A program made the position numbers and the translations under genes. The notes under the pieces were generated by a model. That model was not told the DNA's origin. It saw only the letters and a list, made by a program, of their open reading frames with translations, and searched no databases. A DNA stretch of 64,000 nucleotides from Pseudomonas sp. IAC-BECa141 (GTDB lineage Bacteria; Pseudomonadota; Gammaproteobacteria; Pseudomonadales; Pseudomonadaceae): assembly GCF_020544405.1 (NCBI RefSeq), contig NZ_CP065410.1, positions 2,108,001-2,172,000 on the forward strand, in the 5' to 3' direction. Shown in pieces: positions 1-64,000 of this stretch; within the stretch, counting starts at the first letter, position 1, and each line of letters begins with the position of its first letter.

Positions 1-3000
1 GCTTGCGCGGTGCGCTGGACATCGCCGCGTTGCAGAACAGCTTCAATCAACTGGTGGCGCGTCACGAGCCGTTGCGCACCACGTTCCGTCAGGACGACGA
101 GCGCACTGTGCAGGTGATTCATGCGCAGGGCCAACTGACGATTGAACAGCACAGCCTCGACGCCGAGGACACTCTTTCGAACTGGGTGCAGGCGCAGATT
201 CGCCGGCCGTTCGATCTGCTGAACGGGCCGCTGCTGCGCGTCAGCCTGCTGCGTCTGGCGGCGGATGATCACGTGCTGGTGATCACTCAGCACCACATCG
301 TTTCTGACGGCTGGTCGATGCAAGTGATGGTGCGCGAACTGATGGCGATGTATGCCGCACAACGCGCCGGCCAACCGCTCGAACTGCCCGCGCCGGCGCT
401 GCAATACGCCGATTTCGCGCAGTGGCAACGGCAATGGATGGAGGCGGGCGAGCGTCAGCGTCAGCTCGATTATTGGGTGGGCCAACTGGGCGGCGAACAA
501 CCGGTGCTGGAGCTGCCGCTCGATCATTCGCGTCCGGCGGTGCAGAGCTACCGCGGCGCGCGACTGGATGCACCACTGGAATCCGCGTTGAGCATCCAAT
601 TGCAGGAGCTTGCCCGACGTGAGGGCGTGACGATGTTCATGCTCCTTTTGGCCTCGTTCCAGACCCTGTTGCACCGCTACAGCGGTCAGGACGATATCCG
701 CGTCGGCGTGCCGATTGCCAACCGCAACCGCGCCGAAACCGAGGGCCTGATCGGCTTCTTCGTCAACACCCAGGTGATGCGTGCACAGTTTGCCGGCGAC
801 CTGAGTTTCCGTGATCTGCTGGCGCAGACACGGCAGGCTGCAATGGGCGCCCAGGCGCATCAGGATCTGCCGTTCGAGCAATTGGTGGAAGCGCTGGCGC
901 CAGAGCGCAGCCTCAGCCACAGCCCGTTGTTCCAGGTGCTGTTCAACCACCAGCGCGATGCGGCGCCTGTCACCGATGTGGCGGATTTGCGCATCGAAGG
1001 CCTGCCATGGAACAGCGCCACCGCACAATTCGACCTGACCCTGGACACCACGGAAACCGCCGCCGGGCTGATGGTCAGCCTGACCTACGCCAGCGACTTG
1101 TTTGAAGCGTCGACCATTGCGCGCCTGTTCGAACATTGGCAGGCATTGTTGCGGGCGATTGTCGCTGAGCCGCAGCAAGCGATCGCCGCGTTGCCGATGC
1201 TCGCCGCGCAAGAGCGTCAGCAGATCCTTGAAGACTGGAACGCCACTGCCACCGAATACCCGCTACACCTGAGCGTGCAGCAGTTGATCGAAGCGCAAGT
1301 GCTGCGCACCCCGGACGCCCCGGCGCTGAAGTTCGCCGACGAATGCCTGAGTTACGCGCAGCTCAATGCCCGCGCCAACCGCCTGGCGCACAAGCTGATG
1401 GCGCAGGGTGTCGGACCTGAAAGCCTGGTCGGCATCGCTGCCGAACGTTCGATCGAAATGGTCGTCGGTCTGTTGGCCGTGCTCAAGGCCGGGGGCGCCT
1501 ACGTGCCGCTCGACCCGGAATACCCGCAGGATCGCTTGGCCTACATGATCGAAGACAGCGGCGTGCAGCTGTTGCTGACTCAGGCGCATCTGCTCGATGC
1601 CTTGCCATTGAGCGGGCAGGTGCAAACCCTGTTGCTCGAGGAATCGCTTGAGGGCTTCGCCAGCGACAATCCGGCCGTGGCGGTCACCGGTGAAAACCTC
1701 GCCTATGTGATCTACACCTCCGGTTCCACCGGCAAACCGAAAGGTGCCGGCAACCGTCATGTCGCCCTGACCAACCGTCTGTGCTGGATGCAACAGGCCT
1801 ATGAGATCGGCGCGGGCGACAGCGTGTTGCAGAAGACGCCGTTCAGCTTTGACGTTTCGGTGTGGGAGTTCTTCTGGCCATTGATGACCGGCGCACGGCT
1901 GGTCGTCGCAGCGCCGGGCGATCACCGCGATCCGGCAAGACTGGTGGCGTTGATCAACCGCGAACACATCACCACGCTGCACTTTGTGCCGTCGATGTTG
2001 CAAGCCTTCCTGCAGGACGCCGACGTCGCCACGTGCACCCGCCTGCAACGCATCGTGTGCAGTGGCGAAGCGCTGCCGGCGGACGCGCAACAGCAAGTCT
2101 TCGCCAAACTGCCGGCGGCCGGGCTTTACAACCTTTACGGCCCGACGGAGGCCGCCATCGACGTCACGCACTGGACGTGTGTGGAGGAGGGCCGCGACAG
2201 CGTGCCGATCGGACAGCCGATTGCCAACCTCGGCTGCTACATCCTTGACGACAACCTCGAGCCGGTGCCGACCGGTGTGCTCGGCGAGTTGTACCTGGCG
2301 GGCGTCGGCCTGGCGCGCGGTTACCACCAGCGTCCGGCGCTGACCGCCGAACGTTTTGCCGTCAGCCCCTATGGCGATGGCGAGCGGATCTACCGCACCG
2401 GCGACCTGGCGCGCTACCGCGCCGACGGCGTGATCGAATACGCCGGCCGGATCGACCATCAGGTCAAGCTGCGCGGCTTGCGTATCGAACTCGGTGAAAT
2501 CGAAGCGCGTCTGCTGGAGCATGGCAACGTCCGTGAGGCGGCGGTGCTGGTGATCGACGGCAAGCTGCTGACCGCTTACGTGGTGTTGAACGAAGAAAGC
2601 GCAGACTGGCGCGACAGCCTGATGCTTCACCTGCACGCCGGACTGCCGGAGTACATGGTGCCCAATCAGTGGCTGAATCTTGCGCAGATGCCGTTGAGCC
2701 CCAACGGCAAGCTGGATCGCAAGGCGCTGCCGAAACCCGAATTGGGCGCCGGCAAGGCCGAATACATCGCGCCGCGCAATGAGCTGGAGCAACGTATCGC
2801 GGCGGTGTGGGCTGATGTGCTGAAGCTGCCGCGAGTAGGGCTGGGCGATAACTTCTTTGAACTGGGCGGCGATTCGATCATTTCGATTCAAGTGGTGGCC
2901 CGTGCCCGTCAGGCCGGCATCCGCTTTACCCCCAAGGACTTGTTCCAGTATCAGACCGTCCAGGCACTGGCAGGCGTCGCGACGCTGGGCGATGGTGCGG

Positions 3001-6000
3001 GGCCGATCGACCAGGGCCCGGTCAGCGGTGCCACGCCGTTGCTGCCGTTCCAGCAGTGGTTCTTCGCGACGGACATTGCCGAGCGTCATCACTGGAACCA
3101 GTCGGTGATGCTCAAGCCGGCGATCTGCATTGAGGCCGATGCACTTGAACAAGCCTTGCAGGCGTTGGTTGCGCATCACGATGCCTTGCGTCTGTCGTTC
3201 ACTGAAACGAGCGACGGCTGGAGCGCAAATCACCACGCAACAACCGTCAGACACGCGCTGTTGATGCAGGCTTCGGTCAGCGATGAACAACAGTTGCAGG
3301 ACGCCTGCCTTGCGGCGCAGCGCAGCTTCGACCTGGCTCAAGGTCCGCTGTTGCGTGGCTTGCTGGTGAGCCTGGCCGATGGTTCACAACGCTTGTTGCT
3401 GGCGGTGCACCACCTGGTGGTGGACGGGGTGTCCTGGCGGATTCTGCTGGAAGATTTGCAAAGCGCTTATCAACAGCGCATCGATGGCAACCCCCTGCGC
3501 CTGCCGGCCAGGACCAGCGCCTTCAAGCACTGGGCCGAACGCTTGCAACAGCACGCGCCGCAACTGGCGGGTGAACTCGATCTGTGGCGCGCACAACTGG
3601 CTGATGCACCCGTCGACCTGCCGTGCATCAATCCGCAGGCCCGTCTGCAAAACCGCGATGCGCACACCGTACAGACGCGCCTCGATCAAGCGCTGACCCG
3701 ACAACTGCTGCAACACGCGCCGGCGGCGTATCGCACTCAGGTCAATGACCTGCTGATGACCGCGCTGGCCCGGGTCATCTGCCGCTGGACGGGGCAGGCT
3801 TCGACCCTGATTCAGCTGGAAGGGCACGGTCGTGAAGACCTGTTTGACGACCTTGACCTGAGTCGCAGCGTCGGCTGGTTCACCAGTCTGTTCCCGGTTC
3901 GCCTGACCCCGACCGCGTCGCTCGACGGTTCAATCAAGCAGATCAAGGAGCAGTTGCGGGCGATTCCCGGCAAGGGCCTGGGCTTTGGCGTGCTGCGTTA
4001 CTTCGGTGATGAAGCGACCCGCCGCGAGCTGGCGGCGCTGCCGACACCGCGCATCACGTTCAACTACCTCGGCCAATTCGACAGCCAGTTCGATGACGGC
4101 GCACTGTTCGCCCCGGCCAGCGAAAAGGCCGGGGACGAACAAAGTCCGTTGGCGCCGCTGGGCAACTGGCTGGAGCTCAATGGTCAGGTCTACGGTGGCG
4201 AGCTGAGTCTGGGCTGGACGTTCAGCCGCGAGATGTTCGATGAAGCGACCATTCAACGTCTGGCGGATGAGTACGCGAGCGAACTGGCGGCGCTGATCGA
4301 GCATTGCTGCGCTGCACGCAATGCCGGCGTCACGCCGTCGGACTTTCCGTTGGCGCCGCTCAACCAGCAACAGCTCGATGCCTTGCCGCACGCCGGTGCC
4401 GAGGTCGAAGACATCTACCCACTGTCGCCGATGCAACAGGGCATGTTGTTCCACAGCCTGTACGAACAGGGTTCGGGGGATTACATCAACCAGATGCGCG
4501 TCAGCGTCGAAGGTCTTGATCCCGAGCGTTTGCGTCAGGCCTGGCAGGGCGCCGTCGATCGGCATGCGATTCTGCGCACGCGCTTCGTGTGGATCTCCGA
4601 GCAGGAGCAGCCGCTGCAAATCGTCCAGCGTCGTGCCCAATTGCCGTTCAGCCTGCATGACTGGCGCGGTCGGCCTGACCTGGCGGGAGCGCTCGACGGG
4701 CTGGCGCAGGAGCAACTGCAACAAGGCTTCGACCTGTTGCAGGCGCCCTTGCTGCGCCTGGTGCTGGTCCGCACCGGCGATGACCGCTTCGAGATGATCT
4801 ACACCAGCCATCACATTCTCATGGACGGCTGGAGCAACTCGCAGTTGCTCGGCGAAGTGATGCAACGCTACGCCGGTGAAACCCCGGCCGCGCCGGTGGG
4901 CCGCTATGGCGATTACATCGGCTGGCTGCAGCGTCAGGACGGTCAGGCCAGCGAGCGTTTCTGGACGGAGCGTCTGGCCGACCTGGACGAGCCGACCCAT
5001 CTGGCCCGCAGTTGCCTCGATACACTGGCGACTGCCGGCCAGAGCGGTTACGACCAGCAGACCCATTGGCTGGACCGTGAGCAGACACAACGTCTGGGGG
5101 CGTTCGCCCGTCAGCACAAGGTCACCCTCAACACCGTGGTGCAGGCCGCCTGGCTGCTGCTGTTGCAGCGTTACACCGGGCAACCGACCGTGGCGTTCGG
5201 CGCTACGGTCGCCGGGCGTCCGGCCGAGTTGCCAGGTGTCGAGCAACAGATCGGTCTGTTCATCAACACGCTGCCGGTGATCGCCACCCCGCGTGTCGAG
5301 CAATCCCTCGGTGAGTGGCTGCAAACCGTGCAGGCGCTGAACCTGGCCATGCGCGAATTCGAATACACGCCACTGGCGGACATTCAGCGCTGGTCCGGGC
5401 AACGCGGTGAAGGCTTGTTCGACAGCCTGCTGGTGTTCGAGAACTACCCGGTGTCGGAGGCGCTGAACAACGGTGCGCCGCAAGGCTTGCGTTTCGACCA
5501 GGCGCGCAGCCAGGAGCAGACCAACCTGCCGTTGACGGTGCTGGTGGACCTGAGCGACAGCCTGTCGTTGCAGTTCGCCTATGCCCGTCAGCATTTCAGC
5601 GCAGCGCAGATCGAGCAGATCGCGGGTCACCTGCAGCACCTGTTGCAGCAAATGGCCGACTCGCCCGCGCAACGTCTGCTGGCCGATCTGAGCCTGTTCG
5701 ATGACGCACAACAACAGGCGATGTTGCACGACTGGAACCGCGCGCCGGCCACCTTTGCGCAAACCCGCACCTTGCCACAGCTGATCGAAGCGCAAGTGCG
5801 GCGGGCGCCGCAGGCGATTGCCGTGAGCCTGGGCGAGGAGCAATTGAGCTACGGCGAACTCAACGCCCGCGCCAACCGCCTGGCCCATGCTCTGATCGCG
5901 CGGGGCGTCGGGGCCGATGTGCTGGTGGGACTGGCAGCCGAGCGCTCGATCGAAATGATCGTCGGCCTGGTCGCCATCCTCAAGGCTGGCGGGGCTTACC

Positions 6001-7643
6001 TGCCGCTGGATCCGCAGTACCCGGCCGAGCGCCTGCAATACATGATCGAAGACAGCGGCATTGCCTTGCTGTTGATGCAGCCGGGTGTGCTCGATCATCT
6101 GGAGGTTGCCGAGCGCGTCGAAACCCTGCTGCTGGGTGATGACAGCCGCTGGCAGGATCAATTGGCAACCGATCCGCAGGTCTGGGCCGACAGCGCCAGC
6201 CTCGCTTACGTGATCTACACCTCGGGCTCCACCGGCAAGCCGAAAGGTACGCTGCTGGCTCACGACAACGTGCTGCGTCTGTTCGAGGCCACGCAGCCCT
6301 GGTTCAACTTCGGTGCCGAGGATCGCTGGACGCTGTTCCACTCGTACGCGTTTGACTTTTCGGTCTGGGAAATCTTCGGCGCACTGTTGCATGGCGGGCG
6401 TCTGGTGATCGTGCCGCACAGCGTCAGCCGCTCGCCGCAGGAGTTCCATGCGCTGCTGTGCCGTGAGCGCATCACCGTGCTCAACCAGACGCCGTCGGCA
6501 TTCAAGCAACTGATGCAAGTCGCTTGCGATGCGCCGCAGGTTCCGCAACTGTCGTTGCGTTACGTCGTGTTTGGCGGTGAAGCGCTGGAAGTGCGCAGCC
6601 TGCGTCCATGGTTCGAACGCTTCGGCGATGCCGCGCCACAGCTGATCAACATGTACGGCATCACCGAAACCACGGTTCATGTGACCTACCGACCGTTGAC
6701 CCTGGCCGATCTCGAACAGGATGCCGGCAGCCCGCTGGGCGAGCCGATCCCGGATCTGGGCTGGTACGTGCTCGACGCCGACCTGAAACCGGTGGCCAAG
6801 GGCTGCATCGGCGAGTTGCACGTCAGCGGTGCCGGGTTGGCACGCGGTTATCTCAAACGCGCCGACCTCAGCGCCTTGCGTTTCGTGCCGAACCCGTTCG
6901 CTGGCGACGGTGCGCGGCTGTACCGCACCGGTGACCTGGCGCGCTATCGCGCCGATGGCCGGATCGAGTACGCCGGGCGCATCGACCATCAGGTGAAGAT
7001 CCGTGGCTTCCGTATCGAGCTGGGTGAAATCGAGGCGCAACTGTTGGCGCTGCCGCAAATCCGTCAGGCCGTGGTGCTGGATCAGCCTGGCGCCGGCGGC
7101 GTGCAGCTGGTTGCGTATCTGGTGGCCGATCAGTCGGTCGACCTTGACCAGCAGGGCCAGTGGCGTGAGCGCCTGCGCCAGGCGCTCAAGCACAACTTGC
7201 CGGATTACATGGTCCCGGCGCACCTGTTGCTCCTCGACAGCCTGCCGCTGACCGCCAACGGCAAGCTTGATCGCAAGGCCCTGCCACAACCGGACGCCAG
7301 CCTGCTGCAAAACAGCTATGTGGCGCCTGAAACTGAACTGCAACGGCAGGTCGCCGGGGTCTGGGCCGATGTCCTGAAACTGGAGCGGGTCGGCCTGACA
7401 GACAATTTCTTCGAGCTCGGCGGTCATTCGCTGCTGGCCACGCAGGTGGCCCTGCGTCTGCGTGAGTTGCTGGGCTTCGAAGTGCCGTTGGCCAGCCTGT
7501 TCGCCAGTGCCGACCTGGCGGCTTTCAGCGAAGCCGTACAAGCCCTGCAACCCGATTTGCAGCCCGTTCATGATGTTTTGGCTAAATCCTTGGAGGCTCT
7601 CAATCGTTTATCAGCAGATGAACTTGAAAAACTGATTTCCTGA
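1..7643 (+). CDS. Pyoverdine side-chain NRPS, 5'-truncated (C-A-T-E-C-A-T)
   Basis: This is the 3' part of a nonribosomal peptide synthetase; the reading frame is open from the left edge (codons in phase with base 3) and 2546 residues are visible. Domains in order: C with HHIVSDGWS near residue 97, A with YTSGSTGKPKG near 571, T with FFELGGDS near 951, E with HHLVVDG near 1136 and EGHGRE, C with HHILMDGWS near 1603, A with YTSGSTGKPKG near 2071, and T with FFELGGHS near 2470. Reading the A-domain pockets by hand gives D-V-W-H-V-S-L-I-D (serine) and D-F-W-N-V-G-M-V-H (threonine). The inferred products are D-Ser (because of the E domain) followed by L-Thr. There is no terminal TE, so the chain must pass to the next protein, whose gene starts 12 bases after this stop. 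It belongs to the PvdI/PvdJ/PvdD family; which letter applies cannot be decided from this window. Confidence 0.93.
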   Translation, partial: LRGALDIAALQNSFNQLVARHEPLRTTFRQDDERTVQVIHAQGQLTIEQHSLDAEDTLSNWVQAQIRRPFDLLNGPLLRVSLLRLAADDHVLVITQHHIVSDGWSMQVMVRELMAMYAAQRAGQPLELPAPALQYADFAQWQRQWMEAGERQRQLDYWVGQLGGEQPVLELPLDHSRPAVQSYRGARLDAPLESALSIQLQELARREGVTMFMLLLASFQTLLHRYSGQDDIRVGVPIANRNRAETEGLIGFFVNTQVMRAQFAGDLSFRDLLAQTRQAAMGAQAHQDLPFEQLVEALAPERSLSHSPLFQVLFNHQRDAAPVTDVADLRIEGLPWNSATAQFDLTLDTTETAAGLMVSLTYASDLFEASTIARLFEHWQALLRAIVAEPQQAIAALPMLAAQERQQILEDWNATATEYPLHLSVQQLIEAQVLRTPDAPALKFADECLSYAQLNARANRLAHKLMAQGVGPESLVGIAAERSIEMVVGLLAVLKAGGAYVPLDPEYPQDRLAYMIEDSGVQLLLTQAHLLDALPLSGQVQTLLLEESLEGFASDNPAVAVTGENLAYVIYTSGSTGKPKGAGNRHVALTNRLCWMQQAYEIGAGDSVLQKTPFSFDVSVWEFFWPLMTGARLVVAAPGDHRDPARLVALINREHITTLHFVPSMLQAFLQDADVATCTRLQRIVCSGEALPADAQQQVFAKLPAAGLYNLYGPTEAAIDVTHWTCVEEGRDSVPIGQPIANLGCYILDDNLEPVPTGVLGELYLAGVGLARGYHQRPALTAERFAVSPYGDGERIYRTGDLARYRADGVIEYAGRIDHQVKLRGLRIELGEIEARLLEHGNVREAAVLVIDGKLLTAYVVLNEESADWRDSLMLHLHAGLPEYMVPNQWLNLAQMPLSPNGKLDRKALPKPELGAGKAEYIAPRNELEQRIAAVWADVLKLPRVGLGDNFFELGGDSIISIQVVARARQAGIRFTPKDLFQYQTVQALAGVATLGDGAGPIDQGPVSGATPLLPFQQWFFATDIAERHHWNQSVMLKPAICIEADALEQALQALVAHHDALRLSFTETSDGWSANHHATTVRHALLMQASVSDEQQLQDACLAAQRSFDLAQGPLLRGLLVSLADGSQRLLLAVHHLVVDGVSWRILLEDLQSAYQQRIDGNPLRLPARTSAFKHWAERLQQHAPQLAGELDLWRAQLADAPVDLPCINPQARLQNRDAHTVQTRLDQALTRQLLQHAPAAYRTQVNDLLMTALARVICRWTGQASTLIQLEGHGREDLFDDLDLSRSVGWFTSLFPVRLTPTASLDGSIKQIKEQLRAIPGKGLGFGVLRYFGDEATRRELAALPTPRITFNYLGQFDSQFDDGALFAPASEKAGDEQSPLAPLGNWLELNGQVYGGELSLGWTFSREMFDEATIQRLADEYASELAALIEHCCAARNAGVTPSDFPLAPLNQQQLDALPHAGAEVEDIYPLSPMQQGMLFHSLYEQGSGDYINQMRVSVEGLDPERLRQAWQGAVDRHAILRTRFVWISEQEQPLQIVQRRAQLPFSLHDWRGRPDLAGALDGLAQEQLQQGFDLLQAPLLRLVLVRTGDDRFEMIYTSHHILMDGWSNSQLLGEVMQRYAGETPAAPVGRYGDYIGWLQRQDGQASERFWTERLADLDEPTHLARSCLDTLATAGQSGYDQQTHWLDREQTQRLGAFARQHKVTLNTVVQAAWLLLLQRYTGQPTVAFGATVAGRPAELPGVEQQIGLFINTLPVIATPRVEQSLGEWLQTVQALNLAMREFEYTPLADIQRWSGQRGEGLFDSLLVFENYPVSEALNNGAPQGLRFDQARSQEQTNLPLTVLVDLSDSLSLQFAYARQHFSAAQIEQIAGHLQHLLQQMADSPAQRLLADLSLFDDAQQQAMLHDWNRAPATFAQTRTLPQLIEAQVRRAPQAIAVSLGEEQLSYGELNARANRLAHALIARGVGADVLVGLAAERSIEMIVGLVAILKAGGAYLPLDPQYPAERLQYMIEDSGIALLLMQPGVLDHLEVAERVETLLLGDDSRWQDQLATDPQVWADSASLAYVIYTSGSTGKPKGTLLAHDNVLRLFEATQPWFNFGAEDRWTLFHSYAFDFSVWEIFGALLHGGRLVIVPHSVSRSPQEFHALLCRERITVLNQTPSAFKQLMQVACDAPQVPQLSLRYVVFGGEALEVRSLRPWFERFGDAAPQLINMYGITETTVHVTYRPLTLADLEQDAGSPLGEPIPDLGWYVLDADLKPVAKGCIGELHVSGAGLARGYLKRADLSALRFVPNPFAGDGARLYRTGDLARYRADGRIEYAGRIDHQVKIRGFRIELGEIEAQLLALPQIRQAVVLDQPGAGGVQLVAYLVADQSVDLDQQGQWRERLRQALKHNLPDYMVPAHLLLLDSLPLTANGKLDRKALPQPDASLLQNSYVAPETELQRQVAGVWADVLKLERVGLTDNFFELGGHSLLATQVALRLRELLGFEVPLASLFASADLAAFSEAVQALQPDLQPVHDVLAKSLEALNRLSADELEKLIS

Positions 7644-7655
7644 GAGGACCACGGC

Positions 7656-10600
7656 ATGCAGCAGTTGATTGAATCGGTAGGCGCGCTTTCTCCCGAGAAA
7701 CGCAAGGCGCTGGCGATTCTACTGGGCAAACAGGGCATTAACCTTTATGGCATCGCGCCGATTTTCCGGCGCGCCGAAGGTGAACCGCTGCTTTTGTCTT
7801 ATGCCCAGGAGCGGCAGTGGTTTCTCTGGCAGATGGAGCCGGACAGCGCGGCGTACCACATTCCCACGGCGTTGCGCTTGCGCGGCGCCCTGGACATGGC
7901 GGTGCTGCAGCGCAGTTTCGATACGCTGATCGAGCGTCACGAAAGTCTACGCACCGGGTTTGCCCGAGGTGATCAGGACAGGGCCATTCAGCTGATCAAG
8001 GCGCCGTTTGCCTTGCAGATCGAGGTTCGCGAGCTGGAGGGCGAAGTCGATGAGCCGCGTTTGCGTGCGGCCATCGAAGCCGAGATTGCCCGCCCGTTCG
8101 ATCTGGAACAGGACACCTTGCTGCGGGTCTGCCTGCTGCGGCTGGCACCGGACGATCACGTTCTGGTGATGGTGCAACATCACATCATTTCCGATGGCTG
8201 GTCGATGCAAGTGATGGTTGGCGAACTGATCGAACTCTATGCCGGGTTCAGTCAGGGCGCACCGGCCACGCTGGCACCGTTGCCGATCCAGTACGCCGAT
8301 TTCGCCCAGTGGCAACGCAGCTGGATGGACGCCGGTGAGCGCGAGCGGCAATTGAGCTATTGGGTCGAACATCTGGGCTCGGATCCGGGCGTGCTGGAAC
8401 TGCCGGCCGATCATCCGCGCCCGCTGGTGCAAAGCTATCGCGGTGCACGTCTGGACATGCAGCTGGACGCGGCGTTGAGCAAAGACCTGCAGGACCTTGC
8501 GCGCCGTGAAGGCGTGACGATGTTCATGCTGTTGCTGGCCGCGTTCCAGACCTTGCTGCATCGTTACAGCGGTCAGGACGACATTCGCATCGGCGTGCCG
8601 ATTGCCAACCGCAACCGCGCGGAAACCGAAGGGCTGATCGGCTTTTTCGTCAACACTCAGGTCCTGCGTGCCACCCTCGACAGCAGCATGACGTTCAGCG
8701 CCTTGCTGGCCCAGGCCAGGCAATCGGCGCTGGGCGCGCAGGCGCATCAGGATCTGCCGTTCGAGCAATTGGTCGAAGCCCTGGCGCCGGAACGCAGCCT
8801 GAGCCGCAGCCCGTTGTTCCAGGTGATGTTCAACCATCAGAGTGGCGCGCGGCAGGCCCGGCAGGCCATGCAGTTGCCGGGGCTGGCGGTTGAAAGCGTG
8901 AACTGGGACAGCCTCACGGCGCAGTTCGACCTGACCCTGGAAACCCACGAATCGCCGGAAGGCGTGTGGGCCTCGCTGATCTACGCCACGGACCTGTTTG
9001 AAGCCGCCTCCATCGAGCGTATGGGCAGGCATTTGCAGGCGTTGCTCAAGGGCATCGTCAGCGATGCGCAACAACGTGTCGGCGAATTGCCGTTGCTTGA
9101 TGCCAGTGAGCGGCAGGTATTGCTGCACGACTGGAACCCTGTCGACGCACCGTTTGCCAGCGACCTGTGCATTCATCAGTTGATCGCCCGGCAGGCCGCG
9201 CAGACCCCGAATGCACGCGCGGTGACGTTCGCCGAGCGGCATCTGACCTATGCCGAGCTTGAAGCACGGGCCAACCCGTTGGCGCATGCGTTGATCGAGC
9301 GAGGCGTCGGTCCGGAGGTGCGCGTCGGCGTGGCGATGCAGCGTTCGGAGAATCTGCTGGTCGCGCTGCTGGCCGTGCTCAAGGCCGGGGGCGTGTACGT
9401 GCCGCTCGACCCGGATTACCCGGCCGACCGCGTCGCCTACATGCTCGAAGACAGCCGGGCGCTGTGCCTGCTGACCGAACGGGACGTCGCCGCCAGTCTG
9501 GCGACAGCGGCGGGCACCGACGTGCTGCTGATGGACAACGTCGCCGAGGATTTCGCCGCCTATCCGGCGCATGCGCCGCAAACGCGGGTGTCGGCCGACA
9601 ACCTGGCGTATGTGATTTACACCTCCGGTTCGACCGGCAAACCGAAAGGCGTGGCGATTGCCCATCGCAACGTACTGGCGCTGATCGACTGGTCGCAATC
9701 GGTGTACAGCCGCGACGATATTCAAGGCGTGCTGGCCTCGACGTCGGTGTGTTTCGACCTGTCGGTGTGGGAGCTGTTTGTCACTCTGGCCAACGGTGGT
9801 TCGCTGATCATCGCTCGCAATGCCCTGGAGTTGCCGCAGTTGCCGGCCCGCGATCAGGTGCGCCTGATCAACACCGTGCCGTCGGCGATTGCCGCCCTGC
9901 AACGCAGCGGCGAGATCCCGCCGAGCGTGCGCATCATCAATCTGGCCGGTGAGCCGCTCAAGCAGTCGCTGGTCGACACCTTGTATGCGCAACCGACGGT
10001 CGAGCATGTTTTCGACTTGTACGGCCCGTCGGAAGACACCACTTATTCAACCTGGACACGGCGCACGGCGGGTGGCCAGCCGAGCATCGGCCGGCCGCTG
10101 AAACACACCGCCAGCTATGTCCTCGATGGCGAGTTGCAACCGGTGCCGCAAGGCGTCGCCGCCGAACTGTACCTGGCCGGTGCCGGCATCACCCGCGGTT
10201 ATCTGGCCCGGCCGGCGTTGACCGCAGAAAAGTATCTGCCGAACCCGTTCGGCGCTCCGGGCGAGCGTTTCTACCGCACCGGTGACCTGACGCGTTATCA
10301 GCCTGACGGCAACCTGCAATACGTCGGGCGTATCGACCATCAGGTCAAGGTGCGTGGTTTCCGCATCGAGCTGGGTGAGATCGAAGCGCGTTTGCTGCAA
10401 CAAGACACGGTGCGCGAGCTGGCGGTGCTGGCGCAGGAAGGCGCGAGCGGTCAGCAACTGGTCGCCTACATCGTGCCGAGCGCTGCCCTGGGTAACGCCG
10501 AAGAACAAGCGCGGCTGCGCGAAGTGCTCAAGACCGCTCTGCGCGAGCACCTGCCCGAATACATGGTGCCGGCGCATTGGCTGTTCCTCGAAAAACTGCC

Positions 10601-13600
10601 GCTGACCCCCAACGGCAAGCTTGATCGCAAGGCGCTGCCCAAACCTGACGCAGTGCTGGAGCAGCACACCTATCTGGCACCGGGCAACGACAACGAACGG
10701 CAATTGTGCGAGATCTGGCAAGCCGTGCTCGGGCTGGAACAGGTGGGCGTCACGGATAACTTCTTTGCCCTTGGCGGCGATTCGATCATCTCCATCCAGG
10801 TGGTCAGCCGTGCACGTCAGGCCGGCCTGCGCATCACTCCCAAGGATTTGTTCCAGTACCAGACCGTGCAAGGTCTGGCCCGGGTCGCCCAGCGTGGCGA
10901 CGCGGCGTTCGGCATCGAGCAGGGCGCCGTCACCGGCAGCACGCCGTTGCTGCCGTTCCAGCAACGATTCTTCGAGCTGGCGATTCCCGAGCGTCAGCGC
11001 TGGAACCAGTCGTTGCTGCTGAAACCTTCGCAAGCGGTCGACGCCGATGTCCTCGAGCACGCCTTGCAGGCACTGGTTGCGCATCACGACGTCTTGCGCC
11101 TGAGCTTCAGCGAAGGTGCCGAAGGCTGGACGGCCACGCACCGCGCGCCGGATAACCGGCCGTTGCTGCAACAGGCGAGCGTGCAGCACGCCGACGAAAT
11201 CGAAGCGGTGTGCGACGCCGCGCAAGGCAGCCTCGATTTGCAAGACGGCCCGCTGTTGCGCGCCGTGCTGCTGAATGTGGCCGATGGCAGCCAGCGCCTG
11301 TTGCTGGCAATCCATCACCTGGTGGTCGACGGTGTGTCCTGGCGCGTGTTGCTGGAAGATTTGCAGAACGCTTGCGAGCAGCTGCAGAACGGCCAGACAG
11401 TCAAACTGCCGGCCAAGACCAGCCCGTTCAAGGACTGGGCGCAACGCCTGCAAACGTTCGCCGGTGGTGAGCTGCAACAGGAACTGACGTGGTGGGCCGG
11501 CCAGTTGGGCGAAGCGCCCTCCGACCTGCCTTGCGACAACCCTGCGGCAAGCTTGCAGAACCGTCACGCGGTGAGCGTGGAAACCCGCCTGAATGCGGAT
11601 CAGACCCGCCAACTGTTGCAGCAGGCGCCCGCCGCCTATCGCACGCAGATCAACGATCTGCTGCTGACGGCGCTGGCGCGGGTGATCTGCCGCTGGACCG
11701 GTCAGGCCTCGACCCTGATCCAGCTCGAAGGTCATGGCCGTGAAGCGCTGTTCGACGACATCGACCTGAGCCGCACCGTGGGTTGGTTCACCAGCCTGTT
11801 CCCGGTGCGTCTGACCCCGGCCATGGGCCTGGCCGACTCGCTGAAGGCGGTCAAGGAACAGCTGCGTGGCGTACCGAACAAGGGCCTGGGTTTTGGTGCC
11901 CTGCGTTACCTGGGCGACGAACACGCGCGGCAGACGCTCGCCGCGCAGCCGGTGCCGCGCATTACCTTCAACTACCTGGGGCAGTTCGACAGCCAGTTCG
12001 ACGAGGCCGCGCTGTTCGTGCCCGCCAGTGAAAGCACCGGCCGCGAGCAGAGTTCGCTGGCACCGTTGGCCAACTGGCTGGACATCAACGGCAAGGTCTA
12101 TGGCGGTGAGCTCAGCCTCAGCTGGTCGTTCAGCCACGAAATGTTCAATCAGGCGACGATCCAGCGTCTGGCTGACGACTATGCACAAGAGCTCAATGCG
12201 CTGATCGCCCATTGCTGTGAGGCGCACAACCGCGGTGTGACGCCGTCGGACTTCCCGCTGGCTGACCTGACTCAGGCGCAGCTCGATACGCTGATCACCG
12301 ATCCGCCATCGGTGGACAACATCTATCCGCTGTCGCCGATGCAACAGGGCATGCTGTTCCACACCCTGTACGAACAGGGTTCGGGCGATTACATCAACCA
12401 GATGCGGGTGTCGGTGGAAGGGCTTGATGTCGAGCGTTTCCGTCAGGCCTGGCAAGCGGCGCTGGAGGCCCATGACATTCTGCGCACGCGGTTTGTCTGG
12501 GGCGGGGCGCAGGCTCAGCCGCTGCAAATCGTCGAACGCTCGGCCACGCTGCCGTTCACCGTTCACGATTGGCGCGGCCAACCGGACGAAGCGCTGGATG
12601 CGCTGGCCGAAGCCGAGCGCAACCGTCCGTTCGATCTGAACGAGGTGCCACTGTTGCGCCTGGTGGTGGTACGCACCGCGCAAGACCGCCATGAACTGCT
12701 CTACACCAGCCACCACATTTTGCTCGACGGCTGGAGCAACTCGCAGTTGCTCGGTGAAGTGCTGCAACGCTATGCCGGGCAGGTGCCTGCAGCGCCCATT
12801 GGCCGCTACAGCGATTACATCGCCTGGCTGCAGCGTCAGGACAGTCAGCTCAGCGAGCAATTCTGGCTCGAGCGTCTGGCTCAATTTGATGAGCCAACCC
12901 GCCTGGCCCAGGGACTGGCTGATCGGTCGACGAGCGCCGAGGGCGGTACCGGGCACTATCAGCAGTGGATCGACGCCACGGGCACATTGCGCTTGAGCGA
13001 GTTTGCCCGTCAGCAAAAAGTCACCCTCAACACCCTGGTGCAAGCGGCGTGGCTGTTGCTGTTGCAACGTTACACCGGGCAATCGACCGTGGCCTTCGGC
13101 GCCACTGTGTCGGGGCGTCCGGCCAATCTGCCGGGGGTCGAGCAGCAGGTCGGCCTGTTCATCAACACCCTGCCGGTGATTGCCCGTCCAGAGCCGCAAC
13201 TGACGGTCAGCCTGTGGCTGCAAACCGTGCAGGAACTCAACGTTGGCCTGCGTGATTTCGAACACACGCCACTGGCCGATATCCAGCGCTGGTCGGGGCA
13301 GGGCAGCGATGGCCTGTTCGACAACCTGTTGGTGTTCGAGAACTACCCGATCTCCGAAGCACTGGAGCAAGGCTCGTCGCTGGGCCTGAATTTCGGCGCG
13401 GTCGACACCCGTGAACAAACCAACTTCCCGCTGACGGTCGGGGTCAACCTCGGCGAAACCCTGTCGGTGCATTACAGCTATGCCGCCGCCCGTTTCAGCG
13501 CGCAGGCGATTGTGCGTTTGCACGCGCAACTGGCTTCGTTGCTGGAGCAGTTCGTGCAGTCGGCGAATGCGCGTCTCGGCGCGTTGACCCTGCTCAGCGG

Positions 13601-16600
13601 TGAAGAACAGCGCCGTCTGCAGGACAGCAATCGTGCGCAACCGTGCACGGATCCGTTGCTGGTGCATCAGCGCATCGCGGTGATCGCGGCGCAGCAGGCG
13701 CAACGGGAAGCCGTGCGTTGTGGCGATCAGGCGTTGACTTTCGCCGAGCTTGAAAGCCGGGCCAACCGCCTCGCGCATTTGCTGATCCATGAAGGCGTCG
13801 GGCCGGAAGTGCGTGTCGGCGTCGCCCTGCCGCGCAGCCCATCGATGCTGGTGGCCTTGCTTGCGGTGCTCAAGGCCGGCGGCGCCTATGTGCCACTGGA
13901 TGCCAGTTATCCGCGCGAGCGCCTGGCCTATCTGATTGAAGATTCGGGCATCGCGCTGTTGCTCAGCGATTCGCAACTGCGCCCGCGGTTGCCGCTGAGC
14001 ACCGGTTTGCGCGCACTGGATCTGGACACGTTGCCGACCGCCGAGTGGCCAGACGTGGCGCCGCAGGTCGAGGTGCAACCGCGAAACCTTGCTTACGTGA
14101 TTTACACCTCCGGTTCCACCGGCCAGCCCAAGGGTGTATGCGTGGAACACGGACCGCTGGCGATGCATTGCCAGGCGATCGGTCAGCGCTATGAAATGAC
14201 CCCGGACGATTGCGAGCTGCACTTCATGTCGTTCGCTTTCGACGGCGCTCATGAACGCTGGTTGACCCCGCTGACCCATGGCTCGCGGCTGTTGCTGCGC
14301 GATGACAGTCTGTGGAGTCCGGAGCAGACCTATGCCGCCATGCAACAGCACGGCGTGACGGTGGCGGCGTTCCCGCCGGTGTACTTGCAGCAATTGGCCG
14401 AGCACGCCGAACAGGTCGGCCAGCCGCCAGCGGTGCGCATCTACTGTTTCGGCGGCGATGCCGTGCCCAACGACAGTTTCGAGCGGGCGCGTGCGGCGCT
14501 GGCGCCGCAGCACATCATCAACGGTTACGGGCCGACCGAAACCGTGGTCACCCCGTTGATCTGGAAGGCCGGGCGCGGCGACGTGTGCGGCGCGGCCTAT
14601 GCGCCGATCGGTACGCGGATCGGCGACCGCAGCACCTGCGTGCTCAGTGCTGACCTCAACGCATTGCCACAGGGCGTGATGGGTGAGTTGTATCTGGGCG
14701 GCACCGGACTGGCCCGGGGTTATCTGGATCGTCCGGCGATGACCGCTGAACGCTTCGTACCCGATCCATTCGGGGCGCCGGGCAGTCGTCTGTACCGCAG
14801 CGGAGACCTGGTGCGTGAACGCGCCGATGGCGTGTTCGACTATCAGGGCCGCGTCGACAATCAGGTGAAAATCCGTGGTTTCCGCATCGAACTGGGCGAA
14901 ATCGAAGCGCGCCTGCTGGAGTTGAGCCGGGTGCGTGAAGCCGTGGTGCTGGCGCACACCGGGCCAAGCGGCAAGCAACTGGTGGCCTATCTGGTACCGA
15001 CGCAGCCGGTGGAGGAGGCACAACTGGGCGAATGGCGCGACAGCGTGCGCGACGCCCTCAAGGAGAGTCTGCCGGCGCACATGGTGCCGGCGCACTTGAT
15101 GGTGCTGGCGAACCTGCCGGTGACCCCGAACGGCAAACTGGACCGCAAGGCGCTGCCGGCACCGGACGCCAGCCTGATGCAGAACAGCTACGTGGCGCCG
15201 CGCAATGACATGGAGCAACGCATCGCCACGATCTGGGCCGATGTCCTGCGCCTCGAGCGGGTCAGCGCTACGGACAACTTCTTCGAACTGGGTGGTGATT
15301 CGATCATCTCGATTCAAGTGGTCGGCCGTGCGCGGCAGGCCGGTATCCAGTTCACGCCCAAGGATCTGTTCCAGCACCAGACCGTGCAGGCACTGGCGGC
15401 GGTCGCACAATCGGGCGGCACGGTGCTGAGCATCGATCAGGGGCCGGTCAGCGGGGCGACGCCGTTGTTGCCGTTCCAGCAATGGTTCTTCGCCAGCGAG
15501 ATCCCCGAGCGGCATCACTGGAACCAGTCGCTGCTGCTCAAACCGGCGATGACTCTGCATGCCGGGACCGTCGCGCAGGTGCTTCAGGCACTGGTTGCGC
15601 ATCACGATGCCTTGCGCCTGTCGTTCATTGAAACGACTGAAGGCTGGACCGCCACGCACCGCCCGCCCGAGCCTGTGCAGGAACTGCTCTGGCAGCGCAC
15701 GCTGACGGATTCGGCTGACATCGAAGGGATCTGTCAGCAGGCCCAGGGCAGTCTCGATCTGCTCGACGGGCCGCTGCTGCGCGGTGTGTTGTTCGATCTG
15801 CCGGATCACACTCAGCGCTTGATGCTGGTGGTGCATCACCTGGTGGTCGATGGTGTCTCGTGGCGGATCCTGCTGGAAGATCTGCAAACCGCATTCAGCC
15901 AGATCCAGGCCGGGCGCGAGGTCGCGTTGCCGGCCAAGACCAGCGCCTTCAAAGCCTGGGCCGAACGCTTGCAGGCACACACCGCCAGCCTCGATGACGA
16001 GCAGGCCTTCTGGCGTGAGCACTTGCGCGGGGCGACCGCCACTTTGCCGTGCGAACGTCCGGACGGCAGCCTGGAAAACCGCTACGCGCAAAGTGTGCAG
16101 ACGCGCCTTGCGCCGGAGCTGACCCGACAATTGTTGCAACAGGCCCCGGCGGCTTATCGCACGCAGGTCAACGACTTGCTGTTGACCGCACTGGCGCGGG
16201 TCATCAGTCGCTGGAACGGGCATGCTTCGGCACTGATTCAGCTGGAAGGTCATGGTCGTGAAGACCTGTTCGACGACATCGATCTGAGCCGCACCCTCGG
16301 CTGGTTCACCAGCGTGTTCCCGGTACACCTGACGCCGGCCAGCGGTTTCGCTGAATCGATCAAACAGATCAAGGAGCAACTGCGTGCGATTCCCCACAAG
16401 GGCATCGGTTTTGGCGCCTTGCGTTATCTGGGCGATGCCTCGGCGCGTGAGGCGCTGGCAGCGCTGCCTGTGCCCAAAATCACCTTCAACTACCTTGGCC
16501 AGTTCGATAGCCAGTTCGACGAAGCCGCGCTGTTCCTGCCGGCCGGCGAAAGTGCCGGCAGTGACCTCGGCGAACGGGCCCCGCTGGGCAACTGGCTGTC

Positions 16601-19600
16601 GGTCAACGGTCAGGTGTATGGCGGTGAACTGAGCCTGTCGTGGAGCTTCAGCGAGCAAATGTTCGACAGCGCGACCGTGCAGGCCGTGGCCGATGAATAC
16701 GGGCGTGAACTGACGGCGCTGATCGAACACTGCGTGACCCCGGGCAACCACGGCCTGACGCCGTCGGACTTCCCGCTGGCGGCGCTGGGCCAGGCACGTC
16801 TGGACGGTTTGCCAGTGCCGGTCGCGGACATCGAAGACATCTATCCGTTGTCGCCGATGCAGCAGGGCATGTTGTTCCACACCTTGTCCGATGATGGCGA
16901 CGATCTTTACGTCAACCAGCTCAACCTGTCGGTCGAAGGCCTCGATATCGAGCGCTTCCGTGCCGCGTGGGAATGCGTGGTGCAGCGTCACGAAATCCTG
17001 CGCACGTCGTTCCATTGGCAAGACAGCCAGGCGTCACCGGTGCAGGTTGTCCACCGTCAGGGCATTGTTGACCTGCAAGCGCTGGACACGCCGTTGGATG
17101 AGGCGCAACTCGCCGAGTTCGCCCGCCAGCAGCGGGTTCAGGGTTTCGAGCTGGATCGCATGCCGTTGCAACGCACGCGCCTGATTCGTCTGGACGCCGA
17201 CAAGTACCAGTTGATCTGGACCAGCCATCACATCCTGATGGACGGCTGGAGCAGTTCGCAGTTGTTCGGCGAGGTCCTGCAGCACTACGCCACCGGCCAG
17301 ATCGAGGGCGAGAGCGGTCGTTACCGCGACTTTATCGCGTGGTTGCAGCAGCAGGATTCGGCGCAACTCGAGCAGTTCTGGCGCGGCCACTTGCAGACAC
17401 TGGTGGAACCGACCGCGCTGAGCCAGGCGATGCACCCGCGTCACGAATCCACCGAGCATGGCCACCAGGCGTTGTACACCCGTTGGGATGCGCAGCAGAC
17501 CGCCTTGTTGCAGCAGCATTGCCGGGCTCAGGGCATTACCGCCAACACCTTGATTCAAGGCGCATGGTTGCTGTTGTTGCAGCGCTACACCGGTCAGCAC
17601 AGCGTGGCGTTCGGTGCCACCGTGGCCGGGCGCCCGGAAGGGTTGCCGAATGCCGGCAACATGCTGGGGCTGTTCATCAACACCTTGCCGGTGATCCAGA
17701 CCCTCGATCCGGCGCAGCCGCTGAATGCCTGGCTGAGCAGTCTGCAGGCCTATAACCTCGATCTGCGTGAACATGCTCACGCACCGCTGGCGGATATTCA
17801 GCGCTGGTCGGGGCAGGGCGGGCAAGCCTTGTTCGACAGCATCATCGTGTTCGAGAACTACCCGATCGACCAGCGTCTGGAACAGGCACCGGGCGGCCTG
17901 CGCTTCGGCGCCTCGGCGAGCCATGACGTGACCAACTTCCCGATGGACCTGGCGGTGCATCTGGGAGAAGAGTTCTCCATCGAGTACCTGTTCCTGCGTG
18001 ATCGTTTCAGTGTCGAAGCGGTCGAGCGGATCCGCCAGACCATGGAAGTGTTGCTGCACAGCATGATGCGGCAGCCGACGGAGCGTCTGGGCAACCTGCA
18101 GCGTCTGGCCGCGGCACAATGGCAGGCCTTGCAGCAGTGGGGCGCAGAACCGGCGGCGGTGCATCGGCGCGCGCTGTTGCCGGCGATGATTGCCGCGCAA
18201 CGCCCTGAGGCCATTGCCGCCGAATGTGGTGACGAGCAGTTGAGCTACGCGCAACTCGAGTGCCGTGCCAATCAGCTGGCGCATCATTTGATCGCCGCGG
18301 GTGCCGGTCCGGAAGTGCTGATCGGTGTCGCACTGGAACGTTCGCTCGACATGCTGGTGGCTCTGCTCGCCGTGTTCAAAAGCGGCGCTGCCTATGTGCC
18401 GCTGGACATCGACTATCCGGCCGATCGCCTGGCTTTCATGATCGAAGACTCCGGCATGCGTCAGATGATCAGCCGTGGCGCCGCCAGCCAGCGTTTGCCA
18501 TTGCCGGCGAACCTGCCATTGCTTGATCTCGATCTTTTCGACGGCAATCAGTACCCCGACACGGCCCCGCCAGTACAGACCTGTGATGACAGCCTCGCCT
18601 ACCTGATCTACACCTCGGGCTCCACCGGTTTGCCCAAAGGTGTGGCGGTGACCCACGGACCTCTGAGCATGCATTGCCAGGCAATCCGTGAGTTGTACGA
18701 GATGGATGCCGGCACGCGCGAATTGCACTTCATGTCGTTCGCGTTCGACGGCGCCCATGAACGCTGGCTGACCACCCTGGCCTTTGGCGGCACGCTGGTG
18801 CTGCGCGATCATGAACTGTGGACACCGGAGCAGACCAGCCACGCCTTGCTCAACCGTTCGATCGATATTGCCTGCTTCCCGCCGGCCTACCTCAAACAGG
18901 TGGCTGAGTATGTCGAGGCCAGCGGCATGGCCGTGCCGAAGGTGCGCATTTACTGCCTTGGGGGTGACGCGGTGCCGGAGCAGACCCTGGCGCAAGTGCG
19001 CCGCGTGTTGCAGCCGCAGTTCATCACCAACGGTTACGGCCCGACCGAAACCGTGGTCACGCCAATGCTCTGGAAAGCGCCGAACGATGAAGCCTGCGCT
19101 GCCGCCTATGCGCCGATCGGGCGAGTGGTCGGCCAACGCTCGCTGTGGGTACTGGACGACGATCTCAATCCGCTGCCACAGGACTTGTCCGGCCAGTTGT
19201 ATATCGGCGGCTACGGGGTTGCCCGTGGTTACCATGGCCGTGCGGCCATCACCGCCGAGCGCTTCGTGCCGGATCCGTTCGGGGCACCGGGCAGCCGTCT
19301 GTACCGCAGCGGCGACCTGGTGCGCCTGCGCCATGACGGCATCCTCGATTACGTCGGCCGCGCCGACCATCAAGTGAAGATTCGCGGTTTCCGCATCGAA
19401 CTGGGTGAAATCGAAGCCTGCCTGCGCGCTCAGGACGGTGTCACCGATGCCGTGGTCATCGCCCGTGACGGCGTCTCCGGCAAACAGTTGATCGGCTATG
19501 TGGTCAGCACCGACGACAACGCCGGCGAGCGTCTCAAGACCCTGTTGCGCGCACAGTTGCCCGAATACATGGTGCCGCTGCAGATCATGAGTCTGGCGCG

Positions 19601-21278
19601 CCTGCCGATCTCGCCGAACGGCAAACTGGACCGCAAGGCGCTGCCCGAGCCTGAGTTTTGCGCCGATCAATATCAGGCGCCGCGCAACGAGCAGGAAACG
19701 TGGCTGGCCGAGATCTGGGCCGATGTCCTGCAAGTGGAGCAGGTCGGCATCAGCGACAACTTCTTCGAGTTGGGCGGTGATTCGATTCTCAGCCTGCAAG
19801 TGATTTCCCGGGCGCGGAACCATCCGCAACTGAAACTGGACATCAAGCTGCGCGACCTGATGCGCTTCCAGACCATTGGCAACCTGTTCGACCAGCAAGC
19901 GGTCGCGCGCTCGAGCCAGACCGCCGACAGCAGTCATGTAGCGCAGGCGGGGGCGTTTGGTCTGTTGCCGATCCAGGAATGGTTCTTCGCCGAGGGGATG
20001 AGCGAACCGCATCATTTCAACCAGGCGATGATGCTGCGTTCGCGCCAGGCGCTGGATGCCCCGGCGCTGGAGCAGACGCTGCGGTTGATGCTGGCGCAGC
20101 ACGACTCATTGCGGCTGCGCTTCTATCAGGATCAGGGCCGCTGGTTGCAGCACTATCAAACGCTGCAGGACAGCTTGTGCATCGCCGGGCACAACCCGTT
20201 GCTGTGGCAGCGTGAGATCAGCGACATCGAGCAACTCGACGCACTGGTCAATGAAGCCCAGCGCAGCCTCAACCTGCTCGAAGGGCCACTGATGCGCGGC
20301 CTGCTGGTGAATCTGCCGGACGGCGAGGTGCGCTTGCTGTTGGTGGTGCATCACCTGGTGATCGATGCGGTGTCGTGGCGGGTGTTCCTGCAAGACCTGC
20401 AACTCGCGTACGAGGCGTTCAGCCAGGGTCGCGAGCCGCAACTGGCGCAGCGCACCAGCAGCTATCGCGCCTGGGCCGATGGCCTGGCGGCGCAGGTGCC
20501 GGCACTGGTCGGGCAAGAGCTGGATTACTGGCTCGGACAACTGGATCAGCCGGGCAAGGATCTGCCGTGTGACAACCCGCGCGGCAAGAACCTGGTGCGT
20601 TTTCGCGAAGAAACGTTCATGGGGCTCGACGCCACCCGCACCGGGCAACTGCTCAAACAGGCGCCGGCGGTGTACGGCACCCAGATCAACGATCTGCTGC
20701 TGACTGCCCTCGGTCGTGTGCTGTGTCGCTGGAGCGAGGCCGAGTCGGTGCTGGTGCAACTGGAAGGGCACGGTCGTGAGGACCTGGTCGAAGGGCTGGA
20801 TCTGAGCCGCACGCTTGGCTGGTTCACCACCATGTTCCCGGTGCGGCTGGCGCCGTTGGCGGAGCAGGATTTTGGCGCTTCGATCCTGGCGGTCCGCGAG
20901 CAGTTGGCTGCTGTGCCGCAGAAAGGCGTCGGCTACGGCGCGCTGCGCTACATGGCTGATGCGTCGGTGCAACAGCGTCTGGCGGCGTTGCCCCAGGCGC
21001 GGCTGACCTTCAACTATCTGGGGCAGTTCGACCAGACCTTTGACGAGCAGGCGATGTTGATGCCGGCGCACGAGCACATCGGCGATGTCTACAGCCTGGA
21101 TGCCAACCTCGGCAACTGGCTGGAAATTGTCGGTCAGGTGTTCGACGGCAAGCTGTCGATGCGTTGCATGTATAGCACCCGTCGCTTCCGCCCAAGCACC
21201 ATCGAGACCTTGATGCAGCAGTATCAGGCCGAGCTGGAAGCGCTGGTCGAGCATTGCCTGCAACAGTCGGCGGGTTGA
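7656..21278 (+). CDS. Pyoverdine side-chain NRPS, three C-A-T-E modules, no thioesterase
   Basis: This 4540-residue, three-module NRPS starts at an ATG preceded by GAGAGGACC, just after the previous NRPS. Module 1: C (HHIISDGWS near 175), A (near 505-1000, YTSGSTG near 655), T (LGGDS near 1043), E (HHLVVDG near 1220). Module 2: C (HHILLDGWS near 1686), A (YTSGSTG near 2150), T (near 2548), E (HHLVVDG near 2727). Module 3: C (HHILMDGWS near 3191), A (YTSGSTG near 3651), T (near 4042), E (HHLVIDA near 4232, EGHGRE present). Pockets read by hand are D-L-W-N-N-A-L-T-Y (probably Ala), D-G-E-A-C-G-G-V-T and D-G-E-C-C-G-G-V-T. The last two have an acidic residue at the third position, which suits a basic substrate (Lys, Orn or N5-hydroxy-Orn). 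The first C domain resembles LCL types, consistent with accepting L-Thr; the later two follow E domains. The protein ends about 310 residues after the HHLVIDA motif with no TE, which is odd for the NRPS next to fpvA (pvdD in P. aeruginosa ends in TE). Confidence 0.95.
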   Translation: MQQLIESVGALSPEKRKALAILLGKQGINLYGIAPIFRRAEGEPLLLSYAQERQWFLWQMEPDSAAYHIPTALRLRGALDMAVLQRSFDTLIERHESLRTGFARGDQDRAIQLIKAPFALQIEVRELEGEVDEPRLRAAIEAEIARPFDLEQDTLLRVCLLRLAPDDHVLVMVQHHIISDGWSMQVMVGELIELYAGFSQGAPATLAPLPIQYADFAQWQRSWMDAGERERQLSYWVEHLGSDPGVLELPADHPRPLVQSYRGARLDMQLDAALSKDLQDLARREGVTMFMLLLAAFQTLLHRYSGQDDIRIGVPIANRNRAETEGLIGFFVNTQVLRATLDSSMTFSALLAQARQSALGAQAHQDLPFEQLVEALAPERSLSRSPLFQVMFNHQSGARQARQAMQLPGLAVESVNWDSLTAQFDLTLETHESPEGVWASLIYATDLFEAASIERMGRHLQALLKGIVSDAQQRVGELPLLDASERQVLLHDWNPVDAPFASDLCIHQLIARQAAQTPNARAVTFAERHLTYAELEARANPLAHALIERGVGPEVRVGVAMQRSENLLVALLAVLKAGGVYVPLDPDYPADRVAYMLEDSRALCLLTERDVAASLATAAGTDVLLMDNVAEDFAAYPAHAPQTRVSADNLAYVIYTSGSTGKPKGVAIAHRNVLALIDWSQSVYSRDDIQGVLASTSVCFDLSVWELFVTLANGGSLIIARNALELPQLPARDQVRLINTVPSAIAALQRSGEIPPSVRIINLAGEPLKQSLVDTLYAQPTVEHVFDLYGPSEDTTYSTWTRRTAGGQPSIGRPLKHTASYVLDGELQPVPQGVAAELYLAGAGITRGYLARPALTAEKYLPNPFGAPGERFYRTGDLTRYQPDGNLQYVGRIDHQVKVRGFRIELGEIEARLLQQDTVRELAVLAQEGASGQQLVAYIVPSAALGNAEEQARLREVLKTALREHLPEYMVPAHWLFLEKLPLTPNGKLDRKALPKPDAVLEQHTYLAPGNDNERQLCEIWQAVLGLEQVGVTDNFFALGGDSIISIQVVSRARQAGLRITPKDLFQYQTVQGLARVAQRGDAAFGIEQGAVTGSTPLLPFQQRFFELAIPERQRWNQSLLLKPSQAVDADVLEHALQALVAHHDVLRLSFSEGAEGWTATHRAPDNRPLLQQASVQHADEIEAVCDAAQGSLDLQDGPLLRAVLLNVADGSQRLLLAIHHLVVDGVSWRVLLEDLQNACEQLQNGQTVKLPAKTSPFKDWAQRLQTFAGGELQQELTWWAGQLGEAPSDLPCDNPAASLQNRHAVSVETRLNADQTRQLLQQAPAAYRTQINDLLLTALARVICRWTGQASTLIQLEGHGREALFDDIDLSRTVGWFTSLFPVRLTPAMGLADSLKAVKEQLRGVPNKGLGFGALRYLGDEHARQTLAAQPVPRITFNYLGQFDSQFDEAALFVPASESTGREQSSLAPLANWLDINGKVYGGELSLSWSFSHEMFNQATIQRLADDYAQELNALIAHCCEAHNRGVTPSDFPLADLTQAQLDTLITDPPSVDNIYPLSPMQQGMLFHTLYEQGSGDYINQMRVSVEGLDVERFRQAWQAALEAHDILRTRFVWGGAQAQPLQIVERSATLPFTVHDWRGQPDEALDALAEAERNRPFDLNEVPLLRLVVVRTAQDRHELLYTSHHILLDGWSNSQLLGEVLQRYAGQVPAAPIGRYSDYIAWLQRQDSQLSEQFWLERLAQFDEPTRLAQGLADRSTSAEGGTGHYQQWIDATGTLRLSEFARQQKVTLNTLVQAAWLLLLQRYTGQSTVAFGATVSGRPANLPGVEQQVGLFINTLPVIARPEPQLTVSLWLQTVQELNVGLRDFEHTPLADIQRWSGQGSDGLFDNLLVFENYPISEALEQGSSLGLNFGAVDTREQTNFPLTVGVNLGETLSVHYSYAAARFSAQAIVRLHAQLASLLEQFVQSANARLGALTLLSGEEQRRLQDSNRAQPCTDPLLVHQRIAVIAAQQAQREAVRCGDQALTFAELESRANRLAHLLIHEGVGPEVRVGVALPRSPSMLVALLAVLKAGGAYVPLDASYPRERLAYLIEDSGIALLLSDSQLRPRLPLSTGLRALDLDTLPTAEWPDVAPQVEVQPRNLAYVIYTSGSTGQPKGVCVEHGPLAMHCQAIGQRYEMTPDDCELHFMSFAFDGAHERWLTPLTHGSRLLLRDDSLWSPEQTYAAMQQHGVTVAAFPPVYLQQLAEHAEQVGQPPAVRIYCFGGDAVPNDSFERARAALAPQHIINGYGPTETVVTPLIWKAGRGDVCGAAYAPIGTRIGDRSTCVLSADLNALPQGVMGELYLGGTGLARGYLDRPAMTAERFVPDPFGAPGSRLYRSGDLVRERADGVFDYQGRVDNQVKIRGFRIELGEIEARLLELSRVREAVVLAHTGPSGKQLVAYLVPTQPVEEAQLGEWRDSVRDALKESLPAHMVPAHLMVLANLPVTPNGKLDRKALPAPDASLMQNSYVAPRNDMEQRIATIWADVLRLERVSATDNFFELGGDSIISIQVVGRARQAGIQFTPKDLFQHQTVQALAAVAQSGGTVLSIDQGPVSGATPLLPFQQWFFASEIPERHHWNQSLLLKPAMTLHAGTVAQVLQALVAHHDALRLSFIETTEGWTATHRPPEPVQELLWQRTLTDSADIEGICQQAQGSLDLLDGPLLRGVLFDLPDHTQRLMLVVHHLVVDGVSWRILLEDLQTAFSQIQAGREVALPAKTSAFKAWAERLQAHTASLDDEQAFWREHLRGATATLPCERPDGSLENRYAQSVQTRLAPELTRQLLQQAPAAYRTQVNDLLLTALARVISRWNGHASALIQLEGHGREDLFDDIDLSRTLGWFTSVFPVHLTPASGFAESIKQIKEQLRAIPHKGIGFGALRYLGDASAREALAALPVPKITFNYLGQFDSQFDEAALFLPAGESAGSDLGERAPLGNWLSVNGQVYGGELSLSWSFSEQMFDSATVQAVADEYGRELTALIEHCVTPGNHGLTPSDFPLAALGQARLDGLPVPVADIEDIYPLSPMQQGMLFHTLSDDGDDLYVNQLNLSVEGLDIERFRAAWECVVQRHEILRTSFHWQDSQASPVQVVHRQGIVDLQALDTPLDEAQLAEFARQQRVQGFELDRMPLQRTRLIRLDADKYQLIWTSHHILMDGWSSSQLFGEVLQHYATGQIEGESGRYRDFIAWLQQQDSAQLEQFWRGHLQTLVEPTALSQAMHPRHESTEHGHQALYTRWDAQQTALLQQHCRAQGITANTLIQGAWLLLLQRYTGQHSVAFGATVAGRPEGLPNAGNMLGLFINTLPVIQTLDPAQPLNAWLSSLQAYNLDLREHAHAPLADIQRWSGQGGQALFDSIIVFENYPIDQRLEQAPGGLRFGASASHDVTNFPMDLAVHLGEEFSIEYLFLRDRFSVEAVERIRQTMEVLLHSMMRQPTERLGNLQRLAAAQWQALQQWGAEPAAVHRRALLPAMIAAQRPEAIAAECGDEQLSYAQLECRANQLAHHLIAAGAGPEVLIGVALERSLDMLVALLAVFKSGAAYVPLDIDYPADRLAFMIEDSGMRQMISRGAASQRLPLPANLPLLDLDLFDGNQYPDTAPPVQTCDDSLAYLIYTSGSTGLPKGVAVTHGPLSMHCQAIRELYEMDAGTRELHFMSFAFDGAHERWLTTLAFGGTLVLRDHELWTPEQTSHALLNRSIDIACFPPAYLKQVAEYVEASGMAVPKVRIYCLGGDAVPEQTLAQVRRVLQPQFITNGYGPTETVVTPMLWKAPNDEACAAAYAPIGRVVGQRSLWVLDDDLNPLPQDLSGQLYIGGYGVARGYHGRAAITAERFVPDPFGAPGSRLYRSGDLVRLRHDGILDYVGRADHQVKIRGFRIELGEIEACLRAQDGVTDAVVIARDGVSGKQLIGYVVSTDDNAGERLKTLLRAQLPEYMVPLQIMSLARLPISPNGKLDRKALPEPEFCADQYQAPRNEQETWLAEIWADVLQVEQVGISDNFFELGGDSILSLQVISRARNHPQLKLDIKLRDLMRFQTIGNLFDQQAVARSSQTADSSHVAQAGAFGLLPIQEWFFAEGMSEPHHFNQAMMLRSRQALDAPALEQTLRLMLAQHDSLRLRFYQDQGRWLQHYQTLQDSLCIAGHNPLLWQREISDIEQLDALVNEAQRSLNLLEGPLMRGLLVNLPDGEVRLLLVVHHLVIDAVSWRVFLQDLQLAYEAFSQGREPQLAQRTSSYRAWADGLAAQVPALVGQELDYWLGQLDQPGKDLPCDNPRGKNLVRFREETFMGLDATRTGQLLKQAPAVYGTQINDLLLTALGRVLCRWSEAESVLVQLEGHGREDLVEGLDLSRTLGWFTTMFPVRLAPLAEQDFGASILAVREQLAAVPQKGVGYGALRYMADASVQQRLAALPQARLTFNYLGQFDQTFDEQAMLMPAHEHIGDVYSLDANLGNWLEIVGQVFDGKLSMRCMYSTRRFRPSTIETLMQQYQAELEALVEHCLQQSAG

Positions 21279-21300
21279 GCCGGTCTTTAACTTTTTGAGA

Positions 21301-21329
21301 GGGCCGGTGCGCATTGTGCGCATCGGCCC
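21301..21329 (+). other. Strong hairpin between NRPS and esterase genes
   Basis: GGGCCGGTGCGCA pairs with TGCGCATCGGCCC across a TTG loop; the 13-bp stem has one G-T pair. It lies in the 63-base gap after the NRPS stop and ends 12 bases before the preferred ATG of the esterase. No T run follows, so it does not look like a classical intrinsic terminator. It may attenuate or insulate the esterase. Confidence 0.6.
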
Positions 21330-21341
21330 GGGATGGGGTGC

Positions 21342-22289
21342 ATGTCATTGAATTCGGAAGTAGCGGCGTTTCTTGATCTGGTCGAAGACAGTCGGAACGT
21401 TGCGTTTCACCAAGGGACACCCGAGCAGGCCCGGGAGGCGTTCGAGCAGTCCTCGCAACAGATGCGTTGGGAGGTGCCGGATGTCGAAGTGAGTGAGGTG
21501 CGACACCTTGCCCGCGACGGCGCCGAGCTGACCTTGCGGCTGTACCGTCCGTTGCACAAGGACGGTGTCTTGCCGGTGCTGCTGTTTTTGCACGGCGGTG
21601 GTTTCGTCGTCGGCAGCCTCGACTCCCACGACGGTATTTGCCGTGAGTTCTGCGCGCGCACACCGTGTGCGGTGCTGTCGGTGGGTTACCGCCGCGCGCC
21701 GGAACACAAATTCCCGGTGGCGTTGCACGATTGTGCCGATGCCCTGGATTGGCTGCGCGAACAGGCCGGCGAATTCGATCTCGATCTGTCGCGCCTGGTG
21801 TTTGGCGGCGACAGCGTCGGCGCCACGCTGGCGACCGTGCTGGCGCTTGAGGCGCGTGCGCCCGGCGCGCTGAAACCGTGCCTGCAATTGCTCTGCTACC
21901 CGGTGACCGACGCCTCGCAGCGCCGAGAGTCGATGGACTTGCTCGGTGAAGGCTACCTGCTGGAAAGCGAAACGCTGGAATGGTTCTACCAGCACTACGC
22001 CCGCAGCATCGAGGATCGCCGCGACTGGCGCTTCTCGCCACTGCTGAGCCCCGACCTCCAGGGCGCAGCCCCGGCCTACGTGGCGCTGGCCGGTTTCGAT
22101 CCGCTGGTCGATGAAGGCCGCGCCTACGCCGAGCGTCTGGCGGCGGCGGGCGGCTTGCTCGAATGCCGCGAGTTCGGCGGCCACGTGCATGACTTTTTAC
22201 GCATGCGCATGGTCACCGAAGAGGTCGAGGCGATCTATCAGGAACTGGTGAGCGTGCTGCGCACCGTGATGTATCCCGAAACGGTCTGA
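21342..22289 (+). CDS. HSL-family alpha/beta hydrolase (esterase) of the pyoverdine locus
   Basis: This 315-residue cytoplasmic-type hydrolase belongs to the hormone-sensitive-lipase/acetyl-esterase family. It has the oxyanion motif HGGGF near residue 86, the nucleophile elbow GDSVG near 152 (the usual form is GDSAG), a catalytic Asp in AGFDPLVDE near 250 and a His in GHVHDF near 281. It follows the NRPS gene by 63 bases on the same strand, so co-transcription is likely. Its substrate is not known from sequence. Because the upstream NRPS has no thioesterase domain, a role in release or hydrolysis of a pyoverdine intermediate is possible, but that is inference. An alternative ATG lies three codons upstream at 21333. 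I prefer 21342 because a GGGG stretch sits just ahead of it, but the choice is weak. Confidence 0.85.
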   Translation: MSLNSEVAAFLDLVEDSRNVAFHQGTPEQAREAFEQSSQQMRWEVPDVEVSEVRHLARDGAELTLRLYRPLHKDGVLPVLLFLHGGGFVVGSLDSHDGICREFCARTPCAVLSVGYRRAPEHKFPVALHDCADALDWLREQAGEFDLDLSRLVFGGDSVGATLATVLALEARAPGALKPCLQLLCYPVTDASQRRESMDLLGEGYLLESETLEWFYQHYARSIEDRRDWRFSPLLSPDLQGAAPAYVALAGFDPLVDEGRAYAERLAAAGGLLECREFGGHVHDFLRMRMVTEEVEAIYQELVSVLRTVMYPETV

Positions 22290-22343
22290 TCCGCCCTGGC
22301 CTGATGTGCGCTTCATTCCACATCAGGCCTTCAATACCCGTCC

Positions 22344-22368
22344 CTGTGGGAGCGAGCCTGCTCGCGAA
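22344..22368 (+). repeat. REP element (single copy)
   Basis: The sequence begins CTGTGGGAGCGAGCC and ends TGCTCGCGAA. It matches, with one change, the two REP copies at 59473-59547. It lies in the 262-base gap between the convergent esterase and fpvA genes. The rest of that gap shows only the terminator at its right end. Confidence 0.75.
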
Positions 22369-22500
22369 GAGGCCGGTCGTGACGTCCGGTTTCAGGCGCT
22401 TGGCTGTTCCGGTTTGAAACCTTGTCTGCCGTTGGTGTAGTTCGAATTACACCTGGCTTCCTTCCGCATGCTTTGCTGTGTCATTAAACGTTCATCCCAA

Positions 22501-22534
22501 AAAAAAGCGCCCCGGTCAGACCGGGGCGCTTTTT
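22501..22534. terminator. Bidirectional intrinsic terminator between esterase and fpvA
   Basis: AGCGCCCCGGT pairs with ACCGGGGCGCT around a CAG loop, flanked by an A run on the left and a T run on the right. It can therefore end transcription from both sides. The fpvA stop codon is 18 bases to its right. Confidence 0.9.
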
Positions 22535-22551
22535 GTATTGCAGCGGTTAAA

Positions 22552-24978
22552 TCAGAACGTGTACTTGAAGCCGGTCATGATGTTGCGCGGGGCGCCGTAC
22601 ATGCCGTGGTCGCCGGCGTAGCTGAGGTATTCGCGGTCGAATACGTTGTTCAGGTTGACCGAGGCGCTGAGGTTTTTGCTGATGTCGTAGCGTGCCAGCA
22701 GGTTGGTGACGGCGTAGCTGCCTTGCTGGAAGGTATGCAGGTCGGCACCGGTCTTGCTCTGCCAGTTCACGCCGCCGCCGACGGTGACTTTGTCCAGAAT
22801 GCCCGGCAGGCGATAGCTGGTGAAGGTCTTGAGGCTGTGACGGGGCAGGGTGGTGACGATGCGGTTGTCATCGGCATCGGTGCTGACGGCATAGGCGTAA
22901 CCGGCAGACGCTTGCCAGCCTTCGGCCAGTTCGCCATCGAGGGTGAATTCAGCACCTTTGGTGGTGGTGCCCTGTTCGGACTTGTAGGTGTTGCCGCCCG
23001 GGGTGTCGATCCAGATCGCCAGGTTGTCCTGCTCGATCTTGAACAGCGCGAAGCTGGAGTTCAGCTTGCCATCGAAGTGGCTGCCCTTGACGCCGACTTC
23101 GTAGCCGGTGCCTTCCATCGGATCCAGAGGCTTGTTGTTGATGTCGCGAACCCAGGACGATTGCGGGTTGAAGATCTTGGTGTAGCTGGCATACAGCGAC
23201 CAGGTGTCGTTGACGTCGTAGACCACACCCGCGTAAGGAATGTAGACACCGGTTTCCGATTCTTTGGTCTTGGTTTCTGCTGCGCCGTACGGCTTGTCTT
23301 CGGTGTCACGATGCCAGTCGACCACGCGGCTGCCGAGCAGGATGCTCAGGTCATCGGTGGCGCGCAGCCGGGTGGCCAGGTAAGCGGCGTATTGCGTTTC
23401 ATCGACGGTGGATTTGCCGGTGACGTTGAATTCGGGTTTGACCGAGTTACCGTTCCAGTTCAGCAGGTTGTCGATGGCACCGGCCGGGGAATTGGAGTAG
23501 TCGGTTTTCCAGCCACCGTAGCTCGGCACGTTTTCGTAGTAGTTGGACAGGGTCACACCGGCGATCAGCTCGTGCTCGCGTCCCAGCAGGCCGAACGGGC
23601 CGGTCAGGTAGGCGTCGATGTTGTTCTGGCGCGGGGTGCCGGAGAAGCGTACCGGCAGTTGGGTGGTGCCGCTGCCGTCGGGGTTCAGGGTGCCGTTGAC
23701 GTAGTTGAAGACCTCGTCGAATTTGTTTTCGGAGTGAGTCAGTTCGACCTTGCCGCTCCAGCCATTGCCGAACTGTTGTTCGATCGAGGTGAAGAAGCTG
23801 GTTTGTTCGTGGTCGTTGTAAGACCAGGTCTGCGCCGAGTTCAGGGAACGCTTGAGGTTGGTGCGCGAACCGTCGGTGAAGCGCGTCGGCAGGCCCGAAC
23901 GCATTGGCGAATCGACGTCGGTGCGCTGGTAGCTGAAGCCCATGGTCAGCAAGGTGTCTTCGCTCAGGTCGAATTCGGTGATGCCATACATCAGCTGCGA
24001 ATCCTGCTTGTAGCGGTCAATCCAGGACTGTTCGGTCTTGAAGTCGCCGACCAGACGGCCACGGATGTTGCCGGTTTCGGTCAACGGCCCGGAGACATCG
24101 AAACCGGTGCCGTAGCGATCCCAGTTGCCGGCCTCGGCGGTGACGCTGGCCTGAGCCTCGGCGGTCGGGCGCTTGCGGATCAGGTTGATGGTGGCCGAAG
24201 GGCTGCCCAGGCCGCTGATCAGGCCGGTGGCGCCACGCACCACTTCCACCCGGTCGTACATCGCCATGCTCTGGGTGTAGTTGTCCATGCGCTTGACGGT
24301 CGGCACGCCGTCGATTTCGAAGTTCTGGATCTCGAAACCACGGGAGAAGTAGCCGTCGGACTCGGCGCCCTGACCGTCACGCAGCACGATGATGCCCGGA
24401 GTGGCGTCGAGGGTATCGCTGAGGTTGGTCAGGTGCTGGTCGTCCAGGCGCTGACGGGTCATGACGGTCAGTGACTGCGGGGTTTCCTTGGGAGTCAGGT
24501 TAAGGCGCGTCGAACTGCTGGACGAGTACGTGGTGTACAGCCCGGACCCTTCAGTGGTCGAGCCCGGCGCCTTGCCGGAAATCGATACCGCGCCCAGCTC
24601 CAGCGCGTTTCCCGCGTCTGCACCGGTGGCTGGCACCAGCGAAACCGAGTTGCCGGTCAGTTGATAGGTCATGCCGCTCCCCAGCAGCAAGTTGTCCAGC
24701 GCCTGTTTCGGTTCCAGGTGACCGGATACCGCGGTCGAGTTCAGGCCAGCCAGGGATTCCGGGCTGTAGAGAATCTGCAGATTGGCTTGTTGCCCAAGCT
24801 GTTGCAGTGCCCGGGACAGCGGTTGCGCAGGGATGTTGACGTCGACCGGCGTCGCTTGAACCTGGGTGCTGCCCAATAGCATCAGCGTCAGCAGAGCACC
24901 TGACAGCATTGCGCCACGCGGATTGCGGCGGGAGATGGCCTCGGCCAGAGGGGTGCGGGACAACTTTAAGGCTTGCAT
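22552..24978 (-). CDS. fpvA: Ferripyoverdine TonB-dependent receptor with signalling domain
   Basis: This 808-residue outer-membrane receptor imports ferric pyoverdine with TonB energy. An N-terminal signal segment (about residues 22-42) is followed by an STN signalling domain (about 45-115, starting VDVNIPAQPLSRALQQLG), a plug domain (about 160-275, with TPGIIVLRDGQGAESDGYF and VEVVRGATGL) and a 22-strand-type barrel ending in the canonical aromatic residue (KYTF). The STN domain shows that it takes part in cell-surface signalling through an FpvR-type anti-sigma factor to FpvI and PvdS. It lies downstream of pvdE on the same strand but with a 154-base gap holding a Fur-like site, so it probably has its own promoter. 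No TAAAT-N16-CGT box lies upstream, which fits FpvI-dependent transcription. AGGAG lies 13 bases before the ATG, slightly far. Confidence 0.95.
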   Translation of the reverse strand: MQALKLSRTPLAEAISRRNPRGAMLSGALLTLMLLGSTQVQATPVDVNIPAQPLSRALQQLGQQANLQILYSPESLAGLNSTAVSGHLEPKQALDNLLLGSGMTYQLTGNSVSLVPATGADAGNALELGAVSISGKAPGSTTEGSGLYTTYSSSSSTRLNLTPKETPQSLTVMTRQRLDDQHLTNLSDTLDATPGIIVLRDGQGAESDGYFSRGFEIQNFEIDGVPTVKRMDNYTQSMAMYDRVEVVRGATGLISGLGSPSATINLIRKRPTAEAQASVTAEAGNWDRYGTGFDVSGPLTETGNIRGRLVGDFKTEQSWIDRYKQDSQLMYGITEFDLSEDTLLTMGFSYQRTDVDSPMRSGLPTRFTDGSRTNLKRSLNSAQTWSYNDHEQTSFFTSIEQQFGNGWSGKVELTHSENKFDEVFNYVNGTLNPDGSGTTQLPVRFSGTPRQNNIDAYLTGPFGLLGREHELIAGVTLSNYYENVPSYGGWKTDYSNSPAGAIDNLLNWNGNSVKPEFNVTGKSTVDETQYAAYLATRLRATDDLSILLGSRVVDWHRDTEDKPYGAAETKTKESETGVYIPYAGVVYDVNDTWSLYASYTKIFNPQSSWVRDINNKPLDPMEGTGYEVGVKGSHFDGKLNSSFALFKIEQDNLAIWIDTPGGNTYKSEQGTTTKGAEFTLDGELAEGWQASAGYAYAVSTDADDNRIVTTLPRHSLKTFTSYRLPGILDKVTVGGGVNWQSKTGADLHTFQQGSYAVTNLLARYDISKNLSASVNLNNVFDREYLSYAGDHGMYGAPRNIMTGFKYTF

Positions 24979-25018
24979 TTGCTCGGGATGCTCCTGAAGT
25001 GCGAGTGCAGTTTTATTA

Positions 25019-25037
25019 GTTAATGATAATTAGACGC
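25019..25037 (-). promoter_or_regulatory. Candidate Fur box upstream of fpvA
   Basis: The stretch starts GTTAATGATAAT and agrees with the Fur consensus GATAATGATAAT at 11 of 12 positions, then degenerates. It lies about 40 bases upstream of the fpvA start codon. Direct Fur control of fpvA is inferred. Confidence 0.5.
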
Positions 25038-25132
25038 AACACTGCGTAAAAACCGGAAAAAATCCCGCGACCCGTGAAGAACTCTGCTATCGCGCGAAAG
25101 CGGGATCAGCTCATCCCTGAGCGGTTGGCGTA

Positions 25133-26782
25133 TCAGGCCGGGTTGAGCGCGGTTTTGACTTTGCCGGCATCCATGCGCACCAACTGGTCGGCGACATCGA
25201 AATAACGGTCATCGTGGGAGATCACGATGATGGTCTTGCCCAGTCGTTTGAGGTCGGGCAGCAGCTCGGTGTAGAAGATCCGGCGGAAGGTCGGGTCCTG
25301 ATCCGCGGCCCATTCGTCGAACACCAGCACCGGGCGCTCCTCCAGCCACGCATTGACCAGCGCCAGACGCTTGCGCTGCCCGGTGGACAGGTCAGTGGTG
25401 GTGAAGCTGCCGTCCTGCACACTGACCTTGTGGGCGATTTCCAGGCGTTGCAGGTATTTGTTGGCATCGTCGGGAATGTGCGTATCGCCTTGCACCACGT
25501 CATCGAACAGGTAGTAGTCGGCAAAGACCGTGGTGAACAACTGGCGGTAATCATCGCGGGTGAGGGCGGTCACGCATTCGCCGTTGAGGCGGATTTCTCC
25601 CTGCTGCGGCGGATACAGACCCAGCAGCAGTTTGATCAGGGTGGTCTTGCCGCAGCCGTTCTCGCCGACGATGAAGACGATGTCGCCTTGTTCGATCTTC
25701 AGATTCACCGGCCCCAGCGTGAACGGCTTGGCCTCGCCCACGGCCGGGAAGGCGTAGCGCACGTCTTTGAGTTCCAGGCTCTGCACCGGCTCGGCTTTCT
25801 GGCCCTGATCGCTGAGCAGCAGATGCGGCTCGGGCGAGGAGAATTGCGCCGACAGTTCAGCGATGCGGCGGAAGGCGATCTGCGCGCGGCTGACCACCGG
25901 CAAGGTGCCGACCAGGTGTTCCAGCGGACCTTTCATGTACAGCAGCACCAGAACAAAACCGCTCATCACGGTTTTGTCAGCGCTGGGCCAGAACGATTGC
26001 AGGGCCAGCGCCAGACCGATGACCACAAAGAACAGCATCGAGCCGAAACTCTTGGCAATCACGAACGTGTTGATCGATTTGATCTGGGTCTTGCAGATGA
26101 AATCGGCAGTGCCCTTGATGCCGCTGTTGAACATGCGCTGGCGGCGCGGGCGATGAATGCGCAGTTCCTTGGCCCCTTCGGCAATCGCGTTGTAGTGCTT
26201 TTGCAGTTCGTCTTCAGCGTCACGGGCGGCGAAGAAGCCCTTGATCCCGCGACCCTGGGCGAAGTACTGGATGCCAGTGCCGATCAGGATCGCCACAACC
26301 ATGATCAGGAACATTGGCCACGACAGCATCGCCAGGTAGCCCATGCAACCGAGGGTGACGGTCAGCGAGATGGCCAGGGGGGCGAAGGCGAAGGCGAAGT
26401 CGCTGATGGTGTCAACGTCATGCGTCAGCACCGGAATCAGGCGATGGCTGCGATAGCGTTCAATCTGCTCGATCGGTGCCGACAGCACTTTCTCACCCAG
26501 CTGTTTGCGCAGGGTGGCGATGATGTGCTGGCCGACATAGTTGGTGCCGATGTCGGAACAGATCGAGCTGAGCAGTGCCAGCACGCACAGGCCGCCGAAC
26601 AGCGCGACTACGCCTTGGGTCAGACCGGATTCGGAGTGCAGCGCATTATTGATGGTGGCCAGCAGGACCGTGACACTCAGGCCACCGACCATACCCAGAA
26701 TGACCGACAGTGCGACGACGAGCCGAAAAGGTTTGAGTAGGGTGAACAATTCATGAATTGCACCGCGCGTAGGCTGGGTCAT
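25133..26782 (-). CDS. pvdE: Pyoverdine precursor ABC exporter, inner membrane
   Basis: This 549-residue protein fuses an ABC transmembrane domain and an ATPase domain. It moves the acylated ferribactin precursor from cytoplasm to periplasm, as established for PvdE. Membrane segments occupy roughly residues 18-300. The nucleotide-binding domain has Walker A GENGCGKTT near 379, the signature LSTGQRKRL near 465 and Walker B VLVFDEWAADQDP near 485. The length equals that of known PvdE. A PvdS box 43 bases upstream gives it its own promoter. In P. aeruginosa pvdF lies between pvdE and pvdO; here only 118 bases separate them and no pvdF is present. Confidence 0.95.
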   Translation of the reverse strand: MTQPTRGAIHELFTLLKPFRLVVALSVILGMVGGLSVTVLLATINNALHSESGLTQGVVALFGGLCVLALLSSICSDIGTNYVGQHIIATLRKQLGEKVLSAPIEQIERYRSHRLIPVLTHDVDTISDFAFAFAPLAISLTVTLGCMGYLAMLSWPMFLIMVVAILIGTGIQYFAQGRGIKGFFAARDAEDELQKHYNAIAEGAKELRIHRPRRQRMFNSGIKGTADFICKTQIKSINTFVIAKSFGSMLFFVVIGLALALQSFWPSADKTVMSGFVLVLLYMKGPLEHLVGTLPVVSRAQIAFRRIAELSAQFSSPEPHLLLSDQGQKAEPVQSLELKDVRYAFPAVGEAKPFTLGPVNLKIEQGDIVFIVGENGCGKTTLIKLLLGLYPPQQGEIRLNGECVTALTRDDYRQLFTTVFADYYLFDDVVQGDTHIPDDANKYLQRLEIAHKVSVQDGSFTTTDLSTGQRKRLALVNAWLEERPVLVFDEWAADQDPTFRRIFYTELLPDLKRLGKTIIVISHDDRYFDVADQLVRMDAGKVKTALNPA

Positions 26783-26824
26783 GACAGGACAGTTCCTTGG
26801 GTCGTAAGGCAGATACCCAGTAGA

Positions 26825-26848
26825 ACGTCTGATCAGGTGCGTAATTTA
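26825..26848 (-). promoter_or_regulatory. PvdS iron-starvation box for pvdE
   Basis: On the minus strand TAAAT and CGT are separated by exactly 16 bases, the consensus recognised by the PvdS sigma factor. It starts 43 bases upstream of the pvdE start codon. Confidence 0.85.
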
Positions 26849-26900
26849 GACGGTCGCCGACTGGCGGCGACCGGGGGAGGGGGAGAAGCGTTACTGCCGA

Positions 26901-27794
26901 TTACAACTCACGCACGACACGGAAACCGATCCAGTCGCCACGGGTTTTCGGATCGATGTCGTTGCGGTTGCCCGAGCGGGAGAATACCGGCGCCTCACCC
27001 CAGTCATTGCCGCGAATGCGCAGGGTCTCGCAGTTGGGTTCAAGCCACGCGCTGCCATCGGTTGGCGCACCGTTGTAGTCCGGGTGATAGCAGTCTTCGA
27101 CCCACTCATAGACATTGCCGTGCATGTCGTACAGGCCAAAGGCATTGGCCGGGTAGCTGCCCACCGGCGAGCTGAAGCTGTACCCGTCCGCCGGGCCGTA
27201 GGTGTTGGCGTGTTTGGCGATGCTGTAGCCCTTGCCCTCGTCGAACGGGAAGGGGAACGGTCCTTTGGATCCTGCCCGGGCACCGTATTCGCGCTGGGCT
27301 TCGCTGAGCATGCTGTATTTCTGCCCGGTTTTTTTCGACAGCCAGGCGACGTAGTTCTTGATGTCCTGGAAATCCATGCACACGGCCGGCTGACGCGGGG
27401 TTTGCGGGTAGCGCGGTTTGCTTGCGATGCACTCGCGACCAGGGCGCGTGTCGCCGTTGGCGATCACCGCACCGCTCTCGCGAATGTAGCTGTCCCATTC
27501 ACCCGCGGTGATCTGGAAGCGGCTCATGGCGAAGGGTTTGGCGAAGGTCACTTCATGCATCGGGCCCTCGTCGGGTTCGCGGCCCACTTCATCCTCCGGC
27601 GTGCCCATGGTGAAGGTGCCGGCCGGCAGTACGACCATTTCCGGGCAGTCTTTGCAGTCCTTGAATACTTTGCCTGCGGCAGGCGGTGTCGCGGCCTGCG
27701 CGGCGCTCGGCAGCAGACCGGTCATGAGGGCGGCGAGGGCCAGTGCCTTGAGCGCGCTGGCGCCGTGGGCAGGGGTCAACAGATCACGTTTCAT
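26901..27794 (-). CDS. pvdO: Pyoverdine chromophore maturation protein, FGE-sulfatase family
   Basis: This 297-residue protein has a Sec-type signal peptide (hydrophobic stretch about 15-33, ending AAQA) and a formylglycine-generating-enzyme-like fold (about 50-295). Typical sequences are VLPAGTFTMGTPEDE, PVGSYPANAFGLYDMHGNVYEWVED near 225 and IGFRVVREL at the C terminus. PvdO acts in the periplasm, where it oxidises dihydropyoverdine to the mature chromophore (family knowledge). It is the last gene of the pvdM-pvdN-pvdO run; the gap to pvdN is 30 bases, so it should share the PvdS promoter ahead of pvdM. Confidence 0.94.
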   Translation of the reverse strand: MKRDLLTPAHGASALKALALAALMTGLLPSAAQAATPPAAGKVFKDCKDCPEMVVLPAGTFTMGTPEDEVGREPDEGPMHEVTFAKPFAMSRFQITAGEWDSYIRESGAVIANGDTRPGRECIASKPRYPQTPRQPAVCMDFQDIKNYVAWLSKKTGQKYSMLSEAQREYGARAGSKGPFPFPFDEGKGYSIAKHANTYGPADGYSFSSPVGSYPANAFGLYDMHGNVYEWVEDCYHPDYNGAPTDGSAWLEPNCETLRIRGNDWGEAPVFSRSGNRNDIDPKTRGDWIGFRVVREL

Positions 27795-27824
27795 GAGTCA
27801 TCTCGTTTAAAGGAAAGCGGAGTG

Positions 27825-29105
27825 TCACAACTGTTTGTCGAGTACGGCCATGAAACGCTCGATGTCGTTTTCGCTGTTCAGCAGGCCGGGCGCAATGCGG
27901 ATCACCGGGCCGACGTCGCGTTCCACTGCGTCACACACCACGCGGTTTTGCATGAGCCGGGCGGCGACCTGATCGCAGTCGCGATCCTTGATCCGGAAGA
28001 AGGTGAAACCGGCGGACAGATCGGTGCTGCGGGGTGTCACCAGTTCAATCGAGCGGTGTTCCAGCAAGCGGTTCTTGGCGTAGGTGTTGAGTTCGTGAAT
28101 GCGCGTTTGCACCTCGCGCTTGCCCAGCGACAAATGCAGCTTGAACGCTTCGTCCAGCGCCCAGCGGTGTTCGAAACTGTGATACCCGCCGGGGGTCATG
28201 ATGGTCGAGAACGTGGTGGCTTCAGAGAAGGTCGGGATGGTCGGGGTGACGTCCTTGAGTTCGCTGGAACGTGCGCAAATGATCCCGGTGCCACGGGGGC
28301 CGAACATCCACTTGTGGGTGCCGGCGATAAAGAAGTCGCAGTGCATGTCGGGGAAGTCGAGGTCGTCGACACCGAAACCATGCACGCCGTCGACGACGTA
28401 CAGGATGCGATCCTTTTCCTCGCGCTGGCGATTGTGCCGGTCCACCAGTTTGCCGATCTCGCCGATCGGCAGTTTCACGCCGCTGCCCGATTGCACCCAG
28501 GTCATGCCCAGTACGCGGGTTTCGGGGCGAATGCCCTGGTCGATACGGGTCAGTATTTCGTCGACGGACGCCTTTGCGCTGCTGTCGAACAACTTCAGTT
28601 TGCGCACCTTTACGCCATCTTTCTGTTGGCGATAACCCAGCGTGTAGTGGGTTGAGTAGTGCTCGTGTTCGGTGGTGAGAACTTCCTGATCGGCACGCAC
28701 ATGGATGCCGCCATAGATCAGCGCCAGACCTTCGGTGGTGCTGCCGGTGAGTGCGATCTGTTCGGGCTTGGCCTTGAGGTAGCGACCGGCCCATTCGCGC
28801 ACGGCTTGCTCGCGTTTTTCGGTTTCACCCAGATCCCAGTCCATCGCTCGTCCGGGATTGCGGTCGAGGGTCACTCGATAGCGTTCGATGGCTTCGCGTA
28901 CCGGGCGCGGATGGGATGTCACGAGGAAGTTGGCGAAATGCAGATAATCCGGATCCTGATCGAACAGCTGGCGCAATCGGTCCCATTTGTTCCCGGCGAG
29001 CGGTTGTGGGTTGGCGGCGCGGGCCGGCAGGTTGATGGCAGCGCCCAGGGGCAGGCCGGCGGCAAGGATGCCGGCCTGCTTGAGGAAAGAACGACGGTTG
29101 GTCAT
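27825..29105 (-). CDS. pvdN: Periplasmic PLP-dependent pyoverdine-modifying enzyme
   Basis: This 426-residue enzyme has a twin-arginine signal (NRRSFLKQAGILAAG, residues 3-17) and a class-V aminotransferase/cysteine-desulfurase fold. The PLP-binding lysine is in AGTHKWMFGPRGTG near residue 268. PvdN is known to act on the N-terminal glutamate of periplasmic pyoverdine, giving the succinamide side chain. The gap to pvdM is 27 bases, so the two are in one operon. The Tat signal fits folding with cofactor before export. Confidence 0.94.
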   Translation of the reverse strand: MTNRRSFLKQAGILAAGLPLGAAINLPARAANPQPLAGNKWDRLRQLFDQDPDYLHFANFLVTSHPRPVREAIERYRVTLDRNPGRAMDWDLGETEKREQAVREWAGRYLKAKPEQIALTGSTTEGLALIYGGIHVRADQEVLTTEHEHYSTHYTLGYRQQKDGVKVRKLKLFDSSAKASVDEILTRIDQGIRPETRVLGMTWVQSGSGVKLPIGEIGKLVDRHNRQREEKDRILYVVDGVHGFGVDDLDFPDMHCDFFIAGTHKWMFGPRGTGIICARSSELKDVTPTIPTFSEATTFSTIMTPGGYHSFEHRWALDEAFKLHLSLGKREVQTRIHELNTYAKNRLLEHRSIELVTPRSTDLSAGFTFFRIKDRDCDQVAARLMQNRVVCDAVERDVGPVIRIAPGLLNSENDIERFMAVLDKQL

Positions 29106-29132
29106 GAGTTCTGATCGCTTGTTCGAGAGGTG

Positions 29133-30488
29133 TCAGCGGTTGACGACAGGTTTGGAGGATTTTTGTACCTGTTCCCAGACCCGCAGGAAGTTCCCGCCCC
29201 ACAATTTGGCAATGTCGGCCTCGCTGTAACCACGGGAGATCAACTCGGCGGTTACGTTGCGCGCTTCGCTGACGTCCTTCCAGCCGTCCAGGCCGCCGCC
29301 GTCGTTGAAGTCGGAACTGATCCCGACATGGTCGATACCGATTTTCTTCACGGCGTAATCAATGGCGTCGCCGAAATCCTTGAGGTTGGCTTTGGGCTCT
29401 TCGTCGACGATTGCGTAGAGCTGGCCGGCGTACTCGCCAAAGCGTTGTTCCGGCCACACGGTGATGATCGGGTCGCCCGGCATCAGTGCCATCTCCAGGC
29501 CCTGCAACGGCTGCAGGTCAAACCTGGCCCGCAATGCGTTGAGCTTGTCCTGGGTCGCCTGGCTCAACGGGCGCAAGTAAGTCGGGAAACCGACGATCTG
29601 CACCACGCCGCCGCTGTTCTTGATCAGTTGCATTTCCTGGTCGCTGATATTGCGCGGGATATCCACCAGCGCCCGCGGTGCCGAATGGGAGGCCACGATC
29701 GGTGCGCGACTCAGCTGTGCGACCTGTTCCAGTGCCTTGGTCGACATCTGCGAGACATCGATGATGACGCCCAGATCGTTGAGGCGATGCACGGCTTGCT
29801 TGCCAATGTCCGACAGACCGCCAAGCGCGTCGCGGGTGTCGTTGAAAAACGGCAGTGGTCGCGAAGAATCGGCCCAGTCGTTGTTGCCCACGTAACTGAA
29901 GCCGAACATGCGCATGCCGCGTGCGGCCCACTTGTCCAGGGCGTTCAGATCATTGCCCAGTGGATAGGCGTTGAGCATGCTCATGAAAATCGCAAACTTA
30001 CCTTCGCCATGCAGGCGGCGGAAATCGTCCGGGGTGTAGGCGATGGCAACCTGATTGGGGAAATCGCGCACCAGGGAGCTGATGATCTTGTAGCGGGTTT
30101 CCTGTTCCAAGCGTGCTTCTTCGACAAACCCGGCAGTCGGACGGTGTGGCGCGTTGGCGCCGTTCCAGATTTCCGGCCAGCCGAAGATCGTCAGGGCGGC
30201 CCCGGACAGGCGTCCGCGGGCGGTTTTCACCAGATCGAACTGGCCGCTGCCATCCTTGTCGGCTTCGTTGCCGGCCGTGCCGAAATCCAGCGGCACGGTG
30301 ATGTGGCTGTCGAAAGAGAGGATGCGATCCTGCAGCGCATCGGCTTGCTGCATGACTTTGACCGGGTAACCGGGATTGTCCTTGAACCAGTGCTCCCAGA
30401 CCGCAAAGCCTGCGGCAGCACTGATCGCCAGGGCCAGCGGCAGGCCGATGTAAAGAGCCTTTTTCGAACGTGGTTTTGTCATTGCCAT
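29133..30488 (-). CDS. pvdM: Periplasmic dipeptidase-family pyoverdine maturation protein
   Basis: This 451-residue protein of the renal-dipeptidase (peptidase M19) family has an N-terminal hydrophobic anchor (about residues 13-29) that places it at the periplasmic face. The family signatures FDSHITVPLDF near 55, ASHSAPRAL, GIDHVGISSDFNDGGG and the C-terminal LWGGNFLRVWEQ are present. PvdM is required for ferribactin oxidation during pyoverdine maturation (family knowledge). Two ATGs compete: 30488 (MAMTKPRSK) and 30482 (MTKPRSK). I use the first, preceded by CTGACTGAG. The open frame continues far upstream into the pvdP region, but that extension crosses the promoter and is not coding. It is first in the pvdMNO operon, behind a PvdS box. 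Confidence 0.93.
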   Translation of the reverse strand: MAMTKPRSKKALYIGLPLALAISAAAGFAVWEHWFKDNPGYPVKVMQQADALQDRILSFDSHITVPLDFGTAGNEADKDGSGQFDLVKTARGRLSGAALTIFGWPEIWNGANAPHRPTAGFVEEARLEQETRYKIISSLVRDFPNQVAIAYTPDDFRRLHGEGKFAIFMSMLNAYPLGNDLNALDKWAARGMRMFGFSYVGNNDWADSSRPLPFFNDTRDALGGLSDIGKQAVHRLNDLGVIIDVSQMSTKALEQVAQLSRAPIVASHSAPRALVDIPRNISDQEMQLIKNSGGVVQIVGFPTYLRPLSQATQDKLNALRARFDLQPLQGLEMALMPGDPIITVWPEQRFGEYAGQLYAIVDEEPKANLKDFGDAIDYAVKKIGIDHVGISSDFNDGGGLDGWKDVSEARNVTAELISRGYSEADIAKLWGGNFLRVWEQVQKSSKPVVNR

Positions 30489-30544
30489 CTCAGTCAGGTT
30501 CGCCGTCGAGGTGCAGGCGCAGGGGCCTTTGCTATCTGGGTGGA

Positions 30545-30568
30545 ACGACTGAGCAGCCGGGTAATTTA
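30545..30568 (-). promoter_or_regulatory. PvdS iron-starvation box for pvdMNO
   Basis: On the minus strand TAAAT and CGT are separated by exactly 16 bases, 57 bases upstream of the pvdM ATG. It lies back to back with the box for pvdP in the 216-base divergent region. Confidence 0.85.
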
Positions 30569-30635
30569 GGTCTGGCGCAAAAGAACACAGTTTGAGGCAG
30601 GCACTGCCCAGGGCTGCGATCTTTCCGGGACGCCA

Positions 30636-30659
30636 TAAATTTCCCTCTGCAACAAACGT
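30636..30659 (+). promoter_or_regulatory. PvdS iron-starvation box for pvdP
   Basis: TAAAT at 30636 and CGT at 30657 are separated by exactly 16 bases, 46 bases before the chosen pvdP start. This supports the start at 30705 over the in-frame TTG/ATG codons closer to the box. Confidence 0.85.
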
Positions 30660-30704
30660 TCTAGCTTGGATAAAGCCTGCTTCATGGCTGACACAGGTAG
30701 GGCA

Positions 30705-32333
30705 ATGAAGATTTCTCGACGATGGTTCATGGCGGGCCTGGCATTGACCGGCGCCGCTGTGCCTGCAGCGTATTTTGGGCATCGTGAATGGACGAAGCCG
30801 GATCCGACGATCACCCCGGGTGAGGCGTCGTTCGATATCGCGGATGTTGCCGGGCAGCGCCTGGCGGATGCGCTGCGCGGTGTCTGGCAGATTCGTTTCG
30901 AGGGCCATGACGCCGGTATCGCGGGTTTGCCCGGAGACGGTCTGGAAGTGTTTCTCGATGTTGCCCACAAAGGGCGCGGCGTGACCGGTTTTCTCGACAC
31001 GGCCGAGCGTTTGCGCTCGTCACAGGCGCCGCGCTATCGAATTCTCGCGGACCTCGCCGACGTCAAAGCCTCGCAATTGAGTTGGCGTCTGGTCAGCACA
31101 TCGGCGGCCGACGGTGCACCGGACTACGAATTCAACATGGCGCTGGATGAAGTCTGGGGCGGTTTCGGCAACGCCGGCAGCGGCAGCCTCAGCGGGCGCG
31201 TCCTCAACCTTGATCGACCCTTGATGCTGCCGGCGCAGGACCATCGTTTCATTGCCGTCAAGCGTGTGTTCCCCGAGGCCCGCGAACGCACAGGGTTGAA
31301 CCCGACGTTGCTGGCCTGGCTGATCTCTCCCGAGCACCGCTTGTTCCATCAGCTCTGGCACGCCAGCCGCGACAAGTGGCATACCTTGAGCGAGGAAAAA
31401 CGCGGCGCCCTGCGCGGTATCGGCTGGCAGCCCGGCCCGCGTGACAAGGAGCGTGACGCCCGTGGCCCGCGCAAGGATCGCAATGGTTCGGGGATCGATT
31501 TCTTCTTCATGCACCGCCACATGCTGGGCACGGCGCGTTCAATGCAGGATCTGCCGTCGTGGCTGCATTTTCCGCTGCCGCAGCCGGAGTTGATCCGCGA
31601 TCGCCAGGGTTTCGCCGCCTACTTCGACAACCACGACGGCACTTCGCTGCCGCCGACCTGGCTGGCCGAGGACGATGACGAATATTCGCAATGGGTCAGC
31701 GACATCAAGACGGCCGAGACGTATCACAGTAATTTCCTGGTGTGGGAATCGCGCTACCGTGACCCGCGCTACCTGGCCAAGCTGACCCTGGGACAGTTTG
31801 GCTCGGAAGTTGAACTGGGGCTGCACGACTGGCTGCACATGCGCTGGGCGTCCGTGCCGCGCGATCCTTCCAACGGGCAACCGGTGCCGTTTGCGCGTGA
31901 TCCGGCCGATTTTTCCGCGCGCTGGTACGCCGCTGAAAACGATTTCCTGGGTGATCCGTTCTCCTCTCATGTGAGCCCGGTGTTCTGGGCGTTCCATGGC
32001 TGGATCGATGATCGCCTGGAGGACTGGTTCCGCGCGCACGAACGCTTTCATCCGGGCGAAGTCAGTCGCTTGCAGGTCAATGGTGTGCCGTGGTTTGCGC
32101 CGGGACGCTGGGTGGAAGTCGCCGATCCGTGGCTCGGGCCGATCACTCACGGCTGCAGCACGGTGCCGGGCCTGCAGCCTGGCAAGTCCGTGGAGATGGA
32201 TCCGGAAACCATGAAGCTGGCCCTGCGCATCACCTTCAGTGACGACGAGAAGGTGTTGTCGTCGTTGTTCCGCAAGGTGCCGCGGCGTCCATGGTATGCG
32301 CGTCATCTGAAGCCCAAACAGACGCCGGTCTGA
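30705..32333 (+). CDS. pvdP: Periplasmic tyrosinase of pyoverdine chromophore formation
   Basis: This 542-residue enzyme is exported by Tat: it begins MKISRRWFMAG with a hydrophobic stretch after the arginine pair. It is a type-3 copper tyrosinase. His-rich motifs consistent with the copper sites are HQLWHASRDKWH (about residues 215-226), a histidine in FFMHRHMLG, and HDWLHMRW and FWAFHGWIDDRLEDW in the C-terminal half. PvdP oxidises the D-Tyr of ferribactin and drives the first cyclisation of the dihydroxyquinoline chromophore (family knowledge). The start at 30705 gives the twin-arginine signal at the very N terminus and has AGGTAGGG ahead of it. ATG 30684 would add seven residues. A PvdS box lies 46 bases upstream. 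Confidence 0.94.
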   Translation: MKISRRWFMAGLALTGAAVPAAYFGHREWTKPDPTITPGEASFDIADVAGQRLADALRGVWQIRFEGHDAGIAGLPGDGLEVFLDVAHKGRGVTGFLDTAERLRSSQAPRYRILADLADVKASQLSWRLVSTSAADGAPDYEFNMALDEVWGGFGNAGSGSLSGRVLNLDRPLMLPAQDHRFIAVKRVFPEARERTGLNPTLLAWLISPEHRLFHQLWHASRDKWHTLSEEKRGALRGIGWQPGPRDKERDARGPRKDRNGSGIDFFFMHRHMLGTARSMQDLPSWLHFPLPQPELIRDRQGFAAYFDNHDGTSLPPTWLAEDDDEYSQWVSDIKTAETYHSNFLVWESRYRDPRYLAKLTLGQFGSEVELGLHDWLHMRWASVPRDPSNGQPVPFARDPADFSARWYAAENDFLGDPFSSHVSPVFWAFHGWIDDRLEDWFRAHERFHPGEVSRLQVNGVPWFAPGRWVEVADPWLGPITHGCSTVPGLQPGKSVEMDPETMKLALRITFSDDEKVLSSLFRKVPRRPWYARHLKPKQTPV

Positions 32334-32432
32334 GACGCTCTTCACTGCACTCGCCGGCAGGTCGACGCCCACGCATTCAGTTGCATCGATGAATGTTGTG
32401 GGCTTCGGCCTGCTGGCGATTGCATTCGCAGG

Positions 32433-33836
32433 TCAGCGTGATGCCAGTGTCTGCCAGCCGCCGCCCAACGCCTTGTACAACGCGATGCTTGCCTGCATTC
32501 GCGACAATCGCAACTGCACATTCAAGTCCTGCGCGGCATAGAGCGTGCGTTGGGTTTCCAGTACCGTCAGCAAGTCCTCTGCGCCGGCCTGGTAGCGACT
32601 CTGGGCGATGTCGAACGCCGTCTGCGCTTGCCGCAGTTCCTCGCTTTGCCATTGCCGTTGTTCATCGAGGCCGCGAATGCTGTTCAAGGCTTTTTCGACA
32701 TCGGCGAAGCCGTTGATGATCGCGCCGCGATAGTTCTGCAGCAGTTCATCCTGACGTGCAGTGGCCTTGTCGCGCTCTGCGCCGAGACGACCGTTATTGA
32801 AGACCGGCCCGATGAGTCCGGCGGTCAGGTTATAGAAGGGGCTGCGCAGAACGTCGCGGAACTGGTCGGCCCCCGAGCCGATACTGGCACTCAAAGTGAC
32901 AGTGGGCAGCATCGCGGCGCGGGCGACTTTGACGTCGGCCTTGGCGGCGGCCAGTTGTGCTTCGGCACGGGCGATGTCCGGGCGGCGATTGAGCAGATCG
33001 CTTGGCACGCCCGCGGCGATTTCCGGCCAATGCAGTTGATCGAACGATTCCCGGTTCAGCGCAAGTTCCTGAACCGGGCGACCCAGCAGGGCTGCAAGGC
33101 TGATTGAAGCGTCCCGGGCCTGTTGCTGCACCCGCGGCAATTGCCGTAGCTGGGCGGCTACCAGGCTTTTCTGCTGAGCCAGTTCCAGGGCGGTTGCCGA
33201 GCCTGAGTCAAAACGCGTTTGCACCAGTTTCAAAACGTTCTGCGCGTTGGTCAGATTGAGTTCGGCAATGCGGCTCTGCTCGCGCAGCGACAAGGTTTGC
33301 GCATAGGTGTCGGCGACACTGCCGAACAAGGTCAACTCCACCGTGGCGCGGTCGAACTCGCTGGCCTGCAAGGCGAATTGCGCACTGTCGCGCAAGGCCT
33401 GTTTGCCACCCCAGAAGTCGATTTCGTAACTGGCATTCAGATTGGCGTCGAAGTAATCCACGGCCTTGTTGCTGCTGTCGGCGTCCAGTTGGCTGTAGCC
33501 ATTGCCGCGCAACAGTTTCTGCCGATTGGCATTGAGCCTGGCCTGCACTTCAGGCAGTTGTGAGCCGCCGGCGATCACGGTGCCGGCCCGGGCCTGGCGT
33601 ACCCGGGCCATGGCGGCGGCGAGGTCGAAACTGCCGGCGCGAGCCTGTTCGATCAGACGATCAAGTTCCTGGCTGCCGAATTGTTTCCACCATTGCGCAT
33701 TGATGCGGTCGACGCTGGCGCCGTGGGGCGATTGCCAGTTGGCGGGCGGTTGCAACCCGCTGTCGGGACGCTGGGCGGGACTGCCGCAGGCGCTGAGCAA
33801 CAGGCACACGGTCAATAAACTGAGGCGCGGTTTCAT
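32433..33836 (-). CDS. opmQ: Outer-membrane factor of the pyoverdine efflux pump
   Basis: This 467-residue outer-membrane lipoprotein of the NodT/OprM family starts MKPRLSLLTVCLLLSACGS with the lipobox LLSAC, so the mature protein begins at the cysteine near residue 17. Two OEP repeats with long helices follow (for example RVRQARAGTVIAGGSQLPEVQARLN and DIARAEAQLAAAKADVKVARAA). With PvdR and PvdT it forms a MacAB-TolC-like pump that exports newly made and recycled pyoverdine from the periplasm. It lies 7 bases after pvdT on the same strand. I moved the start to 33836 because the longer open frame upstream overlaps pvdT and lacks a signal. Confidence 0.92.
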   Translation of the reverse strand: MKPRLSLLTVCLLLSACGSPAQRPDSGLQPPANWQSPHGASVDRINAQWWKQFGSQELDRLIEQARAGSFDLAAAMARVRQARAGTVIAGGSQLPEVQARLNANRQKLLRGNGYSQLDADSSNKAVDYFDANLNASYEIDFWGGKQALRDSAQFALQASEFDRATVELTLFGSVADTYAQTLSLREQSRIAELNLTNAQNVLKLVQTRFDSGSATALELAQQKSLVAAQLRQLPRVQQQARDASISLAALLGRPVQELALNRESFDQLHWPEIAAGVPSDLLNRRPDIARAEAQLAAAKADVKVARAAMLPTVTLSASIGSGADQFRDVLRSPFYNLTAGLIGPVFNNGRLGAERDKATARQDELLQNYRGAIINGFADVEKALNSIRGLDEQRQWQSEELRQAQTAFDIAQSRYQAGAEDLLTVLETQRTLYAAQDLNVQLRLSRMQASIALYKALGGGWQTLASR

Positions 33837-33843
33837 AGATCGA

Positions 33844-35817
33844 TCATTCACTGGTAAGGGCCGTGACCGGGTCGAGCCGGGCAGCTTTGCGGGCCGGCAT
33901 GAAGCCGAAGACAACGCCGGTGACAAGGGCGCAGCCAAAAGCGCCGAGCACCGCCAGCAACGAGAAGGCGACGGCAACGTCGCTGAGGATCAGCACGCCG
34001 CCGACGATCAGCGCCAAGCCAATCCCGGTGATCCCGCCGACCACCGAGAGCATCACCGCTTCGGTGAGGAACTGCCGCAGAATGTCGCGCTGGCGAGCGC
34101 CGGTGGCCATGCGAATGCCGATCTCGCGGGTGCGTTCGCGCACGGTCATGAGCATGATGTTCATCACGCCGATCCCGCCGACCAGCAGCGAAATCGCCGC
34201 AATCGAACCGAGCATCAGCGACAGGGTATTTTGCGTGCGCGCTTCGGCCTGGATCATGGCGGCGTTGTTGGTCAGTTCGAAATCCTTTTTGCCGTTGTGC
34301 AGGCGCAGCATCAATTGCTCGATGGCGTGTTCGGCTTCCTTGACCTTGCGTGCATCCGCCGCGGCGATGGCGACGTATTCCGGATTGCGCGTGCCGAACA
34401 GCCGCACGCTGGCAGCGGAGTAGGGGATGGCGATGCGGTCGTCGCTGTCCTGATCGCCGGAGCTGGCGCCTTTTTCCTGGAGCACGCCGACCACCTGGAA
34501 CGGCACGTTCTCGATCAGGATGTATTGGCCGATGGGGTTGAGCACATCCTTGAGCAGTTTGTCGCGAACCTTCTTGCCGATCACCGCCACCGCGCTGGCG
34601 TTGCGCTCATCGGCATCGGTGAAGTAGCTGCCCTCGACCACCGGCCAGTTGAAGATCGCCGGGAAGTTGGTGTCGTTGCCGCCGACGTAGCTCATGTGGT
34701 CGGCGTTGCCAAACCGCACACCAGCCTCCGCGCCGTTGACCGGCATGATCCGTTTGACCTGCGGCAGGCTGGCCAGCGCCGCCACGTCATCGAGGGTGAT
34801 GATGCCGGGCGGCGTGCGCGGATTGGGTGCCGAGCCGCTGAGGTAAATGATGTTCGAACCGAAAGCCCCCATCTGCGCCATGACCTGACGCTTGCTGCCT
34901 TCGCCCACTGCGAGCATGACCACCACCGAAGCGACGCCGATGATGATCCCGAGCAGGGTCAGCGCGGTGCGGAAGCGATTGATCCACATCACCCGCCATG
35001 CGGCGTGCAGAGCGTCCACCAGTTCGCCTTTCCAGGCCCCCGAGGCTTGTGCGCCCTCGGTCAGGCGTTTGCGCAGGTCGACCGCTTGCAGGGCGCCGGG
35101 GCTGGCTGTAGTCCGGGCGTCGGGACTGTCCTGGGCGCTGTCGCTGATGATCAGGCCGTCGCGGATCTCGATAATGCGCTTGGCCCGCGCTGCGACTTCG
35201 CGGTCGTGGGTGATCAGGATCACCACGTGGCCCTGGCTCGCCAGCTCGTCAAGCAACGCCATGACTTCTTTGCCGCTGTGGCTGTCGAGGGCGCCGGTGG
35301 GTTCGTCGGCGAGGATGATGTGGCCGCCGTTCATCAGTGCCCGGGCGATCGACACCCGCTGCTGCTGACCGCCTGACAATTGATGGGGGCGGTTGCCGGT
35401 GCGCGAGGCCAGGCCGAGGCGGTCGAGCAGGGCGGCAGCGCGGGCGTGGCGTTCGGCGGCGGGAGTGCCGGCGTAGATTGCCGGCATCTCGACGTTCTCC
35501 TGGGCCGAGCCGGACGGAATCAGGTGATAGCCCTGAAACACGAAACCGAAGGCTTCGCGCCGCAGCCAGGCCAACTCGTCGGTGTCGAGGTCGGCGACGT
35601 TTTCCCCGGCGAAACGGTATTCGCCGCAGGTGGGCCGGTCGAGGCAGCCGAGGATGTTCATCAGCGTCGATTTGCCGGAGCCGGACGCGCCGACAATCGC
35701 CACGAATTCCCCGGCGTGGATCGACATGTCGATCCCGCGCAACACATGCACTTCAGGGGCGTCGCCACCGCCGTAGGATTTGCGGATGTCCCGCAGGTCG
35801 ATCAAGGGCGTCTGCAT
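33844..35817 (-). CDS. pvdT: MacB-like ABC transporter of the pyoverdine efflux pump
   Basis: This 657-residue protein has an N-terminal ATPase (Walker [10 protein letters not shown] near residue 43, signature LSGGQQQR near 147, Walker B ILADEPTG near 170). These are followed by a MacB-type membrane and periplasmic region: a first TM near 285-305 ([21 protein letters not shown]), a periplasmic core about 310-530, and three C-terminal TMs with FtsX features near 535-645. It powers PvdRT-OpmQ. Its ATG directly follows the TAA of pvdR with no gap, which suggests coupled translation. Confidence 0.94.
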
Positions 35818-36990
35818 TTAGCCACCGCTGCCGTCGGCCGGGCCGATCAACAGGTGATCGCCTTCGTTCAAGCCTTCCAGCACCTGGACTTTCAAGCGGT
35901 CGCTGATGCCGGTGTGCACTTCACGGGACTGGATGTCGCCATTGGCGGCCATCACCTGCGCGGTCTGCCGGTTCGCGGTGGCTGTGCCTTGCAGGGCGGC
36001 AACCGGTGCAGTGAGAACGTCTTTGGCCTGGCTGGCGACGAAGAATACCTGGGTGGTCATTTCCGCCATCAGTGCGTTGTCGGCGTTGTCGACATCCAGC
36101 AGCACGGTATAGAGCACCACGCGCGCGCTGCCGCTTTTGCTGGAACTGGCAGGACTGCCGCCGCCCTGGCTGGTCTGATCCAGGGGTTTGGGCGGTACCG
36201 GCAGGATTTGCCGCACGGTGCTGGTCCAGCGTCGATGGCCGCCGCTGAGGGTAGTGAAGTAGGCGGTCATGCCCGGTTTGACGTGGCCGATGTCGGCTTC
36301 GGAAACTTCCGCCCACACGGTCATCGGCGACAGCTTGGCGATCCGCAGGATCAGCGGTGTCTGTTGTTGGGCGTTGAGGGTCTGGCCTTCGCGGGCATCG
36401 AGGGCAACCACGGTGCCGGCCATTGGCGCATAAATGCGGGTATAGCCGAGCTCGGCCTGATCGCTGCGCAGGCTGGCTTCGGCCTGACGGATCTGGGCCT
36501 GGAACATGTCGATGCGCGCCTGGGTGGCTTTCAGTTCGGCGCGGGCGGTCTGCACGTCTTCTTCGCGGGTGGCACCGCCAGCGGCCAGGTTCTGCTGACG
36601 CTGGTATTTCTGCTGCGCGAGCTCGTGCTGGGCTTTCTGTTCCTGCAACTGGGCCTTGAGGTTTTCGATGGAGAAACGTCCGGCGTCGAGTTTGGCTTTC
36701 TGGGTGGACGGATCGATTTCCACCAGCAGTTGACCTTCCTTGACCACGTCGCCGACTTCCACATGAATCTTGCGGATCTGCCCCGACGCCTGGGCGCCGA
36801 CGTCCACATAACGCCGTGGTTGCAGGGTGCCCAGCGCGGTGACGCTGCTTTCGATATCGCCGCGGGTCACTTGCACGGTGGCGAACTTGTCCCGTCCTGG
36901 AGGCAGGATCTGCCAGGCGGCGTAGGCGACAACAGGGATCAGACAAAGGACTACGAGCAGGGCGCGTCGGGCGGGGCGGGGACGTTTCAT
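35818..36990 (-). CDS. pvdR: Periplasmic adaptor of the pyoverdine efflux pump
   Basis: This 390-residue membrane-fusion protein of the MacA/HlyD family has an N-terminal membrane anchor (about residues 9-28), a split lipoyl domain (GQIRKIHVEVGDVVKEGQLL near 70 and IYAPMAGTVVALDAREGQ near 185), a coiled-coil hairpin (about 95-180) and a beta-barrel region. It links PvdT to OpmQ. It is first in the pvdR-pvdT-opmQ operon, behind a PvdS box at 37100-37123. In P. aeruginosa fpvR lies upstream of pvdR; here the next gene is fpvI and fpvR is absent. Confidence 0.94.
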   Translation of the reverse strand: MKRPRPARRALLVVLCLIPVVAYAAWQILPPGRDKFATVQVTRGDIESSVTALGTLQPRRYVDVGAQASGQIRKIHVEVGDVVKEGQLLVEIDPSTQKAKLDAGRFSIENLKAQLQEQKAQHELAQQKYQRQQNLAAGGATREEDVQTARAELKATQARIDMFQAQIRQAEASLRSDQAELGYTRIYAPMAGTVVALDAREGQTLNAQQQTPLILRIAKLSPMTVWAEVSEADIGHVKPGMTAYFTTLSGGHRRWTSTVRQILPVPPKPLDQTSQGGGSPASSSKSGSARVVLYTVLLDVDNADNALMAEMTTQVFFVASQAKDVLTAPVAALQGTATANRQTAQVMAANGDIQSREVHTGISDRLKVQVLEGLNEGDHLLIGPADGSGG

Positions 36991-37099
36991 GCAGGGTTCC
37001 GGCCAGTGGAAATCGGCCCGTCATTCAGAGGGGTGCGCAGGATCGGGCACCGTTGAACGCTGCCGCAGGGCGCGACAGACACGGGGGGCTGTCCTGTAA

Positions 37100-37123
37100 A
37101 CGATGAAAGCGGAGGGGAATTTA
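37100..37123 (-). promoter_or_regulatory. PvdS iron-starvation box for pvdRT-opmQ
   Basis: On the minus strand TAAAT and CGT are separated by exactly 16 bases, 110 bases upstream of the pvdR ATG. It lies in the 333-base divergent region between pvdR and fpvI, which otherwise holds only the Fur-like site near fpvI. Confidence 0.8.
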
Positions 37124-37204
37124 AGCGGCGACACAGGTTGTTACAGCAATCTGTAGGTATAGCCGGACACTATTTGTCGGGCAACGACAAACACCACTTT
37201 AAAT

Positions 37205-37223
37205 CTATATGAGAATTACTATA
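37205..37223 (+). promoter_or_regulatory. Candidate Fur box upstream of fpvI
   Basis: The core ATGAGAATTACTAT matches a typical Fur-box centre; the 19-base window agrees with GATAATGATAATCATTATC at 11 positions by my count. No TAAAT-N16-CGT box lies in front of fpvI, so Fur rather than PvdS probably controls it. Confidence 0.5.
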
Positions 37224-37323
37224 AATTACGCGCCTCAAGTTGCCACTATCTTGCTACTGCCTTGTGCGGCTCAGCAGAACGGTGTGCTCAAGGACAGAAC
37301 CCGCATTCAGGCGGCCGGGAGTC

Positions 37324-37806
37324 ATGTTGGAAAACTACTATCGAGAGCTGGTGTGTTTCCTGAACGCCAAGCTCGGCAACCGTCAGGTGGCCGAAGATGT
37401 GGTGCATGACGCTTATGTGCGGGTCCTGGAGCGTTCCAGCGATACGCCGATCGAACAACCCCGGGCCTTCCTTTATCGCACCGCGCTGAACCTGGTGATC
37501 GACGACCACCGGCGCAATGCCCTGCGTCAGGTCGAGTCGCTGGAAGTGCTCGACAGCGAAGAGCGCTATTTCACCCCGTCTCCCCACAGCACCCTCGATC
37601 ATGGTCAACGTCTGGAGATGTTGCAGCGTGCGCTGGCCGAGCTTTCACCGCTGTGCCGCGAGAGCTTTCTGTTGCGCAAGATCGAAGGCCTGTCGCACCC
37701 CGAGATCGCCGAGCGCCTTGGCATTTCCAAGGCTCTGGTGGAAAAGCACATCGTCAACGCCATGAAACATTGCCGCGTGCGCATCAAGCAATGGGATGCC
37801 CATTGA
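37324..37806 (+). CDS. fpvI: ECF sigma factor for ferripyoverdine receptor gene
   Basis: This 160-residue extracytoplasmic-function sigma factor of the iron-starvation group has a region-2 motif (AEDVVHDAYVRVLE, about residues 24-37) and a region-4 helix-turn-helix (LSHPEIAERLGISKALVEKHIVNA, about 126-150). Next to pvdA and pvdR, it corresponds to FpvI, which transcribes fpvA after signalling through the receptor. The start at 37324 (MLENYYRELVCFL) matches ECF N termini; the open frame runs 28 codons further upstream but is not family-like. PvdS has a similar fold, but the position next to pvdA and pvdR argues for FpvI. No anti-sigma gene lies beside it. Confidence 0.87.
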   Translation: MLENYYRELVCFLNAKLGNRQVAEDVVHDAYVRVLERSSDTPIEQPRAFLYRTALNLVIDDHRRNALRQVESLEVLDSEERYFTPSPHSTLDHGQRLEMLQRALAELSPLCRESFLLRKIEGLSHPEIAERLGISKALVEKHIVNAMKHCRVRIKQWDAH

Positions 37807-37817
37807 GCCGTCGTCGT

Positions 37818-37841
37818 TAAATTTCATTTCACTGTCCTCGT
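37818..37841 (+). promoter_or_regulatory. PvdS iron-starvation box for pvdA
   Basis: TAAAT at 37818 and CGT at 37839 are separated by exactly 16 bases, 98 bases before the pvdA ATG and just after the fpvI stop. pvdA therefore has its own iron-starvation promoter. Confidence 0.88.
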
Positions 37842-37938
37842 TCCTACTCAACAGACGATCTGCTGTCCTGCTCCGGGCCGGCCGGTCACCCAAGCTCTTC
37901 CTCCGCGCTGTTCGGGGTTCATCCAGAGGACACTGGAA

Positions 37939-39276
37939 ATGACACAGGCAATTGCATCGCCCATCGTTCACGACCTGATCGGCGTCGGTTTCGGCCCTTC
38001 GAACCTGGCGCTGGCCATCGCTCTGCAAGAGCGCGGCCCGATCCAGGGCGAGCTGGATGTGCTGTTTCTCGACAAGCAACCCAACTACAGCTGGCACGGC
38101 AATACCCTGTCGACCCAGAGCGAGCTGCAGATTTCCTTCCTCAAGGATCTGGTGACCCTGCGCAACCCGACCAGCCCGTATTCGTTCGTCAACTACCTCA
38201 AGCACCACGGTCGTCTGGTGGACTTCATCAACCTCGGGACCTTCTACCCGTGCCGCATGGAGTACAACGACTACCTGCGCTGGGTGGCCGCGCAGTTCAC
38301 CGAACAGAGCCGCTATGGCGAAGAAGTGCTGACCATCGAGCCGGTGCTGCACAACCATCAGGTTGAAGCGCTGCGGGTGATTTCCCGTGGTACGGACGGC
38401 CAGCAGTTCGTGCGCACCGCGCGTTCCGTTGTGGTCAGCGCCGGCGGCACGCCACGCATTCCCGAGGCGTTCAAGGCGCTGAAGGGCGACGGTCGGGTGT
38501 TCCACCACTCGCAGTACCTGGCGGAAATGGCCAAGCAGCCGTGCGTGAACAATCAGCCGATGAGCATCGCGATCATCGGTGGCGGGCAGAGCGCGGCGGA
38601 AGCCTTTATCGATCTGAACGATTCGTTCCCGTCGGTGCAGGTCGACATGATCCTGCGCGGCTCGGCCCTGAAACCGGCGGACGACAGCCCGTTCGTCAAC
38701 GAAGTGTTCTCGCCGGAATTCACTGATCTGATCTTCCAGCAGAAGAGCAGCGAGCGTGAGCGTCTGGTCAACGAGTACCACAACACCAACTACTCGGTGG
38801 TCGACATCGACCTGATCGAACGCATCTACGGCATCTTCTACCGCCAGAAGGTCTCCGGTGTTGCCCGTCATGCGTTCCGTACCCTGACCACCGTCGAGCA
38901 AGCCACCGCCACCGAACGCGGTATCGAACTGACTGTGCGCAACAACGCCACCGGCGAAGTCACCGTGCGTGTCTACGACGCGGTCGTGCTGGCCACCGGT
39001 TACGAGCGTCAGATGCACCGCAAACTGCTCGCGCCGCTGGAAGAGTACCTGGGCGACTTCGAAGTCGATCGCAACTACAAGCTGATCACCGACGAGCGCT
39101 GCAAGGCCGGCCTGTACATGCAGGGCTTCTGCCAGGCCAGCCATGGTCTGAGCGATACGCTGTTGTCGATCCTGCCGATCCGTGCGGACGAGATTGCCGG
39201 CTCGCTGTATGAGCATGGCAAGAACCGTGGGCACAGCCGTTCGATGGCGGATCTGTTGCTGGCGACTGCCAGCTAA
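37939..39276 (+). CDS. pvdA: L-ornithine N5-monooxygenase
   Basis: This 445-residue flavin-dependent hydroxylase converts L-Orn to N5-hydroxy-L-Orn, the hydroxamate precursor for pyoverdine. The FAD-binding motif GVGFGPSNLALAI is near residue 15, the NADPH motif IIGGGQSAAEAF near 213, and the family signature ATGYERQ near 353. The length matches PvdA of P. aeruginosa (443). Its ATG is preceded by AGAGGA. Hydroxy-Orn would be a substrate for one of the NRPS modules, which links this gene to the basic-residue A domains above. Cytoplasmic or membrane-associated. Confidence 0.96.
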   Translation: MTQAIASPIVHDLIGVGFGPSNLALAIALQERGPIQGELDVLFLDKQPNYSWHGNTLSTQSELQISFLKDLVTLRNPTSPYSFVNYLKHHGRLVDFINLGTFYPCRMEYNDYLRWVAAQFTEQSRYGEEVLTIEPVLHNHQVEALRVISRGTDGQQFVRTARSVVVSAGGTPRIPEAFKALKGDGRVFHHSQYLAEMAKQPCVNNQPMSIAIIGGGQSAAEAFIDLNDSFPSVQVDMILRGSALKPADDSPFVNEVFSPEFTDLIFQQKSSERERLVNEYHNTNYSVVDIDLIERIYGIFYRQKVSGVARHAFRTLTTVEQATATERGIELTVRNNATGEVTVRVYDAVVLATGYERQMHRKLLAPLEEYLGDFEVDRNYKLITDERCKAGLYMQGFCQASHGLSDTLLSILPIRADEIAGSLYEHGKNRGHSRSMADLLLATAS

Positions 39277-39301
39277 GTATTCTTTCAGCCTCCACACTGA
39301 T

Positions 39302-39400
39302 CATTCCCACGCTCTGCGTGGGAATGCCTCAAGGGACGCTCCGCGTTCCAATGGGGCGCAGAGCGTCCCCGGCTGCATTCCCACGCAGAGCGTGGGAACG
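39302..39400. repeat. Three-hairpin dispersed repeat
   Basis: Two outer palindromes, CATTCCCACGC-TCT-GCGTGGGAATG (39302-39326) and CATTCCCACGC...GCGTGGGAACG (39376-39400), flank a third imperfect stem-loop (39333-39369, GGGACGCTC...GAGCGTCCC). The outer arms can also pair with each other. This pattern is familiar from intergenic repeats of the P. fluorescens group. Lying just after pvdA, it could act as its transcript end. No T run follows. Confidence 0.8.
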
Positions 39401-39424
39401 ATCTCGGCGATCTCGGGGGCAATC

Positions 39425-39441
39425 CTGAACCCTTCCTGAAC
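39425..39441 (+). promoter_or_regulatory. Direct repeat CTGAAC-N5-CTGAAC upstream of mgtA leader
   Basis: CTGAAC occurs at 39425 and 39436, an 11-base period typical of OmpR/PhoB-family response-regulator sites. CCCGACACA follows twice just downstream (near 39443 and 39455). A control site for mgtA is inferred; it is not a PhoP box of known consensus. Confidence 0.35.
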
Positions 39442-39479
39442 ACCCGACACATTCCCCGACACACTTCCTTTTCCGGGTT

Positions 39480-39862
39480 TACTCTCCAGATATCGGGGCG
39501 TAAGCTTCGCGCGTTTTCATCAATAGCGGAGACCCACAGTGGGTACTTGTTCGAGTGACAGTTGTCGGCCGGTCCTTGTAACCGGCGGATTCTCGGCAAG
39601 ATAACGCGCATTCCTTTGTGCCGTTGTCTCGCCGAACAGCGAGCAGCGGCATCCCGATCATGACCGGTCCCGGTCATGTCCCGACGTCCTTCTCATCGAC
39701 ACTGAAAAGCCTGTGAAGTCGACTTCATCGTCGTCATTGCAGCCTATCGACACGCCTGTCTTTCTGACCGGCGCGCCACGCCTTGCCGTGCCGGTTTTGC
39801 GGTGCCCAGGACGAGGACGTACCTGCTCGACGGTTTCCCGGCTGACCATAGGGGCAACAGCC
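39480..39862 (+). other. Long leader region of mgtA, possibly structured
   Basis: About 380 bases separate the last upstream repeat features from the mgtA ATG. They contain a perfect inverted repeat CATGACCGG-TC-CCGGTCATG (39659-39678) and a smaller CCGG-based hairpin near 39572-39590. From a GTG at 39713 the frame is open into mgtA, giving a 50-codon Ser/Pro-rich extension. I do not recognise an M-box or the enterobacterial mgtA leader here. Whether it is a regulatory leader or an N-terminal extension is open. Confidence 0.4.
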
Positions 39863-42562
39863 ATGAAACTTACGCTCAAGGAATTTTTCGCAGGCTTCCT
39901 GCGGACCCGTCACATCGCCCGGCACTTCCGTCGCCTGGCCTTGCTGGAAACCCTCGGCGACACCACGGTCAGCCGTGAAGTGCCGCCCACTCTGGCCAAT
40001 ACACTGGTGGACGCCGCCCATTGCGACAGCGGCGTGCTGCTGACGAACCTCGGCACCCACACCGACGGCCTGACCGATTTCGAAGTCGATGTGCTGCGTG
40101 CGCAGCATGGCCTCAACGAAGTCGAACACGAGCAACCGCTGCCGTGGTGGACCCACCTGTGGCATTGCTACAAAAACCCTTTCAATCTGCTGCTGACCCT
40201 GTTGGCGGTGATCTCGTGGCTGACCGAAGACCTCAAGGCCGCCATCGTGATTTTCTCGATGGTGGTGTTGTCGACGCTGCTGCGCTTCTGGCAGGAAAGC
40301 AAATCCAATCAGGCGGCCGATGCGCTCAAAGCGATGGTCAGCAACACTGCCACCGTGCTGCGCCGGGATGCGCCGCGTGCTGAACTGCCGATCAAACAAC
40401 TGGTGCCCGGCGATCTGATCGTGCTGTCGGCCGGCGACATGATTCCTGCCGATTGTCGGGTGCTCAGCGCCAAGGACCTGTTCGTCAGCCAGGCAGCGAT
40501 GACCGGTGAATCGATGCCGGTAGAGAAATTCCCGCGTCAGGCCGATCGCGATACGCGCAATCCGCTGGAGCTCGACAACATTCTGTTCATGGGCACCAAC
40601 GTGGTGTCCGGCACGGCGGTGGCGGTGATTCTCACCACCGGCAACAGCACCTATTTCGGTGCGTTGGCGCAGCGGGTCGGGGCGACTGATCGCGCGGTGA
40701 CTTCGTTTCAGCAAGGCGTGAACAAAGTCAGCTGGCTGCTGATCCGCTTCATGTTCGTGATGGCGCCGCTGGTGTTGTTCATCAACGGTTTCACCAAGGG
40801 CGACTGGACCGAAGCACTGTTGTTCGCGCTGTCGATTGCCGTGGGCCTGACCCCGGAAATGCTGCCGATGATCGTCACCTCGACCCTGGCCAAAGGCGCG
40901 GTGTTCCTGTCGCGCAAGAAAGTCATCGTCAAACGCCTGGACGCGATCCAGAACTTCGGCGCCATGGACGTGCTGTGCACCGACAAGACCGGCACCCTGA
41001 CCCAGGACAAAATTTTCCTGGCACGCAACGTCGACGTCTGGGGCGAAGACTCCGATGACGTGCTGGAAATGGCCTACCTCAACAGCTACTACCAGACCGG
41101 CCTGAAAAACCTGCTGGATGTGGCAGTGCTGGAGCACGTGGAAATCCACCGTGAGCTGAAGGTCGGCACGGCGTTTCGCAAGGTCGATGAAATCCCGTTC
41201 GACTTCAACCGCCGGCGCATGTCGGTGGTGGTCGAAGGGCGCGGTCAGCCGCATCAACTGATCTGCAAGGGGGCGGTGGAAGAGGTTCTGTCGGTGTGCA
41301 GCCGGGTTCGTCACGGTGAAGTGGACGAAGCCTTGAGCGATGAATTGCTGGCGAAAATCCGTCAGGTCACAGCAGCATTCAACGCTGAAGGCCTGCGCGT
41401 GGTAGCGGTGGCGGCCCGCTCGATGCCGCAAGGGCGCGACACTTACAGCCTGAGCGACGAGCAGGAGCTGACGCTGATCGGTTACGTGGCGTTTCTCGAT
41501 CCACCCAAGGAAAGCACCGCGCCGGCGCTCAAGGCCCTGGCCGAACACGGCGTGGCCGTGAAAGTGCTGACCGGCGACAACGAACTGGTGACCGCCAAGA
41601 TCTGCCGCGAAGTGGGCCTGGCCCAGCAAGGCCTGCTGATGGGCAATGACATCGAACGCATGAGTGATGCTGAACTTGCGGTGGCGGTGGAAACCACCAA
41701 CGTGTTCGCCAGGCTGACGCCGTCGCACAAGGAGCGCATCGTGCGCATCCTCAAGGGCAACGGTCATGTGGTCGGGTTCATGGGTGACGGCATCAACGAC
41801 GCGCCGGCGCTGCGCACCGCAGACATCGGGATTTCCGTGGACAGCGCGGTGGACATCGCCAAGGAAGCGGCCGACATCATCCTGCTGGAGAAGAGCCTGA
41901 TGGTACTGGAGGAGGGCGTGCTGGAAGGGCGCCGGACCTTCGCCAACATGCTCAAGTACATCAAGATGACCGCCAGCTCGAACTTCGGCAACGTGTTCTC
42001 GGTGCTGGTGGCCAGTGCGTTCATTCCGTTCCTGCCGATGCTGCCGATGCACCTGCTGGTGCAGAACCTGCTGTATGACATTTCGCAGATCGCGATCCCG
42101 TTCGACAACGTTGACGACGAAATGCTGAAACAGCCGCAGCGCTGGCAGCCGGGTGATGTGGGGCGCTTCATGCTGTTCTTCGGCCCGATCAGCTCGATCT
42201 TCGACATCACAACGTTCGCCTTGATGTGGTACGTGTTCGATGCCAACACCCCGGATCACCAGACCCTGTTCCAGTCCGGCTGGTTCGTCGTGGGACTGCT
42301 GACCCAGACGCTGATCGTGCACATGATCCGCACGCCGAAGATTCCGTTCCTGCAAAGCCGTGCGGCCATGCCGTTGCTGGTGATGACCGCAATCATCATG
42401 GCCGTGGGCATCTTCCTGCCGATGGGACCGCTGGCGCACTACTTCAAATTGCAGGCGCTGCCGTCGATGTACTTCGTGTTCCTGCCGGTGATCCTGCTGG
42501 CGTACATGGCACTGACTCAGGCCGTGAAAGGCTTCTACATCCGCCGGTTCGGCTGGCAGTAA
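39863..42562 (+). CDS. mgtA: Magnesium-transporting P-type ATPase
   Basis: This 899-residue P3B-type ATPase imports Mg2+ across the inner membrane. It has the TGES motif (near residue 214), the PEM motif of TM4 (LTPEMLPMIV, near 332), the phosphorylation site DKTGT (near 374), LTGDN (near 570) and the hinge GDGINDAP (near 642). The C-terminal TM segments run about residues 690-890. The length matches MgtA (about 900). The start MKLTLKEFFAGF at 39863 is family-like and I prefer it over the in-frame GTG 50 codons upstream. It is followed by mgtC after 52 bases with a hairpin between, a typical low-Mg2+ adaptation pair. Confidence 0.94.
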   Translation: MKLTLKEFFAGFLRTRHIARHFRRLALLETLGDTTVSREVPPTLANTLVDAAHCDSGVLLTNLGTHTDGLTDFEVDVLRAQHGLNEVEHEQPLPWWTHLWHCYKNPFNLLLTLLAVISWLTEDLKAAIVIFSMVVLSTLLRFWQESKSNQAADALKAMVSNTATVLRRDAPRAELPIKQLVPGDLIVLSAGDMIPADCRVLSAKDLFVSQAAMTGESMPVEKFPRQADRDTRNPLELDNILFMGTNVVSGTAVAVILTTGNSTYFGALAQRVGATDRAVTSFQQGVNKVSWLLIRFMFVMAPLVLFINGFTKGDWTEALLFALSIAVGLTPEMLPMIVTSTLAKGAVFLSRKKVIVKRLDAIQNFGAMDVLCTDKTGTLTQDKIFLARNVDVWGEDSDDVLEMAYLNSYYQTGLKNLLDVAVLEHVEIHRELKVGTAFRKVDEIPFDFNRRRMSVVVEGRGQPHQLICKGAVEEVLSVCSRVRHGEVDEALSDELLAKIRQVTAAFNAEGLRVVAVAARSMPQGRDTYSLSDEQELTLIGYVAFLDPPKESTAPALKALAEHGVAVKVLTGDNELVTAKICREVGLAQQGLLMGNDIERMSDAELAVAVETTNVFARLTPSHKERIVRILKGNGHVVGFMGDGINDAPALRTADIGISVDSAVDIAKEAADIILLEKSLMVLEEGVLEGRRTFANMLKYIKMTASSNFGNVFSVLVASAFIPFLPMLPMHLLVQNLLYDISQIAIPFDNVDDEMLKQPQRWQPGDVGRFMLFFGPISSIFDITTFALMWYVFDANTPDHQTLFQSGWFVVGLLTQTLIVHMIRTPKIPFLQSRAAMPLLVMTAIIMAVGIFLPMGPLAHYFKLQALPSMYFVFLPVILLAYMALTQAVKGFYIRRFGWQ

Positions 42563-42573
42563 CAGGCAAGTTT

Positions 42574-42599
42574 CCCCCCCTTGTGGGAGCAAGGGGGGG
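42574..42599 (+). other. Perfect C/G hairpin between mgtA and mgtC
   Basis: CCCCCCCTTG and CAAGGGGGGG form a perfect 10-bp stem with a TGGGAG loop. The right arm ends three bases before the AAGGAG ribosome-binding site of mgtC. The centre (TTGTGGGAGCAAG) resembles REP sequence, so it may be a REP remnant flanked by homopolymers. Confidence 0.7.
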
Positions 42600-42614
42600 G
42601 TCAAGGAGTTCGAC

Positions 42615-43331
42615 ATGCAAGCCATCAACAATCTCAACCTCACCTCATTGCTCGACACCCTGGTCAGTCTCAGCGCGGCCTTCATCCTCGGCGGCCTGAT
42701 CGGCTTCGAACGCCAGTACCGGCAACGCACGGCGGGTTTGCGCACCAACGTGCTGGTGGCGGTCGGTGCGGCGATTTTCGTCGACATGGCCAACCGTCTG
42801 GCCGGTGCCGAAGGTGCGGTGCGGGTGGTCGCCTACGTGGTGTCCGGTATCGGCTTTCTCGGTGCCGGGGTGATCATGCGCGAAGAGGGCAACGTGCGCG
42901 GCCTCAACACCGCCGCCACACTCTGGACCTCGGCAGCGGTCGGCGCCTGTGCCGGCGCCGACCTGCTGGCCGAAGCGGTGCTGGGCACCTTGTTCGTGCT
43001 CGCCGCCAACACCTTGCTGCGGCCGATCGTCAACAACATCAACCGTCAGCCGCTCGATGTGGTTTCGGCAGAAGTCACCAACATCGTTTACGTCATCGCC
43101 CGGCGTTCGCAGCAGAAAGCCGTGTTTGCGCTGCTTGAAGCCGAGCTGGAACGCAGCAATTACCCGGCCAGTGATGTCGATGTGCACGCTTTCGGAGCCG
43201 ATGAAATCGAGATCGAAGCCACTCTGGCGACGACTTCGGTGGACGGTGATGAGCTGGATGCGCTGGTAGCGCGAATCTCGACCTCGGCGCTGGTGGTGCA
43301 GGCGTTCTGGAGTCCGAGTACCACGGAGTAA
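42615..43331 (+). CDS. mgtC: MgtC/SapB-family inner-membrane protein
   Basis: This 238-residue protein has four to five N-terminal TM segments (residues 12-145) with the family motifs LGGLIGFERQYRQRTAGLRTN (ends of a longer conserved stretch near 25-45), GIGFLGAGVI and LNTAATLWTSAAVG. A soluble C-terminal ACT-like domain covers about residues 155-235. MgtC proteins support survival at low Mg2+ and modulate F-ATPase and membrane potential in other bacteria (family knowledge). It starts at an ATG with AAGGAG 6 bases upstream and is likely co-transcribed with mgtA. Confidence 0.9.
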   Translation: MQAINNLNLTSLLDTLVSLSAAFILGGLIGFERQYRQRTAGLRTNVLVAVGAAIFVDMANRLAGAEGAVRVVAYVVSGIGFLGAGVIMREEGNVRGLNTAATLWTSAAVGACAGADLLAEAVLGTLFVLAANTLLRPIVNNINRQPLDVVSAEVTNIVYVIARRSQQKAVFALLEAELERSNYPASDVDVHAFGADEIEIEATLATTSVDGDELDALVARISTSALVVQAFWSPSTTE

Positions 43332-43439
43332 CTTTTTTGTCCGGATGAGTGACATCTTTTTTCGGAAAAGTCCTACAGAGCATGCCTCGGCGCTTGGGTA
43401 GTCTTGCCGCCACTTGAAGCGACTACCCGGACTTTCACG

Positions 43440-43874
43440 TTGACCGACAAAACCCTGCGCATCCTGATCGCCGACTTGCAGCACTTTCACCGGATGAAGA
43501 TCGAGCGCCTGTTCAACGGGCTCGATTACTACCGCATTGCCCCGGTGCAAAACCTTGCCGAACTGCTGACGCTGGTCGATTACGGCTGTGAGCCATTCGA
43601 TGTCCTGGTGATCAATGCCGAACTGGCGGGCGGGATAGCGGATCTTCGTGGTTTCCTGTTTGATCATCCGCAAGTCCGGCGGGCGCTGGTCTACGGTGAA
43701 CCGGCGGACGCCTCAGGGGTTCCCGAGCACTTTGGCGCAAAGATCATCACCAGTCCTGCGCCTCTGCCTTCAATCCGCGCGATCGAGCAGTTGATGACTT
43801 CGGTCGAGGCTTCATTTGGGCCCTCATCGGGCGCTCAATCACAGATCGCTCTATCGAACAACTGTCAGATCTGA
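43440..43874 (+). CDS. Degenerate receiver-like protein upstream of two-component genes
   Basis: This 144-residue protein looks like a lone response-regulator receiver domain. The first strand reads LRILIADLQHFHRMKIERLF (like the acidic-pair region of receivers) and the third reads FDVLVINAELAGG, where the usual phospho-accepting Asp is Asn. No output domain is seen. I chose the TTG at 43440 because the domain starts right after it (TDKTLRILIAD); the frame opens 12 codons earlier at another TTG and no ATG exists before the domain. It precedes the response regulator by 107 bases on the same strand and may modulate that system. The function is not known. Confidence 0.6.
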   Translation: MTDKTLRILIADLQHFHRMKIERLFNGLDYYRIAPVQNLAELLTLVDYGCEPFDVLVINAELAGGIADLRGFLFDHPQVRRALVYGEPADASGVPEHFGAKIITSPAPLPSIRAIEQLMTSVEASFGPSSGAQSQIALSNNCQI

Positions 43875-43981
43875 CAGGTGATCCAGCGTTCACACCGTGC
43901 AACAGTTGTAGCGCGGCTACCAATAGTCCCGTTCATGCAAGATCGGCGGCGTCATGGCATGTATTCGCCTCGGGAGTGGTC

Positions 43982-44608
43982 ATGGGTTCAGCATTGATCG
44001 TCGATGATCATCCGGTGGTGGTGGGTGCCCTTCGCCTGGTTCTGGAGTCGGCGGGTTACCAACCGATTCATGTGACTACCAGCGGTGTCGATGTGGTGCC
44101 AATGCTCCGGGAGCACGCGCCGGAACTGGTCGTGCTCGACCTGAAGCTCAACGGATTCGGTGGTCTGGAGGTGTTGGCGCGCATCAGGGCCGTCGGGCTG
44201 GTCTGCAAGGTGGTGATTTTCACCTCGGCCGATCCTGAACACTATCTGATGCGCTGCCGACGTGCGGGGGCGATGGCTTTTGTCGCCAAGTCCGCCTCGA
44301 TGCAGCATTTGCAAAATGCAATCAAGGCCGTGCGGTCGGGTTATACCTACTTCCCCGAAATGCCTGCGGTCAATACCGGGCAAACCGAAGCGCATCGCGA
44401 TGAGCGAGAGCTGATCGCACTTCTGTCCACCCGTGAAATGGAGATCATGCTGAAGCTGGCCAGAGGCGAGTCCAACAAGCACATTGCTCTGGCGATGAAC
44501 CTCAGTCACAAAACCATCAGTACCTACAAGACCCGCTTGATGCAGAAACTCGGAGTGACCTCGCTGGTGGTCTTGCGAGAGTTCGTCAAACGCAACGGCC
44601 TGTTTTGA
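43982..44608 (+). CDS. LuxR/NarL-type response regulator (BvgA/EvgA-like)
   Basis: This 208-residue regulator has an N-terminal receiver (acidic pair in LIVDDHPVV near residue 7, phospho-Asp in VVLDLKLNGFGG near 54, Thr in IFTSADPEHY near 82, Lys in AFVAKSASM near 104) and a C-terminal LuxR-type helix-turn-helix (LSTREMEIMLKLARGESNKHIA and ISTYKTRLMQKLGV, about 143-195). It should be the DNA-binding partner of the hybrid kinase that starts 11 bases after its stop. The ATG at 43982 has GGGAG 5 bases upstream; a GTG two codons earlier is less likely. Target genes are not evident. Confidence 0.88.
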   Translation: MGSALIVDDHPVVVGALRLVLESAGYQPIHVTTSGVDVVPMLREHAPELVVLDLKLNGFGGLEVLARIRAVGLVCKVVIFTSADPEHYLMRCRRAGAMAFVAKSASMQHLQNAIKAVRSGYTYFPEMPAVNTGQTEAHRDERELIALLSTREMEIMLKLARGESNKHIALAMNLSHKTISTYKTRLMQKLGVTSLVVLREFVKRNGLF

Positions 44609-44619
44609 TCGGTTGCCCC

Positions 44620-47600
44620 ATGATAGGTCGTCTGCGGGTTGTGCTTCTGTCGATACTGTTGCTTGCAAGCGCAGTGCACGCCTCCGAGGCGCAAAGGCTG
44701 GAAATCGTCTCCCGCACCCGTCTGGAGGGGGTGCAGATTCGTCTGGATGAGCAGGACAGACAGTGGCTGAGCGCGCACCGGGTATTGCGCATCGGTGCCT
44801 CCTGGCCGGATTACCCGCCCTTTGAACTGACCCGCAAACGCCATGAACTGGAAGGTCTCACGGCCGATTACGCCGACGCGATCGCCCAGATACTTAACAT
44901 TGCCGTCGAGGTCTGGTGCTATCCCGACCGCGAAAGCGCCATGGCCGCCCTCAAGGCCGGGGAACTTGACCTGCTGGGCACGTCGAACAACTTCGAAATC
45001 GCCGATCCCCAACTGATGCTGTCGCGCGCCTATGCCGAGGATCAGCCGATGTGGCTGACCCGGCTCAATGAGGCGTTGCCGAGTGATCTCACCGGCAAAC
45101 GCATCGCCATGGTGGACGACTATCTGCCCGCTTCGACCATCGAAGAGGCTTACCCGCAAGCTTCCCTGCAGCGCTATCGATCGATCCTCGATGCCCTCGG
45201 CGCCGTCGCGTTTGGCCGGGATGATCTGTACCTCGGCGATTTCATCAGCGCCAGCTACCTGATCAACACCCATTTTCAAAACGACCTGCAACTGGCCGGG
45301 CCCTCGGGCCTGGACGCCAACCCCTTCGGTTTTGCCCTGACCCGCAGCAACAACCGCTTGAAACGTCTGGTCGACAAAGCCCTGCTGGCGATTCCCATGG
45401 AGCAGCGGCTGGCGATGGAGCTGCGCTGGAGTGCCGGGCGCGCCGACAGGGCGGCGCAGTCGCGGGTAAGCCTGAGCGACAGCGAGCAACAATGGCTGGA
45501 TCAGCATCCGGTAGTGCGGGTCGGTGCTGTCGATGACTTTGCGCCACTCGCGTTCTTTGACGCCGACGGTCGCTTCAGTGGGCTGGCGGCCCAACTGCTC
45601 AACCTGATCAGTCAGCGCAGCGGGCTGACGTTCGAGGTGGTGCGCGGTCAGTCTCTGGATCGTCAGGTCGAACAACTCAGAAGCGGAAAACTGGACCTGT
45701 TGTCTGTGATGACACTGAGCCGCGAGCGCGAAACAGAAATGCTGTTCACCCGGTCGTACGTCAACAGCCCCTTTGTGCTGATTGCCGATTCGAAGGCGCA
45801 GGGGCCGCGTAGCCTGGACGACATGACGGGCAAGCGTGTGGCGCTTTATCGCGGCGATCCGTTGCGTGATTACCTGCTGGAGCATGTGCCGCAGATCAAC
45901 CTGATCGAGTTGCCGAGTCCGGCCGATGGCACACGGGCGCTGCTCGATGGTCGGGCTGATGCGACATTGAGTTCGTTGCTGGTAGCGCGCTACCAGATCG
46001 ATCACCAGTACCGCGATCGCTTGCGGATTGTCTCCACGCTGGGCGATCAGCCGGCCCGGGTTGCCATGGCCACGGCGCTCGACTCGCCTCAGTTGCAATC
46101 GATTCTGAACAAGGCACTGCTGAGCATCGCGCCGCAGGAAATCGACGGCCTGGTCGCACGCTGGAGTCGTAACGTGGTGCTGCAAGACAGCTATTGGCAG
46201 CGTCATCGCGAGCAAATATTGCGCGGGTTTGCCGTTGCTGCCGGGTTGCTGTTGCTGGCATTGGGCTGGATCGGTTTTCAGCGTCGGCAGATCCGCCAGC
46301 GTCAGCAATGGCTCAGTCAGTTGCAGGAGGCCAAGGAGGCGGCCGACGAAGCCAATCGTGCCAAAAGTACGTTTCTGGCGACCATGAGTCATGAAATCCG
46401 CACACCGATGAATGCCCTGACCGGCATGCTCGAACTGGCGCTCAAACGTGCCGATGAAGGCGTGACCGATCGCCAGGCTATCGAAGTCGCGTCCACTGCC
46501 GGGCAGCAATTGCTGGCATTGATCGGCGACATTCTCGACATCGCACGCATCGAGTCCGGGCATTTGTCACTGGCCCCCGAGCGCGCCAATCTGCGCGAAG
46601 TGGTCGTGTCGGTGTGTCGGATTTTCGAGGGTCTGGCCCGGCAGAAACAATTGTTGTGGCATGTCGAACTGGATGAGCTCAGCAACGTCGAGGTGATGCT
46701 CGATCCCCTGCGTTTCAAGCAAGTGCTGTCGAACCTGCTGAGCAATGCCATCAAATTCACCGACAACGGCGAAGTGAGCCTGCGCTTGCGCGTGTTCGCA
46801 GAACGGGACGGGCTGATTGAAGTGGGCGTGATCATCGAAGACAGTGGGCGGGGGATCAGCATTGAGGATCAGCAGCGACTGTTCAGTCCGTTTGTACAGG
46901 TCGGCGATCATCAGTCCGTGGCGCATGGCGGTTCAGGTCTGGGGTTGGTGATCAGTCGCAACCTGTGCCGGATGATGGGCGGTGATTTATGGATGAGCAG
47001 CGAGTTGAACCGCGGCACTCAGCTCATGCTGCGCCTGGAGCTGCCTGTGCTGGCGCCAATTGGACAAGAAGCTGCACCGCCGCCAGTGGCGACGACGGTG
47101 AAGTCGCTGAACGTGCTGGTCGTGGATGACCATCCGGTGAATCGCCTGTTGTTGTGTCGGCAGTTGAGTGAACTGGGGCATCGCGCCGTCGACTCCGGTG
47201 GCGGTGAAGAGGGGCTGGTGCTGTGGCGAAGGCAATCCTTCGATGCGCTGATCACCGATATCAACATGCACGGGCTCAACGGTTACGAGCTGGCGCGAGC
47301 AGTGCGCCAGGAAGAAGCCGCGACGGGCAGGGCGCCCTGCCTGATCCTCGGCTTTACCGCCAATGCACAGATGGAAGAAAAGCAGCGATGCCGGGCGGCC
47401 GGGATGGACGATTGCCTGTTCAAACCGGTGCTGCTGCACGAATTGAACCAGGCCCTGATGGCCGCCGTACCGGAGGGCGCGCAGGCCGCCAGCGTGGACG
47501 ATTCGGCAGTGGCCGAGTTCGACCTGAGTGCGCTGTTGCAACTGGCAGGCGCCGACAATCCGCTGATCGAACAGTTGCGTGGGGAAATGCTGAGCAGCTT

Positions 47601-47838
47601 GCGCATCGACCTGCAGCGTCTGGACGAATCAGGCCGACACGGTGATCGCGCGGGATTGCGCGATCTGGCGCATCACGTCACGGGCGGGGCACACATGATC
47701 GGTGCCGAGCGCGTGATCTCGGCGTGTCGAGGACTTGAGCAAGCCTGCCATGACGATCAACCCGACGCGGCATTGACGGCCGCCATCGATTTGCTGCGCG
47801 TGGCCATGCAAGACCTCGCGCAGCAGCTTAAGGCCTGA
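44620..47838 (+). CDS. BvgS/EvgS-like hybrid sensor kinase with two periplasmic solute-binding domains
   Basis: This 1072-residue hybrid kinase starts with a signal peptide (IGRLRVVLLSILLLASAVHA). Two tandem SBP3-type Venus-flytrap sensor domains follow in the periplasm (about residues 45-265 and 285-510), then a TM segment (534-552) and a short coiled coil. The cytoplasmic part holds HisKA with ATMSHEIRTPMN (His near 592), HATPase (NLLSNAIKF, EDSGRGIS, GGSGLGLVIS), a receiver (VLVVDDHPVNR near 833; Asp in ITDINMHG near 880) and a C-terminal Hpt with His in LRDLAHHVTGGAHM near 1010. No PAS domain is evident, unlike BvgS. A His-Asp-His-Asp relay to the adjacent regulator is expected. An overlapping TTG at 44605 is possible, but the ATG at 44620 is preferred. 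Confidence 0.9.
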   Translation: MIGRLRVVLLSILLLASAVHASEAQRLEIVSRTRLEGVQIRLDEQDRQWLSAHRVLRIGASWPDYPPFELTRKRHELEGLTADYADAIAQILNIAVEVWCYPDRESAMAALKAGELDLLGTSNNFEIADPQLMLSRAYAEDQPMWLTRLNEALPSDLTGKRIAMVDDYLPASTIEEAYPQASLQRYRSILDALGAVAFGRDDLYLGDFISASYLINTHFQNDLQLAGPSGLDANPFGFALTRSNNRLKRLVDKALLAIPMEQRLAMELRWSAGRADRAAQSRVSLSDSEQQWLDQHPVVRVGAVDDFAPLAFFDADGRFSGLAAQLLNLISQRSGLTFEVVRGQSLDRQVEQLRSGKLDLLSVMTLSRERETEMLFTRSYVNSPFVLIADSKAQGPRSLDDMTGKRVALYRGDPLRDYLLEHVPQINLIELPSPADGTRALLDGRADATLSSLLVARYQIDHQYRDRLRIVSTLGDQPARVAMATALDSPQLQSILNKALLSIAPQEIDGLVARWSRNVVLQDSYWQRHREQILRGFAVAAGLLLLALGWIGFQRRQIRQRQQWLSQLQEAKEAADEANRAKSTFLATMSHEIRTPMNALTGMLELALKRADEGVTDRQAIEVASTAGQQLLALIGDILDIARIESGHLSLAPERANLREVVVSVCRIFEGLARQKQLLWHVELDELSNVEVMLDPLRFKQVLSNLLSNAIKFTDNGEVSLRLRVFAERDGLIEVGVIIEDSGRGISIEDQQRLFSPFVQVGDHQSVAHGGSGLGLVISRNLCRMMGGDLWMSSELNRGTQLMLRLELPVLAPIGQEAAPPPVATTVKSLNVLVVDDHPVNRLLLCRQLSELGHRAVDSGGGEEGLVLWRRQSFDALITDINMHGLNGYELARAVRQEEAATGRAPCLILGFTANAQMEEKQRCRAAGMDDCLFKPVLLHELNQALMAAVPEGAQAASVDDSAVAEFDLSALLQLAGADNPLIEQLRGEMLSSLRIDLQRLDESGRHGDRAGLRDLAHHVTGGAHMIGAERVISACRGLEQACHDDQPDAALTAAIDLLRVAMQDLAQQLKA

Positions 47839-47842
47839 CCGG

Positions 47843-48646
47843 TCAGTCCCACTGCGGCGCGATGCCTGTGGGGCTGGTCAGGCGATGGCTGCGATCCAGT
47901 GTGGCGATCAGCGCCATGTCGGCGTCGCTCAGGGTCAACGCCGTGGCGCCCAGGTTGCCTTGCAGGTTGGTGCGTTTGGTCGACGACGGAATCACCGCGT
48001 ATCCCGACTGCATCGCCCACGCCAGGGTGACCTGAGCCGGAGTGGCTTGCAGGCGCTCGGCGATCTGTACGATCAGCGGATCCTTCAGCACTTCACCATA
48101 GGCCAGGGTCATGTACGACGTGATCTGAATGCCCTGACTCCGGGCGAATTCCACGACCTTGCGGTTTTGCAGGTACGGGTGCAGTTCGATCTGGTTGGTG
48201 GCGATGTTCTGCGCACCGACCGCAGCAATTGCCTGTTTCATCAGGTCGATGGTGAAGTTGGACACGCCGATCTGCCGGGTCAGACCCAGGCGCTTTGCTT
48301 CCAGCAGGGCGCCCATGAATTCCTCGACCGATACCTGATCTTCCGGCGACGGCCAGTGGATCAGCGTCAGGTCGAGGTAGTCGGTCTGCAACTTTTGCAG
48401 GCTCTCCTTGAGGCTTTCAATCAGGCGGTCTTTGGCGAAGTTGGCGATCCAGATCTTGCTGGTGATGAACAGTTCGTCGCGGGCGATGCCGCTGGCAGCG
48501 ATGGCCTCGCCCACGTCGGCTTCGTTTTCGTAGATCTGTGCGGTGTCGATGACCCGGTAACCGAGCTCAAGGGCAGTGCTCACCGAATCGATGACCACCT
48601 GACCTTGCAGACGAAACGTACCAAGACCGAAAGCGGGAACAGACAT
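47843..48646 (-). CDS. dkgB: Aldo/keto reductase, 2,5-diketo-D-gluconate reductase B type
   Basis: This 267-residue NADPH-dependent reductase has the AKR catalytic residues Asp and Tyr in [15 protein letters not shown] (near 38-50), Lys in FITSKIW (near 70) and His in LTLIHWPSP (near 104). The cofactor-binding end is [15 protein letters not shown] (near 218). The length equals E. coli DkgB (267). It reduces 2,5-diketo-gluconate and other small carbonyls such as methylglyoxal (family knowledge). I set the start at [15 protein letters not shown]; the open frame extends 26 codons upstream without family similarity. Its stop is 4 bases from the convergent kinase stop. A perfect palindrome 115 bases upstream may control it or the pirin gene. 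Confidence 0.88.
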
Positions 48647-48761
48647 GCAGGACTCCAGGGTTGCAGTGGGAATGAGCAGGAGTATCCGCGTCTGATTCCT
48701 TGGGAAAAACCGCTGTCGGCACAAAGTACTGTTGACTGAAAGTCACGAATCACCACGCTTG

Positions 48762-48789
48762 CTCATCGTTCCATTAATGGAACGATGAG
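48762..48789. promoter_or_regulatory. Perfect 28-bp palindrome between dkgB and pirin genes
   Basis: The left half CTCATCGTTCCATT is followed at once by its exact reverse complement AATGGAACGATGAG. It lies in the 222-base divergent region, 80 bases before the pirin ATG. The lack of a loop and the central position suggest a dimeric regulator site rather than a terminator. Confidence 0.75.
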
Positions 48790-48868
48790 GACGGTTTTGG
48801 CCGACTAGTGCTAAATACGTAGCGAATTTATGATCGGCCCCACGATCAACCTGATGACGGAGTCCACC

Positions 48869-49735
48869 ATGAAAAACCTTATCGGTATCTACACCAGCCC
48901 TCGCGGCCACTGGGTCGGCGATGGGTTTCCGGTGCGTACCCTGTTTTCCTACGACAACCTGGGCAAGCACATCAGCCCGTTCCTGCTGCTGGATCACGCC
49001 GGGCCTGCGCAATTCACCCCGACCACCGAACGTCGGGGCGTGGGCCAGCATCCGCACCGTGGCTTCGAGACCGTCACCATCGTGTACGAAGGCGAAGTGC
49101 AGCACCGCGACTCCACCGGCAGTGGCGGCACCATCGGCCCGGGTGATGTGCAGTGGATGACCGCGGCTTCGGGAATCCTGCATGAAGAATTCCATTCGGA
49201 AAACTTCGCCAGAACCGGCGGCAACCTGGAAATGGTGCAGCTGTGGGTGAATCTGCCAGCCAAGGACAAAATGGCCGCGCCGGGTTACCAGACCATTCTG
49301 GACAGTGATATCCCGCAAATCGCGCTCAAGGACGGCGCCGGCAGCCTGCGCCTGATCGCCGGCGAGTTCGACGGTCAGAAGGGCCCGTCCCGCACGTTCA
49401 CGCCTATCGATGTGTGGGATCTGCGACTGAACACCGGCAAGTTGCTTTCGCTGGATCTGCACGAAGGCCGTAACACGGCGTTGGTGGTGTTGAAGGGGGC
49501 GGTCCGGATCAACGGTGTGGAGTCGATGCGCGAAGGGCAACTGGCGCTGTTTGAACGTGATGGCAAGCGAATCACCCTCGAAGCCAGCCAGGACGCGGTG
49601 GTGTTGCTGCTCAGTGGCGAGCCGATTGACGAGCCGATCGTCGGCCACGGCCCGTTCGTGATGAACACCGAGCAGGAAATCCACCAGGCCTTCGCCGACT
49701 TCCAGTCCGGCCGCTTCGGCCAGATGCACGGCTGA
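48869..49735 (+). CDS. Pirin family protein
   Basis: This 288-residue bicupin of the pirin family has N-terminal cupin metal ligands in HPHRGFETVTIVYEGEVQHRD (ends HPHRG and QHRD, near residues 57-76) and the later Glu/His in ILHEEFHSE (near 105). The C-terminal cupin (about 160-275) includes RNTALVVLKGAVRING. Some pirins are quercetin dioxygenases or redox sensors; the substrate cannot be fixed here. ACGGAG lies 6 bases before the ATG at 48869; the open frame starts 13 codons earlier without a site. A strong terminator follows the stop at once. Confidence 0.9.
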   Translation: MKNLIGIYTSPRGHWVGDGFPVRTLFSYDNLGKHISPFLLLDHAGPAQFTPTTERRGVGQHPHRGFETVTIVYEGEVQHRDSTGSGGTIGPGDVQWMTAASGILHEEFHSENFARTGGNLEMVQLWVNLPAKDKMAAPGYQTILDSDIPQIALKDGAGSLRLIAGEFDGQKGPSRTFTPIDVWDLRLNTGKLLSLDLHEGRNTALVVLKGAVRINGVESMREGQLALFERDGKRITLEASQDAVVLLLSGEPIDEPIVGHGPFVMNTEQEIHQAFADFQSGRFGQMHG

Positions 49736-49740
49736 AAATC

Positions 49741-49775
49741 CCGGCAGGCGCCACGCGCGCCTGCCGGTTTTTTTT
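49741..49775 (+). terminator. Intrinsic terminator after pirin gene
   Basis: CCGGCAGGCGC pairs with GCGCCTGCCGG around a short loop and is followed by eight T. It starts 5 bases after the pirin stop. Confidence 0.95.
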
Positions 49776-49874
49776 GCGCGTGCGCAGTGGCACTCATCCG
49801 GCCAAATCAATTACTCCTACACTGAGCCCAATCTGTGCGATCTTCTCGCGATTGGCCCCTGTCGGAGTTGTTTG

Positions 49875-51317
49875 ATGCTGTCTCTGCTCACCGATCATCC
49901 GTTGTTTTGCGCCTTGATCCTGATCCTGATCGATCTCGGTCTGTGGCGTCTGATCAGCTCCCACGGCAGTGCGTGGAAACTGTTGGTACGGGTGCTGATC
50001 TTTGCTCTATTCAGCTTTCTGCTGTTCAACGAAGGGCTCAACCCGATGGAGCCTGCGCCGTGGGCCGACAACGTGCCGTTGCACCTGGCGGCGACCGGGT
50101 TGCAGATCGGCTGGTGGCTGTTCGGCGCGCGCACCCTGACGGTGTTGATCGGCGCGGTGATGATGCAGCGGGTCGGGCACACCGGGCGGCTGTTGCAGGA
50201 TCTGCTGGGTGCGGTGATCTTCCTGATTGCGATCATCGCGGCGCTGGCCTACGTGCTGGACCTGCCGGTCAAAGGCGTACTGGCGACGTCCGGGGCGTTG
50301 GCGATCATCGTCGGTCTGGCGTTGCAGAGCACCTTGAGCGACGTGTTTTCCGGGATCGTGCTCAACACCACCAAGCCTTATCAACTGGATGACTGGATTT
50401 CCATCGACGGTACGGAAGGGCGGGTCACCGACATCGACTGGCGCGCCACGCGCCTGCAAACCAGTCAGGGCAGCATGGCGGTGATTCCCAACTCGCTGGC
50501 GGCCAAGGCCAAGATCATCAACTTCAGCCGGCCGAGCAATATGTTCGGGGTCGCCGTCAGCGTGCAGGTCAGCCCCCATGCGCGGCCCAGCTCGGTGATC
50601 GATGCCCTGGAACGGGCGATGCAGGGCTGTCGCCAATTGCTGGAGAGCCCCGCGCCGAGTGTCGCGCTGAAGAGCTCCAGCAGTGCCGGCACCGAATATG
50701 AAATCAGCGGGTTTGTCGCCTCGATGAGCGAAAAACGTATGGTGCGCAATCAGCTGTTTGATCTGGCGTACCGGCATCTGCAGGCGTCCGGGGTCAATCT
50801 GCTGTCGAGCGTTGAGCCGGGCGTGTCGAGCAATCTCTCGCGGCCACGGGCGTTGCTCGACAGCTCGCCGATTTTCTCTACGCTTCGTCAGGAAGAGAAA
50901 GAAACCTTCAGCCAGAACATGACCCTGCAAACTTTCCGTGCCGGCGAGGTGATTCTTGCGGGCGGCGAGGTCAGTGATCACCTGTTCATCATCGAATCCG
51001 GTGTGGTCTCGGTGACGCTCAAACGCCACGGCACGCCGTTCGAGTCCGGACGGATGGGACCGGGCGAAGTGATCGGCGAAGCGGGAATACTGTCCGATAC
51101 GTCATTGCCGGCCGACTTCTCCGCCAAGACCTTCTGTGCGCTGTATCGCATCGAGAAGTCTTATCTCAAACCGTGTCTGGACGCCCGTCACGACATCAAC
51201 GACGCGATGAAGGCGCTGCTCGATTTCCGCCTGCACAAGGCGCAATCCCTGACGGAAGAAACACCGGTGACAGTGCCGAAAAAAGGTTTCCTGCAATGGT
51301 TGCGCAACCGCGTGTAA
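49875..51317 (+). CDS. MscS-like channel with C-terminal cyclic-nucleotide-binding domain
   Basis: This 480-residue inner-membrane protein has several N-terminal TM segments (about 1-140), the MscS pore helix and beta domain (VLATSGALAIIVGLALQ near 140, GTEGRVTDIDWRATRLQT near 180) and a soluble MscS-type domain to about 300. A cNMP-binding domain follows (about 335-445, with IFSTLRQEEKETFSQ, GEVILAGGEVSDHLFIIESG and GPGEVIGEAGIL). MscS proteins release osmolytes on hypo-osmotic shock; the extra domain suggests ligand gating. The ATG at 49875 has GGAG 7 bases upstream; a TTG sits directly before it. It stands alone after a terminator. Confidence 0.9.
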   Translation: MLSLLTDHPLFCALILILIDLGLWRLISSHGSAWKLLVRVLIFALFSFLLFNEGLNPMEPAPWADNVPLHLAATGLQIGWWLFGARTLTVLIGAVMMQRVGHTGRLLQDLLGAVIFLIAIIAALAYVLDLPVKGVLATSGALAIIVGLALQSTLSDVFSGIVLNTTKPYQLDDWISIDGTEGRVTDIDWRATRLQTSQGSMAVIPNSLAAKAKIINFSRPSNMFGVAVSVQVSPHARPSSVIDALERAMQGCRQLLESPAPSVALKSSSSAGTEYEISGFVASMSEKRMVRNQLFDLAYRHLQASGVNLLSSVEPGVSSNLSRPRALLDSSPIFSTLRQEEKETFSQNMTLQTFRAGEVILAGGEVSDHLFIIESGVVSVTLKRHGTPFESGRMGPGEVIGEAGILSDTSLPADFSAKTFCALYRIEKSYLKPCLDARHDINDAMKALLDFRLHKAQSLTEETPVTVPKKGFLQWLRNRV

Positions 51318-51392
51318 ACGGAGGATCCAACGCAACCGTCGCGGTGCGCCTGGTGTCACAGTTTTTATCGGTCAATGGCAGGAACCCGGACG

Positions 51393-52187
51393 ATGAAAAA
51401 AATGCGCATTGCCACGTTCAACGTCAACGGCCTGCGGGCCCGTCTGCCGAATCTGCTGGAGTGGCTGAGGCGCGAGCAGCCGGACATCGTCTGTTTGCAG
51501 GAACTGAAACTGGTGGACAGCGCGTTTCCTGCCGCCGATCTGGAAGCCGCCGGTTACGGCGCCATCTGGCACGGTCAGGCGTCATGGAACGGCGTGGCAA
51601 TTCTTGCCCGCGATGCGCAACCGCTGGAGAGCCGGCGCGGTCTGCCCGGCGATCCCGACGATAAACACAGCCGCTACCTCGAAGCGGCGGTGCACGGGGT
51701 GTTGGTGGGCTGCCTGTACCTGCCCAATGGCAATCCGCAACCGGGGCCGAAGTTCGACTACAAACTGGCCTGGTTCGAGCGCCTGATCAATTACGCCCGG
51801 GATCTGCAAAGCAGCGATCACCCGGTGGTGCTGGCCGGCGATTACAACGTGGTGCCCACGGATCTGGATATCTACAACACTCGATCCTGGCTCAAGGATG
51901 CGTTGTTGCAACCGCAAAGCCGCGAGTGCTACCAGCGATTGCTGGATCAGGGCTGGACGGATTCGTTGCGGCATCTTTATCCCGAAGATCGGCTGTATAC
52001 CTTCTGGGATTATTTCCGCCAGCACTGGCAGAAGAACTCCGGGCTGCGGATCGACCATCTGCTGCTCAATCCCAAGCTGAGCCCTTATCTGCATGAGGCC
52101 GGTGTGGATGCCTGGGTGCGCAACGAACCGCATGCCAGCGACCACGCGCCGACGTGGATTCGCATCGACTCCCGTAAACGACGCTAA
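51393..52187 (+). CDS. xthA: Exodeoxyribonuclease III
   Basis: This 264-residue AP endonuclease/3'-5' exonuclease acts in base-excision repair. Family motifs are ATFNVNGLRAR near residue 6 (metal-binding Asn), IVCLQELKL near 37 (catalytic Glu), VLAGDYNVVPTDLD near 150 (Asp and Asn), LRIDHLLLNP near 220 and the final SDHAPTW near 250 (catalytic Asp-His pair). The ATG at 51393 begins directly ahead of the fold; six more in-frame codons upstream are not needed. It lies 75 bases after the channel gene on the same strand. Paralogues of XthA occur in Pseudomonas, so the symbol is by family. Confidence 0.92.
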   Translation: MKKMRIATFNVNGLRARLPNLLEWLRREQPDIVCLQELKLVDSAFPAADLEAAGYGAIWHGQASWNGVAILARDAQPLESRRGLPGDPDDKHSRYLEAAVHGVLVGCLYLPNGNPQPGPKFDYKLAWFERLINYARDLQSSDHPVVLAGDYNVVPTDLDIYNTRSWLKDALLQPQSRECYQRLLDQGWTDSLRHLYPEDRLYTFWDYFRQHWQKNSGLRIDHLLLNPKLSPYLHEAGVDAWVRNEPHASDHAPTWIRIDSRKRR

Positions 52188-52287
52188 AAAGGTGATTGGT
52201 TAATTCAATTGTCGATTCGATGCCCGGATCCCGTATACATGGCGACCATCGGCGGAACGATCCGCGCCCATGCAAAAGGACCCGGCA

Positions 52288-53115
52288 ATGAGCGAGCCAC
52301 GCCTGACGAATCTGAAACAGTATCTGCAACGCCTGGGATTCGATGCGCCTCCGGCACCGACCCTTGAAACCCTGCGCCTGTTGCAATTGCGCCATACCGG
52401 CGCCTTTCCTTTCGAAAACCTGTCGACGCTAAGCGGCGAACCCGTTCTGATCGATCTGCCCTCCATCGAACGCAAGGTCTTTAACGACGCCCGTGGCGGC
52501 TACTGCTACGAGCTGAACAATCTGTTTCTGGCGCTGTTGCTGGAACTGGGGTTCGAGGCGCGGGGCATCAGTGGACGTGTGGTCATTAATCGGCCCGAAG
52601 GCAGCTGGACGGAGCGCACCCATCGCTTGAGTCTGGTGACCCTCGACGGCGTGCGCTACATCACCGATGTCGGCTTCGGCGGCATGGTGCCGACCGCTCC
52701 GCTGGTGCTGGATACCGACGCTGAGCAATCCACGCCGCACGAACCGTATCGCATCGAAGTGCAGGCCGATGGCTACATGCTGCGGGCCAGGGTCGCTGGC
52801 GAATGGCGGCCGATGTACCTGTTTGACCTGCAACGCCAGGAAGACATCGATTACACCCTCGGCAACTGGTATGTCTCGACTCACCCGGACTCGCCATTCG
52901 CCCAGCGCCTGATGGTCGCGCGGACCGGCGACGGCTGGCGACGTACGCTGAACAACGGCAGTTTCGCGATCCACCGAATGGGCGCCGAGAGCGAGCGGCG
53001 TGAGGTAACGGATATCGATGAGCTGATCGAACTACTGGAACGGGAATTCGGCTTGCGCTTGCCGCACCAGCCCGGTGCACGTCTGGCGCTGGCGCGCTTG
53101 ATTCAGCCAGTCTGA
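52288..53115 (+). CDS. nat: Arylamine N-acetyltransferase
   Basis: This 275-residue enzyme transfers acetyl groups from acetyl-CoA to arylamines or hydrazines. The catalytic triad is visible: Cys in RGGYCYELN near 71, His in RTHRLSLV near 109 and Asp in ITDVGFGGMVP near 124. The N-terminal helical part (LKQYLQRLGF) and FPFENLSTLSG near 43 are typical, and the length matches bacterial NATs. AAAAGGA precedes the ATG at 52288. It is followed on the opposite strand by brnA, whose stop lies 4 bases away. Confidence 0.94.
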   Translation: MSEPRLTNLKQYLQRLGFDAPPAPTLETLRLLQLRHTGAFPFENLSTLSGEPVLIDLPSIERKVFNDARGGYCYELNNLFLALLLELGFEARGISGRVVINRPEGSWTERTHRLSLVTLDGVRYITDVGFGGMVPTAPLVLDTDAEQSTPHEPYRIEVQADGYMLRARVAGEWRPMYLFDLQRQEDIDYTLGNWYVSTHPDSPFAQRLMVARTGDGWRRTLNNGSFAIHRMGAESERREVTDIDELIELLEREFGLRLPHQPGARLALARLIQPV

Positions 53116-53118
53116 AAC

Positions 53119-53448
53119 CTAAGGTTTTGCCTCCGGCTCCAGCACCCGCCGGATCTCGTTCACGGCCGCCGACAGTTTTTTCTCAAGACTCTTCAGGTCG
53201 GTGGCGGTGATGCCTTGCTTGAATTGCCCGCTGGAGTGTTCGAGTTCATCGGCGTCGCCACGGTTGTTAAGCAGTGCGTGGCGCAAGGTGTTGTTGATTA
53301 CCGTCTGATAGCCATAGCCCTCGCTCTCAGCGACCTCGCGCGCGGCTTCGATCACCGCGTCATCGAGCATGATGGTGATGCGGGTCTTGCCCTTGGTGGG
53401 CGCGATGGCGCCGCGTTTACCTTGGCTGAAATCGTACTCATCCTTCAT
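53119..53448 (-). CDS. brnA: BrnA-family antitoxin
   Basis: This 109-residue protein is the antitoxin of a BrnT/BrnA type II system. A flexible N-terminal part (SQGKRGAIAPTKGKTR) is followed by a ribbon-helix-helix region (ITIMLDDAVIEAAREVAESEG, then YQTVINNTLRHALL, about residues 23-60), and the C-terminal tail is coiled-coil-like (LKSLEKKLSAAVNEIRRVLE). BrnA binds the toxin and represses its own promoter (family knowledge). Its start codon overlaps the end of a short remnant of brnT, so here the antitoxin seems to have outlived its toxin. Confidence 0.85.
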   Translation of the reverse strand: MKDEYDFSQGKRGAIAPTKGKTRITIMLDDAVIEAAREVAESEGYGYQTVINNTLRHALLNNRGDADELEHSSGQFKQGITATDLKSLEKKLSAAVNEIRRVLEPEAKP

Positions 53449-53542
53449 TGATCACCTCTGCGCAAAGTTGCCCTCGCTCGCTGGGCTCGAATGCGTTGGC
53501 AGCATTCTTGCTTTTATCGAACTGAATCTTGAATGACTTCAT
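53438..53542 (-). pseudogene. brnT: BrnT toxin remnant, internally deleted
   Basis: A 34-codon frame starts MKSFKIQFDKSKNAANAFEP. The stretch KIQFDKSKNAAN matches the conserved BrnT N terminus (KxxFDxxKNxxN). The frame then runs straight into ERGQLCAEVINEG and stops, overlapping the brnA start by 11 bases, as a brnT stop normally would. Intact BrnT has about 90 residues, so the central catalytic part is missing. An A/T-rich, roughly palindromic stretch (53543-53564) lies upstream and may be the old promoter-operator. Confidence 0.65.
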
Positions 53543-53718
53543 TATGCATACTTTATATGTATAAAAAAGGGTGCGACCGCGCCGTCGGTCGCCATGAACA
53601 CTTCAGCCTGGGCGGATAAAACGTGGACTCGAATGAGGATGTGTTGCCGGATTTGTGGGGGATGAAAGCAGCGGGATAGAAGGTTGGGTGGCTAGCTAAC
53701 CATTATGTGACTGATAAG

Positions 53719-53762
53719 TTGTATACAAGTCTATGGACATTTGTCCTGACTCTTGCATACAG
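53719..53762 (+). promoter_or_regulatory. Candidate GntR-type operators upstream of the permease
   Basis: The perfect palindrome TTGTATACAA (53719-53728) and a weaker copy TTGCATACAG (53753-53762) lie 34 bases apart in the 100 bases ahead of the permease start. Between them GGACA-TT-TGTCC (53735-53746) is another inverted repeat. TTGTATACAA is a typical GntR-family operator core. The rest of the 349-base gap holds only the brnT remnant and its A/T-rich upstream stretch. Confidence 0.5.
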
Positions 53763-53797
53763 TGTGCGCATAACAAAAACCAGGGAACTCCCCCACC

Positions 53798-55317
53798 ATG
53801 AAAACGCCCCATGTTTCACACCAACGGCCCGAGGACGAGAATCTCGGGGTCGGCGCGAATATGGCTTACGGCCTGCAACACGTTCTGACCATGTATGGCG
53901 GTATCGTCGCGGTGCCATTGATCATCGGTCAGGCCGCCGGGCTTTCGCCTGCGGACATTGGTCTGTTGATTGCTGCTTCATTGTTTGCGGGGGGCTGGCC
54001 ACGTTGCTGCAAACCCTGGGTTTACCGTTTTTCGGATGTCAGTTGCCGCTGGTGCAGGGTGTGTCGTTCTCCGGCGTTGCCACTATGGTGGCGATTGTCA
54101 GCAGTGGCGGGGAGGGCGGCTTCCAGTCGGTGCTTGGCGCGGTGATTGCGGCGTCGCTGATTGGCTTGCTGATCACGCCGGTGTTTTCACGAATCACCAA
54201 GTTTTTCCCGCCGCTGGTCACGGGCATCGTGATCACCACCATCGGTCTGACGCTGATGCCGGTGGCTGCACGTTGGGCCATGGGCGGCAACAGTCACGCG
54301 CCTGACTTCGGCAGCATGCAGAACATCGGTCTGGCGGCGGTCACGCTGGTGCTGGTGTTGCTGCTGAGCAAAGTCGGCAGCTCCACCATCTCGCGTCTGT
54401 CGATCCTGTTGGCCATGGTGATCGGTACGGTGCTGGCGGTGTTCCTCGGCATGGCGGACTTCTCCAACGTCACCCAGGGCCCGATGTTCGGCTTCCCGAC
54501 ACCTTTCCATTTCGGCATGCCGACCTTCCACTTCGCTGCAATCCTGTCGATGTGCATTGTGGTCATGGTGACTCTGGTGGAAACCTCGGCGGACATCCTG
54601 GCAGTCGGTGAAATCATCGGCACCAAGGTCGACTCCAAGCGTCTGGGCAACGGCCTGCGGGCGGACATGCTGTCGAGCATGTTTGCGCCGATCTTCGGCT
54701 CGTTCACCCAGAGCGCCTTCGCCCAGAACGTCGGGCTGGTGGCGGTGACCGGGATCAAGAGCCGTTATGTGGTGGCCACCGGCGGTATCTTCCTGGTGAT
54801 CCTCGGCCTGCTGCCGTTCATGGGCCGGGTCATCGCGGCAGTACCGACTTCGGTGCTCGGCGGCGCCGGTATCGTGCTGTTCGGCACGGTGGCGGCGAGT
54901 GGCATCCGCACGTTGTCCAAGGTTGATTACCGCAACAACGTCAACCTGATCATCGTTGCCACCTCGATCGGCTTCGGCATGATCCCGATTGCCGCGCCGA
55001 ACTTCTACGATCACTTCCCGAGCTGGTTCGCGACCATTTTCCATTCGGGCATCAGCTCGTCGGCGATCATGGCGATTCTGCTGAACCTGGCGTTCAATCA
55101 CTTCACGGCGGGCAACTCGGATCAGCAGTCGGTGTTTGCGGCGGCAGAAGAGCGGACCCTGCGTTATCGCGATCTGGCAGCGCTGCGTGAAGGCGACTAC
55201 TTCAGCGACGGCAAGCTGCATGACTGCGATGGCAATGAAGTGCCGGTGATCGATCCGGATTCGGATCACGTTCATGGCGCGCCAAAGGTACACGCCAAGA
55301 GCAGCGAGCACGTCTGA
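53798..55317 (+). pseudogene. NCS2 nucleobase:cation symporter with one-base frameshift
   Basis: The gene starts MKTPHVSHQRPEDENLGVGANMAYGLQHVLTMYGG in one frame (from the ATG at 53798, after CAGGGAACTCCCCC) and continues as LATLLQTLGLPFFGCQLPLVQGVSF in another. The switch lies at the six-G run 53989-53994; seven G would restore FAGGLATLLQ and one frame of 506 residues. The downstream part has the NCS2 features ETSADILAVGEIIGTKVD, SAFAQNVGLVAVTGI and about 12 TM segments, as in xanthine/urate permeases (XanQ, UacT, PbuX). Substrate is likely a purine such as xanthine or urate. The lesion may be a real mutation, phase variation or a sequencing error. Confidence 0.85.
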
Positions 55318-55334
55318 CCGCTGTTGCTGAATAG

Positions 55335-55373
55335 AAAAGGGCCGATCAGTTGCGAAACTGATCGGCCCTTTTT
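55335..55373 (+). terminator. Intrinsic terminator after the permease gene
   Basis: AAAAGGGCCGATCAGTT pairs with AACTGATCGGCCCTTTT around GCGA, and a T run follows. It starts 17 bases after the permease stop. Confidence 0.93.
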
Positions 55374-55399
55374 ATGGCGCCGACTTTTTCAATGCCGAC

Positions 55400-55432
55400 A
55401 AAAAAGCCCCTGAATCTTTCGATTCAGGGGCT
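55400..55432 (-). terminator. Intrinsic terminator of tRNA-Asn
   Basis: On the minus strand AGCCCCTGAATC pairs with GATTCAGGGGCT around a four-base loop and is followed by six T. It lies 7 bases beyond the CCA end of the tRNA. Confidence 0.92.
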
Positions 55433-55439
55433 CTGTATT

Positions 55440-55515
<76 letters not shown>

Positions 55516-55584
55516 ATTGGTGCGTATGTTACTGATTTAAAAAGACTAGTCAAGCATCGGCGTGATTTTTTTACCGAACGGCTT

Positions 55585-55785
55585 TCAGCCACCGAAGGTA
55601 AAGGTCCCCATCAGCAGTTTTGCGTACAACGCCGTGGCCGCCAGTTGCACGAGCCACAAGGCCAGTCCGCCGAGAAACACCCCGGCCGCCACTTGCAGCA
55701 CCAGGCTCTTTTCGCGTTTGCCCGAGGTGCGGGGTGGATAGTAGTCCAGCTCATCGCGGTCGGCGCGCAGGTCATCGTTTTTCAT
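55585..55785 (-). CDS. Small single-pass membrane protein of unknown function
   Basis: This 66-residue protein begins MKNDDLRADRDELDYYPPRTSG, charged and then Tyr-Pro-rich, and has one hydrophobic segment (SLVLQVAAGVFLGGLALWLVQ, about residues 27-50). I do not recognise a named family. Its start codon has AGAGAG upstream. The open frame continues 21 codons further, but the shorter form is preferred for its site and charged start. It lies alone between the tRNA and the aminotransferase, with the same orientation. Confidence 0.7.
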   Translation of the reverse strand: MKNDDLRADRDELDYYPPRTSGKREKSLVLQVAAGVFLGGLALWLVQLAATALYAKLLMGTFTFGG

Positions 55786-55850
55786 GTCGGCTCTCTGAAA
55801 TATCGTCTGTGTGCAGTCTAGAGGGTGTAGCGGCATTTCTTCAGACAAAT

Positions 55851-55884
55851 AAAAAACGGGAAGCCCGAAGGCTTCCCGTTTTCA
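55851..55884 (-). terminator. Intrinsic terminator after aminotransferase gene
   Basis: On the minus strand AACGGGAAGCC pairs with GGCTTCCCGTT around a TTCG loop, followed by a T run. It begins 14 bases beyond the aminotransferase stop. Confidence 0.93.
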
Positions 55885-55897
55885 GTGCGGCGCCGGA

Positions 55898-57094
55898 TCA
55901 GATGACCTGAACGATGGCGTCTGTCACGGCTTCGATGTTGCTCTGGTTCAGCGCGGCCACGCAGATGCGGCCGGTGTCCAGGGCGTAGATGCCGAACTCG
56001 TTGCGCAGGCGGTGAACCTGTTCGGTGGTCAGGCCGGAGTAGGAGAACATGCCGCGCTGACGACCGACGAAGCTGAAGTCACGCTGCGGGGCTTTCTTCG
56101 CCAGCAGAGCAACCATCTGCTCGCGCATGCCGCGAATGCGCAGACGCATCTCGGCCAGTTCGGCTTCCCACTGGGCGCGCAGTTCCGGGCTGTTCAGCAC
56201 GGCGGCGACCACGCTTGCACCGTGGGTCGGCGGGTTGGAGTAGTTGGTGCGGATCACGCGTTTGACTTGCGACAGGACGCGGGCGCTTTCCTCTTTCGAT
56301 TCGCTGACGATCGACAGCGCACCGACGCGCTCGCCGTACAGCGAGAACGACTTGGAGAACGAACTCGACACGAAGAAGGTCAGGCCGGATTCGGCGAACA
56401 GGCGCACGGCAGCGGCGTCTTCGGCAATGCCGTCACCGAAACCCTGGTAAGCCATGTCGAGGAACGGCACGTGACCTTTGGCCTTGACCGCTTCCAGCAC
56501 GTTGTTCCAGTCCGAAGGGCTCAGGTCGACGCCGGTCGGGTTGTGGCAGCAGGCGTGCAGCACGATGATCGAGCCGTTCGGCAGGGCGTTGAGATCTTCC
56601 AGCAGGCCGACACGGTTCACATCGTGGGTGGCGGCGTCGTAGTAGCGGTAGTTCTGCACCGGGAAACCGGCGGTTTCGAACAGCGCGCGGTGGTTTTCCC
56701 AGCTCGGATCGCTGATCGCCACAACGGCATTCGGCAGCAGTTGCTTGAGGAAGTCGGCACCGATTTTCAGTGCGCCGGTCCCGCCGACGGCCTGAGTGGT
56801 GACAACGCGACCAGCTGTCAGCAGTGGCGAATCATTGCCGAACAGCAGCTTTTGCACGGCCTGATCGTAAGCGGCGATGCCGTCGATTGGCAGGTAGCCG
56901 CGCGAGGCGTGCTGAGCGGCGCGAATGGTTTCGGCTTCGATGACGGCGCGCAGGAGTGGAATTCGCCCCTCTTCGTTGCAGTACACACCCACCCCGAGAT
57001 TGACCTTATTGGTCCGGGTATCGGCGTTGAATGCTTCGTTGAGGCCCAGGATTGGATCGCGGGGTGCCATTTCGACAGCGGAGAACAGGCTCAT
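55898..57094 (-). CDS. Aromatic/aspartate aminotransferase (class I, TyrB/AspC type)
   Basis: This 398-residue PLP enzyme transfers amino groups between aspartate or aromatic amino acids and 2-oxoglutarate in the cytoplasm. The N terminus MSLFSAVEMAPRDPILGL and the length are those of the AspC/TyrB family. Asn and Pro in HACCHNPTGVDLS (near 190), Asp and Tyr in FLDMAYQGFGDG (near 220) and the PLP lysine in SSSFSKSFSLYGERVG (near 255) are present, with the substrate Arg in the C-terminal part (GRICVAAL). The start at 57094 fits family N termini; the open frame upstream does not. It is divergent from uvrB. Specificity between AspC and TyrB cannot be set from sequence alone. Confidence 0.92.
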   Translation of the reverse strand: MSLFSAVEMAPRDPILGLNEAFNADTRTNKVNLGVGVYCNEEGRIPLLRAVIEAETIRAAQHASRGYLPIDGIAAYDQAVQKLLFGNDSPLLTAGRVVTTQAVGGTGALKIGADFLKQLLPNAVVAISDPSWENHRALFETAGFPVQNYRYYDAATHDVNRVGLLEDLNALPNGSIIVLHACCHNPTGVDLSPSDWNNVLEAVKAKGHVPFLDMAYQGFGDGIAEDAAAVRLFAESGLTFFVSSSFSKSFSLYGERVGALSIVSESKEESARVLSQVKRVIRTNYSNPPTHGASVVAAVLNSPELRAQWEAELAEMRLRIRGMREQMVALLAKKAPQRDFSFVGRQRGMFSYSGLTTEQVHRLRNEFGIYALDTGRICVAALNQSNIEAVTDAIVQVI

Positions 57095-57430
57095 TTTTAC
57101 GGCAGCTCTAATGGAGAGTGGAGGGACGTGTGGCGCTCCAGCCGAATGCACTAGAGCGGTGCACAAACGGGGAGCTAGTATAGAGGCCATCATCGAACAA
57201 TGGCGACAGGCGAATCGGCTTTTAAGGTAAGTTTTTCCGATTATTTCTCGACCGTTAGTCGAATGGATTTGTCAGAAGCTTTACCGGATGTAGGACGTTT
57301 GCCTTGAAAGGCGAGGCAATCGGCTCCACATTCAGCACAATCTTCGTTTTTCCTTGCGCGACATCGGTCGTTTGCGGTCTTTCTCGTGGGCCTGCGCTTT
57401 GTCGTCGGCGTCGCGACTCCAGAGGTGTTT
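57095..57430. other. Intergenic region between divergent aminotransferase and uvrB genes
   Basis: This 336-base stretch must hold both promoters. I see no coding frame of note on either strand beyond short extensions of the two flanking genes, no clear LexA box and no strong hairpin. Confidence 0.5.
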
Positions 57431-59446
57431 ATGTCTGAATTCCAGCTCGTCACCCGTTTCGACCCCGCCGGCGATCAACCCGAAGCCATTCGCCAGATGG
57501 TCGAAGGCATCGAAGCCGGGCTGGCGCACCAGACGCTGCTCGGGGTGACCGGGTCGGGCAAGACCTTCAGCATCGCCAACGTGATCGCCCAGGTGCAGCG
57601 TCCGACCCTGGTGCTGGCGCCGAACAAGACCCTGGCTGCGCAGTTGTACGGCGAGTTCAAGTCGTTCTTCCCGAACAACGCCGTCGAGTACTTCGTTTCC
57701 TACTACGACTACTACCAGCCCGAAGCCTATGTGCCGTCGTCCGACACCTTCATCGAGAAGGATGCGTCGATCAACGACCACATCGAGCAGATGCGGCTGT
57801 CGGCGACCAAGGCCTTGCTTGAGCGCAAGGACGCGATCATCGTCACCACGGTGTCGTGCATCTACGGCCTTGGCAGCCCGGAAACCTATTTGAAAATGGT
57901 CTTGCACGTCGATCGCGGCGACAAGCTCGATCAACGTGCGCTGGTTCGGCGCCTGGCCGACCTGCAATACACCCGCAACGACATGGATTTCGCCCGGGCG
58001 ACGTTTCGGGTACGCGGCGACGTGATCGACATTTATCCGGCCGAATCCGACCTCGAAGCGATCCGGATCGAGCTGTTCGATGACGAAGTAGAAAGTATTT
58101 CCGCGTTCGACCCGCTGACCGGTGAGGTCATCCGCAAGCTGCCGCGCTTCACCTTCTACCCGAAGAGCCACTACGTGACGCCCCGGGAAACCTTGCTCGA
58201 CGCCATCGAGGGGATCAAGGTCGAGTTACAGGAGCGCCTGGAATACCTGCGCAACAACAACAAACTGGTGGAAGCCCAGCGGCTGGAGCAGCGCACCCGG
58301 TTCGACCTGGAGATGATCCTCGAACTCGGCTACTGCAACGGCATCGAGAACTACTCGCGCTACCTGTCGGGCCGTCCGGCTGGCGCGCCGCCGCCGACCC
58401 TCTACGATTACCTGCCGGCCGACGCGTTGCTGGTGATCGACGAGTCCCATGTCAGCGTGCCGCAGGTCGGCGCGATGTATAAGGGCGACCGTTCACGTAA
58501 GGAAACACTGGTGGAATACGGTTTCCGCCTGCCATCGGCGCTGGATAACCGGCCGATGCGTTTCGACGAGTGGGAAGGGGTGAGCCCGCAGACGATCTTC
58601 GTTTCGGCCACGCCCGGCAACTACGAAGCCGAGCACGCCGGTCGGGTGATCGAGCAAGTGGTGCGACCGACCGGTCTGGTCGATCCGCAGGTTGAAGTAC
58701 GTCCGGCGCTGACTCAGGTCGACGATCTTTTGTCGGAAATCACCAAGCGGGTGGCGTTGGAGGAGCGGGTGCTGGTCACCACGCTGACCAAGCGCATGGC
58801 CGAAGACCTGACCGATTACCTGGCCGACCACGGCATTCGTGTGCGTTATCTGCACTCCGATATCGACACCGTCGAACGGGTCGAAATCATCCGCGACCTG
58901 CGTCTCGGCACGTTCGATGTGCTGGTGGGGATCAACCTGCTGCGTGAAGGCCTGGACATGCCGGAAGTGTCGCTGGTGGCGATTCTCGACGCGGACAAGG
59001 AAGGTTTCCTGCGTTCCGAGCGCTCGCTGATTCAGACCATCGGCCGGGCGGCGCGTAACCTCAATGGCCGGGCGATTCTCTACGCGGATCGCATGACTGG
59101 TTCGATGGAGCGCGCCATCGGCGAAACCGAGCGCCGTCGCGACAAGCAGATCGCCTTCAACCTGGCCAATGGCATCACGCCCAAGGGTGTGTTCAAGGAC
59201 GTCGCCGACATCATGGAAGGCGCCACCGTGCCCGGTTCGCGCAGCAAGAAGCGCAAGGGCATGGCCAAGGCCGCCGAAGAGAGCGCCAAGTACGAAGCCG
59301 AACTGCGCTCGCCGAGCGAGATCACCAAGCGCATCCGCCAACTTGAAGAGAAGATGTACCAGTTGGCCCGCGACCTGGAGTTCGAAGCGGCGGCGCAAAT
59401 GCGCGACGAAATTGCAAAGTTGCGTGAGCGCCTTTTGGCCGTCTGA
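57431..59446 (+). CDS. uvrB: Excinuclease ABC subunit B
   Basis: This 671-residue helicase-like subunit loads onto damaged DNA with UvrA and recruits UvrC in nucleotide-excision repair. Walker A GVTGSGKT is near residue 38, the beta-hairpin region [21 protein letters not shown] (ends YYDYYQ and FIEKD) near 92-112, DESHV near 337, helicase motif [11 protein letters not shown] near 537, and the C-terminal UVR motif [19 protein letters not shown] near 640. The length is normal. The start [17 protein letters not shown] at 57431 is that of the family; 15 in-frame codons upstream are unneeded. Confidence 0.97.
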
Positions 59447-59472
59447 AGGTTTGCAGTGTTTGGTCGGGCCTC

Positions 59473-59547
59473 TTCGCGAGCAAGCTCGCTCCCACATTGG
59501 AGTTGTGTCGTTCACAAAAAAACTGTGGGAGCGAGCTTGCTCGCGAA
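59473..59547. repeat. REP doublet (REPIN) between uvrB and MFS gene
   Basis: Two 24-bp REP copies in opposite orientation, 59473-59496 and 59524-59547, are exact reverse complements (TGTGGGAGCGAG...GCTCGCGAA) with 27 bases between. Each copy also contains a short internal palindrome. The arrangement is the mobile REPIN form dispersed by RAYT transposases; no RAYT gene is in the window. Confidence 0.88.
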
Positions 59548-59562
59548 TGGGGCGACTCGGTC

Positions 59563-61113
59563 TTAATGAGACTCCCCGGCCTTCAGTCCGGCGGGCAGTT
59601 TCTTGGTGAGCAAGATCGCCAACATGCTGATCCCCAACGCAATCCCGACAAAATGAAACGCATCGTTGTAGGCCATGATCAGCGACTGCTGATGAACGAT
59701 CTCGCTTAATTTGCCCAACGCCGCCGTGTCACTGCCGAACCGATCGGTCATCGACGCCAGGCGTTCGGCCACCTGCGGATTGGTCGGCACCACCGCTTCA
59801 CGCAAGTAATCGAAGTAAGTCTTGGTGCGCGCGTCCAGCAACGTCGCAAGCAGGGCGATGCCGATGGCGCCGCCGAGGTTGCGCAAAATGTTGAACAGAC
59901 TTGATGCCGAGCCCGCGTCCTGCGGCAGGATGTAAGCCGTGGCGATCAGCGAAATGGTCACCATGATCAGTGGTTGACCGAGGGCGCGGATAATCTGGAT
60001 CTGATTGAACTGCGGCCCGGCGAAATCCGGGTTTAGCACGCCAGATGAAAAACTCGCCAGCCCGAACAGGCCAAAACCGATCGTGCACAGCCATTTTGGC
60101 GAGACGAATTTCATCAGCTTCGGCACCAGCGGAATCAGAAACAGCTGCGGCACGCCCATCCACATGATCACCTCACCGATCTGCAGGGCGTTGTAGTTCT
60201 GGATCTGTGCCAGGTACAGCGGCAACAGATAGATCGAGCCGTACAGCCCGACGCCCATGCCGAGGCTGGAAATACTCGACAGACCGAAATTGCGGTTGCG
60301 CAGGATGCCCAGGTTGATCAGCGGATTGGGCTTGGAGATCTGCACGATCACGAAGGTGATCAGGCTCAGCAGGGCGATGCTGCCCAGCGTCACGATCAGA
60401 TTCGATTCCAGCCAGTCCTTGCGATGGCCTTCCTCAAGGAAAACCTGCAAGCAACCGAGGCCGACGCCCAGCGTGAGAATGCCGGTGTAATCGGTGCTTT
60501 TCAGCAGTTCCCAGTGCGCTTCTTTCTTCTCCAGGCCGTACATCAGCCCGGCGATCATGATCAGTCCCGGCGGGATGTTGATATAGAAGATGTACTCCCA
60601 GCCCCAGTTTTCCGTGAGCCAGCCGCCGAGGGTCGGGCCGATGGACGGGGCGAAGGTGGCGGTCATGGCAAACATGGCCATGCCTTTGGCCCGGTGGTGT
60701 TCGGGGAGTTTGATCAGCGTCAGGGTGAACGCCAGCGGGATCAGCGCGCCGCCGGTGAAGCCTTGCATGGCGCGAAACACGATCATGCTTTCCAGGCTCC
60801 AGGCCATCGAGCACAGCAGCGACGAAATCAGAAAACCCAGCGAAACCCACACCGCCAGCCGCCGGGCCGACAGCAACTGCACCAGCCAGGCGGTCAGCGG
60901 AATCATGATGATTTCCGCCACCAGATAAGACGTCGAAATCCACGAGCCTTCTTCCAGCGTCGCCGACAGGGCGCCTTGAATGTCCTTGAGCGATGAGTTG
61001 GTGATCTGGATGTCGAGCACCGCCATGAAGGCGCCGAGCATCACGCTCATCACGGCGATCCAGTCCCGCCGGGTCGGTTCGCCGGCCGGGCGGATCAGTT
61101 GGTCACCGGCCAT
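59563..61113 (-). CDS. DHA2-family MFS drug efflux transporter (EmrB/QacA type)
   Basis: This 516-residue inner-membrane antiporter has 14 predicted TM segments. Motif D1-like LGAFMAVLDIQITNSSLKDI is near residue 28, and the family sequences GSWISTSYLVAEIIMIPL and FAPSIGPTLGGWLTENWGWEYIF are present. It probably exports toxic compounds by proton antiport with the HlyD-type adaptor encoded just upstream; their reading frames overlap by 11 bases, so translation is likely coupled. No outer-membrane partner is in the operon; a shared TolC-like protein would be needed. The substrate is unknown. Confidence 0.92.
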   Translation of the reverse strand: MAGDQLIRPAGEPTRRDWIAVMSVMLGAFMAVLDIQITNSSLKDIQGALSATLEEGSWISTSYLVAEIIMIPLTAWLVQLLSARRLAVWVSLGFLISSLLCSMAWSLESMIVFRAMQGFTGGALIPLAFTLTLIKLPEHHRAKGMAMFAMTATFAPSIGPTLGGWLTENWGWEYIFYINIPPGLIMIAGLMYGLEKKEAHWELLKSTDYTGILTLGVGLGCLQVFLEEGHRKDWLESNLIVTLGSIALLSLITFVIVQISKPNPLINLGILRNRNFGLSSISSLGMGVGLYGSIYLLPLYLAQIQNYNALQIGEVIMWMGVPQLFLIPLVPKLMKFVSPKWLCTIGFGLFGLASFSSGVLNPDFAGPQFNQIQIIRALGQPLIMVTISLIATAYILPQDAGSASSLFNILRNLGGAIGIALLATLLDARTKTYFDYLREAVVPTNPQVAERLASMTDRFGSDTAALGKLSEIVHQQSLIMAYNDAFHFVGIALGISMLAILLTKKLPAGLKAGESH

Positions 61114-62152
61114 TGTCAGGGGCGTCTTTGATATTCACGGTTGCGGTGACCGACATGCCCGGACGGATTTTGCCGTGCAGCGGGTTATCGGCCTTGAAGG
61201 TCAACTTGACCGGAATCCGCTGCACGACCTTGGTGAAGTTGCCGGTGGCGTTGTCCGGCGGCAACAGGCTGAACTGCGCGCCGGAGGCCGCGAACAGGCT
61301 GTCCACCCGCGCTTCGATCGGCGTATCGCCGTAGGCATCGAAGATCAGCTCGGCCTTCTGTCCCGGCTGCATGTGGCCGATCTGGGTTTCCTTGAAGTTG
61401 GCCTGGACCCAGATGTCCTCGTCCGGAACGATCGACAAAAGATAGGCGCCGGCCTGCACAACTTGCCCATTGCGGGCGGCGCGCTGGCCGATCAGGCCGC
61501 TGATCGGTGCGTGGATTTCGCTGCGGGTCAGGTTCAGTTCGGCCTGGGCAAGGTCGGCGCGGGCGTTGGCGATCTGCGCGTCGAGGCGTTTGATTTCGGC
61601 GGTCAGTGCATTGACCTGCTGGCGCTGGCTCTGGGCATCGGCTTGCGCCTTGGCCACTTGCGAGCGGGCGATGTGGGCTTCGGCAGAAAGGGTGGTGACA
61701 CGCTCCTCGGAAACGTAGCCGGGTTTGCGCAGGGTTTCTGCCCGCGACAAATCCACCTGCGAGCGGCCGAGTGTCGCCTGGGTGGTGGCCACTTGTGCGT
61801 CGCTGGCGGCGATCAGGCTGGCTTGCTGGGTCAGTTTGCTCTGGGCTTGCAGACGCTCGGCCTCGCGGGTGGCGAGGGCGGCGTTGGCCCGATCGACGGC
61901 AAGGCGAAAGTCATCGCCTTCGAGACGGATCAGCAATTGGCCTTTTTCCACGTGCTGATTGTCCTGCACCAGCACTTCGTCGATACGCGCGCTCAACTGG
62001 CTCGACACACGGGTGATTTCACCCTGGACATAGGCGTTGTCGGTGCTTTCATAAAAGCGGCCCTTGAAAAACCAATGGGCGAAAAAGCCCCCGGCAATCA
62101 ACAGGACCAGCAACAGGAAAATGAACAGGCGACGCTTGAGTTGGGCAGGCAT
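61103..62152 (-). CDS. HlyD/EmrA-family membrane-fusion protein
   Basis: This 349-residue adaptor has one N-terminal TM (RLFIFLLLVLLIAGGFFAHWFF, about residues 9-30), the EmrA-like start STDNAYVQGEITRVS, lipoyl halves (VQDNQHVEKGQLL near 64 and IHAPISGLIGQRAARNGQ near 213), a long coiled coil (about 80-205) and a beta-barrel end. It should bridge the MFS pump to an outer-membrane channel. The ATG at 62152 is chosen; a TTG two codons earlier is the other option. It is first in the two-gene operon, divergent from gltX. Confidence 0.92.
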   Translation of the reverse strand: MPAQLKRRLFIFLLLVLLIAGGFFAHWFFKGRFYESTDNAYVQGEITRVSSQLSARIDEVLVQDNQHVEKGQLLIRLEGDDFRLAVDRANAALATREAERLQAQSKLTQQASLIAASDAQVATTQATLGRSQVDLSRAETLRKPGYVSEERVTTLSAEAHIARSQVAKAQADAQSQRQQVNALTAEIKRLDAQIANARADLAQAELNLTRSEIHAPISGLIGQRAARNGQVVQAGAYLLSIVPDEDIWVQANFKETQIGHMQPGQKAELIFDAYGDTPIEARVDSLFAASGAQFSLLPPDNATGNFTKVVQRIPVKLTFKADNPLHGKIRPGMSVTATVNIKDAPDNGR

Positions 62153-62382
62153 GGGCAAACTGTAGTCGAGGAATTGTAAGGAAAGTTATCAGCAGGCGAA
62201 TCTGGCATACAGCCGATGAGCGGTAAATGCCGTCTGTTGATAATCGGCCATTCATCACGGCCAACGGGCGTTCCAGACGCAACCTTGGCTTAAATGCCCT
62301 GCCCGCTGGAGCGGGGCGGGTGTCGCCTGTTACCATTCGCCGCTTGATTGTTCTTTGCTTTTCATTCTTTTCGAGACATGCC

Positions 62383-63864
62383 ATGACCACCGTCCGCACT
62401 CGCATCGCGCCATCGCCTACCGGGGATCCCCACGTAGGTACCGCTTACATCGCACTGTTCAACTACTGCTTTGCCAAGCAGCACGGCGGTGAGTTCATCC
62501 TGCGGATCGAAGACACCGATCAGTTGCGTTCGACCCGCGAGTCCGAACAGCAGATCTTCGACGCTCTGCGCTGGCTGGGTATCGACTGGAGTGAAGGCCC
62601 GGACGTCGGCGGCCCGCACGGCCCATACCGTCAGAGCGAGCGCGGCGACATCTATCAGAAGTACTGCCAGCAACTGGTCGACATGGGCCACGCCTTCCCG
62701 TGCTTCTGCACCGCCGAAGAGCTGGACCAGATGCGCGCCGAGCAAATGGCGCGCGGCGAAACCCCGCGTTACGACGGCCGTGCGCTGCTGCTGTCCAAGG
62801 AAGAAGTCGCCCGTCGCCTGGCTGCCGGCGAACCCCACGTGATCCGCATGAAAGTGCCGACCGAAGGCGTCTGCGTGGTGCCGGACATGCTGCGTGGCGA
62901 CGTCGAGATCCCGTGGGATCGCATGGACATGCAGGTGCTGATGAAGACCGACGGCCTGCCGACGTACTTCCTGGCCAACGTGGTCGACGATCACCTGATG
63001 GGCATCACCCACGTGCTGCGCGGTGAAGAATGGCTGCCGTCGGCGCCGAAACTGATCCTGCTCTATGAATACTTCGGTTGGGAACAACCGCAGCTGTGCT
63101 ACATGCCGCTGCTGCGTAACCCGGACAAGAGCAAGCTGTCCAAGCGCAAGAACCCGACCTCGGTGACGTTCTACGAGCGCATGGGCTTCATGCCGGAAGC
63201 GATGCTCAACTACCTGGGCCGCATGGGCTGGTCGATGCCGGACGAGCGCGAGAAGTTCTCGCTGCAGGAAATGGTCGACAACTTCGACCTCAAGCGTGTG
63301 TCGCTGGGCGGGCCGATTTTCGACATCGAGAAGCTGTCGTGGCTTAACGGCCAGTGGCTGCGTGATCTGCCGGTCGAAGAGTTCGCTGCTCGTGTACAGA
63401 AGTGGGCGTTCAATTCTGAATACATGATGAAGATCGCGCCGCACGTTCAGGGCCGTGTCGAAACTTTCAGCCAGGTTGCACCGCTGGCCGGATTCTTCTT
63501 CGCCGGTGGCGTGAATCCGGATGCCAAGCTGTTCGAGTCGAAAAAGCTCTCGGGTGATCAGGTTCGTCAACTGATGCAGTTGATCCTGTGGAAACTGGAA
63601 AGCCTGCGTCAGTGGGAGAAGGACAGCATCACCGCGACGATTCAGGCGGTGGTCGAATCCCTCGAGCTGAAGCTGCGTGATGCGATGCCGTTGATGTTTG
63701 CGGCGATCACCGGTCAGGCGAGCTCGGTGTCGGTGCTTGATGCGATGGAAATCCTCGGGCCGGACCTGACCCGTTTCCGTCTGCGCCAGGCGATTGACCT
63801 GCTGGGCGGCGTGTCGAAGAAAGAAAACAAAGAGTGGGAAAAGCTGTTGGGCGCCATCGCCTGA
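62383..63864 (+). CDS. gltX: Glutamyl-tRNA synthetase
   Basis: This 493-residue class-I synthetase charges tRNA-Glu. The HIGH-type motif is in [14 protein letters not shown] near residue 9, zinc-binding-like cysteines lie in [10 protein letters not shown] near 105, the KMSKS-type motif is [10 protein letters not shown] near 248, and an anticodon-binding helical domain forms the C-terminal third. The length is normal for Pseudomonas GltX. The start [14 protein letters not shown] at 62383 is fixed by the family; the open frame 52 codons upstream is not coding. The 136 bases after its stop show no gene, only an A/T-rich end (63975-64000). Confidence 0.97.
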
Positions 63865-64000
63865 TTGGGTTTGACTCTGCAGGATGCGCCGCAGGTCAGG
63901 ATCTTTTGATCCCGTCCTTCGGCGTTTTCTCCCGAATTTATGGGGGGAGGGTGGTAAGTGATTGTTATGCCGACAAAAAATTTTGAAATTTTTCAAAAAT

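Follow-up and report, generated by a model that had tools for sequence, protein, structure and literature searches.

How a pyoverdine peptide leaves its assembly line is the question raised by an NRPS of Pseudomonas sp. IAC-BECa141 that ends in an epimerisation (E) domain and contains no thioesterase (TE). The window, i.e., the whole stretch of DNA analysed here, comprises 64,000 nucleotides (NZ_CP065410.1, positions 2,108,001 to 2,172,000), and all positions below refer to it. The original prediction had offered three routes of release: self-cyclisation of a C-terminal D-hydroxyornithine, a trans-acting esterase encoded directly downstream, and a further NRPS that acts last. The features concerned are the following.

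3..7643, plus strand: NRPS1, 3' part, no TE
7656..21278, plus strand: NRPS2, 4540 residues, three C-A-T-E modules, no TE
16833..18131, plus strand: C domain of the last NRPS2 module, HHILMDGWS, of the type found after E domains
18186..19745 (approximate limits), plus strand: A domain of the last NRPS2 module, hydroxyornithine-type code DGECCGGVT
19755..19802, plus strand: T domain motif DNFFELGGDSILSLQV of the last NRPS2 module
19959..21269, plus strand: terminal E domain of NRPS2, last Condensation-family match, HHLVIDA and EGHGRE
21301..21329, plus strand: strong hairpin in the NRPS2-esterase intergenic gap, no T run following
21333..22289, plus strand: HSL-type esterase (Abhydrolase_3), HGGG, GDSVG, Ser161-Asp256-His286, likely start 21342
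22552..24978, minus strand: TonB-dependent receptor, FpvA-like, plug and STN domains
25133..26782, minus strand: PvdE-like ABC exporter, 549 residues, marker for pyoverdine loci
26901..27794, minus strand: PvdO (NCBIfam NF051459, above cut-off)
27825..29105, minus strand: PvdN (NCBIfam NF051467, above cut-off)

With regard to the synthetase itself, the original prediction is confirmed by the open reading frame, the C-A-T-E order of the domains and the Pfam matches of NRPS2, which comprise six Condensation-family, three AMP-binding and three PP-binding stretches and none for Thioesterase. The stop codon follows two codons after the last Condensation-family match, and the E-domain motifs HHLVIDA and EGHGRE are located at 20349-20369 and 20763-20780, respectively. 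The complete NRPS1 gene (G000:C1:2100083-2115643) encodes 5186 residues arranged as C-A-T-E, C-A-T, C-A-T-E and C-A-T. Annotation of PvdL, NRPS1 and NRPS2, all three pyoverdine synthetases of this one-contig genome, revealed a TE in none of them. PF00975 (Thioesterase) has seven matches in the whole genome, the best of which (6e-42) is a stand-alone gene immediately upstream of NRPS1, while two lie at a distance of about 430 kb, in a distinct NRPS/PKS cluster, and the remaining four are weaker and stem from frames of 262-382 residues. These results support the claim that release must differ from the TE type. The A domains of NRPS2 carry the codes DLWTNALTT, DGEACGGVT and DGECCGGVT, the positions of which follow a numbering that we assume, as we do the hydroxyornithine meaning of the code. 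Since the last code is of this type, a cyclic D-hydroxyornithine is expected at the C-terminus.

The gene behind NRPS2 encodes an Abhydrolase_3 protein by Pfam (above cut-off) with the HGGG and G-D-S-x-G motifs and the Asp and His of the triad, while in NCBIfam it stayed below the cut-off of every model matched. Two start codons come into question, at 21333 (54 bases past the NRPS2 stop) and at 21342 (63 bases). The second, for which the predicted distance of 63 bases is correct, is favoured because the alignments with most relatives begin at residue 3 or 4. The gap between the two genes (21279-21345) folds strongly (-32.9 kcal/mol, z -3.0), but a terminator between the genes finds no support, as terminator-like sites numbered two against 2.0 expected by chance. 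The NRPS does lie next to an fpvA-like gene as predicted, the receptor being encoded on the opposite strand and convergent with the esterase. In some genomes of the P. putida type, the esterase gene adjoins pvdN.

To establish the distribution of the esterase we used a genus sample of 198 other genomes, 140 with and 58 without pvdE. Cuts were chosen by eye after the lists had been seen, at 44% identity/233 bits for the esterase (next matches at most 206 bits) and at 55% for PvdE (next match 41%). The esterase occurs in 82 of the 140 pvdE genomes and in none of the 58 that lack pvdE, and Ser, Asp and His are aligned in 82/83 esterases. A final code of the form DGE[AC]CGG[VI]T is present in all 82 esterase genomes as opposed to 0/51 readable pvdE genomes without esterase (Fisher p = 3e-37, a value that is too small because kin species are counted as independent). 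Seven of the 58 esterase-less pvdE genomes were unreadable (G061, G092, G149, G089, G130, G176 and G076). Among these, G061, G092 and G149 have ends of the form E-C or E-C-T with neither TE nor esterase, the last detected A domain of G149 bearing the code DGEACGGIT, and G076, an assembly of 650 contigs, contains a TE similar to those of esterase-bearing lines but gave no esterase match. Possible counter-examples are TE-ended lines without esterase that carry the near-hydroxyornithine final codes DGEVCGGVT (G181), DGECTGGIT (G045, G077) or DGEGSGGVT (G071). The line of G122 was chosen from two TE loci and is perhaps not the pyoverdine one. In 74 of the 82 genomes the esterase gene lies directly behind the NRPS end; in another six it adjoins pvdN or pvdE and not the NRPS, and the final code matches there too.

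These figures rule out a chance neighbour: by its distribution, the esterase is a pyoverdine gene. They likewise rule out a mere substitute for a lost TE. While 25 of the 82 esterase-bearing lines are E-ended, 57 are TE-ended, with a GWSLGG-type motif in the TE where it was read. Thus the step from "no TE" to "therefore the esterase" fails, and the esterase, judged from the predicted codes, goes with the terminal residue and not with the loss of the TE.

We propose, with a probability of roughly 0.6, that the esterase encoded at the end of NRPS2 is a trans-acting enzyme dedicated to ring-forming release of cyclic hydroxyornithine (cOHOrn). The final module would hold (D-)N5-hydroxyornithine on its carrier domain, the nitrogen of the side-chain hydroxylamine would attack the thioester, and the resulting cOHOrn would leave with the peptide, the adjacent HSL-type esterase serving this ring-closing step. 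Product, ring closure and esterase reaction are all inferred here from sequence and from association across genomes. The first two routes of the original prediction, self-cyclising D-hydroxyornithine and trans-acting esterase, would then merge, probably as complementary parts of a single mechanism; the hydroxyornithine-type last module and the esterase-code association (82/82 vs. 0/51) favour both, while the tie to TE loss does not stand. On the other hand, 57 of the 82 esterase lines also bear a TE, and, according to published descriptions, the kasichelin line is TE-less and E-ended and yields a hydroxyornithine lactam with no AmcB homologue in its cluster, and the last NRPS of nocobactin is a C-A-T-E protein with a lactam product. 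Ring closure may therefore need no such enzyme. In addition, the genomes are related, and a single change on the trees suffices to account for the E ends.

As to how the esterase would act, an acetyltransferase encoded beside pvdL is of importance. It was identified by Pfam PF13523 and by position, and "PvdY-like" is the label given to it in the present analysis; in NCBIfam its sole matches were to aminoglycoside acetyltransferases, with scores far short of the cut-off. A match is found in 82/82 esterase genomes vs. 27/58 esterase-less pvdE genomes of the genus, and in 30/30 vs. 4/12 in a family-wide sample. Tentatively, and at less than even odds, we envisage protection and de-protection: the acetyltransferase would add a transient acetyl group to hydroxyornithine and so prevent early cyclisation, and the esterase would strip it from the terminal residue at the end, whereupon the freed hydroxylamine would close the ring and release the chain. 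De-acetylation rather than a TE would thus end the assembly line, which could have made the TE dispensable and allowed one lineage to exchange it for a specialised E domain at the terminus. De-protection would also account for the persistence of the esterase in lines that have a TE. We lean slightly towards it over direct acyl transfer without an acetyl step, a somewhat unlikely variant of the same proposal in which the peptide passes from the carrier to the esterase serine and the terminal hydroxylamine attacks the acyl-enzyme. The intact Ser-Asp-His triad, the gene position in 74/82 genomes and the same logic proposed for actinomycete siderophores whose TE-less lines end in hydroxyornithine (AmcB, DafK) all agree with direct transfer, which however explains neither the esterase of the 57 TE-bearing lines nor the acetyltransferase in all 82.

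A side-chain hydroxylamine can readily close a six-membered ring, and the epimerised terminal hydroxyornithine might cyclise off the carrier unaided, the esterase having another task tied to this residue, e.g., removal of stalled or wrongly closed chains. The TE-less, E-ended kasichelin and nocobactin lines, the former without an AmcB homologue in its cluster, point in this direction. We nevertheless regard spontaneous closure as unlikely, since the strict association of esterase and code argues for a function needed for the terminal residue. Still less probable is release by the stand-alone, PvdG-like TE upstream of NRPS1. It is the best PF00975 match of the genome, and according to a review (PMC6206403), which discusses PvdG as a trans thioesterase, interposon mutagenesis of pvdG abolished pyoverdine in P. 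aeruginosa. However, P. aeruginosa possesses both PvdG and the TE domain of PvdD, and PvdG is therefore no sign of a TE-less line.

It also appears improbable, slightly more so than release by the PvdG-like TE, that the terminal E domain is itself the cyclising domain, an E-like domain with an altered task. By sequence (HHxxxD, EGHGRE and its relatives) it is an epimerisation domain, the closest solved relatives being PvdL, bacitracin synthase 3 and tyrocidine/gramicidin E-domain chains. Terminal E domains do form a lineage of their own in trees (26 vs. 52 internal domains, support 100; also 33 vs. 42), and the G of HHxxxDG, A in NRPS2, is replaced by A or T in 19/26 terminal vs. 0/31 internal domains of the genus. 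On the other hand, the motifs HHxxxD and EGHGRE are conserved in 25/26, and TE-ended lines have the same esterase but not this domain. Only 1/8 terminal E domains of the wider family sample shows the A/T change, which rules it out as a general mark of terminal E domains.

The third route, a TE-bearing NRPS encoded elsewhere that acts last, can be rejected as far as sequence allows and is the remotest of all: the genome does encode a C-A-T-TE protein (L011:14694-18806), but this belongs to the separate NRPS/PKS cluster, bears a TubC_N docking domain and has the C-domain motif HHIIADGWS, whereas the fourth place is L in 115/115 C domains that follow an E domain. All 20 Condensation-family matches of the genome fall in six proteins. 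In each of the other NRPSs, V or I occupies this place in the first C domain, a type unseen after E domains, so that NRPS2 is very probably the last pyoverdine synthetase. L is also present in 46/79 C domains without a detected preceding E motif, and the argument thus excludes partners rather than proving the order. Overall, 37/38 "first" C domains have V or I, "first" meaning first seen in the frame, with many frames cut at the locus edge.

If the proposal is true, esterase-run chain release serves a large share of pyoverdine lines. E-ended lines are not rare either, as they make up 25 of the 133 readable lines of the genus sample. Presence of the esterase gene would then allow the cyclic end to be recognised simply from a genome, and a testable explanation would be at hand for the acetyltransferase of strains that have no acyl-hydroxyornithine in their product, as is listed for the TE-ended P. 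capeferrum WCS358. A large mining study uses the TE as end marker and states that cyclic and acylated hydroxyornithine are indistinguishable in it (PMC11444679), and the pyoverdine literature, to the extent covered, contained no discussion of this enzyme.

The locus shares with canonical TE-terminated pyoverdine synthetases the presence of PvdL and of peptide NRPSs near pvdE and a receptor gene, while NRPS2 lacks the C-terminal TE. Compared with the P. aeruginosa type, the pathway is the same, as are the leading position of PvdL and the placing of the receptor gene beside the final NRPS, but PvdD ends in a TE and NRPS2 in an E domain with the esterase behind. In the type II pyoverdine of P. 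aeruginosa, the acetyltransferase PvdYII is held responsible in reviews for the terminal cyclic hydroxyornithine. By description this resembles the present proposal, while the review passages on it, unlike the locus studied here, feature no esterase. Nocobactin (NbtE) and kasichelin synthetases have the same final C-A-T-E module and a terminal lactam, as is proposed for the product of NRPS2; they make other siderophores, nocobactin with lysine. The esterase itself shares fold family and motifs with HSL-type esterases (Abhydrolase_3, LipP1-like), the solved relatives being EH1AB1, Est8 and EST2, and differs from HSL-type esterases at large in that relatives of at least 44% identity are confined to pvdE genomes of the genus sample. 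Among actinomycetes, amychelin and chlorodactyloferrin lines each possess a stand-alone hydrolase, AmcB and DafK, respectively, that is proposed to cyclise and release the product (PMC10683483, PMC12305651). Those lines and NRPS2 have in common a TE-less last module, C-terminal hydroxyornithine (here by code) and a separate alpha/beta hydrolase with this proposed role. The esterase described here, on the other hand, belongs to pyoverdine lines of Pseudomonadaceae rather than to actinomycetes, is of the HSL/Abhydrolase_3 type and accompanies TE-ended lines as well.

The genome, 6.22 Mb in a single contig, encodes three pyoverdine synthetases:

NRPS1: upstream of NRPS2; 5186 aa, four modules, closing with a T domain
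NRPS2: 7656-21278, + strand; 4540 aa, three C-A-T-E modules, the final epimerisation (E) domain forming the protein end
PvdL: G000:C1:4281042-4294181 (contig of the window's genome), at a locus away from the window; 4379 aa

The original prediction that the NRPS next to the receptor gene stops after an E domain and lacks a thioesterase (TE) was confirmed by reading the frame 7656-21278, and the TE survey it had proposed for the pyoverdine NRPS genes of the genome returned 0/3, both in the domain reading of all three proteins and among genome-wide PF00975 matches. The latter comprise one stand-alone gene immediately upstream of NRPS1, two matches belonging to a hybrid NRPS/PKS gene cluster (about 2556-2579 kb) and four weaker ones. 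Proteins of this separate cluster (fetched stretches L011:5689 to L012:9668, G000:C1 about 2555.7-2579.7 kb) include an NRPS carrying a nitroreductase-type domain, a C-A-T-TE protein that has a TubC_N docking domain, a hybrid in which KS, KR and TE are combined, and a TauD-type oxygenase. Beside the pvd genes, window 32433-36990 (- strand) encodes an outer membrane efflux protein, a MacB-type ABC transporter and a membrane-fusion protein, resembling the PvdRT-OpmQ exporter.

Condensation-family matches number 20 in the genome, spread over six proteins. Among the lines examined, the fourth position of HHxxxDGW is L in 115/115 C domains following an E motif and V or I in 37/38 C domains standing first in frame, a one-sided control as L also occurs in 46/79 other C domains. 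In all six proteins of this genome the first C domain carries V or I, so none suits a place downstream of the terminal E domain, which, as far as sequence allows, argues against the earlier suggestion that another NRPS acts last. NRPS2 is very probably the last synthetase of the pyoverdine line. Its A-domain codes, located by anchors, are in order DLWTNALTT, DGEACGGVT and DGECCGGVT, the last two of which we take to be hydroxyornithine-type; the peptide is expected to end in D-(acyl)hydroxyornithine followed by D-hydroxyornithine. Cyclic hydroxyornithine (cOHOrn) ends are common among the pyoverdines of one published table (PMC4219678), and one pseudobactin has a D-OH-Orn entry in the table of a review (PMC10628113).

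Behind NRPS2 lies a gene (21333/21342-22289, + strand) for an Abhydrolase_3/HSL esterase bearing HGGG, GDSVG, Asp and His. It begins 54 or 63 bases after the NRPS2 stop, the originally noted spacing of 63 bases thus holding for one of two starts. A strong hairpin without a T run (21301-21329) lies between both genes and could set the level of esterase expression.

Of 198 other, evenly drawn genomes of the genus, 82 carry an esterase relative (44% identity or more) and 140 the exporter gene pvdE, cut-offs for both having been chosen after the lists were seen; the esterase is present in 82/140 genomes with pvdE vs. 0/58 without it. We compared the stretches around the esterase in all 82 genomes and around pvdE in the 58 esterase-less pvdE genomes. 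The esterase immediately follows an NRPS end in 74/82 (25 of these ends being E and 49 TE, with gaps of -26 to 259 bases); in G116 a distance of 812 bases separates it from the TE end ahead of it. It adjoins pvdN or pvdE in six genomes and a contig edge in G002; in these seven the final modules are located elsewhere, TE-ended and with the same code. In G144 (L086) it directly follows pvdE on the same strand, its usual place being behind the last NRPS.

The final code is DGE[AC]CGG[VI]T in 82/82 esterase genomes (57 TE-ended, 25 E-ended) and in 0/51 of those pvdE genomes that lack the esterase and whose NRPS end could be read (49 counted plus G102 and G174, both read as Thr-type), while some of the seven unreadable ones (G061, G076, G089, G092, G130, G149, G176) could be exceptions. 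By this distribution the esterase goes with a terminal hydroxyornithine-type module, the E-ended lines seen representing a subset of such lines. In G061, G092 and G149 (L123, L124, L125), pvdE-linked NRPS frames end E-C (G061, G149) or E-C-T (G092), and neither TE nor esterase was found; these lines perhaps represent another TE-less release type or are continued by another protein.

In a quick tree with long branches, 26 terminal E domains (the window's and 25 others) split from 52 internal ones with support 100, and a second such tree, to which eight terminal domains from the wider family were added and from which the long branch G120 was removed, separated 33 terminal from 42 internal ones, again at 100. 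In HHxxxDG, A or T takes the place of G in 19/26 terminal vs. 0/31 internal domains, and in only 1/8 terminal ones from the wider family. EGHGRE is kept in 25/26 terminal domains; the exception, G120 (L058), has HHLAMDLISW and looks degenerate, with esterase and final hydroxyornithine-type code retained. The 26 E-linked esterases fall on one side of a weakly supported branch (48), 25 of them grouping at support 97. Judged from these trees, a single TE/E exchange would suffice for both, and genome counts are therefore not independent events.

Adjoining pvdL is a gene for a GNAT protein (PF13523; ACETYLTRANSFERASE), for which "PvdY-like" is a working label. Reviews ascribe the cyclic hydroxyornithine at the end of type II pyoverdine in P. 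aeruginosa to the acetyltransferase PvdYII and suppose acetylation to precede cyclisation (PMC6206403; PMC9569983). GNAT matches (E 1e-40) occur in 82/82 esterase genomes vs. 27/58 esterase-less pvdE genomes, and closer ones (61% identity or more, a few, e.g., in G116 and G050, spanning about 200 residues) in 81/82 vs. 18/58. Relatives also occur in 13 genus genomes without pvdE, e.g., G028, G118 and G154, which makes a role of the type in further siderophores probable. A second sample of 148 genomes spanned the family; in it, pvdE and GNAT accompany the esterase in 30/30 genomes besides the window's, 28 of them from six other genera, and GNAT occurs in 4/12 pvdE genomes without esterase (four of the 12 overlapping with the genus sample). 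Strain WCS358 carries both esterase and GNAT, and its pyoverdine is listed with a cOHOrn end and no acyl-hydroxyornithine (PMC4219678); if an acetyl group is used there, some remover is needed, and an esterase is an obvious candidate.

We infer that two readings fit best. The esterase would either take the chain directly by acyl transfer, as proposed for AmcB (amychelin) and DafK (chlorodactyloferrin), stand-alone actinomycete hydrolases (PMC10683483; PMC12305651), or it would remove the acetyl group, upon which the chain would release itself. De-acetylation accounts both for the esterase being kept in lines that have a TE and for the finding of an acetyltransferase in all esterase genomes searched, whereas direct acyl transfer explains neither. 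That a separate hydrolase frees the product of siderophore lines lacking a TE has already been proposed in print, and release of cahuitamycin and coelichelin is described as hydrolysis in trans (PMC4757757); in the literature passages searched we found no description of an esterase for pyoverdine cOHOrn or of E-ended pyoverdine lines, and a large mining study uses TE as end marker (PMC11444679). Spontaneous ring closure without a dedicated enzyme is possible as well: the kasichelin line, like NRPS2 TE-less and E-ended, yields a hydroxyornithine lactam from a cluster described without an AmcB homologue (PMC12305651), and nocobactin NbtE shares the C-A-T-E arrangement of the NRPS2 end and gives a product with a lactam derived from D-lysine (PMC7413640).
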